64,000 nt of DNA, taken from positions 4,156,538 to 4,220,537 of the forward strand of contig NC_037254.1 in assembly GCF_000002425.4 (NCBI RefSeq), given 5' to 3'. The translations under genes were made by a program, and so were the position numbers. Shown here one piece after another: positions 1 to 64,000 of this stretch (position 1 is the first letter of the stretch; each line of letters opens with the position of its first letter). The notes under the pieces were generated by a model. It searched no databases, was not told the DNA's origin, and saw nothing but the letters and a program-made list of their open reading frames with translations. This stretch comes from Physcomitrium patens. Its lineage: Eukaryota; Streptophyta; Bryopsida; Funariales; Funariaceae.

Positions 1-815
1 ATAAAACTAAAGTCCTTACAAAATTTAATATCTATGATTATTAACTTGTTTCAATCCTTTATGAAGATAGATCAGAACTAACTAAAGACATGAATCTAAT
101 TGATTCTAAGGATATAGAAACAATAAAGAATGTTTAATATTTGATTGATGTAGGATGTTTAATACATGCCATGATTCATACTAGGCTTGATATTATTTTT
201 GTTGCTGGTCAAGTTGCCATATTTACAACCAATCTAAGTCATACATATTAATCCTTAATAAAACATATTATATAATACCTTAAGGGCACATTAAATTTTA
301 AAATTATTTATCAAAGTAATTTTTTTTATTAAATATCAATATAAAATTTAAAGCTTGTGTGATAGTGATTGGACAAGTGATGACAACTCTAAAAAAAAAC
401 TACTTTAGATTATGTATTTACATTAGCCTTTAGATTTATTTTTTGGCAAAGTTGAAAACAACCTATAAGAACATTGTCTTGTATTGAAAAAAACTATAAA
501 GCTAATACTTCACATGAAAAAAAGAAGCCATTTAAATAAACAATTAAAAAAATAATATAGGCTATCACTAATTTTAAGCCTTGCTTTAATCAATCTATAA
601 TTTTTTTAACTAAATATCTATACTATCATAATCAATCATATTATATATTAGTATAAAATATCATCATATTAGAAAATATTAAATATAGAGATATTTATAT
701 TTTATAGTATTAAACTAAATATATAATAGATGATGCTTTTACAAGACATTTATCAAAATCCAAATATTTAAAATATTTAGTATTAATAGGGATTAAGATA
801 AAAATTAGAAGATAA
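1..815 (+). mobile_element. Ty1/copia retrotransposon remnant (end of RT and RNase H)
   Basis: This is a heavily decayed 3' part of a Ty1/copia pol gene. Around 140-300 the frame reads VGCLIHAMIHTRLDI, then QVAIFTTNLSH and QYLKGTLN, which matches the copia RNase H entry motif (VGSLMYA, TRPDI, then RYLKGT). Around 735-790 FTRHLSKSKYLKYL corresponds to the LTKPLSKSKF-type end of copia pol. Many stops and indels make it a pseudogene. It continues off the left edge; no LTR could be recognised after about 815. It is unrelated to the gypsy elements that fill the rest of the window. Confidence 0.75.
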
Positions 816-1139
816 TATAAATATAATTAAAAAAGATGATTAATAAGTAATTATTATATTTAAAAATATATAATTATATTATAATATAATTTCTCTTTAT
901 ATCTAAAATTGATTATCTATTTTTAAATTAATTGTTTAATTTTCTAACATTGATTTTTTCTTTAAAAAACATAGATTATCCTTCTTTGTGGAAATTTTTA
1001 TTTGACATTAAAAGTTGCACATTACCTTTCTCTAATTTAATTTGTGGATTTTTCAAGTTGTTTGAAATGAAAGAAAAAATTATTGATACTATACTTTAAA
1101 AAAATAAATATATATTTGTAATTATTACAAATCTTCACA
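816..1139. other. AT-rich junction and leader remnant of element Z
   Basis: No gene is visible. From about 980 the text resembles the untranslated leader of the gypsy elements (the GGATTACCC...CTCTAA pattern seen at 8995-9055), so this is probably the leader of element Z. Its 5' LTR and primer site are missing or unrecognisable. Confidence 0.4.
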
Positions 1140-2165
1140 AACTTGTTAATACTCTTAAGATGAAAATTTCATGCATCACTAATACCAACCAAGGAAAAAT
1201 TAATCCTATGCTTATAAAAGAAGTTTAAAATTTGCATCTAGAAGTTGTGCAATTGAAAGAAGCAAGTAGATCCACCTTACAATCAAATCTAAAATTTTTT
1301 TCTTCTACAAGTACAACAAGGACAAGGATTAATATGCCCAAGAAGTTTGATGGAATAAGATCAAAATTTCAAGGATTTTTGCAATAATTCAAGCCCTATT
1401 TAAAATTCCATTTCTTTCAATGTCATGAAGGATTTATTCAAGTTGAGTTCATAAATATGCTTCTATTTAAAAGTATTATCTCTTTATTTGTATCTTTGAT
1501 GAAAAATGATTCACAACTCTTTTATGATTTGAATTCATTCTTATAAGTATTTATAGCCACATTCAGAGAAAGTGGTCAAGAAAAAATAGAAGACACTAAG
1601 TTCTTATCTTTATGACAAGGAACAAAGTTAGCTATCATATATGTGGCTGAATTCCATTACCTCGCTTGTAATATGGATTAGAATGACAAAGCTCTTATCA
1701 ATCAATTTCAATATGGATTTAAGAACAATGTCAAAGATTTATTATTAACAATGCTAAAAGCAAAATCTTTAGAATAATATATTGCTTAAGCCATTGCATG
1801 TCACAATTGATTTTTTAAAAGACATCAAAAATAATGATTTGATTGGAGAGGAATAAGTCAAGTAAAAACAACAGCTTGTAAGTTTTTAGAAACTTATTCA
1901 TTCAGGCCAAAATCAATTTAAATTAGTATAATACGTTTTAAACCACTTACTTAGCAAAAAAAGACTTCTCATCATTAAGAAGGTTTGTGCCTATATTATA
2001 GAGAATCTAAACACAATACTAAATATTATCCAGAGGAACAATACAATCACAAAATAAAGAGCATGGTTGCAAAAGAAGACAATTTGTCAAAAAACAAGTC
2101 TTTTTAGCTACAATAAAGATCATATGGTTAGAATCTAATGCAACTCCTACTAAAGATCAGATTCC
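1140..2165 (+). pseudogene. Gag remnant of element Z
   Basis: Broken gag (capsid/nucleocapsid) gene. At 1333-1375 the frame reads MPKKFDGIRSKFQGF, the counterpart of the PEKFDGTRSKFRGF box in elements B and D. A decayed zinc knuckle lies near 1985-2040 (VCLYYRESKHNTKYYP, with two cysteines lost). The candidate frameshift heptamer A AAA AAC is still present at 2089-2095. Element A interrupts the gene at 2166. Confidence 0.7.
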
Positions 2166-2723
2166 TGTCACGGATATACTCATATAAGCTAGTAATTACA
2201 TATACAAATAGGTGGAAGTAAGTAAAAGTAGGTAAAAACAAGTCAATTCTATAGTATTTAATATGGAAGCTTCTTAGAAGCTTCATAGATGCTACTTTGA
2301 CTTCATAGGTGTCTTCAATTGACTTTTTGGATTAGAAACGTGGTCAACAAGTTGGCCATGTGCCACACATGTTGTTAGCTTGAAGATCAAACTAACTATG
2401 TTACTTACACATAGAAAAACTTGCCTTGTAAGTCAAGGCATATGTCCTACAAGGTCAACACATATTGGAGGTTCTATAGAACGTCACCACGTAGTCCCTA
2501 GTTAGATAGTATATATAGAGACAAGAGTGAAGCCCTCTTCATTCTTGTCAACTCCTTTCTTACTTCTAGTCTAGTTTCAAGGGTCTCTAGTTTTCTTGTC
2601 TTTTGGCAATAGCCATTCCAGTTTCTTTCTTAATATACATATCAAGTTATTTCTGTTTTGTCATCTTTGTATGAGAGAAGTCTTACTTGTTTATTTGTCT
2701 TTATCATATTCTTGTCTTTGACA
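2166..2723 (+). repeat. 5' LTR of element A
   Basis: 558-bp LTR. A TATA box (TATATATA) lies at 2510-2517, followed by the inverted repeat ACAAGAGTGAAG/CTTCATTCTTGT at about 2521-2549. CATTCTTGTCAA (2540-2551) starts 30 nt after the TATA box and is mostly complementary to TTCACAAGAGTA at 2726-2737 just beyond the LTR. Confidence 0.9.
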
Positions 2724-2746
2724 GATTCACAAGAGTACACCTACAA

Positions 2747-2755
2747 TATCAGAGC
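2747..2755 (+). promoter_or_regulatory. TATCAGAGC primer-binding-site-like motif of element A
   Basis: TATCAGAGC matches nine bases of the usual plant initiator-Met tRNA primer site, but the TGG that would pair with the tRNA CCA end is absent and the motif is 23 nt from the LTR end. Confidence 0.4.
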
Positions 2756-2935
2756 TTTGTCTAATTTTGATTAAGAGTGGATTACCTCTGTTTCTTGATA
2801 AGATATAAGCATATTAGAAATTACGGATTACCCTCTTCTAAATTGATATTGTCCTTAGTATTTTCTTTGTTCTCAAGTCCTCTTTTCTATTTGTCTTGAG
2901 CGATATTAGATATCTTCTCTTTTCTTAGTGTTATC

Positions 2936-3928
2936 ATGGAAGAACTTGTTGAAATAAAGAGTACAAAGGCACAAATGCAAGAGCAATTGAGGGAGTTAAT
3001 GCTTGCGATGCATCAACTCAATTTATCACCACAAGGAGCAACAAGATTGGCATGAAGTGAAGATATAGAAATGGTTGGAGCTGCTTCAACATCTGTACCA
3101 AACTATGTCCTTTCTCCTATGGTGGAACGCCCTTCCAATGTTAGAGAACCAACAATTGGCCTACCTAAGAAGTTTGATGGCACTAGATCCAAGTTTTGAG
3201 GATTTATCAATCAAATGTGACTTGTGATTGAACTTCAACCCCAAAGCTATCCAACTCCAAGATCATCAGTTAGATTCATTGGTACGCTTCTTTCAAGTTC
3301 AGCACTATTGTAGTTTTCATCTTTTCTTGAACAACAAGATCCAATATTGGATAATCTAGAGGCTTTTTGGCAGAGTTTTGATCCATGTATGGGAAACATG
3401 ATGCAATTCGTGTTGCAACCAATAAGATCCATATTTTACGACAAGATAATCGATCAATAATGTTGTACGCTTCACAATTTCGACAACTTGCAACTGATAT
3501 CAAGTGGGATGATGTTGCACTTATTAGCCAATTTCTCTACGGATTACAATATGAGGTAAAAAAATTACCTAATCTTCAAACATTGAGTCAAGCAATTGAC
3601 TTTGCTATGAGGTGTGACAATCGCCTTTTTGAATTCCGATCTGAGAACCGTACAAGTGGACCTCAACGTTACTATAATTCAATGGCAACACCAATATCTT
3701 TTCAACACATACATTTGGAAGTAGAGGATATGCAAATTGATTGTACGTTTCAAACCTCTTACTGAGTAAGAAAAGACTCGTCGTCATCAAGAAGGATTAT
3801 GTTTATATTGTGGAGAATCAAAGCACACTGCTCAACATTATCCAAAGAAATGAAGCAATCACAAAATGAGAAGTATGGCTGTAAAAGAAGATAATATGTC
3901 AAAAAACGAGTTTGTTCAGCTATAATAG
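2936..3928 (+). pseudogene. Gag of element A, broken
   Basis: Capsid/nucleocapsid gene starting ATG at 2936 (MEELVEIKS) and ending TAG at 3926-3928. In-frame stops occur near 3053 and 3196, with further damage near 3310. The stretch at 3385-3660 is open and matches the capsid C-terminal part of B and D. The knuckle region is near 3797-3850. The heptamer A AAA AAC is at 3901-3907, 18 nt before TAG. Family role: virus-like-particle structural protein. Confidence 0.8.
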
Positions 3929-6900
3929 GGACCGTGCGGCTGGAACCTTGCACAACATTTAGTAAAGGTCCTATTCTCTCCTCAGAGCCCTCTCCTTGTT
4001 TTATATTAAATGTTATTTTAGGACCTAAATATTACAAAGCCTTTGTCTTGTTAGATTTAGGAGCCTCAGCGTGTTTCTTAGATGAAGAATTTATTAAAAG
4101 ACATAACATATCTTTAGTAAAGAAAACTAAACTTGTTCTTGTAGAAGTCATTGATGGTCGTCCGTTGTCTTCTGGAGATATCACTCACGAAATCCTTCCT
4201 ATAGAAGTAATAATCAATGGTCATAATAGCTTTGTAGTATTTAATATCATTAGATCTCCCTCTAATCCAGTCATTTTAGGTTTATCGTGGGTAGAAAAAT
4301 ACAACCTTCAAATAGATTGGATTTCCCAAATTCTTACTTTCTCTAAGAGTATAACTAATAGTGTACTTAATCAAGTAGAAAGTCATAAGTTCAGTTTAAT
4401 TAAATCCGTATTTATAGGTGCAAAATCTTTCTTGCATGCTGCTATGAAAGAATCACCATATATTATTTATGCCACACCCGTTTCTACTGGTGAAAAGACT
4501 TGAAGTGGCATTCCAAGCCAATATCAAGAATTTCAAGATGTATTCGAAGAAAGAATGCAAATACACTCCCGGAACATCGTCCCTATGATTGCTCAATTGA
4601 TCTTCTAGAAGGAGCACAACCGCCATTCAGAGCAATCTACAGTTTATCACAAAATGAGTTTAGTGAACTCAAGGAGTATATTGAAGAAAATCTAGCCAAG
4701 AATTTCATACGCCATTCTAAATCTCCGGACGGAGCTCCAATTCTATTTGTGAAGAAAAAAGATGGAACATTACAGATGTGTGTTGATTATTGATGACTCA
4801 ACAAGATTACCATCAAGAACGGGTATCCACTATCTTTAATATCTGGACTTCTTCATCAACTGAATCAAGCTAAGATCTATACAAAAATAGATCTTCGGGG
4901 AGCATACAATCTAGTATGCATCAAAGAAGGAGATGAAGGAAAGACTGCGTTTCAAACTAGGTATGGACATTTTGAATACAAATTCATGCCTTTTGGGCTT
5001 ACAAATGCACCAACAGCTTTTCAACATCTAATAAATGATATTTTTTGAGATTTTTTGGACGAATTTGTAGTCTGTTATCTAAACGACATCTTGATCTATT
5101 CTAAGAATCCAAAAAAACATGAACTTCATATTCGTCGTGTGTTACAAAAATTAAGAGATACAAGGTTCTATCCCGAGATAAAAAAGTATGTATTCTACAT
5201 TACTCAAGTCAATTTCTTAGGTTACATCATTTCAAATGATGGACTTATGATGGATCCTAAGAAAGTTCAAACTATTATAGATTGGAAGATCCCAAAAATG
5301 GTAAGAGATGTTCAATGCTTTTTGAGATTTGCCAACTACTATTGGATCTTCATTAAGGACTTCTCTCGAGTTGCAGGTCCACTTACACGTTTGACTTATA
5401 AAGACAAACTCCAATGGAATCAAGAAGCAGAAGTTGCTTTTAAATCTTTGAAGACAACTTTTGTTTCTCCACCAATCTTGTATCGTGTAAATTTTTCCAA
5501 AGCATCCTTTATGGAAACAGATGCATCAGACTTTGCTCAGGGTGTGATTTTATCACAAATGCGAACAGATGACAAACTTCATCTAGTAGCCTTTCATTCA
5601 AGAAAATTCTCAAAAGGAGAAATCAATTATGAGATCCATGACAAAAAACTTCTTGTAATTGTGGATTCTTTTCAAGAATGGCATCATTATCTAAAAGGCG
5701 CTTTCAATCCAGTCACCGTGTATACGGATCACAAGAACCTCGGCTATTTTATGTCAACTTGCATATTAAATCATCATCAAGCTCGATGAAGCATGTCTTT
5801 ATCAAGATTCGAGTTCATCATCACTTATCGGCCAACAAAACAACAAGGTTTGTTCGATGCCTTGTCTAGACATTCTTATCTTGCTCCAAAAGAAGGAGAT
5901 CCAACTTTTGAGCAATAAAGAATGGTTTTCTTGAAGTTGGAGTAATTTTATCTTCGAGCAATATAATCAACATTGACTGTTGATTTAACTTTTTTTAAGC
6001 AAGTCCAGTTAAGTATGTCTTCAGACCCTCTTGTTCATAATATCAAGAATAATTCTTCTAAATCTCATGACCCCTCTAAATTTGAATTCAAGAACAACCT
6101 ACTCTATTTCGAAGGACGCTTATATTTTCCAGAAGGAGAGGCACATTTACATATTCTTCAAGCTCGTCACGACTTTCCAGCAGCATGACATTTTAGATAT
6201 AATAAGACTTTAGAGCTGATATCTAGGGATTTTTGGTGGCCTCAAATGTGGAAGGCAGTCAAAGATTTTGTACAATCATGTAATGTTTGCTCAAGATCAA
6301 AAATTCCTCATCCTCGACCTTTTGGACTTTTTCAGCTATTACCCATTTCAGAACCACCATGGTCTTCTGTTTCTATGGACTTCATCATAGATCTTCCAAT
6401 CTCAGGTTCTTATGACTCTATATTCATGATAGTAGATCATTTTACCAATATGGTACATTTTATACCATGTACAAAATCTATCACAGGTGAAGAAACAGCT
6501 AAGCTCTTTCTTGACAATATCTATCGCTATCATGGATTACACAAGGATATTATATCAGATAGGAAAATTCAATTTATATCAAGTTTTTGGCGGACTCTTT
6601 TCAAGATTCTAAAAGTGGATATAAAACTATCTTCGGCATTCCATACTCAAACTGATTGGCAAACGAATCGTGTTAATCAAGTTTTGGAGCAATATTTAAG
6701 ATGCACCATTAACTACTAACAAGATGATTGGACAACTCTTTTGCCATTGGCAGAGTTTGCTTACAATAACATGGTACATTCTTCTACAAAACAAACACTT
6801 TTCTTTGCTAATTATGGTTATCATCTACGACTTGATACTTTTGACTTTTCAAAAGTTGATAATCCTGCTGTGAAAGATTTGGCAATTTATTTATCAGAGC

Positions 6901-7421
6901 TACATGCAACGAAGATGGCGCAGTTAAATGAGGCTCAAGAACAATAAAAGGTCAATGCGGATGTCTATCGAAAGGAACAATTACCATTCCTCTTAGGTGA
7001 TAAGGTATGATTACTTTGTCGCAATATCAAGACCACTTATCCTTATGACAAGTTGGACTATCGAAGGCTGGGACCATTTTCTATTTCTACACAAATCAAT
7101 CCAGTTGCATATCGTTTACATCTACTGGAGTCAATGAAAATCCATCCAATATTCCACGTGTCTCTTCTTGAACCATACAAGATAGTGGACATACCAAGAA
7201 GACGACAAGCTCTACCTCCTCCTATAGAAGTGAACAATAATGAAGTGTTTGAAATAGAAGAAGTCTTAGATTCAAGGCGGTGCCGAAATAAATTAGAATA
7301 TCTTGTCCATTGGCACGGATATGATAATAGTGAACGCACATGGGAGCCAATAAAGAATTTTGCAAATGCAGCAAAGGCGGTGGAGGCTTTTCATCGATGA
7401 CATCCATCAAAATCAAGATGA
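3929..7421 (+). pseudogene. Pol of element A (PR-RT-RH-IN-chromodomain), broken
   Basis: Order of domains: protease near 4045-4090 ([15 protein letters not shown], where the catalytic DSG reads DLG); RT with the YxDD box changed to YLNDILIYS (near 5085); RNase H (METDASDF near 5510); integrase with HHCC region near 6170-6300 and a core including SMDFIIDLP near 6380; chromodomain near 7240-7390 (EVFEIEEVLDSRR, then LEYLVHWHGY and TWEP). Many stops and frameshifts occur, for example TGA at 4793 and 5047. The altered protease and RT catalytic residues mean that it is inactive. Confidence 0.85.
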
Positions 7422-7515
7422 AAATCTTCTTTATAAAAGAAACAACATCTAAGCAAGATAACATTCTACTTTCAATCCTTGTTCATAGCTTCTTTGTAGT
7501 TGTGATGCTTAGGTG

Positions 7516-7938
7516 ATGGAGAATCAACAACCAGTGGATTCGACTCAAGAGCCTTTATTTGCTGTTCTGTCAGACGAGACATTACGATTGTCACAATCTT
7601 CAAGACGACACAATCGAGATGTAGATCTTCAAGAATGACATGTTCTTCCTTGAATAGATGGCGAAATACAAAGTGTTTGGTTTCACGATTTGGGAAGGGA
7701 CTCCCGATGTTTGGTGATTGTGCTAGAGGTAGGAACGACTCCTGATGGTGTTCCAAATATTCTATTCGAAGAAAGTTACAAAGGCCTCAAGAATGATCAA
7801 ATAACTGGGTGGTCTTCCCGCCCTAGTATGGGACACTACCAATAGTTGAGAGGCCCTATCAATCATCTTCGAAGAGAACAAAGATCAGAATATGTGGCGA
7901 ATACAATTCGTCGCATCATAAATTTTCTCAACATATGA
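7516..7938 (+). pseudogene. ORF3 of element A, broken
   Basis: It has the same position and length (423 nt) as the intact ORF3 of element D. It starts ATGGAGAATCAACAACC and is stopped by TGA near 7638. The conserved C-terminal block (GHYQ, then RGPINHLRREQRSEY) is still readable at about 7825-7890. Function unknown. Confidence 0.7.
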
Positions 7939-7979
7939 TGACCGCTCCTCGTGGAACTCGTTCTTAGAAGGGGGGGTAA

Positions 7980-8396
7980 TGTCATAGACATACTCATATA
8001 AGCTGGTAATTACATATACAAATAGGTGGAAGTAAGTAAAAGTAAGTATTAATAAGTCAATTCTATAGTATTTAATATGAAAGCTTCCTAGAAGCTTCAT
8101 AGATGCTACTTTGACTTCATAGGTGTCTTTTATTGACTTTTTGGATTAGAAACGTAGTCAACAAGTTGGCCATGTGCCCCACATGTTGTTAGCTTGAAGA
8201 TCATACGTAGAAAAGCTTGCGTTGTAAGTTAGGCATGTATCCTACAAAGTCAACACATATTGGAGGTCCTATAGAATGTCGCCACATAGCCCCTAGTTAG
8301 ATAGTATATATATATCAAGTTATTTCTATTTTGTCATCTTTTTTTGAGAGAAGTCTTACTTGTTTATTTGTCATTATCATATTTTTGTCCTTGATA
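7980..8396 (+). repeat. 3' LTR of element A, internally deleted
   Basis: 417 bp, preceded by the polypurine tract AGAAGGGGGGG. It is about 141 bp shorter than its partner: the TATA/hairpin/R region between ATATATA and TATCAAGTTATTTC is missing, consistent with deletion between short AT repeats. Confidence 0.85.
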
Positions 8397-8448
8397 ATTC
8401 GCTCTTCAAATTTTTTACCTTATTTTACAATAGAAGTTTTTTTAGAAC
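8397..8448 (+). pseudogene. 52-bp protease-start piece of element Z
   Basis: This short piece, beginning ATTCGCTCTTC, aligns with the same site in element B (45595-45640). It is the bridge of Z sequence left between insertions A and C. Confidence 0.7.
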
Positions 8449-8583
8449 TGTTAGGGACATAGTCCTTAGAATCTTCTAGAGACAAGTTTTTAGAACCTTC
8501 TAGAGACAAGTTTTTAGAACCTTCTAGAGACAAGTTTTTAGAACCTTCTAGAGACAAGTTTCTAGAACCTTTTAGAGACAAGC

Positions 8584-8731
8584 TTCTAGAACCTTCTAGA
8601 AGCAAGTCTCTGGAACCTTCTAGAAGCTTCTTAGTTGGTAGAAGATGTTAGGGACATAGTCCTTAGAACCTTCTAGAGATAAGTTTCTAGAACCTTCTAG
8701 AAGCAAGTCTCTGGAACCTTCTAGAAGCTTC
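8584..8731 (+). promoter_or_regulatory. Heat-shock-element array in the LTR of element C
   Basis: Perfect alternating nGAAn/nTTCn units with the canonical 5-bp phase: TTCTAGAACCTTCTAGAA at 8584-8601 and 8685-8702, and GAACCTTCTAGAAGCTTC at 8613-8630 and 8714-8731. Each has four contiguous units, and consensus heat-shock-factor sites need three. The upstream 24-bp repeats (8466-8580) contain GAAccTTCtaGAg near-matches. The array lies directly upstream of the TATA box. Binding is inferred. Confidence 0.65.
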
Positions 8732-8772
8732 CTAGTTGGTAGAAGTTGCTTGAAGAGCTTCGTAAATAGGAG

Positions 8773-8816
8773 TATATATTGGAATCGAGGTTGAAGAGTT
8801 CTTCAGTCTCGACAAC
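8773..8816 (+). promoter_or_regulatory. TATA box and 5'-end hairpin of element C
   Basis: TATATAT at 8773-8779 is followed by an interrupted hairpin at 8785-8812 (arms TCGAG...TGAAGA and TCTTCA...CTCGA, 2-nt loop). AGTCTCGACAA at 8805-8815 begins 32 nt after the TATA box, where transcription would be expected to start. It is complementary at 10 of 11 positions to the sequence right after the LTR. Confidence 0.6.
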
Positions 8817-8935
8817 ACATCTCTTGGAGCTCTAGCTCACCTCTCTGGTGTTGTTCTCATCTGATTAATCTAGTTCTTGTCAGTTCTTCTTGAACTTCTT
8901 ATTAGACTCGAGTCTGTATTTCTGTGTCCGTGACA

Positions 8936-8971
8936 GTTTGTGGAGACTACACTCACCTCAGATATCAGAGC
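8936..8971 (+). promoter_or_regulatory. Candidate primer region of element C
   Basis: GTTTGTGGAGACT (8936-8948) abuts the LTR and can pair with the predicted RNA 5' end at 8805-8815. TATCAGAGC at 8963-8971 resembles a tRNA-iMet primer site but is 27 nt from the LTR and lacks TGG. Confidence 0.5.
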
Positions 8972-9215
8972 TAATTTCTTCTTTGTTAGAGTGTGGATTA
9001 CCCCTCTGCTTGGAAGTGTATTAGCACTTTACAGGTTGCGGATTACCCTCCTCTAAACTGATACTTCTTTTGTTACAATATTGGAGTCTTATTCTTCTTA
9101 GAGAGAGTGGATTACCCCTTTTCTTGAAGCTCTTAAGGCATTTTAGAGGTTGCGGAGTACCCTCCTCTAAACCAATATTGTCTTCTTGTAGCGTCATTTC
9201 TGTCCTTCTCTTAGA

Positions 9216-10241
9216 ATGGTCGAGGGCAAAGACATTAGTATGACGGAAAGTTTAGAGTCCAAATTAGATGCTATCATGAATGCCCTCGCTACATTATCAC
9301 AAAGAACTGCAGAGATTGAAGGAGTCGTGGCAAGGCTTCATAATGATGGAGCATCTGGGATGGCACAATCTAGGTTGCACCAGCCTCAAACTTCTATACT
9401 TGGAGAAACAACTTTGCCTCAGGTTCGACAAGCACCGCTGGTTCTATAACATAAGAAACCTCGAGTTAGCCTTCCAGACAAGTTCGATAGTACACGTTCC
9501 AAGTTTCGAGGATTCGTTAACCAAATCAGATTGATAACAATTTTACAGCCCGAACACAATCCAACGGAGGAGTCACGTGTTGGACTTGTTGGAACCTTAC
9601 TTACAAGACAAGCTCTATCATGGTTTGCTCCTTTGTTTGAGAAACGATCGTCCATACTAAACAACTTTGAAACCTTTTAAAAGGCGTTTGCGGAAGTATT
9701 TGGTGAACACGACAAGGTTCGATGGGCTACAACAAAGATCCGATGACTACGACAAGGAATGCGTTCTACATCAGTCTATGCATCGGACTTCAGGCAATTA
9801 GCATGCGACATCAATTGGGACGAAGAAGCGTTGATGAGTCAAATCTATTGGGGTTTAAGGGACGATGTGGAGGATTTGCTGTTAACTCTTCCTAATCTGC
9901 AAACGCTCAACGAAGCTATTAGCCAAGCTGTGAAGTGCGATAACCGCCTATTCCAACGTCGCCAAGATCAACGTTCAAGACAACATACGGTTCGCCACAT
10001 CCCAACTATGTCGGCAAGCAGGGTGAATTGACATTCAGAGGTAGAAGACATGCAAATTGATGCAGTACGTGTCAAATCCCTTACTCTAGAAGAAAAAAAG
10101 CGGCGTATGGAGGAAGGTCTATGCTTGTATTACGGTGAAGAAGGCCACAAAGTTGGAAATTGTCCCAAGAAGCAAAATCGACGTATTACCAAGACTAAGG
10201 GTGTATTTATTCAGGAAAACGAGGATGCCGAGCCACAATAG
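9216..10241 (+). pseudogene. Gag of element C, broken
   Basis: ATG at 9216 (MVEGKDISMTESLESKLD). The N-terminal part is open to 9449, where TAA stops it; further breaks follow near 9680 and 9745. The capsid C-terminal part (9759-10031) and the nucleocapsid (10050-10241) are readable. The knuckle reads CLYYGEEGHKVGNCP, with the second Cys replaced by Tyr. The frame ends in TAG at 10239-10241. Confidence 0.85.
10214..10241 (+). other. Candidate -1 frameshift site, element C gag-pol
   Basis: G GAA AAC (10214-10220) lies 18 nt before the gag TAG. Pol continues in the -1 frame (gag frame 10050, pol frame 10247). A short hairpin AACCG/CGGTT follows at about 10243-10254. Confidence 0.5.
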
Positions 10242-10816
10242 GAACCGTGCGGTTGGACAGTGAAATATCGCAACAACAACCAGGTTCCTTTCTTTCCGCT
10301 CAACCTGCCCTTTGTTTTACAATCCCTTTGCTTATTGGCCCTCAGAAACTGAGAACCTTAGCATTTTTAGATTCAGAAGCATCTGCTTGTTTCTTAGACA
10401 AAGAATTTACAAAGCATCATAAGATCCCTTTAGTACAAAAATCCAAACTTGTTCACGTTGAGGTCATAGATGGACGACCTTTATTGTCTGATAGTGTCAC
10501 CCATGAATCAGAACCTAGAGAAGTGACGTTTAAGGACCATAGTAGTCATATTATTTTCAATATTATTAGAACCCCATCAAATCCTGTTATTCTTGGTCTT
10601 TCCTAGTTGGAAAAGCATAACCCATCCATAGATTGGAAGTTGCGGAAGATGACCTTTTCCACAAAACCACCCAAGAGCAAGCCTAGTAGAAAACCCCTAA
10701 TAGAGAAATCCTTATTTACTGGAGCAAGAGCGTTTATAAGATTGTCCAAGAGAGGCACACCGTTTGTCATTTATGCGACTCTAACTACCGGGGAGAAGAT
10801 CTCGACAACAAGTATA
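10242..10816 (+). pseudogene. Protease part of pol, element C
   Basis: The aspartic-protease motif is altered from DSGAS to DSEAS (FLDSEASACFLDKEF near 10365), which would abolish activity. TAG at about 10604 breaks the frame in the ILGLS|EKHNP region. The segment ends where element D is inserted, with GTATA (10812-10816) duplicated at 17189-17193. Confidence 0.85.
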
Positions 10817-11367
10817 TGTCAAGGACAAGAACTCGATGAAAGCTAAAGAGTAAGTGAGACTTTTCTCAAGAAGAAATAGGACAAAATAGAAATATGTATA
10901 TTAAGAAAGAAACTGGAATGGCTATTGCCACAAGACAAGAAACTAAAGACTCTTGAACCTGGACTAGAAGCAAGAAAGGAGTTGACAAGAGTGAAGAAGC
11001 CTTCACTCTTGTCTCTATATATACTATCTAACTAGGGGCTACGTGGCGACGTTCTATAGGACCTCCAATATGTGTTGACTTTGTAGGACACATGCCTTGA
11101 CTTACAAGGCAAGTTTTTCTACGTGTGGGCCACATAGTTAGCTTGATCTTCAAGCTAACAACATGTGTGGCACATGGCCAACTTGTTGACCACGTTTTTA
11201 ATCCAAAAAGTCAATTAAAGACACCTATGAAGTCAAAGCAGCGTCTAGGAAGTTTCTAGGAAGCTTCTATATTAAATATTATACAATTAACTTACTTTTA
11301 TCTACTTTTACTTACTTCTACCTATTTCTATATATAATTATTAGCTTATATGATTATGGCCGTGACA
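10817..11367 (-). repeat. 3' LTR of element D
   Basis: 551 bp, ending TGTCACGGCC...TTGACA in element orientation. The polypurine tract (C-rich on plus, 11371-11377) is adjacent. Around 10920-10965 it carries the same short variant block as element B. Confidence 0.92.
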
Positions 11368-11408
11368 TTACCCCCCCTTTTAGAGACGAGTTCCACGAGG
11401 AGCGGTCA

Positions 11409-11831
11409 TCATATGTTGAGGAAATCTATGATGCGACGAATTGTATTTGCCACATACTCTGATCTCTGTTCTCTTCGAAGATGATTGATAGGGCCTCTCA
11501 ACCATCGGTAGTGTCCCATACCAGGGCGGGAAGACCACCCAGTTATTTGATCATTATTGAGGCCTTCATAACTTCCTTCGAATAGAATATTCGGAACACC
11601 ATCAGGAGTTGTTCCTACCTCTAGCAAAATCACCAAACATCGGGAGTCCCTTCCCAAATCGTGATACCAAACGCGTTGTATCTCACCATCTGTTCGAGGA
11701 AGAACATGTCGTTCTTGAAGATCTTCATCTCGATTGCGTCGTCTTGAAGGTTGTGACAATCGTAATGTCTCGTCCGGCAGGTCAGCAAACGAAGGTTCTT
11801 GAGTTGAATCTGCTGGTTGTTGGCTCTCCAT
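11409..11831 (-). CDS. ORF3 of element D: conserved 140-aa protein between pol and 3' LTR
   Basis: An intact 140-aa frame starting ATG at 11831 (MESQQPADSTQEPSF) and stopping 40 bp before the LTR, in the sense of the element. It starts about 95 nt after the pol stop. Residues 20-50 are acidic to Arg-rich, followed by a predicted-globular part with CLVILLEVG, then FEGSYEGL and the block GHYRWLRGPINHLRREQ near residues 105-122. No signal peptide or membrane segment is visible, so it is not an obvious envelope gene. The related ORF in element C shares GxxHYxWLxGPxNxLxREQ. I do not recognise the family; function unknown. Confidence 0.75.
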   Translation of the reverse strand: MESQQPADSTQEPSFADLPDETLRLSQPSRRRNRDEDLQERHVLPRTDGEIQRVWYHDLGRDSRCLVILLEVGTTPDGVPNILFEGSYEGLNNDQITGWSSRPGMGHYRWLRGPINHLRREQRSEYVANTIRRIIDFLNI

Positions 11832-11925
11832 CTAATTAGCGTCACAAATGCAAAGAAGTTACAAACAAGGATAGGAAATTGAATGTTGTCTTGCCTCAAT
11901 CTTGTCTCTTTTATAAGAGAGATTT

Positions 11926-14900
11926 TCATCTTGGTTTTGATAGATGTCGTTGATGAAAAACTTTGACTTTAGTTGATGCATTTGCTAGATTCCTGGATGG
12001 CTCCCATGTGCGTTCACTAATATCATATCCGCGCCAATGAACAAGATATTCCAGCTTATTTCGGCGCTACCTTGAGTCTAATATCTCTTCCACTTCAAAT
12101 TCTTCATTATTATCTACTTCTATAGGAGGCAGTGGCATTTGTCTTCTTCCTTGTATATCCACTGTCTTATATGGTTCAAGAAGAGATACGTGGAATACAG
12201 GATGGATCTTCATTGACTCTGGTAGATGTAACCGATATGCAACTGGGTTGATCTGTTCAGAAACAGAAAAGGGGCCAAGCCTACGATAGTCCAACTTGTC
12301 ACAAGGTCGAGTAGTCTTGATATTGCGACGAAGTAGCCATACCTTATCACCGACGTTGATCTGTGGTTGCTCCTTACGATATAGATCTGCGTCTATCTTT
12401 TGTCGTTCTTGAGCTTCCTTCAATTGTGTCTTCATTATTGCATGTAACTCTGACAACCGATTTGCCATATCTTCTGCTGCAGGATTATCAACTTTTGAAA
12501 AATCAAAAGTATCAAGTCGTGGATGATAGCCATAATTGGCAAAGAAAGGTGTTTGTTGCGTGGAAGAATGTACCGTATTATTATAAGCAAACTCTGCCAA
12601 TGGCAGAAGGGTTGTCCAATCATCTTGTTGGTAGTTGATAGTACACCTTAAATATTGCTCCAAGACTTGGTTTACGCGCTCTGTTTGTCCATCAGTTTGA
12701 GGATGAAAAGCCGAAGATAGTTTTATGTCCACTTTTAAAATCTTGAAAAGGGTCCTCCAAAATCTTGACACAAATTGAGTTCCCCTATCCGATATGATAT
12801 CTTTAGGTAATCCATGATAGCGATAGATATTATCAATGAAAAGCTTAGCTGTTTCTTCACCTGTGATAGATTTTGTACATGGCACAAAATGTGCCATCTT
12901 GGTGAAACGATCTACTATCACAAATATAGAATCATAAGATCTTGAGCTTGGAAGATCTGTGATGAAATCCATAGAAACAGAAGACCATGGTTGTTCTGGT
13001 ATAGGTAATGGCTGAAGAAGTCCGTAAGGTCGATGACGAGGAATTTTTGATCTTGAACAAATATCACATGATTGTACAAAGTCTTTGACTGACTTCCACA
13101 TTTGTGGCCACCATAAATCTCTTGATATGAGTTCCAAAGTCTTATTATATCCAAAGTGCCCTGCTGTTGGAAAGTCATGACGTGCTTGAAGAACACGTAA
13201 ACGTGCTTCTCCTTCTGGAACATATAGGCGTCCTTCAAAATATAATAGATTATTCTTGAACTCAAACTTAGAAGGATCATGAGACTTGGAAGAATTATTC
13301 TCGATATCATAAACAAGAGGGTTTGAGGACATACTCGACTGGATTTGCTTGAGAAAAGTTGAATCAACAGTCAATGTTGATTTCATTGCTCGGAGATGAA
13401 ATTGCTCCGGTTTCAAGAGGACCGTTCTTTGTTGCTCAAAAGCTGCATCTCCTTCTTTTAGTACAAAATAAGAACGTCTAGATAGGGCATCGGATAAACC
13501 TTGTTGTTTTCCTGGCCGATAAGTGATAATGAACTCAAATCTTGACAAAAACATACTCCAACGAGCTTGACGACGATTCAACACGCGTGCTGACATAAAA
13601 TACTCGAGGTTCTTGTGATCTGTATACACAGTGACTAGACTAGAAGCGCCTTCTAGATAATGACGCCATTCTTGAAAAGAATCCACGATCACAAGAAGTT
13701 CTTTATTGTGGATCTCATAATCGATCTTGGTTGCTGAGAATTATCTTGAATGGAAAGCTATCAGATGAAGTTTGACATCTGTTCCCATTTGTGATAAAAC
13801 TGCACCCAAGGCAAAATCTGATGCATCTGTTTCCATAAAAAATGCCTTGGAAAAGTCAACACGATATAAGACTGGTGCAGAGACAAACGATGTCTTCAAG
13901 GCTTCAAATGCTGCTTCCGCTTCTTGATTCCATTGAAATTTATCTTTACTAGTCAAGCGTGTAAGTGGAGCTGCAACTCGTGAGAAATCTTTGATGAAGA
14001 TCCGATAGTAATTCGCAAATCCCAAGAAACATTGAACATCTCTTACTGTCCTTGGAATCTTCCAATCCACGATTGTTTGGACTTTCTTAGAATCCATCAT
14101 GAGACCATCATTTGAAATGATGTATCCTAAAAAGTCAACTTGAGTAGTGTGAAATACACACTTTTCCATCTTGGCGTACAATCCTGCATCTCTAAGTTTT
14201 TGTAATACTTGACGAACATGTATTTCATGTTCTTCGACGTTCTTGGAATAGATCAGGATATCGTCTAGATAGCAGACGACAAAATTATCTAAGAATTCAC
14301 GAAATACATCATTCATGAGATGTTGAAAAGCAGTTGGTGCATTCGTGAGTCCAAAGGGCATGACATTATATTCGAAATGTCCATACCTGGTTCGAAACGC
14401 AGTCTTCCATTCATCTCCTTCTTTGATCCGTACTAGATTATATGCTCCTCTTAGATCTATTTTTGTATAGATCTTAGCTTGATTCAACTGGTCAAGGAGT
14501 CCTGATATCAAAGATAATGGATACCTGTTCTTGATTGTGATCTTGTTGAGTCCTCGATAATCAACACACATTCGTAAAGATCCATCTTTTTTCTTTACGA
14601 ATAGAATTGGAGCTCCTGCTGGAGATTTTGAATGGCGTATGAAATTCTTCGCTAAATTCTCATCAATATATGTCTTGAGTTCAGCCATCTCATCTTGCGA
14701 TAAACTGTAAATTGGTCCAAATGGTGGCTGAGTTCCTTCCTTGAGGTCGATTGAACAATCATATGGGCGATGCTCAGGAAGAATATCTGCATTCTTTTTC
14801 TCAAAAACGTCTTGATACTCCTGATATTGACTTGGAATGCCACTTGAAGTCTTTACGTTTTCAGAAATAGGTGCAGCATAAATAGCAAAAGTTGATCCTT

Positions 14901-15419
14901 CTTTTGCTGCGTGTATAAATGCTTTTACACCTATCAGTGCGAGTTTTACTATACTAGACTTATAATTTTTTACTTGGTTGGTAGAACTATTAATAACGCT
15001 CTTGGAAAAGTCAAGTTTACGTGAATTCCAATCTATTCGAGGGTTATATTTTTCTAGCCAGGATAAACCTAAAATAATTGGATTGGACGGGGATTTAATT
15101 ATGTTAAAAGCTATGTAGCTATCATGACCGTCTATTGTTACTTTTATAGGATGAGTTTCATGAGTGACATCTCCAAAAGACAAGGGACGACCATCTATGA
15201 CTTCTACATGTACTGGTTTAGGTTTCTGTACAAAAGGTATTTTACGACTTTTAACAAATTGTTCATCTAAAAAACATGCTGAGGCTCCCGAATCTAATAA
15301 AGCAGAGGCTTTGTAATTCTTAGGTCCTAAATATAAGTCTATTATAAAACAAGGAGAGGGTTCTGAGGAGAGGATAGGACCTTCATTAGGAATTGTACAA
15401 GGTTCCAGCTGCACGGTCC
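11926..15419 (-). pseudogene. Pol of element D, nearly complete but with stops
   Basis: From the 5' end of the element: protease with [11 protein letters not shown] intact (about 15300); RT with [11 protein letters not shown] (about 14255); RNase H METDASDFALG (about 13820); integrase with H-H-C-C region (HDFPTAGHFGYNK, then CDICSRSK) and the core acidic residues in SMDFITDLP, ISDRGTQF and GQTERVNQ; chromodomain EEFEVEEILDSR then LEYLVHW. Breaks: TAA at 13741-13743 in RNase H (shared with B) and TAG at about 12064 in the chromodomain. All catalytic residues that I can see are present. Confidence 0.88.
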
Positions 15420-16424
15420 CTATTGTAGCTGGACGAATCCGTTTTCCGACATGATGTCTTCTTTGACCGTCGTACCCCTCATTTTATAGTTGCGTTGTTT
15501 CTTTGGACAATGTTGAGCAGTGTGCTTAGGTTCTCCGCAATATAAACATAATCCTTCTTAACGACGACGAATCTTTTCTTGCTCAATTAGAGGTTTAAAA
15601 CGTACCGCGTCAATTTGCATGTCTTCTACTTCCGAATGTACGTTTGGCAAAGATGTTGATGTTGCCATTGAGTAATAACATTGAGGTTTCCGTGAATGAT
15701 TCTCAGATCAAAATTCAAAAAGTCGATTATCACATTTTACCGCAAAATCGATTGCTTGACTCAAAGTTTGAGGATCAGGTAAGTTGAGCATCAATTTCTT
15801 TACTTCGTATTGCAATCCATAGAGAAATTGACTAATGAGTGCAGCATCATCCCACTTGATGTCAATTGCAAGTTGTCGAAATTGTGAAGCATATACTGTT
15901 ACTGAGCGATTTCCTTGTCGCAGAATTCGGATCTTATTTGTTGCAACATGAGTTGCATCGTGTTCACCATACATAGATCGAAACTCCGCCAAAAAAGCTT
16001 CCAAATTGTCCAATATTGGATTTTGTTGTTCAAGAAAAGACGAAAACCACGATAATGCAGAACCAGAAAGTAGAGTGCCAATAAACCTGACTTGTGATCC
16101 TGGAGTTGGATAGCTTTGCGGTTGAAGTTCAATTGCCAATTGTACTTGATTGATGAACCCTCGAAACTTTGATCTCGTACCATCAAATTTTTCAGGTAAG
16201 GCAGTTCTTGATTCTCTTGTGCTTATAGGGTGTTGTACAATTGGAGAAGGAACGTGATTTGTTGTAGATGTTGAAGCAGCTCCGATCATCTCTATATCTC
16301 CACTTTCTGCTATTCTTGTTCTTTCCTGTGTTGGTGAATTGATTTGATGCATCGCAAGCATTAACTCCCTCATTTGCTCTTGCATTTGTGCCATTGCACT
16401 CTTCATTTCAACAAGCTCTGCCAT
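15420..16424 (-). pseudogene. Gag of element D with two internal stops
   Basis: ATG at 16424 (MAELVEMKSAMAQMQ, a coiled-coil-like N-terminus). The capsid part is open to TGA at 15708-15710 (after NRLFEF). A second stop, TAA, precedes the knuckle (EGLCLYCGEPKHTAQHCPKK, normal CCHC). The gene ends in TAG at 15420-15422. Both internal stops are at the same places in element B. The heptamer G GAA AAC is at 15441-15447 on the minus strand. Confidence 0.85.
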
Positions 16425-16604
16425 AATGACACTAAAAAGAAAAATTTGTTTGATATTGCTCAAGACAAAAGAAAAGAAAGACTTGATAACAAAGAAGATA
16501 CTAAGAACAATATCAGTTTAGAAGTGGGTAATCCGCAAACTTCTAATACGCTTATGTCTTGTCAAGAGAAAGGGGTAATCCACTCTTACTCAAGAAAAAA
16601 CAAA

Positions 16605-16636
16605 GCTCTGATATTGTAAGTGTACTCTTGTCAATC
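16605..16636 (-). promoter_or_regulatory. Primer region of element D
   Basis: Just inside the 5' LTR, TTGACAAGAGTA (minus; plus 16623-16634) is complementary at 11 of 12 positions to the predicted RNA start CACTCTTGTCAA (minus; plus 16803-16814). The TATCAGAGC motif follows at about 16605-16613. Confidence 0.55.
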
Positions 16637-17188
16637 TGTCAAGGACAAGAAGTCGATGAAAGCTAAAGAGTAAGTGAGACTTTTCTCAAGAAGAAATAGG
16701 ACAAAATAGAAATATGTATATTAAGAAAGAAACTGGAATGGCTATTGCCAAAATACAAGAAAACTAGAGACCCTTGAAACTAGACTAGAAGCAAGAAAGG
16801 AGTTGACAAGAGTGAAGAAGCCTTCACTCTTGTCTCTATATATACTATCTAACTAGGGGCTACGTGGCGACGTTCTATAGGACCTCCAATATGTGTTGAC
16901 TTTGTAGGACACATGCCTTGACTTACAAGGCAAGTTTTTCTACGTGTGGGCCACATAGTTAGCTTGATCTTCAAGCTAACAACATGTGTGGCACATGGCC
17001 AACTTGTTGACCACGTTTCTAATCCAAAAAGTCAATTAAAGACACCTATGAAGTCAAAGTAGCGTCTAGGAAGTTTCTAGGAAGCTTCTATATTAAATAT
17101 TATAGAATTAACTTACTTTTATCTACTTTTACTTACTTCTACCTATTTCTATATGTAATTATTAGCTTACATGATTATGGCCGTGACA
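16637..17188 (-). repeat. 5' LTR of element D
   Basis: 552 bp. It is near-identical to the 3' LTR except for a cluster of about nine differences at 16746-16788, where it matches the LTR type of element E rather than that of B. Confidence 0.92.
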
Positions 17189-20096
17189 GTATACCGGAGC
17201 AATATAAGGATTTTAAAGACGTATTTCAAAAGAAAAATGCCAACATGCTACCGGAACACAGACCATATGATTGCGCCATAGACTTGCAGGAAGGAGCACA
17301 ACCGCCTTTTGGCCCAATCTATAATCTATCGCAGACGGAGTTGGCGGAATTGCGAAAGTACATCGACGAGAATCTAGCCAAGAACTTCATCCATCATTCA
17401 AAATCGTCAGTTGGAGCACCCATCTTATTTGTGAAGGAGAAAGATGGCTCATTGCGGATGTGCATGGACTATCGAGGCCTCAAGAAGGTAACAAAGAAGA
17501 ATCGTTAGCCATTACCCTTGATTTCTGGTCTCTTAGAACAACTTGGACGTGCAAGGATCTTTACAAAAATTGATCTAAGGGGAGCTTACAACCTCGTACG
17601 AATGAAGGAAGGAGATGAGTGGAAGACAGTGTTCCGTATAAGGTATGGCCATTTTGAGTATAATGTCATGCCCTTTCGTCTTACCAATGCTCCAGCGGTC
17701 TTTCAACATATGATGAATGACATTTTCCAAGAGCACCTTGATAATTTTGTTGTCATCTATTTGGATGATATTTTGATATTCTCCAAAAATGAGGAAGAAC
17801 ATGAAAAATACGTTTGTTTGGTCTTGAAAAAACTACGCGAGCGAGGACTATATGCCAAATTAGAGAAGTGTTTATTTCACCAAATAGAGATGGAGTTTTT
17901 GGGGTTCGTTGCGACTACGAAAGGCTTGAAGATGGACCCCAAGAAGGTAGAAGCAATTGTGTCTTGGGAGGCTCCAAAGACGGTTAGAGACGTACAATGC
18001 TTTCTTGGTTTTGCCAACTTCTATCGGATCTTTATCAAGAATTACTGTCAAGTTGCTGCTCCTCTCACTCAGTTGACATACAAGGATAAGCTGGAATGGG
18101 GATCTCTAGCAGAGAAGGCGTTTCAAAACCTGAAGACCACATTTACTACGCCTCCAATCTTGGTACATCCAGACTTTATAAAGGCCTTCTATTTAGAAAC
18201 TGATGCTTCGGATTTTACTTTGAGAGCTGTACTTTCACAAATGGGAGAAGACAAGAAGCTCCATCCGATTGCATTCTATTCTCGAAAGTTCTCTGCTATT
18301 GAAATCAATTATGAGATCTACGATAAAGAACTTCTTGCTATAGTGGATTCTTTCCAAGAATGGCATCACTTTCTTGAAGGAGCTGCCATCTAGTGACCGT
18401 ATACAGAGATCACAAGAATTTGGAGTATTTCATGTCAGCTCAAGTTCTAAATCGACGTCAAGCTCGATGGAGTATGTTGCTATCTAGGTTCGATTTTATT
18501 ATCACTTATCGACCTGGAAAGCAGCAAGGACTATCTGATGCCTTATCGAGGAGATCGTATCTTATACCAAAGGCTGGAGAAGTAGCGTTTGATCAACAAT
18601 GTACGACATTGTTGAAGCCAGAGCAATTTCAGCTTTGCGCTACTATTATGCCAATTGATGCTGACTTCCTGAATCAGGTACGTGCCGTAACCATTGAAGA
18701 TTCAGTAGCCATTGATATTAAGCAGCGTGCCAATGACGACAAGTTCAAAGTGGAGGGAGATCTTTTATACCTTGAGGAGCGGTTATATATTCCAAAAGGA
18801 CCAGCACGACTCCGAGTTCTTCAATCTTGCCACGATTTTCCAGCTGTGGGACATTTTGGATTCAACAAGACCTTGGAGCTTATTTCTCGAGATTTTTGGT
18901 GGCCCCAAATGTGAAAGGATGTGAAAGATTTTGTCCTCTCCTTTGACATCTCTTCAAGATCCAAGAATCCTCGACATCACCCTTATGGACTCCTACAGCC
19001 ATTGCCGATTCCACGTCGACCATGGTCTTCAATTTCTATGGACTTCATCACGGACCTGCCATCATCGAACTCATTTGACAACATCTTTGTTGTGGTAGAT
19101 CGGCTTACAAAAATGGCACACTTTGTGCCTTGCAAAAAGGCATCGTCCAGTGAAGTCACAGCAAGACTCTTTCTCGATAATAAATATGGATATCATGGAT
19201 TATCAGATGATATCGTATCAGATCGAGGAACCCAGTTCGTATCGAAGTTTTAGAGATCTCTCTTTGAGATATTGAAGGTGGATATCAAGCTTTCTTCGGC
19301 TTTTCATCCTCAAACTGACGGTCAAACGGAATGGATGAACCAAGTCTTGGAACAATACTTACGATGCAGCATCAACTATTAGTAAGACGATTGGACCATA
19401 TATCTGCCACTAGCCAAGTTTGCATATAACAACACCCTCCATGCGTCGACTCAATACACACCATTCTTTTCCAACTATGGGTATCATCCAAAGCTTGATT
19501 TATTGAGTCCATCAACAAATAACAATCCAGCAGCTGAAGGATTTGCGAAACAACTATTAGAGCTTCAAAATACATTGAAGCTTCAATTACAATCCGCTCA
19601 AGAATCCTACAAGGCGTCTGTAGATAGATTTCGGAATCAAGCACCTACTTTCAAAATTGGAGATAAAGCATGGCTTCTTCGACGGAATATCAAGACCAAG
19701 CGACCATGTGATAAGTTGGACTATCAAAGATTGGGACCATTTATCATCCAAAAGCAAATCAATCCAGTGGCATACCGTCTGGAATTACCAGTTTCTATGA
19801 AGGTATATCCAGTCTTTCATGTTTCTTTGTTGGAGCCTTATCGAGAGTCATCTTTTCCTGGAAGAGTGCAATGTCCGCCACCTAGTATTGAGATCGAGAA
19901 CCACGAGGAATACGAGGTTGAAAAGGTGCTAGATTCTCGGCGAAGGTGGGGCAAGTTGGAGTATCTTGTTTATTGGTGCGGCTACAACATTAATGAGCGA
20001 ACGTGGGAGCCAGCTGAAAATCTCACCAATGCGCCGTAAAAGGTACAGGAGTTTCATCAACAATATCCTCATAAATCTAAGCCGATTCGACAATAG
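17189..20096 (+). pseudogene. RT-RNase H-integrase-chromodomain part of pol, element C
   Basis: This continues pol of C after insertion D. RT has VIYLDDILIFS (about 17755) and RNase H has LETDASDF (about 18197). Integrase has HDFPAVGHFGFNKT, but the zinc CxxC reads FDIS, and the core motifs SMDFITDLP and VSDRGTQF are present while TER reads TEW. The chromodomain is at about 19890-20030. Stops include TAG 17506, TAG 18391, TGA 18912, TAG 19250 and TAA 20037. The natural end appears to be TAG 20094-20096. Confidence 0.88.
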
Positions 20097-20228
20097 CTTC
20101 TTTCTGAAGCTTGTTCACCTAAGAATATAAGAAAGGGGGAGAGCACCACCAAAATTCATAGTTGATGTAGTTATTTTCTCCAAGATAAAATAGAATTTTT
20201 TCAGTAGCCATAGTATTGGTCTTTCGAT

Positions 20229-20582
20229 ATGGATAGCCAAGAGATAGATACTATGCTAGTCAAATTATCTCAACCAACTAGTTCACGAAGGCGACCCCGA
20301 GATGAAGAACCACCTGTACCACGACGACGACGGAGGATACCAAATAACCGATCACTGGTGATTGTATTTGAGTCCGATTCTGCTTACGATGGTCAACCAG
20401 AAGGCATATTTGCAGGACAATTTTACAATGAAGACATGGAAGTTCATGCTTGGTCAGAAGTTGAAGGAGTGAGCCACTATCATTGGCTTCAAGGGCCGAT
20501 GAACTACTTATCTCGTGAACAACAGTTGGAGTTCATTGCAGACGTTATGCAACAGATCTTCATTTTCTTACGTTGGTATTGA
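20229..20582 (+). CDS. ORF3 of element C: 117-aa protein between pol and 3' LTR
   Basis: Intact 117-aa ORF starting ATG at 20229 (MDSQEIDTMLVKLSQ) and stopping about 48 bp before the LTR. It has an Arg-rich patch at residues 20-40 (PRRRRRIP), then SLVIVFESD, FAGQFYNED and HYHWLQGPMNYLSREQQLEF. It is collinear with the 140-aa ORF3 of element D, with shared residues concentrated in HYxWLxGPxNxLxREQxxExxA and an LVI strand. It stays open while gag and pol of the same element carry many stops. No recognised family; function unknown. Confidence 0.72.
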   Translation: MDSQEIDTMLVKLSQPTSSRRRPRDEEPPVPRRRRRIPNNRSLVIVFESDSAYDGQPEGIFAGQFYNEDMEVHAWSEVEGVSHYHWLQGPMNYLSREQQLEFIADVMQQIFIFLRWY

Positions 20583-20615
20583 TTGACAACATTGCTTCTC
20601 AGAGACCTTGAAGCT

Positions 20616-20626
20616 AAAGGAGGGGG
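20616..20626 (+). promoter_or_regulatory. Polypurine tract of element C
   Basis: AAAGGAGGGGG, three bases before the 3' LTR; the expected primer for plus-strand DNA synthesis. Confidence 0.75.
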
Positions 20627-20629
20627 TGA

Positions 20630-21068
20630 TGTTAGGGACATAGTCCTTAGAACCTTCTAGAGACAAGTTTCTAGAACCTTCTAGACACAAGTTTTTAGAA
20701 CCTTCTAGAGACAAGCTTCTAGAACCTTCTAGAAGCAAGTCTTTGGAACCTTCTAGAAGCTTCCTAGTTGGTAGAAGATGTTAGCGACATAGTCCTTAGA
20801 ACCTTCTAAAGATAAGTTTCTAGAACCTTCTAGAAGCAAGTCTCTGGAACCCTCTAGAAGCTTCCTAGTTGATAGAAGTTGCTTGAGAAGCTTCCTAAAT
20901 AGGAGTATATATTGGAATCGAGGCTGAAGAGTTCTTCAATCTCGACAACACATCTCTTGGAGCTCTAGCTCACCTCTCTGGTGTTGTTCTCATCTGATTA
21001 ATCTAGTTCTTGTCAGTTCTTCTTGAACTTCTTATTAGACTCGAGTCTGTATTTCTGTGTCCGTGACA
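20630..21068 (+). repeat. 3' LTR of element C
   Basis: 439 bp. It has the same duplicated start (TGTTAGGGACA, then TGTTAGCGACA) and heat-shock-type GAAnnTTC units as the 5' LTR, with two fewer 24-bp repeats. Confidence 0.9.
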
Positions 21069-24000
21069 AGAACCAAAAAATTATAAAGTCTTAGCCTTGT
21101 TGGATTCAAGAGCCTTAGTTTATTTTATAAACAAAGACTTTGTAAAAAAATTTGATTTATATTTAGTTAATAAAATCAAATATATCCACATAAAAATAAT
21201 AAATGAACATTCATTATCTTTTGAAGTTGTTACATATGAAATTATTATTATTGAAGTGGCAATTAGTGGTCATAATGGTTTTATAATATTTAATGTGATT
21301 AAATCACCTTTTAATAAAATTATTTTAGAATTATTGTGATTAGAAAGGTATAATCTTTTAATAGACTAGATTTCTTGGAATCTTAATTTTTTCCATAGTT
21401 AAGCTCTGGATTTTGCTACGCAAGTAGAAACCTATAAGATCAATACATCCAAATTATTATTGATAGATGTAAGAACTTTCATATATGCAGCAAAATAAAG
21501 GTGAACTTTTGTTATATATGTCATATCTATTGTTGATGGAGAAAATATTTAAAATAGGCATTTCAAGCCAATACTAAGATTATCAAAACGTCTTTGAAAA
21601 GAAAAATGAAAATATTATTCTAAAATATCACCTCATGATTATTTTATTGATGTTCAAGAAGGAATTCAACCACCATTCGGACCAATCTATAACCTATCAT
21701 AGAACAAGTTGGTTTTTAGTTAAGGAATGCACTAATAAAAATTTGGCTAAGAACTTCATACACCATTCTAAAATTTTAATTGAAGCTATATTTTATTTGA
21801 AAAGAAAAATAAAGATCTCTACAGATGTATATAAAATATCGAAGACTTAATAAGATCACCATCAAGAATATGTACCTTTTATCATTAATTTCAGGATTCT
21901 TTAATCAACTAAATCAAGCAAAGATCTATATAAAAATAGATCTATAAAGAACATATAATCTAATAGGCATTAAAAAGAAAGACAAATAAAAAAATTATAT
22001 TTTGAATGAGGTATGGAAATTTCAAATATAACATCATGCTTTTTGGATTCACAAATGTGCCAATTATTTTACAACATCTAATGAATAATGTGTTTTGTGA
22101 GTTTTTTGATGAATTTGATGTCTATTATTTAGATGATATTTTGATCTATTTTAAGAATATATATTTATTATGTATTAAAAAAACTAAAAAATATAAATAT
22201 ATATGCCAAGATAGAAAAGTATATTTTTTACTCTATTCAAATTGACTTCTTAAGTTACATCATTTTAAACAATAGTCTTATGATGTATTTTAAGAAGGTC
22301 CAAACTATCATTAATTGAAAGATTCCAAAAATAGTCAAAGGTGTAATATTTTTTGAAATTTATTAATTATAATAAGATCTTCATCAAGAACTTTTTTTCA
22401 AGTTGCAATTCTTTTTATACACTTAATATGTAAAGACAAACTTGAGTGGAGCAAAAAAATTAAAGCATTTTTTAAGCCTTAAAGATGACATTTATTTATG
22501 CCCCAATCTTGTATTACATCAATTTTTTGAAGGCATTTTTTATAGAAATAAATACATAAGATTTTTCTAGGGATGTTATTTTTTCACAAATAGAAGCAAG
22601 TAACAAGCTCCATGCAGTAGATTTGTATTCCAAAAAAATTTCAACATCCAAGATTAAGTATGAAATCCACGAGAAAGATTTTTTCTGCAATTGTAGATAT
22701 ATTTTAAGAAAGTCATCATTACCTTAAAGGTACTTTTAATCTAATTATCATGTATACAAATTACAAGAACCTTGAGTACTTCATATCAGTACATATTTTG
22801 AATTATTGCCAAGCCTTTTGGAGCATGTTTTTATCAAGATTTGATTTTAAGATTACTTATTGATCTAAAAAACAACAAGATTTGTTAGATGTATTTTTTA
22901 GAAATTCTTGTCTTGCACTAGAAGAAAGAGACACAAATTTTGATCTTCAACAAACAATTTTCTTAAAAGTAGAGTATCTTTGTCTTTGAGCAATAAAATC
23001 AATATTGATTATTGATTCAACCTTTGTCAAGCAAATTTAATCAAGTAAATTCTTTGATCTTCTTATTCATAATATAAAGAATAATTCTTCTAAGTCTCAT
23101 GATACTTCTAAGTTCAAATTTAAGAATAATCTATTCTATTTTAAGGAACAATTATATATTCTAAAAGACAAAGTACAATTACAAGTTCTTCAAGCTCATT
23201 ATAACTTTTGAGTAAGCATATCTTTTAGATCCAATAAGACTTTAAAGCTAATATGAAGAGATTTTTGGTGGCTTCAAATGTAAAAGGCAATTAAAGACTT
23301 TGCACAATCATGTGATATTTGTTCAAGATTAAAAACTCTTTATCATCAATCTTATAGACTTTTTCAATCATTATTTATTCCTGAACAATCATGGTCTTTT
23401 GTTTCTATGGATTTTATCACAAATCTTTTAGTATCATATTTATAAGATTCTATATTTATATTAGTAGATTATTTTATTAAGATAGAATTTTTTTACTATA
23501 TATAAAATCTATCACAAGTAAAAAAATGGCTATGCTTTTCTTTACAACATTTATCGCTATGATAAATTATCCATAGATATTGTATTAGATAGTAAGATTG
23601 AATTTGGATCAAGATTTTAAAAAATCTTTTTTAAGATTCTAAAGATGGATATAAAGCTATCATTGATTTTTCATCTTCAAAAAAATAGGCAAATAAAATG
23701 CATGAATCAAGTTTTAGAACAATATTTGAAGTATACCATCAGCTATCATTAAGATGATTGGATAATTGTTTTACCAATTATAAGGATTTCATAAAATAAT
23801 TTTATACATTCTTCTTCTCATTAAATATCTTTGCTAATTATTGTTATTATTTATAACTTTATATTTATGATTTTTTAAAAATTGATGATTCTATAGTACA
23901 AGATTTAGCAAATTATTATCAGAGTTACATGCAACAATAAAGGCACAGTTAAAGAAAGCTCAAAAATGACAAAAGATCAATACGAATGCCTATTGCAAAG

Positions 24001-25010
24001 AACAACTATAATTCATTATAATTGACAAGATATGGCTATTTTGTCACAATATCACTACTTGTCTTTGTGACAAGTTGGACTATTGTAAGCTTGAACCTTT
24101 TTTATTTGTAAACAAATCAATTCTATTGCTTATTGATTACATCTATTGGAGTCTATAAAGATCCATCTTATATTCCATATATTTCTTCTTGAGCCATATA
24201 AAATAGTGAATAACTCAAGAAGAAGACAAATGCCACTTCTTCTTATAAAAGTCAATAATAATCAAAAGTTTGAGGTAGAAGAAGTTTTAGATTTTAGGCA
24301 GTGCCGAAATAGATTAGAATATGTAATTCATTGGCACAGATATGATATTAATGAACACTCATGGGAGCAAGTAAAGAATCTTACAAATATAAGAAATAAG
24401 GTTGGAGCTTTTCATTGACAACATCCATCAAATTCAAGATGAAGAATAATAAATCTTTGCTATGAAAGAAACAAGATCTATAGAAGTTAACATTCTATCT
24501 TCTATTTTTACTTGTAATTTTTATATATTTGTGACTTTAAAGAGATGAAAAACTAACAACTAATAGATTTAATTCAAGAGCTATCTTTTGTTGACTTATT
24601 GGATGAGACATTGCAATTATCACAACCATTAAGATGACATAATCAAGAAAAAAATCATTAAGAATAATATGTCCATCTTCAAATATATGGTGAGATACAA
24701 CTTCTTTGGTATCACAATCTTAGAAGAGATTCTTGATGTTTGGTGATTTTATTAGAAGTAGGAACAACTCATGAAGACATTCTAATTGTTTTATTTAAAC
24801 AAAAAGTTATAAAGGCCTCAATAATGATCAAATAATAAAGTGGTCTTTTTATCCTAATATGGATCACTATTGATGGTTGAGAGGACCTTACAACCATCTT
24901 CAAAGAGAATAAAGATCAGAGTATGTGGCAAGCATAATTTGCTACATTTTGAATTTCTTTAACATATGATGACCTCTCTTCATGGAATTCATATTTAAAT
25001 TAGAATGTAA
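21069..25010 (+). pseudogene. Pol and ORF3 remnant of element Z
   Basis: Resumes exactly after insertion C at the protease motif (LLDSRALVYFINKDF, decayed DSGA). RT remnant near 22006-22200 ([10 protein letters not shown]). RNase H, integrase and chromodomain (about 24146-24418; LEYVIHWHRYD) are readable but broken throughout. An ORF3 remnant lies at about 24545-24970. It is far more diverged and AT-shifted than A, B or D. Confidence 0.8.
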
Positions 25011-25538
25011 TGCGACAAATATACTTATTTACTCTAATATTTATCTTTATGATTATGTAGAAGTAAATAAAAGTAGATTTATTTCATATTATTTTTTAGA
25101 AAAGCTTTTTAGAAGCTTTATAGATATTGTTTTGACTTTACATGTGTTTGTAGTTGATTGATAGGTTAGAAACTTGGTCAATAAGTTAACCACATGTTGG
25201 TTGCTTGCTAAACAAGCTAACTATGTGGTACACATATAAAAAACTTGCCTTGAAAGTTAAGATAAGTGTCTTGCAAAATCAATATGTTTTAGAGGTCTTA
25301 TAAACATTGCCATGTAGCTCCTAGTTGAGAATATACATGGAGGCAAAAGTGAAGTTTTTTTCACTCTTGATAATGCCTTTTTAATCTTTAGTATTATTTC
25401 AAGACTTTCTAGTCTTCTTGTTTTTGCCAATAGTGATTCTAATTTAATATTATATCATCTTTGAGTGATTATCTAATATTTTTGAGTGACAAAAGAGTGT
25501 ATTGATATTTTAGTTCTTTAATGTTCATATCCTTGATA
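25011..25538 (+). repeat. 3' LTR of element Z
   Basis: About 528 bp, starting TGCGACAAATA (decayed TGTCACGG) and ending CCTTGATA. The hairpin region AGTGAAG...TTCACTCTTGA is still recognisable near 25348-25370. Confidence 0.7.
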
Positions 25539-25550
25539 TCTTATTATTCA

Positions 25551-25585
<35 letters not shown>

Positions 25586-26997
25586 TTTGTTATTATCTTC
25601 TTTGTAAAACATTGTAGATGTTTTTTAAACATAAGTTAAAGCTACAAATGTCTTTTTTTAAGAAATTTATAAATGTATAAAATCATTATTGGAGTAATTT
25701 AAAATTTAGACATTTTTTTCAAAATATTTATTGTTTTTAAGAAGTTACTACATAGCCTTTTTGTTATATAATGTATGTAAATATAAAATTAAGATCATTT
25801 TTAGTCTGGACAATACCTTTCTTGCACTCTAATCTTTATTCATTTATATGATTTTAAAAAAAATTATATTATTACCATAAATAAAATATAATTTAATTTA
25901 TTATAATATTTTTTCTTAAATATTCAAAATTTGAATTGAATAATTGATGAAAATAATACTTGGACATAGTTTGTGATATTTATGATAATATTTTACTTTC
26001 AAATATTCAAAGGTAAGTTTTATGTAATTAAATATATATTATAAATTTTTTATATACATAAAAATGTTTTTTGTATGCACAAGAAAATAGTTTTGTTACA
26101 TGCATATAAGTTTGTATATATATATATATATATATTCATTTAATATTAACACTTTTATATAATAGATAAATTATGTTTTTGAATTTTTTGAATTTTTTTA
26201 TTTATTTAGTTTTTTATTACTTAAAATAATCTATAATCTATTGAAGACATTACCATAATAATTGTTGTTTTTTCTGCAATGTGTTCAGTGTAATAATCAT
26301 GATTTGAGATTAATTACCATTGCAATGCATCTCATTTGAAGTTATTTTATATAAAATAGAATTATTTACTGTGACTTAAATTGGTTAGAGTTTTTTAAAA
26401 GTTGTAAAGAAATAATAAATATTAAAAATAAAATTTTCGTGTATCTAAATCATTTATCAAAACATGGGTTCCAAAATTAATACATAACTGATTCTTATGT
26501 TTATGTCGAGTCTATAGGATGAATATTACAAAGCAGTTGAAAAGTTTGTTGCTTAAAAGAAGAAACATCAAGCCTCTGTGGTGCACTATAATAAAACAAA
26601 CCAGACATATTATTATTATTATTAAATTTATTAATGTCACGTGTTGACATCTTTCCCCTCTCTTTTCTTTCATTTTTATCATTTGCTTCATAACAAGGAA
26701 GAATAAATTAATCTTTAAGTCTAACCTCCTATATATGAAAACAAGCTCATTATACCACGTTCCTCACTATAACTCCTCCCAATTTGAAACTTGCTTTTGG
26801 CTCTACATTCCAATACCATAACAGTAGCCAATACCCAAAATGTTAAACTATTACTTGTTAAGGAAACCACTTTGATAATTTATTATCCTTCCAAAAGTTA
26901 TACGATTAGTAGTTAAATTGGATAAGTGATTTTATATTGCTATTGTTTGAATCAATAAATTTGCAAGAAAAAACTTCATAGGGTGAATGGGTGATGA

Positions 26998-27037
<40 letters not shown>

Positions 27038-27850
27038 GTATATATATTAAAGAAAGGGAGAGATGTAGGGAAAAGGAGAAAAAACATTAAATAGAAGATA
27101 AAAGAATAACCGAATTGAGAGTAGAATTGTGAAAATATTGTTTTATATAAGCTTGAAAAAAATTGTACTCACTGAACACAACAGCCGCATTTCTACCTCA
27201 AGTAAGAATGAAAAGAAGGTATGACCTACAGTACAACCTGTTTATTATAATATCAAAACTTTCCGTTTATACATCATACAAAGCTTGTGGTGTTTGTCTT
27301 TTCTTTGTTAAATTCAGATACATTTGTTATAACATAAGTAATGAAAATTTTCAACTGACTACATTAAATCTGTAATATTTCAAAGTGTAAAAAATGTGTC
27401 ATCAAAAAAAAATCCTGAATTGAGACATTAGATTAAATTAATAATCAAAATTCAATTGTAACTTACAAGCTTGAAGGGTGATTGGGTTCTTTACTATATT
27501 TTAAAATTTTCCATAAGTGTCGTCTATTGATCATTTTAAACTGTTGACATGAGATCTCTATACAAGTTTTTGCAATATATATGCTGTTGTGCTTCATTGA
27601 CATTAACTCCTCGGATCATTTTTAAGCAGCATAGGTATTCAACTTTTTAAGTTTAAACTTGTTTCACACAATCTCAAACAATTCAAACACACAAAGTGGA
27701 AAAAAAAAACAAAAAAGAAAAGAAAAGAACAAGAGGCTGGCTTCTTAAAACGCATTACTATTATTTCTTTTCCACCCAACACCCCAAAACCCACTAAAAT
27801 TTCAAAATCCCACAACTCCACATTCCAAACCATTCAAACCCCAACACACC
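25539..27850. other. AT-rich spacer, no gene seen
   Basis: No supported coding sequence. It holds (TA)n runs at about 25552-25582, 26113-26134 and 26995-27023, and a short (ATT)n at about 26608. Short ORFs here have no recognisable motif. Confidence 0.6.
26995..27023. repeat. (TA)n microsatellite
   Basis: Uninterrupted TA dinucleotides within the AT-rich spacer. Confidence 0.9.
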
Positions 27851-29926
27851 AAGTAAGCAAAATCAAATGACCCAAAACTTAAAATTCATCGGGAGCAATG
27901 GAAACGCCGCCAAGCACCCCCGTCCCGTCACCGACACACCCACAAAACTCACCGACGAGCTCCCGGATCTCGTATGGGACACACGGAAAACCAAATTTCG
28001 GCAAAGAAAAAAAGAAAAAAAAAGAAAAGAAAGGAAAGAAAAGAAAAAATAAAACGATGGCAACAACCAGCCAACGGAATAAATACGGAAGAAAATCACG
28101 CAACACCCAAGCGCAGAGACAGAGTCATGGAGGGAGGGAGGGAGGGAGGAATGGAGGGGGAATCGCACGTCGAAGAAAGAGTGCGGCGCTCGCCCACCAT
28201 GTGGATGATGCTGATGAGATGCCATGTGGGGACGCATCCATCATGCTCTCTGCACGCGGAGCAAGCAGCAATCGTCCGATGATGGCGATGAGGGGCGATA
28301 GGAACGAGCGGGGGTGGTGGTGGGATCGTGGGAAGGAAGGCAGGAAAGGGTATATTTGGGGCCGTGCAGTAGCAACAATAGCAGCAGGAGGATCTGACGC
28401 AACGCAGTAGAGCGGGTGGGGGGGTGGATTCGGTTTTGAGGGGATTGATTTCTGGGAGTTCGAGCGGGGGCAGGCAGTGGCGCCACACAAGGGCATGAAG
28501 GAGGAGGAGGGGGAATCTGGCAATGCAACGCGGCGGAGTCGGAAAAAGCGCTCCCGGGGAATGAAAAAAAGACGGCACGGGGCTATACCCTCATGAGGTG
28601 GAGGAGCAGGAGGACAGGGCGGGGGTGGGGGACCGTGCACAGTGATGATGCTGATGATGATGGTGGTGCTGTTGTTGGTGCGAAGCACTGCTGATTTGTA
28701 AGGCACGCTTCAGCGCTGCTGGCCCTGGTACTGGCCCCTTCGAGGCCATGGGACAGGGGCCATCGCAAGGAATCGCAACTGCGAGACTCAGTACTTTGGG
28801 TCCGAATTTTTATTCCGCTGCTTGGTGTTGTGGGTGGTTGGGTCTTTCGGGGTAATGCGGCGACTGTTCCCCGTGGTTTTGTTTGTTTGTTTGTTTGGTT
28901 TGTTGGTTCATTTGGCTTGTTTTTCCTTCTCATGTCAGGGAAGATGGTTAGTAGAATAGTGCGTTGAGGGTGTTGTTGTGCTGGGTGTGATTGCGAGAGA
29001 GGAGGAGGAGGAGGAGGAGGTGACGGAATTAGTTTTTCTGTTGTTGTTACGATCGATTTCTTTTATTTATTTATTTATTTTCCATTTTTTCAAATGGGGA
29101 TGGTGGGTTTGGGTTATCAGTATGGTACGATGTTTTTAGGTCTGGGTAATCATAGGGATTTTTGTAGCATGTGCAGTGGAGTGAAACGAGATTGCTGTTT
29201 GGTTAGGTGGCTGCTCGAGGGGAAAAGTGTACGCATCACGTACGAGCGTTGCAATCATGCGGCAAGATTCTGTCCAGTTCCGATTGCGAAGGCATTATTT
29301 CGTCCGCAAACGAGGATCCTGGGCTTCTTTGCACAGTGCTTCAGATTTCGGATGGCTGGTGGATGCCTCGCGATGCAGGCTGAATGATAGAGAGTGCTGA
29401 GTGATTGCTGAAATTAAGTGCTGGGAATTCTAGTAAGTATTTGTCAAAATCATGATGCTCGAGTGTTATTAGCTACGCCCTTTCTGCTCTTGGGCATGGA
29501 GCCCTTGAGACGTGCCCTTCAGCCTTCGATACATGTTGGGTGTTCTTTTCTACCTTGCAGCCATATCTGGAGTTTTTGGTTTAAACCTGAAACTTTCTTC
29601 CTTTTGATTCCTTAGGAGGTTGCGAGAAGAAGTATTTTCTTTTATTTGTGGAGGGGTATGAGATCTTCAAAGAAGACTCAGGGAGTGTAAAGTCTTTCGT
29701 GGTATCTTTTTTCAAAATACATTGTTTCGATGTTTCGTACTGTAGTCATCAATAACATGCTGAATCCATATCAGTGATAGGCCAGCCCTGCTCTGGAAAG
29801 TTTTTAGAAGGGTATTTTAATTTCTGATCGAGTGTGCCGGAGAATGTACGCTTCACAATGCTCATTTATCGTTAGAGTTACTTAGAAGACCTAATTGTGA
29901 GAAGGTTTTGAGAGTGCATTGGCGCT
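27851..29926 (+). promoter_or_regulatory. GC-rich upstream/leader region of the 2OG-like gene
   Basis: Base composition changes abruptly from AT-rich to G-rich on the plus strand at about 27890. The region holds purine tracts, a G4-type run at 28131, GTTT repeats near 28883 and ATTT repeats near 29060. Long ORFs occur on both strands (for example 27898-28410 plus and 28125-28706 minus) but are low-complexity (Lys/Glu/Arg or Pro runs) and appear to be composition artefacts. I read this as promoter plus 5' leader of the gene starting at 29927; the transcription start is not determinable. Confidence 0.45.
28131..28150 (+). other. Potential G-quadruplex run
   Basis: Four consecutive GGGA units (GGAGGGAGGGAGGG) followed shortly by GGGGG at 28156; fits the G3N1 quadruplex pattern. 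Confidence 0.55.
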
Positions 29927-32533
29927 ATGGCAGCAGCGGGCATTACATCGCCAGCCCGTATCAAGCTGAAGGATTTGGTCGCAGTTGATGGGCTCCCATC
30001 GGAGAGTTACAAGATCGCTGTGGCAAGTTTGTCCCAGTCTCTTAGGAACTACAATGTGGCTATAATCCAAGTCCCTCAGTCTGACGACGTGCTTCTACGA
30101 TGTGTACTGGACTCAGTTCGGATGTTCTTCCACTTGAAGCCAATGGTTAGTGCAGATACCGTTCACGCTGAAGACCCTCACAACTGGAATTGCACAGTTG
30201 GCTATCATGCAGAACCGCAGCATTCTCGGGAGGTGTTTGATTTTCGACCTGGAAGGATGAATGTGGAGGGGGCTGGAGTGACTGAGCTGCCACCTACGGG
30301 CTTGCCTAACTTGTTTGCTTTGTTGGGCAATGCGACCCGTGTGTGCTTGGATGCTATCGCTTGCTCGCTGGAGCTGCGGAGCTTTTCGTTTACGGATCTA
30401 TTAGATAATGTGCCACTGAAGTCAGGCGAAATGTCAACCTCAGTATTATCAAGCTGCTGTCACAATAGGTGCGTGTATTTCTTGATTTGAGCCCTGGATT
30501 TTTGATTTGTTATGACACTGGAGTCCATTGTCACATTGTTATCAGTTGGAATCCTCGTCGTCACATGTCCAACAAATGTGAGTAATGTATATTACTCGAC
30601 AAAATAGATGGTTCGTGTGTGCTCGCATGATAGGCGGTCATTTATGACTGGTTCGGTGTATGGATTTGAATCTAGGAACTATTCTCTGATTTAGGATTTT
30701 TACTTCGTTAGCTCGTGCTGGGACGTAGCTTCATGCGTCTCGGCTAATGATGCGTTCTTGATGTCCGGAAAAACGGAGAGCTGTTGAATTGTGATAGTTC
30801 TGTGCTAAGGCTGTTGCCTGATCTGTGGAGTTAAGCTGAAACGGTTCAACGTATGCAGGCCTGGAGCTCACCACTCAGCTAATTTACTGCCCAGCGAGCA
30901 AGGGGCGCTTTCAATGTACGAAGAGGATGCAGATAGAGGTCTGTTGACATTAATGAAATCCGATAGGCCAGGGCTTCAGATAAGAGACCTACAGGGTCGG
31001 TGGTTTGTTGTGGATGCAGACCTGGGTCCCCAAGACATGGTTTTGTATATTGGAACGTCACTGTATCAAGCTACCGCAGGGCACCTGGGCCCGTCAATGT
31101 ATCGAACAGACAACAGTGTAGATTTGAGTCAGGCACAATGTTCTGCACACGTTGGCCGTTGCACAGTTAGTTTCAAGCTGATGCCTCGTGCGACTGCCAT
31201 CCTACATTGCTCAGCGATGACTGCTGCAGGGCATCCTGTAGGAAGTCCTTTCCAGCATCCTGTGGCTGTCCATGACTTTATGCAGCGAGCTAATCTCATG
31301 GATCAGCTTTTGGCTCGACCTGGCGTTCCAACGTTTTCTTTTCCAGCTCCTGTCGAAGGTAACTGTCTGTATTGATTTGACTTCTTTGTTATAAGTTTTT
31401 TGGTTCGTTGTTTCTGACAGGTTTTGTGTCTTTCACTGAACTTAAACATATGGGAAATCGACTGGATATGTGTGTAGCTTAGGTCTTTGTAACTATATTA
31501 GTTAGTTGCATGTTGCAAAACAAACAAAGTGGTAATAGTTCCCTGGGATTTTTGTGGGTTGCTTTATTGTGTTGGCGTTTCTCATTTATTTACTGCATGG
31601 AGTCTTACCTACTGAGTGACTGAGGACTGAGTAACTGAAGTTTGTGCACAGTTTTTGTTCCTGCTACAGCTCAACTGAAAGCAGCAATGAAGCGGAAGAA
31701 ACAGGTGTCTCGAGGGAAGCCACTTGCTCCATCAAAGCGTTTGCGGCTGGAAGCCCAGCGTGTATTGAAGGAACGAGTTCAAGAGATTGCAGACGCAAAG
31801 GGCCTGAAGATTCGTTATTGTAACTTGAAGGAGTGCGAGGAACAACACCTGAATGCAGTCGAAAGCCCGTGTGGACGTCTGCGAGAGGCGATAAATTGGC
31901 CCGTGGGTGTTCCATTTGTTCATCCTCACGACCTCCCTAATAGAGCAAAACAGGCTTTCTTGGAAGCATATGAACCTGGGTGGTCAGCCAACCAGGATGG
32001 TGAGCTAGGAATGGAAGACGCAGTCCAAGACCAGCATGGTCAGATGCTTTCTTGTAAGACTCTCAACTAATGTACAGTAGCAGTTTTTGTTCTTGCTACA
32101 GTTCAACTGAAAGCAGCATAACCAATCACTGTAATGCTAAATTAATCGATGCACATGTCTTGCCGAAATTATGTCTGGCTTTACTTAGGTGAAACATGAT
32201 GATGGTGGGTAGTAGATTAGCCATCAGTAGAAAAACAATTGTGAGCTTGAATTGCTGTAATTAATGTGACGTAGTTTTGATGAAGTGACCGGAGCAGCGC
32301 ATGCTGGAGGTGAGGAGCAGCGGTATCCTGTGAAGGTGGCAGCGATGGAGGACCAACGGTTCGCTGTGAAGACGGTGTTTGATTATTTGCGTGCCAAAGG
32401 GAAACCCGTTCCGACAGGAAAGCCCCAGGTAGTTGGACACAAAGTGGACATCAGTAGGTTGGCAAAAGCGGCCTTTGAAGCTGGAGGGCGATCCCAGGTA
32501 GCTTATCTCCAGCACATGCAGGGTGTGTCGTAA
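29927..32533 (+). CDS. 2OG-Fe(II) oxygenase-like protein with altered metal site (4 exons)
   Basis: Exons chosen by frame and GT-AG sites: 29927-30468, 30859-31358, 31670-32053 and 32286-32533, giving about 557 aa. The last junction is least certain. Exons 1-2 look like an isopenicillin-N-synthase-type 2OG oxygenase: an N-terminal domain starting MAAAGITSPARIKLKDL, then ADRGLLTLM with PGLQIRD and GRWFVVD, then ATAGHLGPSMYRTD. The position of the usual HxD reads D204-A-D206 and that of the distal His in HRV/HRT reads Tyr262 (MYRT), so two of three iron ligands appear lost. Exons 3-4 add a Lys/Arg-rich region (MKRKK, SKRLRLEAQ) of unknown function, possibly nuclear. It may be a non-catalytic relative. 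It converges on the PHAF1 gene. Confidence 0.75.
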
Positions 32534-33928
32534 AGGTCTTTACTTGATGCTAGGTGAGCCACAGGAATGTATTTGCTGGTATATATTTTCATATTCCATT
32601 TTCATCCTTGTGAAGTTTATGATAGCGTATGGAGCCATGATAGGAAAATTTATGGAAATGACATAGTACAGAAAATTGGTTCCTTATGTCGATTTCATCG
32701 GAAAATGTTGTGTCCATTAGTTCGATGCAGAGGGTGGGTTTCAGCGATTCATTGGGGTACACTTCCAGCTAGAAACTGCGCCTGATCGGGACAAGGAGAG
32801 AGCCCTGGAGCGGTTGAAAAAATTGTACGATCAAGTTTTGTTTGATTATGTTGAAGACTTGGTTGCCCCAACACATTGCAACAACCAAATTAGATGATCC
32901 AAAATGATAACGGTGGCGATTATCATCTTTTGTCACGATTTTGTCCTTGAAACACATGATTTCACAGTACACCAATTGTCGGGACTGGTATCGGAGGATG
33001 TACCTCAAGCTTACCTTGCCGTTGAGAAAACCCTCTTATATATGATCCGAGCAATGTACAGACTTACTTAGGTGAAGCTTATTCCCATGCCATTGATTTT
33101 AGTGCGATGTTGGCGCTGCGTCTAGTTAGCAAATTGTTACGAATATCTGTACAGCGAGGCTTTCTGATTAGGCGAAGTCGAAAGGTGATGCTTATCTGCG
33201 ACAATCTGAAGCTCAAATCTCCAAATTAGCAAACCTACTTTTTCTCTGTTTTCGTTTTTCTTTCTCTATTGATAGTTTTAAAAAGCACTTCTAACGGAAG
33301 ATACGATGGTTCTTGTGATTATGCTTAGGATCAGACCATTGGTTCAGTTGAATCTGTAAAATGCGTTTATTCCTTGAAATCGGAACATGCTGAGGTGTAC
33401 CTTATGTTTACGGCTTAATACAGAATCCATGACCCGATCTCTTTGAACAAAAACTCTGTGCTGAGAAACTATTTGCCAAATCTCAAGTAAATCAAAGTGA
33501 AGTTCACAACATACCAAATGGAGGTTTATTCCCTTCAAATCGAAGGAACTGCCAGCTGAGCACTTCCAATGAAATTAATGTAATCTATCACTTACCCTAC
33601 CCCTCCCGACTATCAATCAGAGTTTAACTACACATATTTGAATAAGATGAAAGAGGCTGTAGACAGACGTCCTTTTCTAGTGAGCAACTTACGTAAGGTA
33701 CAGCAAAGAGCATCATTAAGCTCATTTACAACCTTGAAAATCAGGCACTTATCCCTTTCATGCATTATCGTCAGAAGCTCTCGCCTGACCAACTAGAAAA
33801 AAAATAGTCGCAAAAGCTCTTCACGGGTAACAAACTATCTAGGCATGTGCTGTACAATTTCTACATGAAACCTTACACTGCTATCATCCCAGCAGAAAAA
33901 AATTTCGTGTTGCAAAAGTAAAAGAGGG
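32534..33928. other. Spacer between convergent genes
   Basis: Must contain the 3' UTRs of both flanking genes. No coding sequence supported and no repeat recognised; short ORFs on both strands lack motifs. Confidence 0.5.
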
Positions 33929-36900
33929 TTATACATAGCTCTGGAACAAAGTTACAGTTGCAATGTGCCCATTCTTCATTACCTGTAGAATCAACACAAA
34001 ATTTTACGTTGGAAATGCAATCCAAAAGCGAGGCACATGATAAATGATCTGGTAACAACCGAAATTTATTTTGAAGCCAATATGGGTCTCCCACGTTGAA
34101 AATGAAGGACGAACTACACACCAGTGCAAACTACGCACAGAAGAAAACATGGTGACATCAAGAAGCATCGAAATTGCATAGAAATCCACGAATTCATTAC
34201 CTCCAATGCGATATTGCGGTAGCCATACACAAATGTTGGACCAAATGGATTGCTGACAGATCCTTGCGTTTGAATTGCAGCACGGCCTCCATCACCGAGT
34301 AGCCCCTATTACAGCATCCACCACATATTGAGAACATACGGATGAACAAGTTCACAGCTACAATGCCTTAACAATGCAACAGATCAGTTTCTGCGCTACT
34401 TTTATCACATACATCACCATCCAGTAAATGACACACTCAGAACCGAATACGAGTACCTGTACTTCACTCCATTTGGTGTCAGCAGTAATAACCCTTTGAA
34501 AACCATCACCGCAAGCAGCTTTATCGATTTCCTCACCATGACCTGTTATTGCCCACAACTCAGAATTGATGGAGTGGCCATATTCTATGACAAAATATAA
34601 GCATACCATTACCTACAAAATCGGTATTCAAAGCTTGCATCAAGCATAGCCATTTCAAATTTTTCAGCATCAAGAACCGTCATCACATGCTTGCTGCATA
34701 AAACTCGACAGAATAGGAATCCTTACTTTGGGGAACATGAATGTAGAAGTTGCACTTGATGTAACAGTTGAAATCTGTGTGACCTGGAAAGTTAGTGTGG
34801 AGTACAAACTTTTTGATTCGATGGGTCTGCCAATCCAACTCACATTGTAAGCTTCAGACACACCTGTATACGTAGCATTGCAGGCTAATTAAATATCATC
34901 GCAGATTTTAGATTTTATTTTTGTTTTTGTTTTTCTGTTGTTTGTTTTTTTAAATTAAATCGATTTCTATGAATTTAAAAATAAAGTGGTAACAGACTGC
35001 GAACCTGTCCATCAAACAAGATGTCAATGCCTCTTGTGAAATAGTTGTAAAAATAATCACCGCAAAGTGCAGTGCGAGGTCTTGGGTCTGAGGCGGAATG
35101 GATCACCATTGGATCAACCTACAATCTCATTGGAAATTATAACCAGTGAAAAATATTGTTGAACATGATCATGATCAGCATGTTTTACATGCTAAAAGTC
35201 AATTTAAAACAAGAGGAGTGGAAATAATGGATCAACCTGCTTCTGATGTATGCCGCATGGGCGGCCCAACTCTGCCCAAACGTCCTGCCAAGCACATTCA
35301 TATTAAGAACTGCGTATGGGAGCAAGTTTTTTGCATATTAAGAATTACAATTGTCAAGCAACATGTGCATTTGTGCCAGTTATAGGTAAGTAAGCAGGTC
35401 AGACAACTAACCTGTGGAGATGCACCAAATGGCAGATGCTGACCGCCACCTGTGAACCACAACTCTTCTGCCAACTACACAGTTGAAAGCAACTTCCTTG
35501 TTACAAAAAATCGCACTACTGCAATGTGGCAGTCTGATTTCATTTCCGGTCTTAAAACTCCAGTATAAGCACTCAAACCTGACTCAAATCAATTACTTCA
35601 CATGTCAGACTACTTAAACAAGTGAGATTTACTTTGGATAGAAGATCTGTTCTGGCCCAAAATGATTATTCTCGTAACGTGAGGGTCAAAACATGAGATA
35701 CACCATCACCGACCAGAATCACCTACCTTGGCATGAACCTCTTCCATGTACAAGCTACCAGGCGGAAGCTGAGGCGGTAAAGCAATTTTAAGGGGAGCAC
35801 CGACACCAACTCCACCTCCGACTGCGCTATCATAAACGAATACTCGAGACATAACTGGGGTGGTACCATCTGGGAACTCCAACGGCAACTCCGCTGCATA
35901 TAGCGTGTCCATGTCAGTGGTACACATTAGCAAAATGATGAACAATAGCACAGTTTGTGTGTGTCAAACGCTCACCTTCCCGGTGTTGGCAACATTCTGT
36001 ATACTGTGCAGGGATCGGGAAAGCAAACGACAAACCCTGCAGGAAGTAAATACTCAAGTTTTAGTCTCTTGATAGTCACAAATTTCCAGAACAAATAAAG
36101 TATAAAGAGATAGCCGTTAACCACGGTAGACGTGTACTTACAGGATAAAATAAGGTATAAATGCTTCGCTTCTTGTTGTATACGCCTGGGAAAGTTGGTC
36201 CAAAGAGTGCGTAAACCGCTACAAATGTAGCTGAAATATTAGGACCCCTGTATTATCAGGAGCAAAACCAGTAAGGAATCGCTACAGAACTAAAATTGCA
36301 GACAGCCAATTGAAGGGAAAAGTCTCGCATTCTCACCCAATGGACGAAGTGGCATAGCGCAGGTGTAAACGTTGCACATCATACACTTCTATCAGCCTCA
36401 GCCGCTGTAAAGGCACACAACAAGAATTTCAGATCAACTTGACCCAACTCACAATCAGAAACTTCAACTAGGGCACAATGACAAGTGCGAGAATTTAGGT
36501 AATTCAGGTAGGATGAACAGAAAAGTACACTGCGCTTCCCCTCACTAGTAAAAATTGATGCCACTATCAATGGATTTGTAACAGTGTCACTAATCAGGGA
36601 AGAATGCATACCTGGGACTGGGATTCGAACCGTAGATGAAAACCGTGCTCGGGAAAGCTGAGGACCAAATCCATTTGCAAAGGTTCCTGCACACGCTCAC
36701 GCTTCACAATCTCCTTTTGCAGTTCATGTTTCAGCCATAAGAAACGTAAGTTGATCACCTTCCCATTCCCTTTCCGAGAAATGAATCGACCAACATAAAA
36801 CAAGACGACAGGCGCATAATCATTCCACTGACACCTATTAACCCTACATCTACGCGACAATTCCTGCTGCAACGACTTCCCTAATTCTCTTTGCATTATG

Positions 36901-37542
36901 CAATCAGATGGTCGACGATGAAAGACATTTGTGTTCAAATTGCGAAAGTGGAAGTAGCATTCAACCACTCGCACAAAATGAATTAAAGCACAGCAAACAG
37001 AGACAAACTCATATCTCCAAACACGCAAAACACCCTCGCCCAGGCCAGCACTGGATTCGAATTAGGTGGAAATCCGAAATTCAATTGCCTCACAAACCCT
37101 TTTGTCAAGAAAAATCGGCAAACACAGTACAACGTACCTCGTCATCATATTTCACGTGCACAACATCGAACAACGCCCTGTGCTGCTCAACGTAGGTCAA
37201 GGCCTCACATACCGGCATCCCTGAACATTTGACCATAACCACTTCAAAATTCACAAAACTTCAAACTCATCTCAATCGAGAAGTCCACCCTCTCGAGTCC
37301 CACGACCCAAAGCTCTCACGAATCATCGCACATGACCCAAATCCTCTTCTCACAAATCACCAAAACCCAAATCCTTCTAACTCCTCCGCGGAGAATGTCA
37401 CCACCCCACATATTCCAATTCTCCCGAAACGCGATGAATCGCTGCAATTAGCGACGAAAGGAAGCACAATTGCTGGCAAGTTACCGAGATTGAAGGCACC
37501 CAGGCCCGCCCCTGGTCTGAGGTCGAGCGTGAGCCCTCCCAT
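33929..37542 (-). CDS. PHAF1: PHAF1 / UPF0183 family protein (14 exons)
   Basis: Homologue of phagophore assembly factor 1 (UPF0183; human C16orf70), known to bind PI3P at the phagophore in animals. Exons in order: 37542-37485, 37220-37138, 36686-36612, 36404-36337, 36247-36142, 36036-35976, 35893-35727, 35474-35412, 35284-35237, 35118-35005, 34826-34727, 34542-34457, 34305-34201, 33982-33929. They splice in frame into 395 aa, all with GT-AG sites. Family blocks in order: LDLRPGAGLGAF, GMPVCEAL, SFPEHGFHLRF, YALFGPTFPG, PLEFPDGTTPV, PPGSLYMEEVH, DYFYNYFTRGIDILFDG, KKFVLHTNFPGH, SNPFGPTFVYGY and GHIATVTLF. The frame is open upstream to in-frame ATGs at 37734 and 37833; I chose 37542 because conservation begins there. 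No break seen. Confidence 0.93.
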
Positions 37543-38157
37543 CGAATTGCACTGCGGGGACGATCGGAACTTTTCCTGTAAAAACAAAGTTGTGGGTTCT
37601 GTTCCTCCGATACCCAACAAAAGATCGGCAAAGAATTCTTCGATGAGACAAGCCGTGGAACAATCAAGCGAGCGACCGATTGATTGATAGATTGAGGCTC
37701 CGCGACGCTGCAAAAATGGCAATTGAGTCTTCATGGTCAAGAAGTAGAAGAGGAAGAAGGATGCGGGGCAGGGCAGGGCACGGGCATGGGAGACCGAGTG
37801 CCGAAGGTGTGCCTGCCCCCCTTCCCCGTTCACACTGCCATGATCACGGTCTCCAGTATCCGCAGAATTGGGGCCTGAATCTGTTGCTTGGGGTCGCTCT
37901 TACGGCACGGTGTGTAACCCATGGCCGTGGGGGGTGGGTCTGTACTCTCGGATTCGTGTGGGTCACTTCTGATTTCTCACTATTAGTTGGTCTTGAGTAT
38001 TAATTGGTTCAAGTTATTTGATAACAATGGTTCAAATTAGTTTAGTTGGCAAAAAATCCATTTTAGAGACTTTATTTTAATTGTCAATCATCAATTTTTT
38101 TTTTTTTTTAAATAATATGTATTTTGATCTAAATAATACGTATGTTGATTTAGTTTT
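37543..38157 (-). promoter_or_regulatory. 5' flank of the PHAF1 gene
   Basis: GC-rich to about 37960, then AT-rich up to the LTR of element Y at 38158, so the promoter is compressed into at most about 600 bp. No clear TATA box seen. The frame upstream of 37542 stays open, so part may be coding. Confidence 0.4.
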
Positions 38158-38691
38158 TGTCAAGGACATGAATCTTGAAGAAAGAAAATCCTTAATACAC
38201 TCTTGTGTTACTAAAAAGAACAAGAAAGTCACTCGAAGTTGATATAATTTTGAATTAGAATAGACATTTTTTTAAAAAAAAAAGACTAGAAAGTCTTGAA
38301 ATAAGACTAAAGACTAGAAAGGCATTGACAAGAGTGAAAAAGACTTCACTCTTGCCTCCATATACACTCTTAAGTAAGAACTACATGGCGATGTCTTATA
38401 GGACCTCCAAAATAAGTTGACTTTGTAAGATACGTATTTTAATTTATAAGGCAAGTTCTCTATATGTGTGCCACATAGTTAGCTTCTTCTACAAGCTACC
38501 AATACGTTGTTAGCTTTTTAATCAAGTTTCTAACCTATCATTCAATTATACATGTTAAATCAAAGCAACATCTATGAAACTTTTAAAAAGCTTCTCTAGG
38601 TGTTATAAAATTAACCTATTTTTATCTACTTTTATCAATTTCTATCTAATCATATAGTTATTTACTATAGTATTTGTGTATATCCATGACA
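38158..38691 (-). repeat. 3' LTR of element Y
   Basis: 534 bp, TGTCAAGGACA...CCATGACA on plus. The hairpin region GACAAGAGTGAAA...TTCACTCTTGCC is retained at about 38327-38356. Confidence 0.85.
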
Positions 38692-39909
38692 TTACTTCCT
38701 TTTCTAGAGACAAGAGCGGTCTTCATATATTTAGAAAATCCAAGTTGCGATAAATTATATTTACTACATATTCTGATCTTTGTTTTATTTGAAGATGGTT
38801 GATAGGTCCTCTTAGCCATTAATAATGTCCTATACTAAGATAAAAAGACCACCTTGTTATTTGGTCATTGTTAAGGCCTTTGTAACTTCCTTCAAATTAA
38901 ACATTTGGTACATTGTCAAGAGTTGTTTCTATCTCAAATAAAATCACCAAACATTGGTAGTTTCTTTGAAAGTTGTGATATCAAATATAATGTATCTTTT
39001 TATTTATTCAAGAAAGGACAAGTTGTTTTTTAAGATCTTCATCTCAAGTTGGTCATCTTAAAGTTTGTGACAATCGTGATATTTTATTTAGTAAGTGTGT
39101 AAATGAAAGCCCTTGAATTAAATCTGCTAGTTGTTGATTCTCTATCTCTTTAGTATCATAAATATAAAAAAGCTATAAAGAAGGATAGAAGGTAGAATGT
39201 TATGTTCATTTGATCTTATTTCTTTTAAAGCAAAGATTTATTATTCTTCATCTTGATTTTGATGGATATCATCAATTAAAAGCTTTAAGTCTCTTTCTTT
39301 CATTTGCAAGATTTTTTTGTTGACTTCCATGTACATTCACTAATATCATATCTATGCTAATAAACAAGATATTCCAACCTATTTTGGCATTGCTTTGAAT
39401 CTAATACTTCTTCCACCTTGAACTCTTGATTATTATCTACTTCTATAGGTGGAAGTGGCATTTGTCTTCTTCTTGAGATATTCATTGTTTTATATGTCTC
39501 AAAAAAGGACACATGAAATATGGAGTGGATCTTCATAGATTTTGGTAGATATAATCAATAAGCAACAAGTTTGATTTATTTACTAATAGAAAAAGGCCTA
39601 AGCCTACAATAGTCCAACTTGTCACAAAGATGAGTAGTTTTGATATTGCAACAAAGTAACCATACCTTGTCACATACGTTGAATTGTTATTGTTCTTTGT
39701 GATAAGCATCTATATTAATTTTTTTTCATTCTTGAGTTCTCTTTAATTGTGCCTTTATTGATGCATGTAGCTTTCACAAACAATTTCCTAAATCTTTCAC
39801 CATAGAATTATCAACTTTTGAAAAGTCAAAAGTATTAAGTCATGGATGATAACCATAGTTGATAAATAAAAGTGTTTATTGAGTGAAAGAATATAGCAAT
39901 ATTATAATA
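38692..39909 (-). pseudogene. ORF3 and integrase/chromodomain remnant of element Y
   Basis: Immediately inside the LTR, about 38720-39150 aligns with ORF3 of D (broken). About 39290-39480 aligns with the chromodomain and 39480-39909 with the integrase C-terminal part. No open frame remains. Interrupted by X1 at about 39910. Confidence 0.75.
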
Positions 39910-41825
39910 TGTGAAATCTTACTTAAAAATGTTCTGGGCACCTAGCTGTGGAAGATAGAATGGAAATTGCAACAACAAAATCCTAACTCTAATAGAATAC
40001 TAACTAAACTCTAATTAGATCATAACAATGCTAAGCAAGTTTTAATCAAGTTGAAAGAAACCTCAAAGGAATTACAAAGAAACAATAAGAAATCTTAAAG
40101 AAATATTAAAATGATCATAAATATATCTCAAATACATCTCAATTCAATCTTAATTTAATCCTAGTTAAAATCCTATTGGACTTCATTAAAACTTTAGGCC
40201 AAAAATTAACTAAATCTTAAATCCTAAATAAATTTAAATAAAACCCTAAATCCTAAATCAAATCCTAACCAAATCCTAAATCCTAAATTAAATCCTAACC
40301 AACTCTAAACTAAATCTTAAATTATAAACCAAATCCTAATCAAATCCTAATTCTAATCAAATCCTAATTCTAAATCAAATCCTAACTAAATCCTAAATTC
40401 TAAACCAAATCCTAATCCTAAATCAAATCCTAATCAATTCTAAATCAAACCTTAAACTCTAAACTAAATCCTAACCAAATCCTAATCCTAAATCAAATCC
40501 TAAGTAAATCCTAATCCTAAATCAAATCCTAACTAAATCTTAAATCCTAAATCAAATCCTAATTCTAAATCAAACCCTAACCAAATCCTAAATCTTAAAT
40601 CAAATCCTAATCCTAAATCAAATACTAACCAAATCCTAACTCTAAATCAAATACTAACCAAATCCTAACTCTAAATCAAATCCTAACCAAATCCTAATTC
40701 TAAATCAAATCCTAATAAAATCTTAACTCTAAATCAAACCCTAACCAAATCCTAAACCAAAGCTTAAATCTTAAATCAAATCCTAGTAATTCCTATAATG
40801 GATTTACACCTCAATTACTAATGAATGAATTATTGATCTTAACTCAAAATTTGCATACTTTTTAATAATTAAGTTGAAAAAAAGTACAAAAAAAATTGAA
40901 AAAGATTAGATATACCAAATAGATGATAGCCTGAAAAACGTGCTTGGTTATTAGATAACCTCCTTCTCCAACCTTAATGCTAATATTCCAAAGCCAACAT
41001 CTCTTCTTTTCAACATTTGATTGATTTCAAAACTCTCATATACATAGGAAAACAAGTCTAATATCCTCTCATACAAATTTCACTCCAATCCAACTATTAG
41101 ATTGCAAGAAATCTTAAAAATCCTCACTAGACCTAAAATTCTATTTTCTGAGACCTTGACCCACTTAAATCTCAATAATCCTCAATTCAACCATTAGATT
41201 GAGCTAAGATTCACAATAAATATTAAGCACAACTATAACCATTAACCTACAAAATTTTACATATAGATCTGCTATAAAATACTTGAAATTATTAGAAATG
41301 TCAATCCTATTTTATTTTACAAAATCCAATTCATCCAAAAATAATCTTGATTTTGTAAAGCTCTTACAAAGTTATAACAAATCCAAGTTGCCCAAAACCA
41401 ATGCTCATAGAAACCCTATCTAGTTTGTTATCAAATCCTAATCTCTAATCTGCAAAAGAACCCTCGAGTTACCATAGATGCTTGATTTTGTGTCTTAGGG
41501 TCTGATTTCGACCTAGGTTGCTAACTAGCCCTCTTTGGGTATCAATATCTAGTTTTTTTAGGCAATTTTTGCTATAATTCACTTTTAACTTCCTTCTAAA
41601 GATATTTATATCACTTATTTTTCCAATCTATCTTATTTTGCCTTATTTATGGTCCTATAAAGTAAACAGAAGTTACTTTTGTAAAAAGTAGTAGTACTAC
41701 TAAAAGTTTTACTACCTTCCTATCTTTTATCCATATTTTTTTATTTTATCTTTTAACTTGGCTCTTCTATAATAAGTTCCATATTATCATCTTTTACCAT
41801 ATACTTGTGTTACAATACGACATCA
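39910..41825. mobile_element. Insertion X1: non-autonomous element carrying a telomere-like array
   Basis: About 1.9 kb with no coding capacity, inserted in the integrase region of Y between AT-rich flanks (ATTATA on both sides). It begins TGTGAAATCTTAC and ends ACAATACGACATCA. It shares GGGCACCTA.CTGTGG near the left end, and GGTCTGATTTCGACC, GGGTATCAAT and ATTTATGGTC near the right end, with X2 in the same orientation. The TG...CA ends suggest a solo LTR or TRIM-like element; this is inference. Confidence 0.5.
40208..40786. repeat. Degenerate telomere-like array (AAATCCTAA/CCCTAAA type)
   Basis: About 580 bp of imperfect tandem units such as AAATCCTAACC and AAATCCTAAATC, with occasional AAACCCTAA, related to the plant telomere unit CCCTAAA. 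Lies within X1. Confidence 0.8.
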
Positions 41826-42195
41826 AATTATTATAAGAAAATTCACCCAATAATAAAAGAGTTGATTAATCATCTTGATGATAGTTGATGGTACACCTTA
41901 AGTACTGCTCTAAAACTTGATTCACTTGATTTGTTTGTTTATTACTTTGAGGATCCTTTAAAATCTTAAAAAGAATTTTTAAAAATCTTGATATAAATTA
42001 AGTTCTTTTATCTAATATAATATCTTTAGATAATCCATAATAGCAATAGATATTGCTAAAAAAAACTTAGTTGTTTCTTTACATATGATAGATTTTGTAC
42101 ATGGTATAAAATGTGCCATCTTGATAAAACAATCTACTACCATAAATATAGAATCATATAAACTTCAGACTAAAAGATCCTTAATAAAACACAAA
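41826..42195 (-). pseudogene. Integrase core remnant of element Y
   Basis: About 41865-42190 aligns with the integrase core of D on the minus strand (for example ACAAAATCTATCA...GATAGTAGA region). Broken throughout. Confidence 0.7.
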
Positions 42196-43515
42196 TGTTG
42201 TCAAATTTTGTCTTGTTTTACTCGAGAATGTATTGGGCACCTAATTGTGGAAGGTGAGGTTGTGTTTCACTAGTATCCAACAAACTCTTATAGGTTTTAT
42301 CCATACAAAAAGAATATAATCTGAATTTCAATTCAAAGGTGCTAAAAACACTCTTCTTAGTAGCCTTAATTATACATAAATCCCAATTACCTTGTTACTT
42401 TCATATTTAAGCAATTTAGATTTTTCTTGTAGGTTCCAACTCTAATCAATGAGCTTTAACAAGTTGTAACATCCAATTCGACCATCCACTTGATGTAAAA
42501 TTTTGTATGTAATTATCAATGTAAGTCTTCTATAAGCTTAAGAATTTTTAGTCCAATCCAACATACAAATTGTGAGAAAACTTCCAAAAATTGTACTGAT
42601 GTTACTCGGCCGCCAACTTGAAAAGTGAAACAGAAATCCCACTAGTGATTTCTCCCTTTCTAACCGTTAACTTTGACTCAAAATGGTGTGTAGTTTGATC
42701 TTCAAGTCCTTCAATACCATACCAAATTTTACCTTGATCCAACTGATAGATCTCTAGATATCATAGAAACCCTATTCAATCTCAAACTCCCAACTTTCAA
42801 AACCATCTTGTGCTAAAAACTAGATATCTCTAAACCATGATGTTAGATTATTACAAAATTTTGTATATACTTAGCACACCCAATAATCCAAATAATACAA
42901 AATTTTCAACTGTATGTGTTACACCAATTGCGCAAACAGGCCAAAATTGCTAGCCTTAATTATATTATATAAAACCCAAATCACCAATACAAACCTTGAC
43001 TTTGAACAATGATTGCTAAGTACTCAAAAATCATCTAAAAACAATCCTTATGCCTTTGGAAAGAACTTTAAGCTAGTAAATTCTATCTTTTAATCTTCAA
43101 ATGAATCTCTATTTTGCCCTAGGCTATCGTTTTTGTGGCCAAAGGTCTGATTTCGACCCTATCTCACAAACGGCTAACCACTGGGTATCAATCTAACCTA
43201 TCTTAAGGATTTTTTAGTCCAACCCTACTCTCAACTTAATCCTAGTACTAACTACACTAATTATTTACTTCTTCTACTCTGATTTTATGAATTTATGGTC
43301 TTTCTAAGGTAGTAGAAGAATCTCTACAACCTAGAAGGTAAATTACTAATTAACTTTCAACTTACTAATTATTAAGATAAGAAAATAACCTAAGAGGCTT
43401 TTATAAAATCCATGTTTAGATACCTCAAATTATAATTGAGTTAAGATAATTAGATATTAATTAAAAATTCAATTTTGATTATAATTTCACTTTATAGTCG
43501 TATTACATCACAACA
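42196..43515. mobile_element. Insertion X2: non-autonomous element related to X1
   Basis: About 1.32 kb, no coding capacity. Starts TGTTGTCAAATTTTG and ends ATCACAACA, so its ends are short inverted repeats of LTR type (TGTTGT/ACAACA). It shares both terminal regions with X1 but lacks the telomere-like array. About 390 bp of element Y is missing at the insertion point and no target duplication was seen. Confidence 0.5.
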
Positions 43516-43788
43516 TCGTTGAATCAATAGTTAATGTTGATTTTGCTGTTCAAAGATAAAAATGCTTCAACTTGAAGAAAATTCTTCCAATCAAAGGATA
43601 AAAATACTTTAGCTTGAAGATAAAGATGCATTTCTTTTTTTTGGTCCAAAATAATATTACATCTAGAAAGGTCGTCCAATAAACCTTGTTGTTTTCTAAG
43701 TCAATAAAAAATCTTGAAATCAAAGGATATGCTCGAACAAGCTTCAAAATAATTTAAAATACAAGCTAATATAAAATTCTCGAGGTTC
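43516..43788 (-). pseudogene. RNase H-integrase linker remnant of element Y
   Basis: GTTGAATCAATAGTTAATG onward aligns with the linker of D (13350-13620), ending at the CTCGAGGTTC site where element B inserted. Confidence 0.75.
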
Positions 43789-44338
43789 TGTCACGGCCAT
43801 AATCATGTAAGCTAATAATTACATATAGAAATAGGTAGAAGTAAGTAAAAGTAGATAAAAGTAAGTTAATTCTATAATATTTAATATAGAAGCTTCCTAG
43901 AAACTTCCTAGACGCTGCTTTGACTTCATAGGTGTCTTTAATTGACTTTTTGGATTAGAAACGTGGTCAACAAGTTGGCCATGTGCCACACATGTTGTTA
44001 GCTTGAAGATCAAGCTAACTATGTGGCCCACACGTAGAAAAACTTGCCTTGTAAGTCAAGGCATGTGTCCTACAAAGTCAACACATATTGGAGGTCCTAT
44101 AGAACGTCGCCACGTAGCTCCTAGTTAGATAGTATATATAGAGACAAGAGTGAAGGCTTCTTCACTCTTGTCAACTCCTTTCTTGCTTCTAGTCCAGGTT
44201 CAAGGGTCTTTAGTTTCTTGTCTTGTGGCAATAGCCATTCCAGTTTCTTTTTAATATACCTACTTGTTTATATTTTGACTTATTATATCGAGATAGCTTT
44301 TTTGTATATTTTCCCTCATCGAGTCTTTGTCCTTGACA
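43789..44338 (+). repeat. 5' LTR of element B
   Basis: 550 bp, TGTCACGGCC...CCTTGACA. The promoter and hairpin are described separately. Confidence 0.95.
44133..44174 (+). promoter_or_regulatory. TATA box, 13-bp hairpin and predicted RNA start of element B
   Basis: TATATATA (44133-44140) is followed by a perfect inverted repeat, GACAAGAGTGAAG (44143-44155) and CTTCACTCTTGTC (44160-44172), with a 4-nt loop. CACTCTTGTCAA (44163-44174) begins 30 nt after the TATA box, so it is the likely 5' end of the genomic RNA. It is fully complementary to 44341-44352. Confidence 0.65.
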
Positions 44339-44370
44339 GATTGACAAGAGTGCACTTACAATATCAGAGC
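44339..44370 (+). promoter_or_regulatory. Candidate self-priming site and iMet-like motif of element B
   Basis: TTGACAAGAGTG (44341-44352) lies 2 nt after the LTR and is a 12-of-12 complement of CACTCTTGTCAA in the R region. TATCAGAGC (44362-44370) is the alternative tRNA-iMet-like motif, 23 nt from the LTR and without TGG. Confidence 0.55.
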
Positions 44371-44546
44371 TTTGTTTTTCTTGAGTGAGAGTAGATTACC
44401 CCTTTCTCTTGACAAGACATAAGCATATTAGAAGTTTGCGGATTATCCACTTCTAAACTGATATTGTTCTTAGTATCTTCTTTGTTATCAAGTCTTTCTT
44501 TTCTTTTGTCTTGAGCAGTATCAAACAAATTTTTCTTAGTGTCATT

Positions 44547-45551
44547 ATGGCAGAGCTTGTTGAAATGAAGAGTGCAATGGCACAATTGCAAGAGCAAATG
44601 AGGGAGTTAATGCTTGCGATGCATCAACTCAATTCACCAACACATGAAAGAACAAGAATAGCAGAAAGTAGGGATATAGAGATGATCGGAGCTGCTTCAA
44701 CATCTATAACAAATCACGTTCCTTCTCCAATTGTACAACACCCTGTAAGCACTAGAGAACCAAGAATTACCTTACCCGAGAAATTTGATGGTACGAGATC
44801 AAAGTTTCGAGGGTTCATCAATCAAGTACAATTGGCAATTGAACTTCAACCGCAAAGCTATCCAACTCCAGGATCACAAGTCAGGTTTATTGGCACTCTA
44901 CTTTCTGGTTCTGCATTATCATGGTTTTCGTCTTTTCTTGAACAACAAAATCCAGTATTGGACAATTTGGAAGCTTTTTTGGCAGAGTTTCGATCTATGT
45001 ATGGTGAACACGATGAAACTCGTGTTGCAACAAATAAGATCCGAATTCTGCGACAAAGAAATCGCTCAGTAACAGTGTATGCTTCACAATTTCGACAACT
45101 TGCAATTGACATCAAGTGGGATGATGCTGCACTCATTAGTCAATTTCTCTATGGATTGCAATACGAAGTAAAGAAATTGATGCTCAACTTACCTGATCCT
45201 CAAACTTTGAGTCAAGCAATCGATTTTGCGGTAAAATGTGATAATCGACTTTTTGAATTTTGATCTGAGAATCATTCACGGAAACCTCAATGTTATTACT
45301 CAATGGCAACATCAACATCTTTGCCAAACGTACATTCAGAAGTAGAAGACATGCAAATTGACGCGGTACGTTTTAAACCTCTAATTGAGCAAGAAAAGAT
45401 TCGTCGTCGTTAAGAAGGATTATGTTTATATTGCGGAGAACCTAAGCACACTGCTCAACATTGTCCAAAGAAACAACGCAACTATAAAATGAGGGGTACG
45501 ATGGTCAAAGAAGACAACATGTCGGAAAACGGATTCGTCCAGCTACAATAG
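44547..45551 (+). pseudogene. Gag of element B with two internal stops
   Basis: ATG at 44547 (MAELVEMKSAMAQLQ); full frame 1005 nt ending TAG 45549-45551. The N-terminal region is coiled-coil-like, then the capsid (PEKFDGTRSKFRGFINQ), then a normal CCHC knuckle (CLYCGEPKHTAQHC, 45423-45464). TGA at 45261-45263 and TAA at 45411-45413 break it. Both look like C-to-T changes of CGA and CAA and both are also in D. Confidence 0.88.
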
Positions 45552-45567
45552 GGACCGTGCAGCTGGA
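45524..45567 (+). other. Candidate -1 frameshift signal of element B gag-pol
   Basis: Slippery heptamer G GAA AAC (45524-45530), 7-nt spacer, then a 7-bp stem TCCAGCT (45538-45544) / AGCTGGA (45561-45567) whose 16-nt loop contains the gag TAG (45549-45551). Pol is open in the -1 frame across this site. Same arrangement in element D. Confidence 0.6.
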
Positions 45568-48500
45568 ACCTTGTACAATTCCTAATGAAGATCCTATCCT
45601 CTCCTCAGAACCCTCTCCTTGTTTTATAATAGACTTATATTTAGGACCTAAGAATTACAAAGCCTCTGCTTTATTAGATTCGGGAGCCTCAGCATGTTTT
45701 TTAGATGAACAATTTGTTAAAAGTCGTAAAATACCTTTTGTACAGAAACCTAAACCAGTACATGTAGAAGTCATAGATGGTCGTCCCTTGTCTTTTGGAG
45801 ATGTCACTCATGAAACTCATCCTATAAAAGTAACAATAGACGGTCATGATAGCTACATAGCTTTTAACATAATTAAATCCCCGTCCAATCCAATTATTTT
45901 AGGTTTATCCTGGCTAGAAAAATATAACCCTCGAATAGATTGGAATTCACATAAACTTGACTTTTCCCAGAGCGTTATTAATAGTTCTACCAACCAAGTA
46001 AAAAAGTATAAGTCTAGTATAGTAAAACCCGCACTGATAGGTGTAAAAGCATTTATACACGCAGCAAAAGAAGGATCAACTTTTGCTATTTATGCTGCAC
46101 CTATTTCTGAAAGCGTAAAGACTTCAAGTGGCATTCCAAGTCAATATCAGGATTATCAAGACGTTTTTGAGAAAAAGAATGCAGATATTCTTCCTGAGCA
46201 TCGCCCATACGATTGTTCAATCGATCTCAAGGAAGGAACTCAGCCACCATTTGGACCAATTTACAGTTTATCGCAAGATGAGTTGGCTGAACTCAAGACA
46301 TATATTGACGAGAATTTAGAGAAGAATTTCATACGCCATTCAAAATCTCCAGCAGGAGCTCCAATTCTATTCGTAAAGAAAAAAGATGGATCTTTACGAA
46401 TGTGTGTTGACTATCGAGGACTCAACAAGATCACAATCAAGAACATGTATCCATTACCTTTGATATCACGACTCCTTGACCAGTTGAATCAAGCTAAGAT
46501 CTATACAAAAATAGATCTAAGAGGAGCATATAATCTAGTACGGATCAAAGAAGGAGATGATTGGAAGACTGCGTTTCGAACCAGGTATGGACATTTCGAA
46601 TATAATGTCATGCCCTTTGGACTCACGAATGCATCAGCTGCTTTTCAACATCTCATGAATGATGTATTTCGTGAATTCTTAGATAATTTTGTCGTCTACT
46701 ATCTAGACGATATCCTAATCTATTCTAAGAACATCGAAGAACATGAAATACATGTTTGTTAAGTATTACAAAAACTTAGAGATGCAGGATTGTACGCCAA
46801 GATGGAAAAGTGTATATTTCACACTACTCAAGTTGACTTTTTAGGATACATCATTTCAAATGATGGTCTCATGATGGATTCTAAGAAAGTCCAAACAATC
46901 GTGGATTAGAAGATTCCAAGGACAGTAAGACATGTCCAATGTTTCTTGGGATTTGCCAATTACTATCGGATCTTCATCAAAGATTTTTCACGAGTTGCAG
47001 CTCCACTTACACGCTTGACTAGTAAAGATAAATTTCAATGGAATCAAGAAGCGGAAGCAGCATTTGAAGCCTTGAAGACATCGTTTGTCTCTGCACCAGT
47101 CTTATATCGTGTTGACTTTTCCAAGGCATTTTTTATGGAAACAGATGCATCAGATTTTGCCTTGGGTGCAGTTTTATCACAAATGGGAACAGATGTCAAA
47201 CTTCATCTGATAGCTTTCCATTCAAGATAATTCTCAGCAACCAAGATCGATTATGAGATCCACGATAAAGAACTTCTTGTGATCGTGGATTCCTTTCAAG
47301 AATGGCGTCATTATCTAGAAGGCGCTGCTAGTCCAGTCACTCTGTATACAGATCACAAGAACCTCGAGTATTTCATGTCAGCACGCGTGTTGAATCGTCG
47401 TCAAGCTTGTTGGAGTATGTCTTTGTCAAGATTCGAGTTCATTATCACTTATTGGCCAGGAAAACAACAAGGTTTGTCCGATGCCCTATCTAGACGTTCT
47501 TATTTTGCACCAAAAGAAGGAGATGCAACTTTTGAGCAACAAAGAACGGTCCTCTTGAAACCGGAGCAATTTCATCTCCGAGCAATGAAATCAACATTGA
47601 CTGTTGATTCAACTTTTCTCAAGCAAATCCAGTCCAGTATGTCCTCAGACCCTCTTGTTTATGATATCGAGAATAATTCTTCTAAGTCTCATGATCCTTC
47701 AAAGTTCGAGTTCAAGAATAATCTATTATATTTTGAAGGACGCCTATATGTTCCAGAAAGAGAAGCACGTTTACGTGTTCTTCAAGCACGTCATGACTTT
47801 CCAACAGCAGGGCACTTTGGATATAATAAGACTTTGGAACTCATATCAAGAGATTTTTGGTGGCCACAAATGTGGAAGTCAGTCAAAGACTTTGTACAAT
47901 CATGTGATATTTGTTCAAGATCAAAAATTCCTCGTCATCGACCTTACGGACTTCTTCAGCCATTACCTATACCAGAACAACCATGGTCTTCTGTTTCTAT
48001 GGATTTCATCACAGATCTTCCAAGCTCAAGATCTTATGATTCTATATTTGTGATAGTAGATCGTTTCACTAAGATGGCACATTTTGTGCCATGTACAAAA
48101 TCTATCACAGGTGAAGAAACAGCTAAGCTTTTCATTGATAATATCTATCGCTATCATGGATTACCTAAAGATATCATATCAGATAGGGGAACTCAATTTG
48201 TGTCAAGATTCTGGAGGACCCTTTTCAAGATTTTAAAAGTGGACATAAAGCTATCTTCGGCTTTCCATCCTCAAACTGATGGACAAACAGAGCGCGTAAA
48301 CCAAGTCTTGGAGCAATATTTAAGGTGTACTATCAACTACCAACAAGATGATTGGACAAACCTTCTGCCATTGGCAGAGTTTGCTTATAATAATACGGTA
48401 CATTCTTCCACGCAACAAACACCTTTCTTTGCCAATTATGGCTATCATCAACGACTTGATACTTTTGATTTTTCAAAAGTTGATAATCCTGCAGCAGAAG

Positions 48501-49045
48501 ATATGGCAAATCGGTTGTCAGAGTTACATGCAATAATGAAGACGCAATTGAAGGAAGCTCAAGAACGACAAAAGATAAACGCAGATCTATATCGTAAGGA
48601 GAAACCACAACTCAATGTGGGTGATAAGGTATGGCTACTTCGTCGCAATATCAAGACTACTCGACCTTGTGACAAGTTGGACTATCGTAGGCTTGGCCCC
48701 TTTTCTGTTTTTGAACAGATCAACCCAGTTGCATATCGGTTACATCTACCGGAGTCAATGAAGATCCATCATGTATTCCACGTGTCTCTTCTTGAACCAT
48801 ATAAGACAGTGGATATACAAGGAAGAAGACAAATGCCACCGCCTCCTATAGAAGTAGATAATAATGAAGAATTTGAAGTGGAAGAGATATTAGACTCAAG
48901 GCGGCGTCGAAATAAGCTGGAATATCTTGTTCATTGGCGCGGATATGATATTAGTGAACGCACATGGGAGCCATCCAAGAATCTAGCAAATGCATCAGCT
49001 AAAGTCAAAGTTTTTTATCAACGACATCCATCGAAACCAAGATGA
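45552..49045 (+). pseudogene. Pol of element B (PR-RT-RH-IN-chromodomain) with three stops
   Basis: Protease [11 protein letters not shown] (about 45675); RT with [11 protein letters not shown] (about 46695); RNase H METDASDFALG (about 47138); integrase HHCC (HDFPTAGHFGYNK, CDICSRSK) and core motifs SMDFITDLP, ISDRGTQF and GQTERVNQ (about 47800-48300); chromodomain about 48860-49020 (EEFEVEEILDSRR, LEYLVHWRGY, RTWEP). Stops: TAA 46760-46762, TAG 46907-46909 (from TGG) and TAA 47228-47230 (shared with D). The rest is one continuous frame ending TGA 49043-49045. The chromodomain places it among chromoviruses, which are thought to target heterochromatin. Confidence 0.92.
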
Positions 49046-49139
49046 AAATCTCTCTTATAAAAGAGACAAGATTGAGGCAAGATAACATTCAATTTCCTAT
49101 CCTTGTTTGTAACTTCTTTACATTTGTGACGCTAATTAG

Positions 49140-49601
49140 ATAGAGAGCCAACAACCAGCGGATTCAACTGAAAAACCTTCGTTTGCTGTCCTGTCGGATG
49201 AGACATTACGATTGTCACAACCTTCAAGATGATGCAATCGAGATGAACATCTTCAAGAACGACATGTTCTTCATCGAATAGATGGTGAGATACAACTCGT
49301 TTGGTATCACGATTTGGGAAGGGACTCCCGATGTTTGGTGATTTTGCTAGAGGTAGGAACAACTCCTGATGGTGTTCCAAATATTCTATTCGAAGGAAGT
49401 TACGAAGGCCTCAACAATGATCAAATAACTGGGTGGTCTTCCCACCCTGGTATGGGACACTACCGATGGTTGAGAGGCCCTATCAATCATCTTCGAAGAG
49501 AACAGAGATCAGAGTATGTGGCGAATACAATTCGTCGCATCATAGATGATCGCTCCTCGTGGAACTCGCCTCTAGAAGGGGGGGTAATGTCACGGCCATA
49601 A
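49140..49601 (+). pseudogene. ORF3 of element B, broken
   Basis: Collinear with ORF3 of D, but the start codon reads ATA (49140-49142) and a TGA interrupts it at about 49230. A short deletion near 49545 removes the normal stop, so the frame runs into the LTR. The block GHYRWLRGPINHLRREQ remains intact. Confidence 0.75.
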
Positions 49602-50137
49602 TCATGTAAGCTAATAATTACATATAGAAATAAGTAGAAGTAAGTAAAAGTAGATAAAAGTAGGTTAATTCTATAATATTTAATATAGAAGCTTCCTAGA
49701 AACTTCCTAGACGCTGCTTTGACTTCATAGGTATCTTTAATTGACTTTTTGGATTAAAAACGTGGTCAACAAGTTGGCCATATGCCACACATGTTGTTAG
49801 CTTGAAGATCAAGCTAACTATGTGGCCCACACGTAGAAAAACTTGCCTTGTAAGTCAAGGCATGTGTCCTACAAAGTCAACACATATTGGAGGTCCTATA
49901 GAACGTCGCCACGTAGCTCCTAGTTAGATAGTATATATAGAGACAAGAGTGAAGGCTTCGTCACTCTTGTCAACTCCTTTCTTGCTTCTAGTCCAGGTTG
50001 AAGGGTCTTTAGTTTCTTGTCTTATGGCAATAGCCATTCCAGTTTCTTTTTAATATACCTACTTGTTTATATTTTGACTTATTATATCGAGATAGCCTTT
50101 TTGTATATTTTTCCTCATCGAGTCTTTGTCCTTGACA
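49588..50137 (+). repeat. 3' LTR of element B
   Basis: 550 bp, preceded by polypurine tract AGAAGGGGGGG (49574-49584) and followed by the GGTTC duplication. Confidence 0.95.
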
Positions 50138-51795
50138 GGTTCTTATGATTTGTGTATATAGTGACTAGACTTGAGGTGCATTCTTAATAATAACACTATT
50201 CTTAAAATAAATCTACTATATCAAAGAACTTTTTGTTATGAATTTTATAATTAATCTTGGTTGTTGAAATTTTTTTGGAATGGAAAGTTACTGGATGGAA
50301 TTTTTTTTCTACTCACATCTATAATAATACTGCATCCAAAGCAAAGTTTGATGCATTTATTTCTATAAAAAATACCTTAGAAAAATCAATACAATATAAG
50401 ATTAGTACAGAAGTAAATTCTTTTTATAAAGCATCAAATAATACTTCCACTTCTTTACTGTACTCAACTTTGTCTTTATAAGTCAAACATGTTAATAGAA
50501 TTCCAACTTGAGAAAAATTCTTGATGGAGATATGATAATAATTGGCAAAGTCCAAAAAGTATTGTACGTTCTTTATTATTCTTAGAATCTTTCAATCTAT
50601 GATAGTCTAGACTTCCTTCGGATCCATCATTAGTCCTTCATTCAAAATGATATATCCTAAGATTTTCAAGACATTTTTGCATTCTTTTTTTCAAAAATAT
50701 CTTGAAAATCTTGATATTATCTAAGAATACTACTTGATATTTTCATACCATCAAAAATGGGCTTGGTATTTAAAGCAAAAGATAATTCTTCTTTTGTAAT
50801 ATGTATAAAAGCTCTCACATCTATTAATAAGAATTTAAATATATTAGATTTATATATTACTACTTAACTAATAGGATTTTGGATTAAACTATAAAAAAAA
50901 TTAAAGTAAGAAAAAATCCAATCTATATAAAAATTATAATTTTTTAATCAAGATAATCTTTAAATATTTAAATTGAAAAAAGATCTTATTACATTAAATA
51001 TTACTATGATATTATGATTTTTAATTTTTATATGTAAAAAAAATAGTCTCATGCTTAACATCTCGAAAAGATAACAAACAACCATCTATGACTTCTACAT
51101 GTACAAGTTTAGTTTTTTTGACTAATGATATCTCTTATTTTTTGACAAAATCTTTATCTATAAAATATGTTAAGGATCCTAAATCTAATAAAGCTAAGAC
51201 TTTGTGATTTTTTAGTTTTAAATAAACTTCTATTATAAAACAAGGTAAGAAATGTGAGAAGAAAATAAAACTTTTACTAGGAATCATGCAAGTTTCTAGC
51301 CGCACAATCCCTATTATAAGTAGAAAAATTCATTTTTTGACACCTTGTCTTCTTTGGCAACCATGCTTCTAATTTTATGGTTGTGTTGTTTCTTTGGGTA
51401 ATATTGAGCAATGTATTTAGCTTTTCTATAATATAAGTATAAGCCCTCTTGATATCGTTGAGTCTTATTCTTCTGTGTAAGTTGTTTAAAACATATCCTA
51501 TCAATTTGTATTGATTCTCGTCTTAATGAATAAGTTTATGAAAACTTGGGAGTTGCCATCATTATTTGATTTGTTATTCTCTAGCCAAATCTTTGTTTTT
51601 GACATCTTTCAAATAATTAATTATTACATGCAATGACTTGAGGAATAAATTATTCAAAAAATTCTACCTTTAGCATTGTCAATAATAAATCTTTGATATT
51701 TTCCTTCAATTCATATTAAAATTGATTGATAAGAGCTTTGTCATTCTAGTTAACATTGTCAGATTTGAGAGAATTTGCCTTAAAAAAGCATTGGG
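50138..51795 (-). pseudogene. RNase H, RT, protease and gag knuckle remnant of element Y
   Basis: Element Y resumes after B with RNase H (about 50140-50420). Near 50660 the sequence jumps from the RT thumb region to the protease-RT linker, so about 650 bp including the YxDD box is deleted. Protease remnant about 51060-51240; the knuckle about 51360-51440; a heptamer-like AAAAAAT at about 51332-51338 (minus). Gag continues to the X3 insertion. Confidence 0.7.
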
Positions 51796-53040
51796 CTTCA
51801 CGTTGTCACTAATTGCTCAACTAAACCTCAAGATAAAAAAATACAAAGTTTATATATAAAATTGCCCCTATAGAGGCAATTACATAAATACATAAGTCAT
51901 AAGTACCAAAGATCACCAAAAATGTAATAAAAATATTATAAAATATTGTATATCCCTAAGGTGATCTTTTCTTGAACTTCAACAAGTCATATCTCATGAT
52001 TGGACCATCCAAATAAATCCAAATTTTATATAAAGTATTGATGTACTTTTAATAAGTACTACAACAAATTTCAATTAGAAATTTTTTAAATCTTTAGATA
52101 TTGCCAAAATTCAAATAGTAGCTTTAAATCCTTGCTAATATACATCTGTGTGTAAATTTCTTCATATCTCACAAAATAAGTACTCAAACACTATAAAATT
52201 TTGATATATTGCTTTTTAATCTAATAACACACTTCTAAAAATTTAAAGCCAAAAATTCACCTAAAAACTCAAAATATGGTTCCAACCATTACTATCAACA
52301 AAATGACCTACTTATTACCTTTGAATTACATATACTGTCTTCAATACTCTATAATGTCTTTGTACAAACTCTAAATACAAAAATTCTTTCTTATGAAATA
52401 TATATATCTTAAAATTATCCTTGTGGTGGCTCCTTTTAATCTCCAAAATCTATCATAAGACTCCTTGTATATTCAAAATAATAATAGTATATCTTAAAAA
52501 GACACCTTAACTTCAAACAACTATAATTTTATCACCTTACTTCCAAATCTTCTAAAATTTGCACATAAATTGTAGTCCAAATCCTAAACCTTACAATCTT
52601 TAGTTTTGATTCTCAAATGCCTCTTTTGAAGTTGCCAAAATCCTTGTTATGATTGTAGATAGCCTGTTGAATTTCTATTGGGCATGGACTTTGACCAATA
52701 GGAATAAAGATCTCTACTTTTAGCCTTCATCCATCCATACCTTACTTTTATCCCTCCAAATAAGCTTCTTAGAGATTTGAATCTTTATCTTTGAGACCCA
52801 ATCTTCTCCTTAAATTTTATATTAAATATTTGAATCTTATATATTTCAAACACTATAATCAATATAAGTAAACCTCAAAATAAATTTTCTTACATCAACT
52901 CTCTTTAAATTAACCTACTTACCACTCTAAAGTATGTCAAGACTTATAAATATATTATCTATTTTAGTGAATTTATACATACTATAAATAATTAAAATAT
53001 AAAAATATTATAAGTGAGGCTTTCTAATTCAATAGCATAT
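51796..53040. mobile_element. Insertion X3: AT-rich sequence of unknown type in Y gag
   Basis: About 1.2 kb that interrupts the gag of Y and has no counterpart in the other elements. Left part contains CATTGGGCTTCACGTTGTC and a short palindrome TTGCCCCTATAGAGGCAA at about 51862. No coding capacity. Both boundaries are approximate and the class is unknown. Confidence 0.35.
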
Positions 53041-53876
53041 ATGGTGGCTAATCATGATCCTTGCCATAAAAATAAGAGCCTCATCACTGCCATTCTTTCT
53101 CAAACACTATTTTCAAATGTGGCCATATATGCTTCTTAAAATAAATTCAAATCATAAAGGAGTTACAAATCTTTTTTTAATTAAAGTTTAAAACTAAAAG
53201 AGAGCACTTAGTGATAGAAGTGTATCTATAAATCTGACTTGAGTAAATCCATTAGGATATTGGAAGGGATTCATCCTTAGATAAAGCTTGACTTATTGCA
53301 AAAATCCTTAAAATTTTGATCTTCTTCCATCAAACTTCTCAAGCATATTAATCCTTGTCCCCATCATACTTGTAGAAACAAAACTTCATAGATTTGGTTA
53401 AGAGGTTAATCTGTTTGTTTCCTCCAATTGCATAATTCTTTACTATAGACTTTGAACTTCTTTGATATGTATAGGAATAGTACTTCCATGATTCACGTTA
53501 GAAATATGTGAGATTTCCACTCACAGAGTATTGACAAGCTCATGAAGTTTTGTGGTAGTTGCAAATCTATTCTCACTTTTGCTGAAAATAGCATCCGTAA
53601 TCTTTCCTTCCATTGACAACTCAAATAAATTCAAAAAATTAAAGTAAAAGAAGGTATTCAGCAACTTCTAATACCAAATAAAAATTTTCACAAAGAGAGG
53701 TGGTTAATTCTCTTTAAAACAAAGTTCAGTATTAAAAAATATATAGATATATATATATATATATATATATATTAATGATAGGTAGTGTACAACCTTCAAA
53801 ATATAAAAATAGAAGTGAGATAATTCACTCACTTCTAAAACAAGATAAAATGAATAAATTAGCACACTTGTCAAAT
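53041..53876 (-). pseudogene. Gag N-terminal remnant and leader of element Y
   Basis: About 53090-53600 aligns on the minus strand with gag of element Z and with B and D (for example the region before CCTGACTTGTGATCC). The leader lies to 53876 and includes a (TA)n expansion at 53746-53772. Confidence 0.65.
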
Positions 53877-54416
53877 TGTCAAGGACATGTATCTCAAAGA
53901 AATAAAATCCTTAATACACTCTTGTATTACTAAAAGAAACTAAAAAGTCACTCAAAGATGATATAATTTTGAATTAGAATGGCTATCGCCAAAAACAAGA
54001 AGACTAGAAAGTCTCGAAATATGACAAAAGTCTAGAAAGACATTGACAAGAGTAAAGGAGATTTGACTCTTACCTCCATATATACTCTTAATTAGGGACT
54101 ATGTGGCGATGTCCTATACGACCTCTAAAACGTGTTGACTTTACAGAATACATATTTTAACTTGCAAGGTAAGTTTTTTATATATAAGCTACATAATTAG
54201 CTCTTTTTGTAAGCTATTAACATGTCATTAACTTGTTGAGCAAATTTCTAATTAATCAATCAACTATAAATATATGTAAAGCCAAAGCAACATCTATGAA
54301 GCTTCTAAAAAGTTATTCTAGAAAGTATTATGATATTAACCTACTTTTATCTATTTTTACCTACTTCTATCTAATTATATAAGTATATACTAGAGCAACT
54401 ATGTCTATCCGTGGTA
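53877..54416 (-). repeat. 5' LTR of element Y
   Basis: 540 bp; clearly related to the 3' LTR at 38158-38691 but with many differences, showing that the insertion is old. Confidence 0.85.
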
Positions 54417-54513
54417 GTATTTTACTTAATGACTTTAATCAGTTTGATATTATTCATTAAAGACAAAGTAGATAAGTAATCAAGTTACAATTTTAATTTA
54501 CTATTTTATATGC

Positions 54514-54545
<32 letters not shown>

Positions 54546-55713
54546 TAAAATACTAATAATATATATATATTTTTAAATAATTTAGATTATTTAATTAAAT
54601 AGAAAAAAAACTTAATTTAGAATTGATGCTTTAAAGTTACTCTCAAAAATAATTTAGATTGAAAGATAAGACTAGAATAATTTCTTTGACTAATGTTTTG
54701 AGAGTTGTAAAGAAAAATTACAATAGTTGTTCTAGTTTGACATCCATCTATATTGAATTATGTGAAATAAGATTCTATTTTAGCAATGCAATAATAGATG
54801 AGAACAATAGATAATTATCATTGTTCAAGTGATTAAAAAAATATAAAAGAATAAAATAATTTATATTTTTTCATATATTTTTAATAAATAAAAATATTAT
54901 ATATTTTTATATATTAAAAATATAATTATGAATGTATAATAATTTTTATTTAAATCTTAATTTAAAGTTTAATCTAAAAATATATATTATATATAAGCAA
55001 GTATTTAAATTATATTATTTATTATTATTTCTTATAATATTTTTTAATAAATTTTAGAATTTAAATCTTCTATGTTTATAGGATAATTTGAATACTTTTT
55101 AATTCTTAATAACATACATATAATCTAATAATATGATGTAGTTTAAAAATGAATTAATCATAAAAAATCATATATATATGAATATAAATATAAATTTATG
55201 TTAAATATTGATTGTAACTTAATCAAAATAAAAATGTGATAATAAATAATATGTTTAATCATTTATTTTAAAATATTAGATATTATTACTTAAAAAAATT
55301 ATAAGTCCTAAAATTAAGAGTGTCTTTTTTGATTGTTAAAGGTGCCTCTAGCCATCAACTTTAAAAGATCTCACAAGAAATTTCTATATTTTTAAAAATA
55401 ATTGTCTTATGGAGCTTTAATTTAAGGATCTTCATCTCTCTTTTGGTTCTTTCTATTGTGTTTTTTTTTTTTTTTTTTTTTTTTTTTTCTTCTTCTTTTC
55501 TTTAATAATTTTTACTTCTCTTTAAAGGTTTATAAGAGGTAATCCTTACCTTATAGTCGACCTATCTTTGGGTGCCTATTTTTGTTTGTTCAAACTCTCT
55601 TAGAGAAGCATAAGTGATAAGACCTAAGGTGTTTGGCTATCCTCTTTCTTTGTCCTGTTTTTAGATTTAAAAGTCTGAAATTCGATTGGATCTATTAATA
55701 AATAATAACTTGG

Positions 55714-55754
<41 letters not shown>

Positions 55755-55979
55755 TAATTATTTTAAAGCATGTTATATGAATTCCAATCTTATCACTACC
55801 AAATAGACTATTAATTAACTTTGATGGAGAAGATTACAACACAAAGCAAAAAATTGCTTATTGTTTGCAAAAAGAACTATTGCAGTAATAATTAGCATTC
55901 AAATATTATAATTGCAATGAAAATCTATACTTTTAATAAATATTACTTCCTTTTGTTGCACATTTTTTTTAAATATATA

Positions 55980-56013
<34 letters not shown>

Positions 56014-56372
56014 TTATTCATAACATCATATAAGTTTTTATATTTTTAATATAATATAATATTTATTATATAGAAATTTTTTTCTTTCAATATCTTAATC
56101 AAAAGATTTTTTCTAAAATTGGAGCACATAGATCCATGTTGTAGGTTCAAATTCAAATAGATGTAAATGTTATAAATTTAAATAAATTTAATTTTTATAG
56201 ATTCACATTATCTTTTATAAAAATAAATCATTAAATTTAATTTTAATATCTTATATACTTTAATTATATAATTAAATACAACTTTGCACACAATTCATTA
56301 TTCAATTCTACATAATGAACTATCTAATTTTAGTAAGATCTCAATTTTAAACAAATAGTTTTTATTGGCTAT
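54417..56372. other. AT-rich spacer with microsatellites
   Basis: No gene seen. Contains (TA)n at about 54515-54539, 55718-55750 and 55974-56010, and an uninterrupted run of 28 T at 55461-55488. Confidence 0.6.
55461..55488. repeat. Poly-T run (28 T)
   Basis: Homopolymer followed by CTTCTTCTTTTC. It could be the reversed poly-A tail of an old retroposed copy, but no body was recognised. Confidence 0.85.
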
Positions 56373-57027
56373 ATGAAAACTATTCATTCAACAACAATAT
56401 TCTACGCACGCCATACATGCCGAGATTTAATGCTAAATCCACAAGGCAGAATTACAGTTTTATTTGTCACAACTTGTACATACTTGAGCGACTATGTAGC
56501 CTCTGCAACTAATTTCGTACATCCACTACATATGCATCCATCCACTCATCCATAATCCAGCAACAATCCATTCATCCACTGGTCGAAGTATTTTTAAGCT
56601 GTGGCGTCGGAAGAGGCCACCAGTTGTGTCGGTGGATTGCTTGCGGTGAAAACGGTTGCGCACAAGCCGAATTCTGTGTTGCGTTGATGATGTTGTGTGC
56701 ATACAAACGATGGTAGGGACCACGCCTAGAAAAATCAGTGTCACGATGCGAGCTCCGACTGTCTAGGAGAATAAAACCCCTGCAACTTGGATCAGTAAGA
56801 ATGGTCTTCTGGGTTAGATAATGGTACACTAGCGAGACCGCTGGTGGTGGCCGCTTCGATGGATCGACAGAGTCCATGATTTCGTGGACATGGATTCAGA
56901 AGCTGGTCTCAGTGCGGAACATCACCACGCAATCCTGCCGGCTCGTCCAACCATTGGATTCGGGGTCTTACATAGCCTCCTCCTTCTGTCTCGGCGCCTC
57001 AGTAATTCACGGGCCTGTAAAACTTGA
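56373..57027 (-). other. 3' flank of the PSY-type gene
   Basis: Composition becomes balanced at about 56390. Short ORFs here lack motifs. It probably includes the 3' UTR of the gene ending at 57028. Confidence 0.4.
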
Positions 57028-58035
57028 TCATGGGACAGTGGGATCGAACACTGGACTGGGGTTTGCTACTGCAACGGTATCCCCATAGTCAGATTCTATG
57101 CTCACTAGCTCCTTTCGGAAGCGAACCCATTCCTTTTTCTTGCCGGCGTTTGTAAACGTTGACACCTGTTAACATCCGCAGAATAAACAGTTAGGACCAG
57201 TGCCGTAATGCACATAGAAAGTTATTACAAAACGGGGGTCGTTTTACAGCCCGAGTAGAATGTAATAGGACTTACCATATCGTGACCAGACTCTAGTCCA
57301 TTCCAGTTCGATGATCGCCTCTCAAATTCATCTTGTGCTTCGGTCAAGATCCTATCTGAGACAATAAGAGCAAAATTCACATGAGTTAGTCAGCATCGTA
57401 TCGTTGCAGAATCTACTAACGGTCTTCTGAGCTCGATGGAAAGTGTCATCCATCTTGACATCGTGACGAAGATTGCAAACTAAGTAAGAAACGCAGACAC
57501 GGCAGGATAGTATTTCCTAAAATGCACGCTTGGCTAGCAAGTTTCTTAGTGCTAAGCCTTCGACTGAATGGTTATTGACAAAGACCGAAATGATAACGGC
57601 TAATCAAGTGACGTGACCTTTCCCATTCACATATCTGGCTCCAATATTTCTGAGGCAGCGCCTATGATAACGACCTGGTCCCTTATACAGATGTTGCGCA
57701 ACTAACCATAGGATCGGATAACCTCCTGTTCTTCTGCTTCGATTCAAAGGGAATTCTGACCAATATTGTAATCCACTTGTGTCAACCTCAACGCACCCGA
57801 TATTCATGTGCCGAGAACAATTCTCAGACTTATCATATGCCTACCATAATTCAATGTCCAGTTGCTAGAAGTTTTCTCACAAAAGACTGAGTTGGTCACA
57901 AGGAACTCTTATCAACAATTCATTACCTGAGTCTCGCAGGGTTCGTGCAGCTCTGCAGGGCGGCACTAGTACCGACGCGACCACCAATGTGCACACCAAC
58001 GTCGCCAACATAGACACGAGTAGAACCCTCTTCAT
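57028..58035 (-). CDS. PSY: PSY-type tyrosine-sulfated peptide hormone precursor (3 exons)
   Basis: Exons 58035-57927, 57355-57276 and 57165-57028 splice in frame (phases 1 and 0, GT-AG) into 108 aa. ATG 58035 is the first Met in frame and opens a signal peptide: MKR, then a hydrophobic stretch to about residue 25, with likely cleavage near CRA-A (about 28-30). The middle is charged and variable, with a KKK run at 72-74. The C-terminus carries SDYGDTVAVANP...FDPTVP. The D89-Y90 pair after an acidic stretch and the DYGD..AN...DP..P pattern match the PSY family, whose peptide is Tyr-sulfated by TPST and secreted to promote growth through LRR receptor kinases. A single copy of the peptide lies at the extreme C-terminus, as in the family. 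Sulfation and processing are inferred. Confidence 0.8.
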
Positions 58036-59831
58036 CTCAGCTCTTCGAAACCGATTGCATACCAAACCCAACGCTGCCGGATTTCGGAGTAGTGCAAGGT
58101 CGGCGGATCAAATGTCAAACCCAAGAGCTGCTTTCTTTCAAACACAGCGGCACCCAGCGGAGCTAATGTCAATGGCACAAGCAGGTCATTTTCACTGAAT
58201 TCTGCTTCCGAGTCGGACTTGTTTGCCGAAACATCTCAAAGGATGTCACAGAGCGGCGCTTAATGTTGATGAAAACTTCACCATGACCATAGCGGCTTCT
58301 TTTGGTTGAGCGCACGCCGAAGGATGTCAAAGTAGTTGCTAATAAAAGTATCATAAAGGAAACCAAGGTGGTGGTTACTTGTGTGACTTGATTTAAAGCA
58401 TTGAAGAGGACGGCGGTTGGATTCTATTCCAGATCCATAGCGCGATTATGTCAAAGGGTGTACCCTCCATAATACGAAAAAAAACAAGCAGTTCTCAAGT
58501 CACCAGTCATCCACCAACGCACCATTGGACACGGAAAACCATTTTAGAAGTCAACACACGCCAATCACGCGAAATCGGTCTCGATGGAATGATTTATAAA
58601 TGTCAGTGTCTGGAACCAGTTCACCCTCGAGGATGCATTAACCGTCAACATCGAATGCAACTTTTCTTGGATGGACTGACAAAGGACCACGTAACCTCCA
58701 TATTGGCAACAAGGTCGTCGAAAAGATTACATTACCTCGCTGACTTTGGGTTTGATTGCGTCGTTTCACTGAAGCACGGATTCTGGAAAGATTCACCGGC
58801 GCGCAATAAATGTATCATGCCTGATTTCATGCTCACAAGTTGCTGATATTTTGGGATTTGGAAAGTTGAAACAAGCATATCCATTATATCAACACCCGCT
58901 GCTGCGGAGTGTGTCGAGGTCATTTGACCGACAATCATTTCTGCTTCTTCATTGATCTTTCCCACGAAACTGATTGAGCCTTTCACCCCAACCCTAAAAG
59001 ATGCCCGAAGAAATGGTTTTGTGAGTAACTCTCATAAAGCAGCGAGAAGCACGACTGCTTTGTATGATTACCATCACAATTTTGCATTTTACTCAACAGG
59101 AAAGGTAGAAGTATTGTGCTGGGTGAGAAATGGTCCTACCATGATCAACGGAACATGAAGTTCTATGATCTGCTAAATTCACTGTAATATCTGCAGTAAA
59201 ACAATGGTGACTTGACTTTGCACCTGACATGCAGTGGCTACCTTTGTACATTGAAGCATCTGCATCTCACATGTTCAAGTAAATAAAGCGAATCTCCCGA
59301 AGGATTTAGTTCAGTCAGTTTCATTCTGATTAACCGAAATGCAGCTTTGTGCATCTAACTTTGCATTTCAGCCGCCTTGACAACATGCAAAAGTTAGAAG
59401 TTTGTTTGTTCTCATTGAACGTTGAAACTTGTGAGAAAACTCAAACACAACTCTGTCACTGATCGTTGTTGAAGAAGAAGTCCATGCAGCAATATTACTT
59501 TGGTAAGTACCCACCTTTGAAATATTCATACAAAATTTAGAAATTATTATTCAAATGATGTTTCTTGATAGAAAGAAATAAGAAGTTTTGTAGAAGTACA
59601 TCATCACAAAGTGATAAGGTCATCCAAAAGAGAGCCAACTCATCAACTTGCAAATATTCCTTATCAGTAGGATAAACTTACAATTTGTTAGAAAAATCCC
59701 AAATTAATACAGAATAATATGGAAGCAACTCTAAATAGCAATGTTGTATGTAAATAAGTACTTTTATGTGCATTAATCAATGTAAACACTTTCTTCATTC
59801 AACATCTTGTGGTTAACATATTGCAATCTAT
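58036..59831 (-). promoter_or_regulatory. 5' flank of the PSY-type gene
   Basis: Balanced composition to about 59480, then AT-richer up to the LTR of element E. It probably holds the promoter and 5' leader. A plus-strand ORF at 58448-58846 (132 aa) has no recognisable domain and no supporting context; I do not call it a gene. Confidence 0.4.
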
Positions 59832-60361
59832 TGTCAAGGACAAGAACTCGATGAAAGCTAAAGAGTAAGTGAGACTTTTCTCAAAAAGAAATAGGACAAA
59901 ATAGAAATATGTATATTAAGAAAGAAACTGGAATGGCTATTGCCAAAATACAAGAAAACTAGAGACCCTTGAAACTAGACTAGAAGCAAGAAAGGAGTTG
60001 ACAAGAGTGAAGAGGGCTTCACTCTTGCCTCTATATATACTATCTAACTAGAAGCCACGTGGCGATGTTCTATAAGACCTCCAATATATGTTGACTTTCT
60101 AGGCCACATGCCTTTGCTTGCAAGGCAAGTTTTCTATGGATGGACCACGTAGTTAGCTTGTTCTTTAAGCTTCCAACATACGTGGCACATGGCTAACTTG
60201 TTGACCAAGTTTCTAACCTAAAAGTCAACTATAGACTCCTATAAAGTCAAAGCAGCATCTATGAAGCTTCTAAGAAGCTTCTCTAGAAGATATTACATAA
60301 TTAACCTACTTTTACATACTTTTATCTATTCATATAGGTAATTATATGTATGTCCGTGACA
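59832..60361 (-). repeat. 3' LTR of element E
   Basis: 530 bp. The R/U5 side (59832-60040) is close to D, while the U3 side (60050-60361) is diverged and closer to Y/A-type, containing GAAGCTTCTAAGAAGCTTC-like units. Confidence 0.9.
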
Positions 60362-60399
60362 TTACCCTCCCTTCTAGGGACGAGTTCCACGAGGAGCGG

Positions 60400-60573
60400 T
60401 GACTCTATATTGAGAAAATCTAATATGCGGCGAATTGTATTTGCTACATACTCTGATCTTTGTTCTCTTCGAAGATAGTTGATGGATCCTCTTAGCCATC
60501 GATAGTGTCCCATTCCAGGGCGAGAAGACCACCCTGTTATTTGATCACTGTTGAGGCCTTCATAACTTCCTCA
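60400..60573 (-). pseudogene. ORF3 fragment of element E
   Basis: Only the C-terminal part (GSYEG to the REQRSEYVANTIRRIL block) remains. A deletion joins it directly to the end of pol near 60571, and the normal stop is lost. Confidence 0.75.
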
Positions 60574-60600
60574 ATCTTGTCTCTTTTATAAGAGAGGTTT

Positions 60601-63600
60601 TCATCTTGGTTTTGATGGATGTCGTTGATGAAAAACTTTGACTTTAGCTGATGCATTTGCTAGATTCCTGGATGGCTCCCATGTGCGCTCACTAATATCA
60701 TATCCGCACCAATGAACAAGATATTCCAGCTTATTTCGGCACCGCCTTGAGTCTAATATCTCTTCCACCTCAAATTCTTCATTATTATCTACTTCTATAG
60801 GAGGCGGTGGCATTTGTCTTCTTCCTTGTATATCCACTGTCTTATATGGTTCAAGAAGAGACACGTGGAATACAGGATGGATCTTCATTGACTCCGGTAG
60901 ATGTAACCGATATGCAACTGGGTTGATCTGTTCAGAAACAGAAAAGGGGCCAAGACTACGATAGTCCAATTTGTCACAAGGTCGAGTGGTCTTGATATTG
61001 CGACGAAGTAGCCATACCTTATCACCCACGTTGAGTTGTGGTTGCTCTTTACGATATACATCTGCATTTATCTTTTGTCGTTCTTGAGCTTTCTTCAACT
61101 GCGCCTTCATTATTGCATGTAACTCTGACAACCGATTTGCCATATCTTCTGCTGCAGGATTATCAACTTTTGAAAAATCAAAAGTATCAAGTCGTGGATG
61201 ATAGCCATAATTGGCAAAGAAAGGTGTTTGTTGCGTGGAGGAATGTACCGTATTATTATAAGCAAACTCTGCCAATGGCAGAAGGTTTGTCCAATCATCT
61301 TGTTGGTAGTTGATAGTACACCTTAAATACTGTTCCAAGACTTGGTTTACGCGCTCTGTTTGTCCATCAGTTTGAGGATGGAAAGCTGAAGATAGCTTTA
61401 TGTCCACTTTTAAAATCTTGAAAAGGGTCCTCCAGAATCTTGACACAAATTGAGTTCCCCTATCTGATATGATATCTTTAGGCAATCCATGATAGCGATA
61501 GATATTATCAATGAAAAGCTTAGCTGTTTCTTCACCTGTGATAGATTTTGTACATGGCATAAAATGTGCCATCTTGGTGAAACGATCTACTATCACAAAT
61601 ATAGAATCATAAGATCTTGAGTTTGGAAGATCTGTGATGAAATCCATAGAAACAGAAGACCATGGTTGTTCTGGTATAGGTAATGGCTGAAGAAGTCCGT
61701 AAGGTCGATGTCGAGGAATTTTTGATCTTGAACAAATATCACATGATTGTACAAAGTCTTTGACTGACTTCCACATTTGTGGCCACCAAAAATCTCTTGA
61801 TATGAGTTCCAAAGTCTTATTATATCCAAAGTGCCCTGCTGCTGGAAAGTCATGACGTGCTTGAAGAACACGCAAACGTGCTTTTCCTTCTGGAACATAT
61901 AGGCGTCCTTCAAAATATAATAGATTATTCTTGAACTCGAACTTAGAAGAATCATGAGACTTGGAAGAATTATTCTCGATATCATGAACAAGAGGGTCTG
62001 AGGACATACTGGACTGGATTTGCTTGAGAAAAGTTGAATCAACAGTCAATGTTGATTTCACTGCTCGGAGATGAAATTGCTCCGGTTTCAAGAGGACCGT
62101 TCTTTGTTGCTCAAAAGCTGCATCTCCTTTTTTTGGTGCAAAATAAGAACGTCTAGACAGGGCATCGGACAAAGCTTGTTGTTTTCCTGGCCGATAAGTG
62201 ATAATGAAGTCGAATCTTGACAAAGACATACTCCAACGAGCTTGACGACGATTCAACACGTGGCTGACATGAAATACTCGAGGTTCTTGTGATCTGTATA
62301 CACAATGACTGGACTAGAAGCACCTTCTAGATAATGACGCCATTCTTGAAAAGAATCCACGATTGCAAGAAGTTCTTTATCGTGGATCTCATAATTGATC
62401 TCGGCTGTTGAGAATTTTCTTGAATGAAAAGCTATCGGATGAAGTTTGTCATCTGTTCCCATTTGTGATAAAACTGCACCCAAGGCAAAATCTGATGCAT
62501 CTGTTTCCATAAAAAATGCCTTGAAAAAGTCAACACGATATAAGACTGGTGCAGAGACAAACGATGTCTTCAAGGCTTCAAATGCTGCTTCCGCTTCTTG
62601 ATTCCATTGGAATTTATCTTTACTAGTCAAGCGTGTAAGTGGAGCTGCAATTCGTGAGAAGTCTTTGATGAAGATCCGATAGTAATTGGCAAATCCCAAG
62701 AAACATTGGACATCTCTTACAGTCTTTGGAATCTTCCAATCCATGATTGTTTGGACTTTCTTAGAATCCATCATAAGACCATCATTTGAAATGATGTATC
62801 CTAAAAAGTCAACTTGAGTAGTGTGAAATACACACTTTTTCATCTTGGCGTACAATCCTGCATCTCTGAGTTTTTGTAATACTTGACGAACATGTATTTC
62901 ATGTTCTTCAACATTCTTAGAATAAATCAGGATATCGTCTAGGTAGCAGACGACAAAATTGTCTAAGAATTCACGAAATACATCATTCATGAGATGTTGA
63001 AAAGCAGCTGGTGCATTCGTGAGTCCAAAAGGCATGACATTATATTCAAAATGTCCGTACCTGGTTCGAAACGCAGTCTTCCATTCATCTCCTTCTTTGA
63101 TCCGTACTAGATTATATGCTCCTCTTAGATCTATTTTTGTATAGATCTTAGCTTGATTCAACTGGTCAAGGAGTCGTGATATCAAAGGTAATGGATACCT
63201 GTTCTTGATTGTGATCTTGTTGAGTCCTCGATAGTCAACACACATTCGTAAAGATCCATCTTTTTTCTTTACGAATAGAATTGGAGCTCCTGCTGGAGAT
63301 TTTGAATGGCGTATGAAATTCTTCTCTAAATTCTCGTCAATATATGTCTTGAGTTCAGCCAACTCATCTTGCGATAAACTGTAAATTGGTCCAAATGGTG
63401 GCTGAGTTCCTTCCTTGAGATCGATTGAACAATCGTATGGGCGATGCTCAGGAAGAATATCTGCATTCTTTTTCTCAAAAACGTCTTGATAATCCTGATA
63501 TTGACTTGGAATGCCACTTGAAGTCTTTACGCTTTCAGAAATAGGTGCAGCATAAATAGCAAAAGTTGATCCTTCTTTTGCTGCGTGTATAAATGCTTTT

Positions 63601-64000
63601 GCACCTATAGGTGCGAGTTTTACTATACTAGACTCATGGTTTTTTACTTGGTTAATAGAACTGTTACTAATGCTTTGAGGAAAATCAAGTTTACGAGAAA
63701 TCCAATCTATTCGAGGATTATACTTTTCTAACCATGATAAGCCTAAAATTACTGGATTAGAGGGAGATCTAATTATATTAAAAATTACGCAACTACTATG
63801 ACCATTTATTACTACATCTACAGGAAGTGTTTCGTGAGTTACATCTCCAGAAGACAACGGACGACCATCTATGACTTCTACGTGTACAGGTTTAGTTTTT
63901 TGTATTAATGATATTCTATGACATCTAGCAAATTCTTCATCTAAAAAACAAGATGAGGCTCCTGAATCTACCAAGGCAGAGGCTTTGTAATTATTAGGTC
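60601..64000 (-). pseudogene. Pol of element E, one frameshift
   Basis: Near-intact pol: protease VDSGASSCFLDEEF at the right edge (about 63970), [13 protein letters not shown] (about 62945), RNase H METDASDFALG, full integrase and chromodomain ending TGA at 60601-60603. RT, RNase H, integrase and chromodomain catalytic motifs are present. The only break seen is a 1-nt deletion at about 62255 (ACACGTGG against ACACGCGTG in D), which puts RNase H and integrase in different frames. It lacks the RNase H stop shared by B and D. Confidence 0.9.

What the first reader, a model, noticed from the sequence alone, without database searches (positions are those of the whole stretch)
44133..44370. Candidate Tf1-like self-priming in a plant chromovirus (element B)
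CACTCTTGTCAA at 44163-44174 starts 30 nt below the TATA box, where the RNA should begin. Its perfect 12-nt complement TTGACAAGAGTG lies at 44341-44352, two bases after the 5' LTR, where a primer site belongs. In the fission-yeast element Tf1, also a chromovirus, the first 11 nt of the RNA fold onto such a site and serve as primer. The usual tRNA-iMet site is present here only as TATCAGAGC, 23 nt away and lacking the TGG that pairs with CCA. The pairing and spacing are seen directly; the mechanism is inference.
Basis: partly seen in the sequence, partly recalled or inferred. Interest (0 to 1): 0.9.

Follow-up and report, generated by a model that had tools for sequence, protein, structure and literature searches.

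The report
Self-priming retrotransposon family in a moss
A very common jumping element in a moss genome appears to start copying itself with the first 11 letters of its own RNA instead of a borrowed tRNA, and the genome carries three separate traces of this: paired letters that change together, a helper hairpin, and a scar base beside the priming site.

Summary
[quoted passage not shown] Self-priming is strongly supported (0.92). In a second family (G), three of the 11 pairs have changed on both sides; 26 of 37 G copies pair 11/11. Of 40 gag-anchored loci not chosen for this feature, 38 pair at 10 or 11 of 11. PBS nt 12 is the most-changed leader column in two families and ties for most changed in a third, a likely scar of reverse transcriptase running off the primer's 5' end. 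tRNA-iMet is disfavoured: its partial site lies 23 nt too far downstream. Corrections: the host is a moss, and the RT groups with fungal and vertebrate elements, not seed-plant chromoviruses. Self-priming was already predicted for the moss Tcn1 clade, so this is a better-evidenced member of a known kind. Not found in the papers I could see: the nt-12 scar and a covarying U3 hairpin that would mask the 3' copy of the primer sequence. RNA ends and primer cleavage were not tested.

The parts
43789..44338 (+). 5' LTR of element B (TGTCACGG...CTTGACA), TSD GGTTC at 43784-43788
49588..50137 (+). 3' LTR of element B, TSD GGTTC at 50138-50142
44133..44140 (+). TATA box, starts 31 nt before A44164
44143..44155 (+). 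U3 arm GACAAGAGTGAAG, pairs with 44160-44172 (13 bp, loop GCTT); candidate guard hairpin (function inferred)
44164..44174 (+). self-primer = first 11 nt of R (ACTCTTGTCAA); RNA start inferred
44341..44351 (+). PBS TTGACAAGAGT, 11/11 complement of the self-primer, 2 nt after the LTR
44352..44352 (+). PBS nt 12, most-changed leader column among B-family copies
44362..44370 (+). TATCAGAGC, resembles a tRNA-iMet PBS without TGG; not the site that sets the LTR end
44511..45263 (+). gag ORF of B (Retrotrans_gag)
45557..49045 (+). pol pieces of B in two separate open frames: protease and part of RT; RNase H, integrase, chromodomain
2541..2551 (+). element E1 self-primer ATTCTTGTCAA (PBS 2726-2736 TTCACAAGAGT, 9/11)
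16803..16813 (-). element E2 self-primer ACTCTTGTCAA (PBS 16634-16624, 11/11)
8805..8815 (+). element G self-primer AGTCTCGACAA
8938..8948 (+). element G PBS TTGTGGAGACT (10/11; 26 of 37 family copies pair 11/11)
8449..21068 (+). element G (TSD AGAAC; interrupted by E2)
54043..54053 (-). older element F54 self-primer ACTCTTGTCAA (PBS 53874-53864 TTGACAAGTGT, 10/11)

Best explanation
Element B is a moss Ty3/gypsy chromovirus on the fungal/vertebrate (Tf1/sushi, Tcn1-like) side of the tree that starts reverse transcription from its own RNA. Shown from sequence: a TATA box 31-32 nt before an A; the 11 nt from that A complementary to the 11 nt that start 2 nt after the 5' LTR; pairing kept by double changes between families; and the base just beyond the helix changing more often than other leader columns. 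Inferred from Tf1: RNA begins at A44164, nt 1-11 fold onto the PBS, RNase H cuts between nt 11 and 12, and the freed 3' end is extended through 44340 and 44339 into U5, which fixes the LTR end after trimming of 2 nt. Later the plus strand copies the 11-nt RNA primer to its 5' end, and an untemplated extra base is carried over as PBS nt 12. Also inferred: the U3 arm, which in the RNA lies only beside the 3' copy of R, folds over that copy so that the PBS pairs with the free 5' copy.
For: 11/11 pairing at the predicted RNA start in B and E2, and R start the best antisense site of the LTR in 5 of 5 window elements. Three pairs with changes on both sides between B-type and G-type, reached by 2 of 500 shuffles; slid controls gave 0 or 1. 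Given G's R start, 4 random PBS changes gave at least 10/11 in 177 of 200000. Over 112 genome copies, 11/11 in 43 of 45 B, 26 of 37 G and 7 of 30 F copies (the window's own B, G and F54 are among them). In 40 gag-anchored loci (of 150 listed), not selected on R or PBS, 35 pair 11/11, 3 pair 10/11, 1 pairs 9/11 and 1 (L101) could not be parsed. A motif scan of the first 20 hit 18 loci, against 1, 2 and 1 loci for direct, reversed and complemented controls. PBS nt 12: rank 1 of 334 columns in B (6 steps, mean 0.58), rank 1 of 319 in G (17 steps, next 7), tied top with three others of 301 in F. LTR ends fixed by TSDs in B, E2 and G lie 2 nt before the PBS. RT tree: window RTs with Cryptococcus, Tremellales, Absidia, frog and lizard proteins, support 100/100 against Tanacetum plus Closterium.
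Against: No RNA or cDNA data. In folded leaders the helix weakens as more 3' sequence is added in G (28, 14 and 21 of 30 copies above P 0.5 at tails of 0, 30 and 60 nt) and F (25, 19, 16 of 30); only B holds (13 of 13 at all three). The window copies E1 and G lose it with tails of 30 nt or more. The Tf1 'pretzel' flanking duplexes are not clearly present: of ten leaders tried, L001, E2 and (more weakly) E1 share one 8-bp upstream candidate, L003 lacks it, and three G copies have none of 7 bp or more upstream. The families are related, so copies are not independent events. F copies are mostly imperfect; E1 pairs only 9/11. The nt-12 pattern was noticed in these same copies before it was ranked, so it is not a blind test.
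Confidence: 0.92

Rival explanations
1. Priming by tRNA-iMet at TATCAGAGC (44362-44370); the 11-nt match is incidental.
For: 9 of the 12 nt of the usual plant iMet site (motif recalled) are present, exact in 13 of 13 B and 26 of 30 G copies.
Against: It lacks TGG, so the tRNA's 3' CCA cannot pair. It lies 23 nt (B) or 27 nt (G) past the LTR end, whereas the LTR end fixed by TSDs sits 2 nt before the other site. It is absent within 60 nt of the PBS in 30 of 30 F copies, which carry a PBS that pairs 8-11 of 11 with the R start. The full TGGTATCAGAGC occurs in none of the 20 loci L074-L093.
Confidence: 0.02
2. Another cellular RNA (tRNA fragment or small RNA) binds TTGACAAGAGT and primes; similarity to the R start has another cause.
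For: Half-tRNA priming is reported for some plant Ty1/copia elements (PMC6317226, passages). Host tRNAs were not screened.
Against: The G family uses a different PBS (commonest TTGTCGAGACT) that again matches its own R start; a second cellular RNA matching by chance would be needed. The nt-12 hot spot sits exactly one base past the 11-nt R match.
Confidence: 0.03
3. The repeats are only a palindrome of the promoter (TSS dyad) plus a copied repeat after the LTR, without a role in priming.
For: The hairpin around the TSS is real and kept in related LTRs, and the PBS is a direct repeat of part of its upstream arm.
Against: It does not explain a PBS exactly 2 nt after the LTR, covariation of PBS with R, the lack of a tRNA site at the LTR end, or the nt-12 hot spot.
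Confidence: 0.03

Closest known systems
Tf1 of Schizosaccharomyces pombe (and Tf2, Tj1)
   Same: First 11 nt of the RNA complementary to the PBS; cut between nt 11 and 12 in Tf1; related elements carry a chromodomain (PMC7175516, PMC4600332 and PMC10085805, passages).
   Different: Host is a moss. Pretzel flanking duplexes not shown here. A U3 hairpin over the R start and a variable PBS nt 12 were not mentioned in the passages I saw; the Tf1 sequence itself was not compared.
Tcn1 clade of moss and lycophyte chromoviruses
   Same: Non-seed-plant host; RT near fungal elements; self-priming predicted for the majority of members (PMC6317226, passages).
   Different: The prediction there rests on a complement of at least 10 bp per element; here there is also covariation, LTR-end and hot-spot evidence. 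For Selaginella SM-Tcn1 neither tRNA priming nor self-priming was found (PMC2864245, passages).
RLG1, the main Physcomitrium patens gypsy family
   Same: Moss, chromodomain integrase, most abundant family, phylogeny not clearly plant-like (PMC7466625, passages). The window's family is also abundant: 3693 and 12327 first-look candidates (upper counts, few scored).
   Different: Identity with RLG1 not tested: no RLG1 sequence was available. The main text of that paper has no 'PBS' or 'primer binding'.
Chromoviruses of sugar beet with tRNA-Met PBS
   Same: Chromodomain Ty3/gypsy elements.
   Different: They carry a tRNA-Met PBS up to 3 nt from the LTR (PMC3605345, passages); here none was found. 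RT here is separated with 100/100 support from Tanacetum (seed plant) proteins; beet elements were not in the tree.
Ty1/copia TAR lineage (Houba, Osr-1)
   Same: Self-priming predicted in plants (PMC6317226, passages).
   Different: Different superfamily; Pfam gives gypsy-type gag and pol with a chromodomain here.

Membership tests
Tf1/sushi self-priming chromoviruses | Chromodomain at the end of integrase | tested here: met
   PF00385 in B 47279-49042 (4.3e-15), E4 60604-62259 (1.9e-14) and G 19503-20036 (1.7e-12)
Tf1/sushi self-priming chromoviruses | RT in the fungal/vertebrate branch | tested here: met
   Tree of 28 RTs (24 chosen from the 120 listed, plus 4 of the window); 19-row group with Cryptococcus, Tremellales, Absidia, frogs and Anolis, split 100/100 from 9 rows of Tanacetum and Closterium. 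No sequence named Tf1 or sushi was in the tree.
Tf1/sushi self-priming chromoviruses | About 11 nt at the RNA 5' end complementary to a PBS right after the 5' LTR | tested here: met
   B 11/11; 43 of 45 B and 26 of 37 G copies 11/11. The RNA 5' end itself is inferred from TATA spacing.
Tf1/sushi self-priming chromoviruses | No PBS complementary to a tRNA 3' end | tested here: met
   No TGG begins 0-4 nt after the LTR in the five window leaders; in window copy G one begins at 5 nt through a base that most family copies do not share. TGGTATCAGAGC absent from the window and from L074-L093. Other tRNAs of the host were not screened.
Tf1/sushi self-priming chromoviruses | Three-duplex 'pretzel' leader structure | tested here: inconclusive
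   Central duplex folds in B and E2; one 8-bp upstream duplex in L001 and E2, weaker in E1, not in L003; none of 7 bp or more upstream in three G copies
Tf1/sushi self-priming chromoviruses | RNase H cut between nt 11 and 12 | not testable with these tools
   Only indirect: nt 12 of the PBS is the hot spot
Tcn1 clade of non-seed plants | Host is a moss or lycophyte | tested here: met
   Host gene (347 aa from 29927-31358): best hit 86% (name cut at 'Physco'), Physcomitrium patens 76%, Sphagnum 67%, Marchantia 61%, seed plants mostly 45-54%
Tcn1 clade of non-seed plants | RT closest to fungal Tcn1 | tested here: inconclusive
   69% identical to Cryptococcus CNBB2750, in the same 19-row group; that this protein is Tcn1 is my inference
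RLG1 of Physcomitrium patens | Sequence identity with RLG1 | not tested
   No RLG1 sequence available; the host check with protein P0121 did not complete
Plant chromoviruses with tRNA-iMet PBS | TGG-bearing tRNA-iMet PBS 0-5 nt after the LTR | tested here: not met

The most novel reading that the evidence does not exclude
Two features go beyond the known model. (a) Each round of copying can rewrite the base next to the PBS: reverse transcriptase runs off the 5' end of the 11-nt RNA primer, adds an untemplated base, and leaves a hypervariable nt 12, so that primer length can be read from genome copies alone. (b) The element carries a guard hairpin: a U3 arm complementary to the primer sequence and the 4 nt before it covers the 3' copy of R (and the same stretch in plus-strand DNA) so that the PBS pairs only with the 5' copy. 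Between B and G the arm follows the R start through double changes at the same three R positions (2, 6, 8) as the PBS, making a three-way covariation.
Probability: 0.4. Interest if true: 0.75.

Novelty: new member of a known kind. Interest (0 to 1): 0.6.

Why it matters
Self-priming was worked out biochemically in fission yeast and elsewhere is mostly inferred from a short match in the element. Here one genome gives a well-supported case in a land plant: two families whose primer and binding site differ by matched changes, and a base-level scar that appears to mark the primer's 5' end. If the scar reading holds, primer type and length could be read from copy alignments in other genomes. A U3 guard hairpin would answer a simple question about self-priming: how the PBS ignores the second, 3' copy of the primer sequence. 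The host is a moss related to a laboratory model, so RNA and cDNA ends can be checked directly.

Tried and rejected
tRNA-iMet priming at TATCAGAGC: rejected because the TSD-fixed LTR end lies 23-27 nt upstream. A third pretzel duplex built from ATATCAGAGC: by eye a weak G-U-rich match in G, nothing shared by B and G; the conservation of that motif stays unexplained. RNA start at C44163 (12-nt helix): rejected because nt 12 complements the -1 base in only 6 of 45, 10 of 37 and 11 of 30 copies. Relatives in viral contigs: none confirmed. Paper searches (listings only) showed no report of a U3 hairpin or a variable PBS neighbour; the held library lacks most subscription papers, and the original Tf1 papers and the moss genome paper are not held. 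Not done: a tRNA-primed family of the same genome as a negative control for the nt-12 scar (pattern search did not complete); an RLG1 sequence comparison; a screen of host tRNAs.

Limits of the counts. The null is a first-order Markov model. A strict parser missed 2 of 13 and 8 of 30 loci; the alignment-based parser read them. The motif scan missed L079 and L087, which the alignment parser read as 9/11 and 11/11. L101 could not be parsed. In the window scan E1 was missed (9/11), and controls gave 5, 3 and 2 hits, nearly all A+T-rich. In one search two measures did not beat the shuffles (double-changed pairs 78 of 500, further pair types 341 of 500) and one slid version (+3) also had three double-changed pairs. 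In one search the U3 parts of B and G outside the hairpin still score above shuffles (21 against -2.7, SD 6.4), so they are diverged, not unrelated. One LTR (3' LTR of E1) lacks the hairpin and was left out. One search ended with an error after printing its counts.

Full report
What is there. The window (35% GC) is 64 kb of a 470-Mb genome in 101 contigs. A host gene at 29927-32070 (first 347 residues searched) has its best hit at 86% (name cut at 'Physco'), then Physcomitrium patens 76%, Sphagnum 67%, Marchantia 61% and seed plants mostly 45-54%, so the host is a moss. The window holds several related LTR elements: B (43789-50137, +), E1 (2166 to about 8396, +), E2 (about 10814-17188, -), E4 (59829-64000, -, cut by the window end), G (8449-21068, +, with E2 inside) and older remains F54, F38 and F25. 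Element B has a gag ORF and pol pieces with protease, RT, RNase H, integrase and chromodomain.

The observation. Both segments are exact and correctly placed. The TSD GGTTC shows that the LTR ends at 44338, so the complement begins 2 nt later. A44164 lies 31 nt after the start of TATATATA; the distance is 31-32 nt in all five window elements that keep a 5' LTR and PBS. Scanning the whole LTR for complements of the PBS, the R start is the best site in 5 of 5. A scan of the window for a TATA box, an A about 31 nt on, and an 11-nt complement after a CA found B, E2, F54, G and one A+T-rich hit, and missed E1; three controls gave 5, 3 and 2 hits, nearly all A+T-rich.

Covariation. Element G has a different LTR but the same design: R start AGTCTCGACAA, PBS TTGTGGAGACT. 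The commonest pair among its genome relatives is AGTCTCGACAA / TTGTCGAGACT, a perfect 11/11. Against B, three pairs changed on both sides (R positions 2, 6 and 8). With five elements, three double-changed pairs were reached by 2 of 500 shuffles, and slid versions gave 0 or 1. If G's PBS had taken four random changes, 10/11 or better would arise in 177 of 200000 trials. Over 112 copies the 11/11 share is 43 of 45 (B), 26 of 37 (G) and 7 of 30 (F, which looks decayed). Most of these were fetched by similarity to the region itself. The fair sample is 40 of the 150 loci listed for the gag family PF03732: 35 pair 11/11, 3 pair 10/11, one 9/11, one unparsed.

Length of the helix. PBS nt 12 is A in 37, G in 6 and C in 2 of 45 B copies, and A 14, T 12, G 10, C 1 in 37 G copies. 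On trees built without that column, its change count ranks first of 334 columns in B (6 steps; mean 0.58), first of 319 in G (17; next 7) and ties with three other columns for first of 301 in F (11). The pattern was noticed in these same copies first, so this is description, not a blind test. The hot spot sits exactly one base beyond the 11-nt helix. A start one base upstream would template only the complement of the -1 base, seen in 6 of 45, 10 of 37 and 11 of 30. The simplest reading is an untemplated base added when reverse transcriptase runs off the 5' end of the RNA primer while making plus-strand strong-stop DNA, then kept after the second strand transfer. This is inference. Untemplated additions at such junctions are recalled for Ty1; two searches of the held library listed nothing on it for self-primed elements (listings). 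No tRNA-primed family of this genome could be used as a control.

Why not tRNA. In LTR elements the priming site sets the U5 end. TSDs fix that end 2 nt before the 11-nt PBS in B, E2 and G. TATCAGAGC lies 23 nt (B) or 27 nt (G) past it and has no TGG. It is nonetheless exact in 13 of 13 B and 26 of 30 G copies, at 8 of 9 letters or better in 30 of 30 G copies, and absent within 60 nt of the PBS in 30 of 30 F copies. Its role is unexplained.

The U3 arm. Directly before the R start lies GACAAGAGTGAAG-GCTT-CTTC|ACTCTTGTC, a 13-bp hairpin. Across 11 window LTRs (the 3' LTR of E1, which lost the region, left out) 94.4% of cells pair and three pairs show double changes, at the same R positions 2, 6 and 8. 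Shuffles reach the paired share and the covariation score in 0 of 500, but the number of double-changed pairs in 78 and the further pair types in 341 of 500; slid versions pair at 41-56%, and one of them (+3) also has three double-changed pairs. The hairpin case therefore rests on its conservation and the covariation score more than on the count of double changes. In the genome, 45 of 45 B, 33 of 35 G and 27 of 30 F copies keep at least 11 of 13 pairs, counting G-U. Between the B and G LTRs the best local match is this TATA-hairpin-R stretch (E 2e-4); the U3 parts before it are much more diverged but still score above shuffles (21 against -2.7, SD 6.4). RNA starting at A44164 would lack the arm at its 5' end but carry it at its 3' end. 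In co-folding, the PBS gains 16-17 kcal/mol with the free 5' R but only 1-4 with the armed 3' R. I propose a guard that keeps the PBS from the 3' copy. A promoter dyad at DNA level is not excluded, though at least 24 of 30 G copies hold one or two G-U pairs in the stem, which favours RNA.

Folding. The helix is stable in 13 of 13 B leaders at three lengths. In G it exceeds P 0.5 in 28, 14 and 21 of 30, and in F in 25, 19 and 16 of 30, at tails of 0, 30 and 60 nt. The window copies E1 and G lose it with tails of 30 nt or more. The three-duplex 'pretzel' of Tf1 (PMC10085805, passages) is not established here.

What is known. Tf1: the first 11 bases pair with the PBS, with a cut between 11 and 12 (PMC7175516, passages). 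Plants: Neumann et al. 2019 predict self-priming for the moss and lycophyte Tcn1 clade and for copia TAR, and state that no other group of plant chromoviruses uses it (PMC6317226, passages). The RTs here fall with fungal and vertebrate proteins, away from Tanacetum and Closterium, with 100/100 support. The finding therefore backs a published prediction with stronger evidence. It does not show self-priming in seed-plant chromoviruses. New, as far as the listings and passages I saw show, are the nt-12 scar and the covarying U3 arm.

Verdict. Observation confirmed; self-priming 0.92; a member of a known kind by the sequence tests, with RNA-level criteria untested. Interest 0.6, mostly for the scar and the guard hairpin.

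Noticed in passing
44362-44370; 8963-8971; L080: ATATCAGAGC is conserved 23 nt (B) or 27 nt (G) after the LTR end although it cannot be the usual priming site; not found near the PBS in the F54 family. Relic, packaging signal or chance is open.
   Followed up: partly
44386-44470; 8990-9170; about 53800-53850 (-): By eye, leader hairpins after the PBS with GATTACCC-like loops, one pair in B and a duplicated pair in G; possible packaging signals.
   Followed up: no
8467-8725 and 20648-20858: U3 of element G is built of 24-bp tandem repeats with a 101-bp higher-order unit.
   Followed up: no
about 38157-38667 and 53876-54418 (-): Element B seems to lie inside an older minus-strand relative whose two ends are these LTRs; nested insertion.
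   Followed up: partly
7980-8396: The 3' LTR of E1 has lost the R start and hairpin by a deletion just after TATATATA.
   Followed up: no
40189-40795: Minisatellite of degenerate CCTAAATC-like units.
   Followed up: no
29927-32070: Host gene for a 2OG-Fe(II) dioxygenase-like protein, split in at least three exons, amid the transposons.
   Followed up: partly
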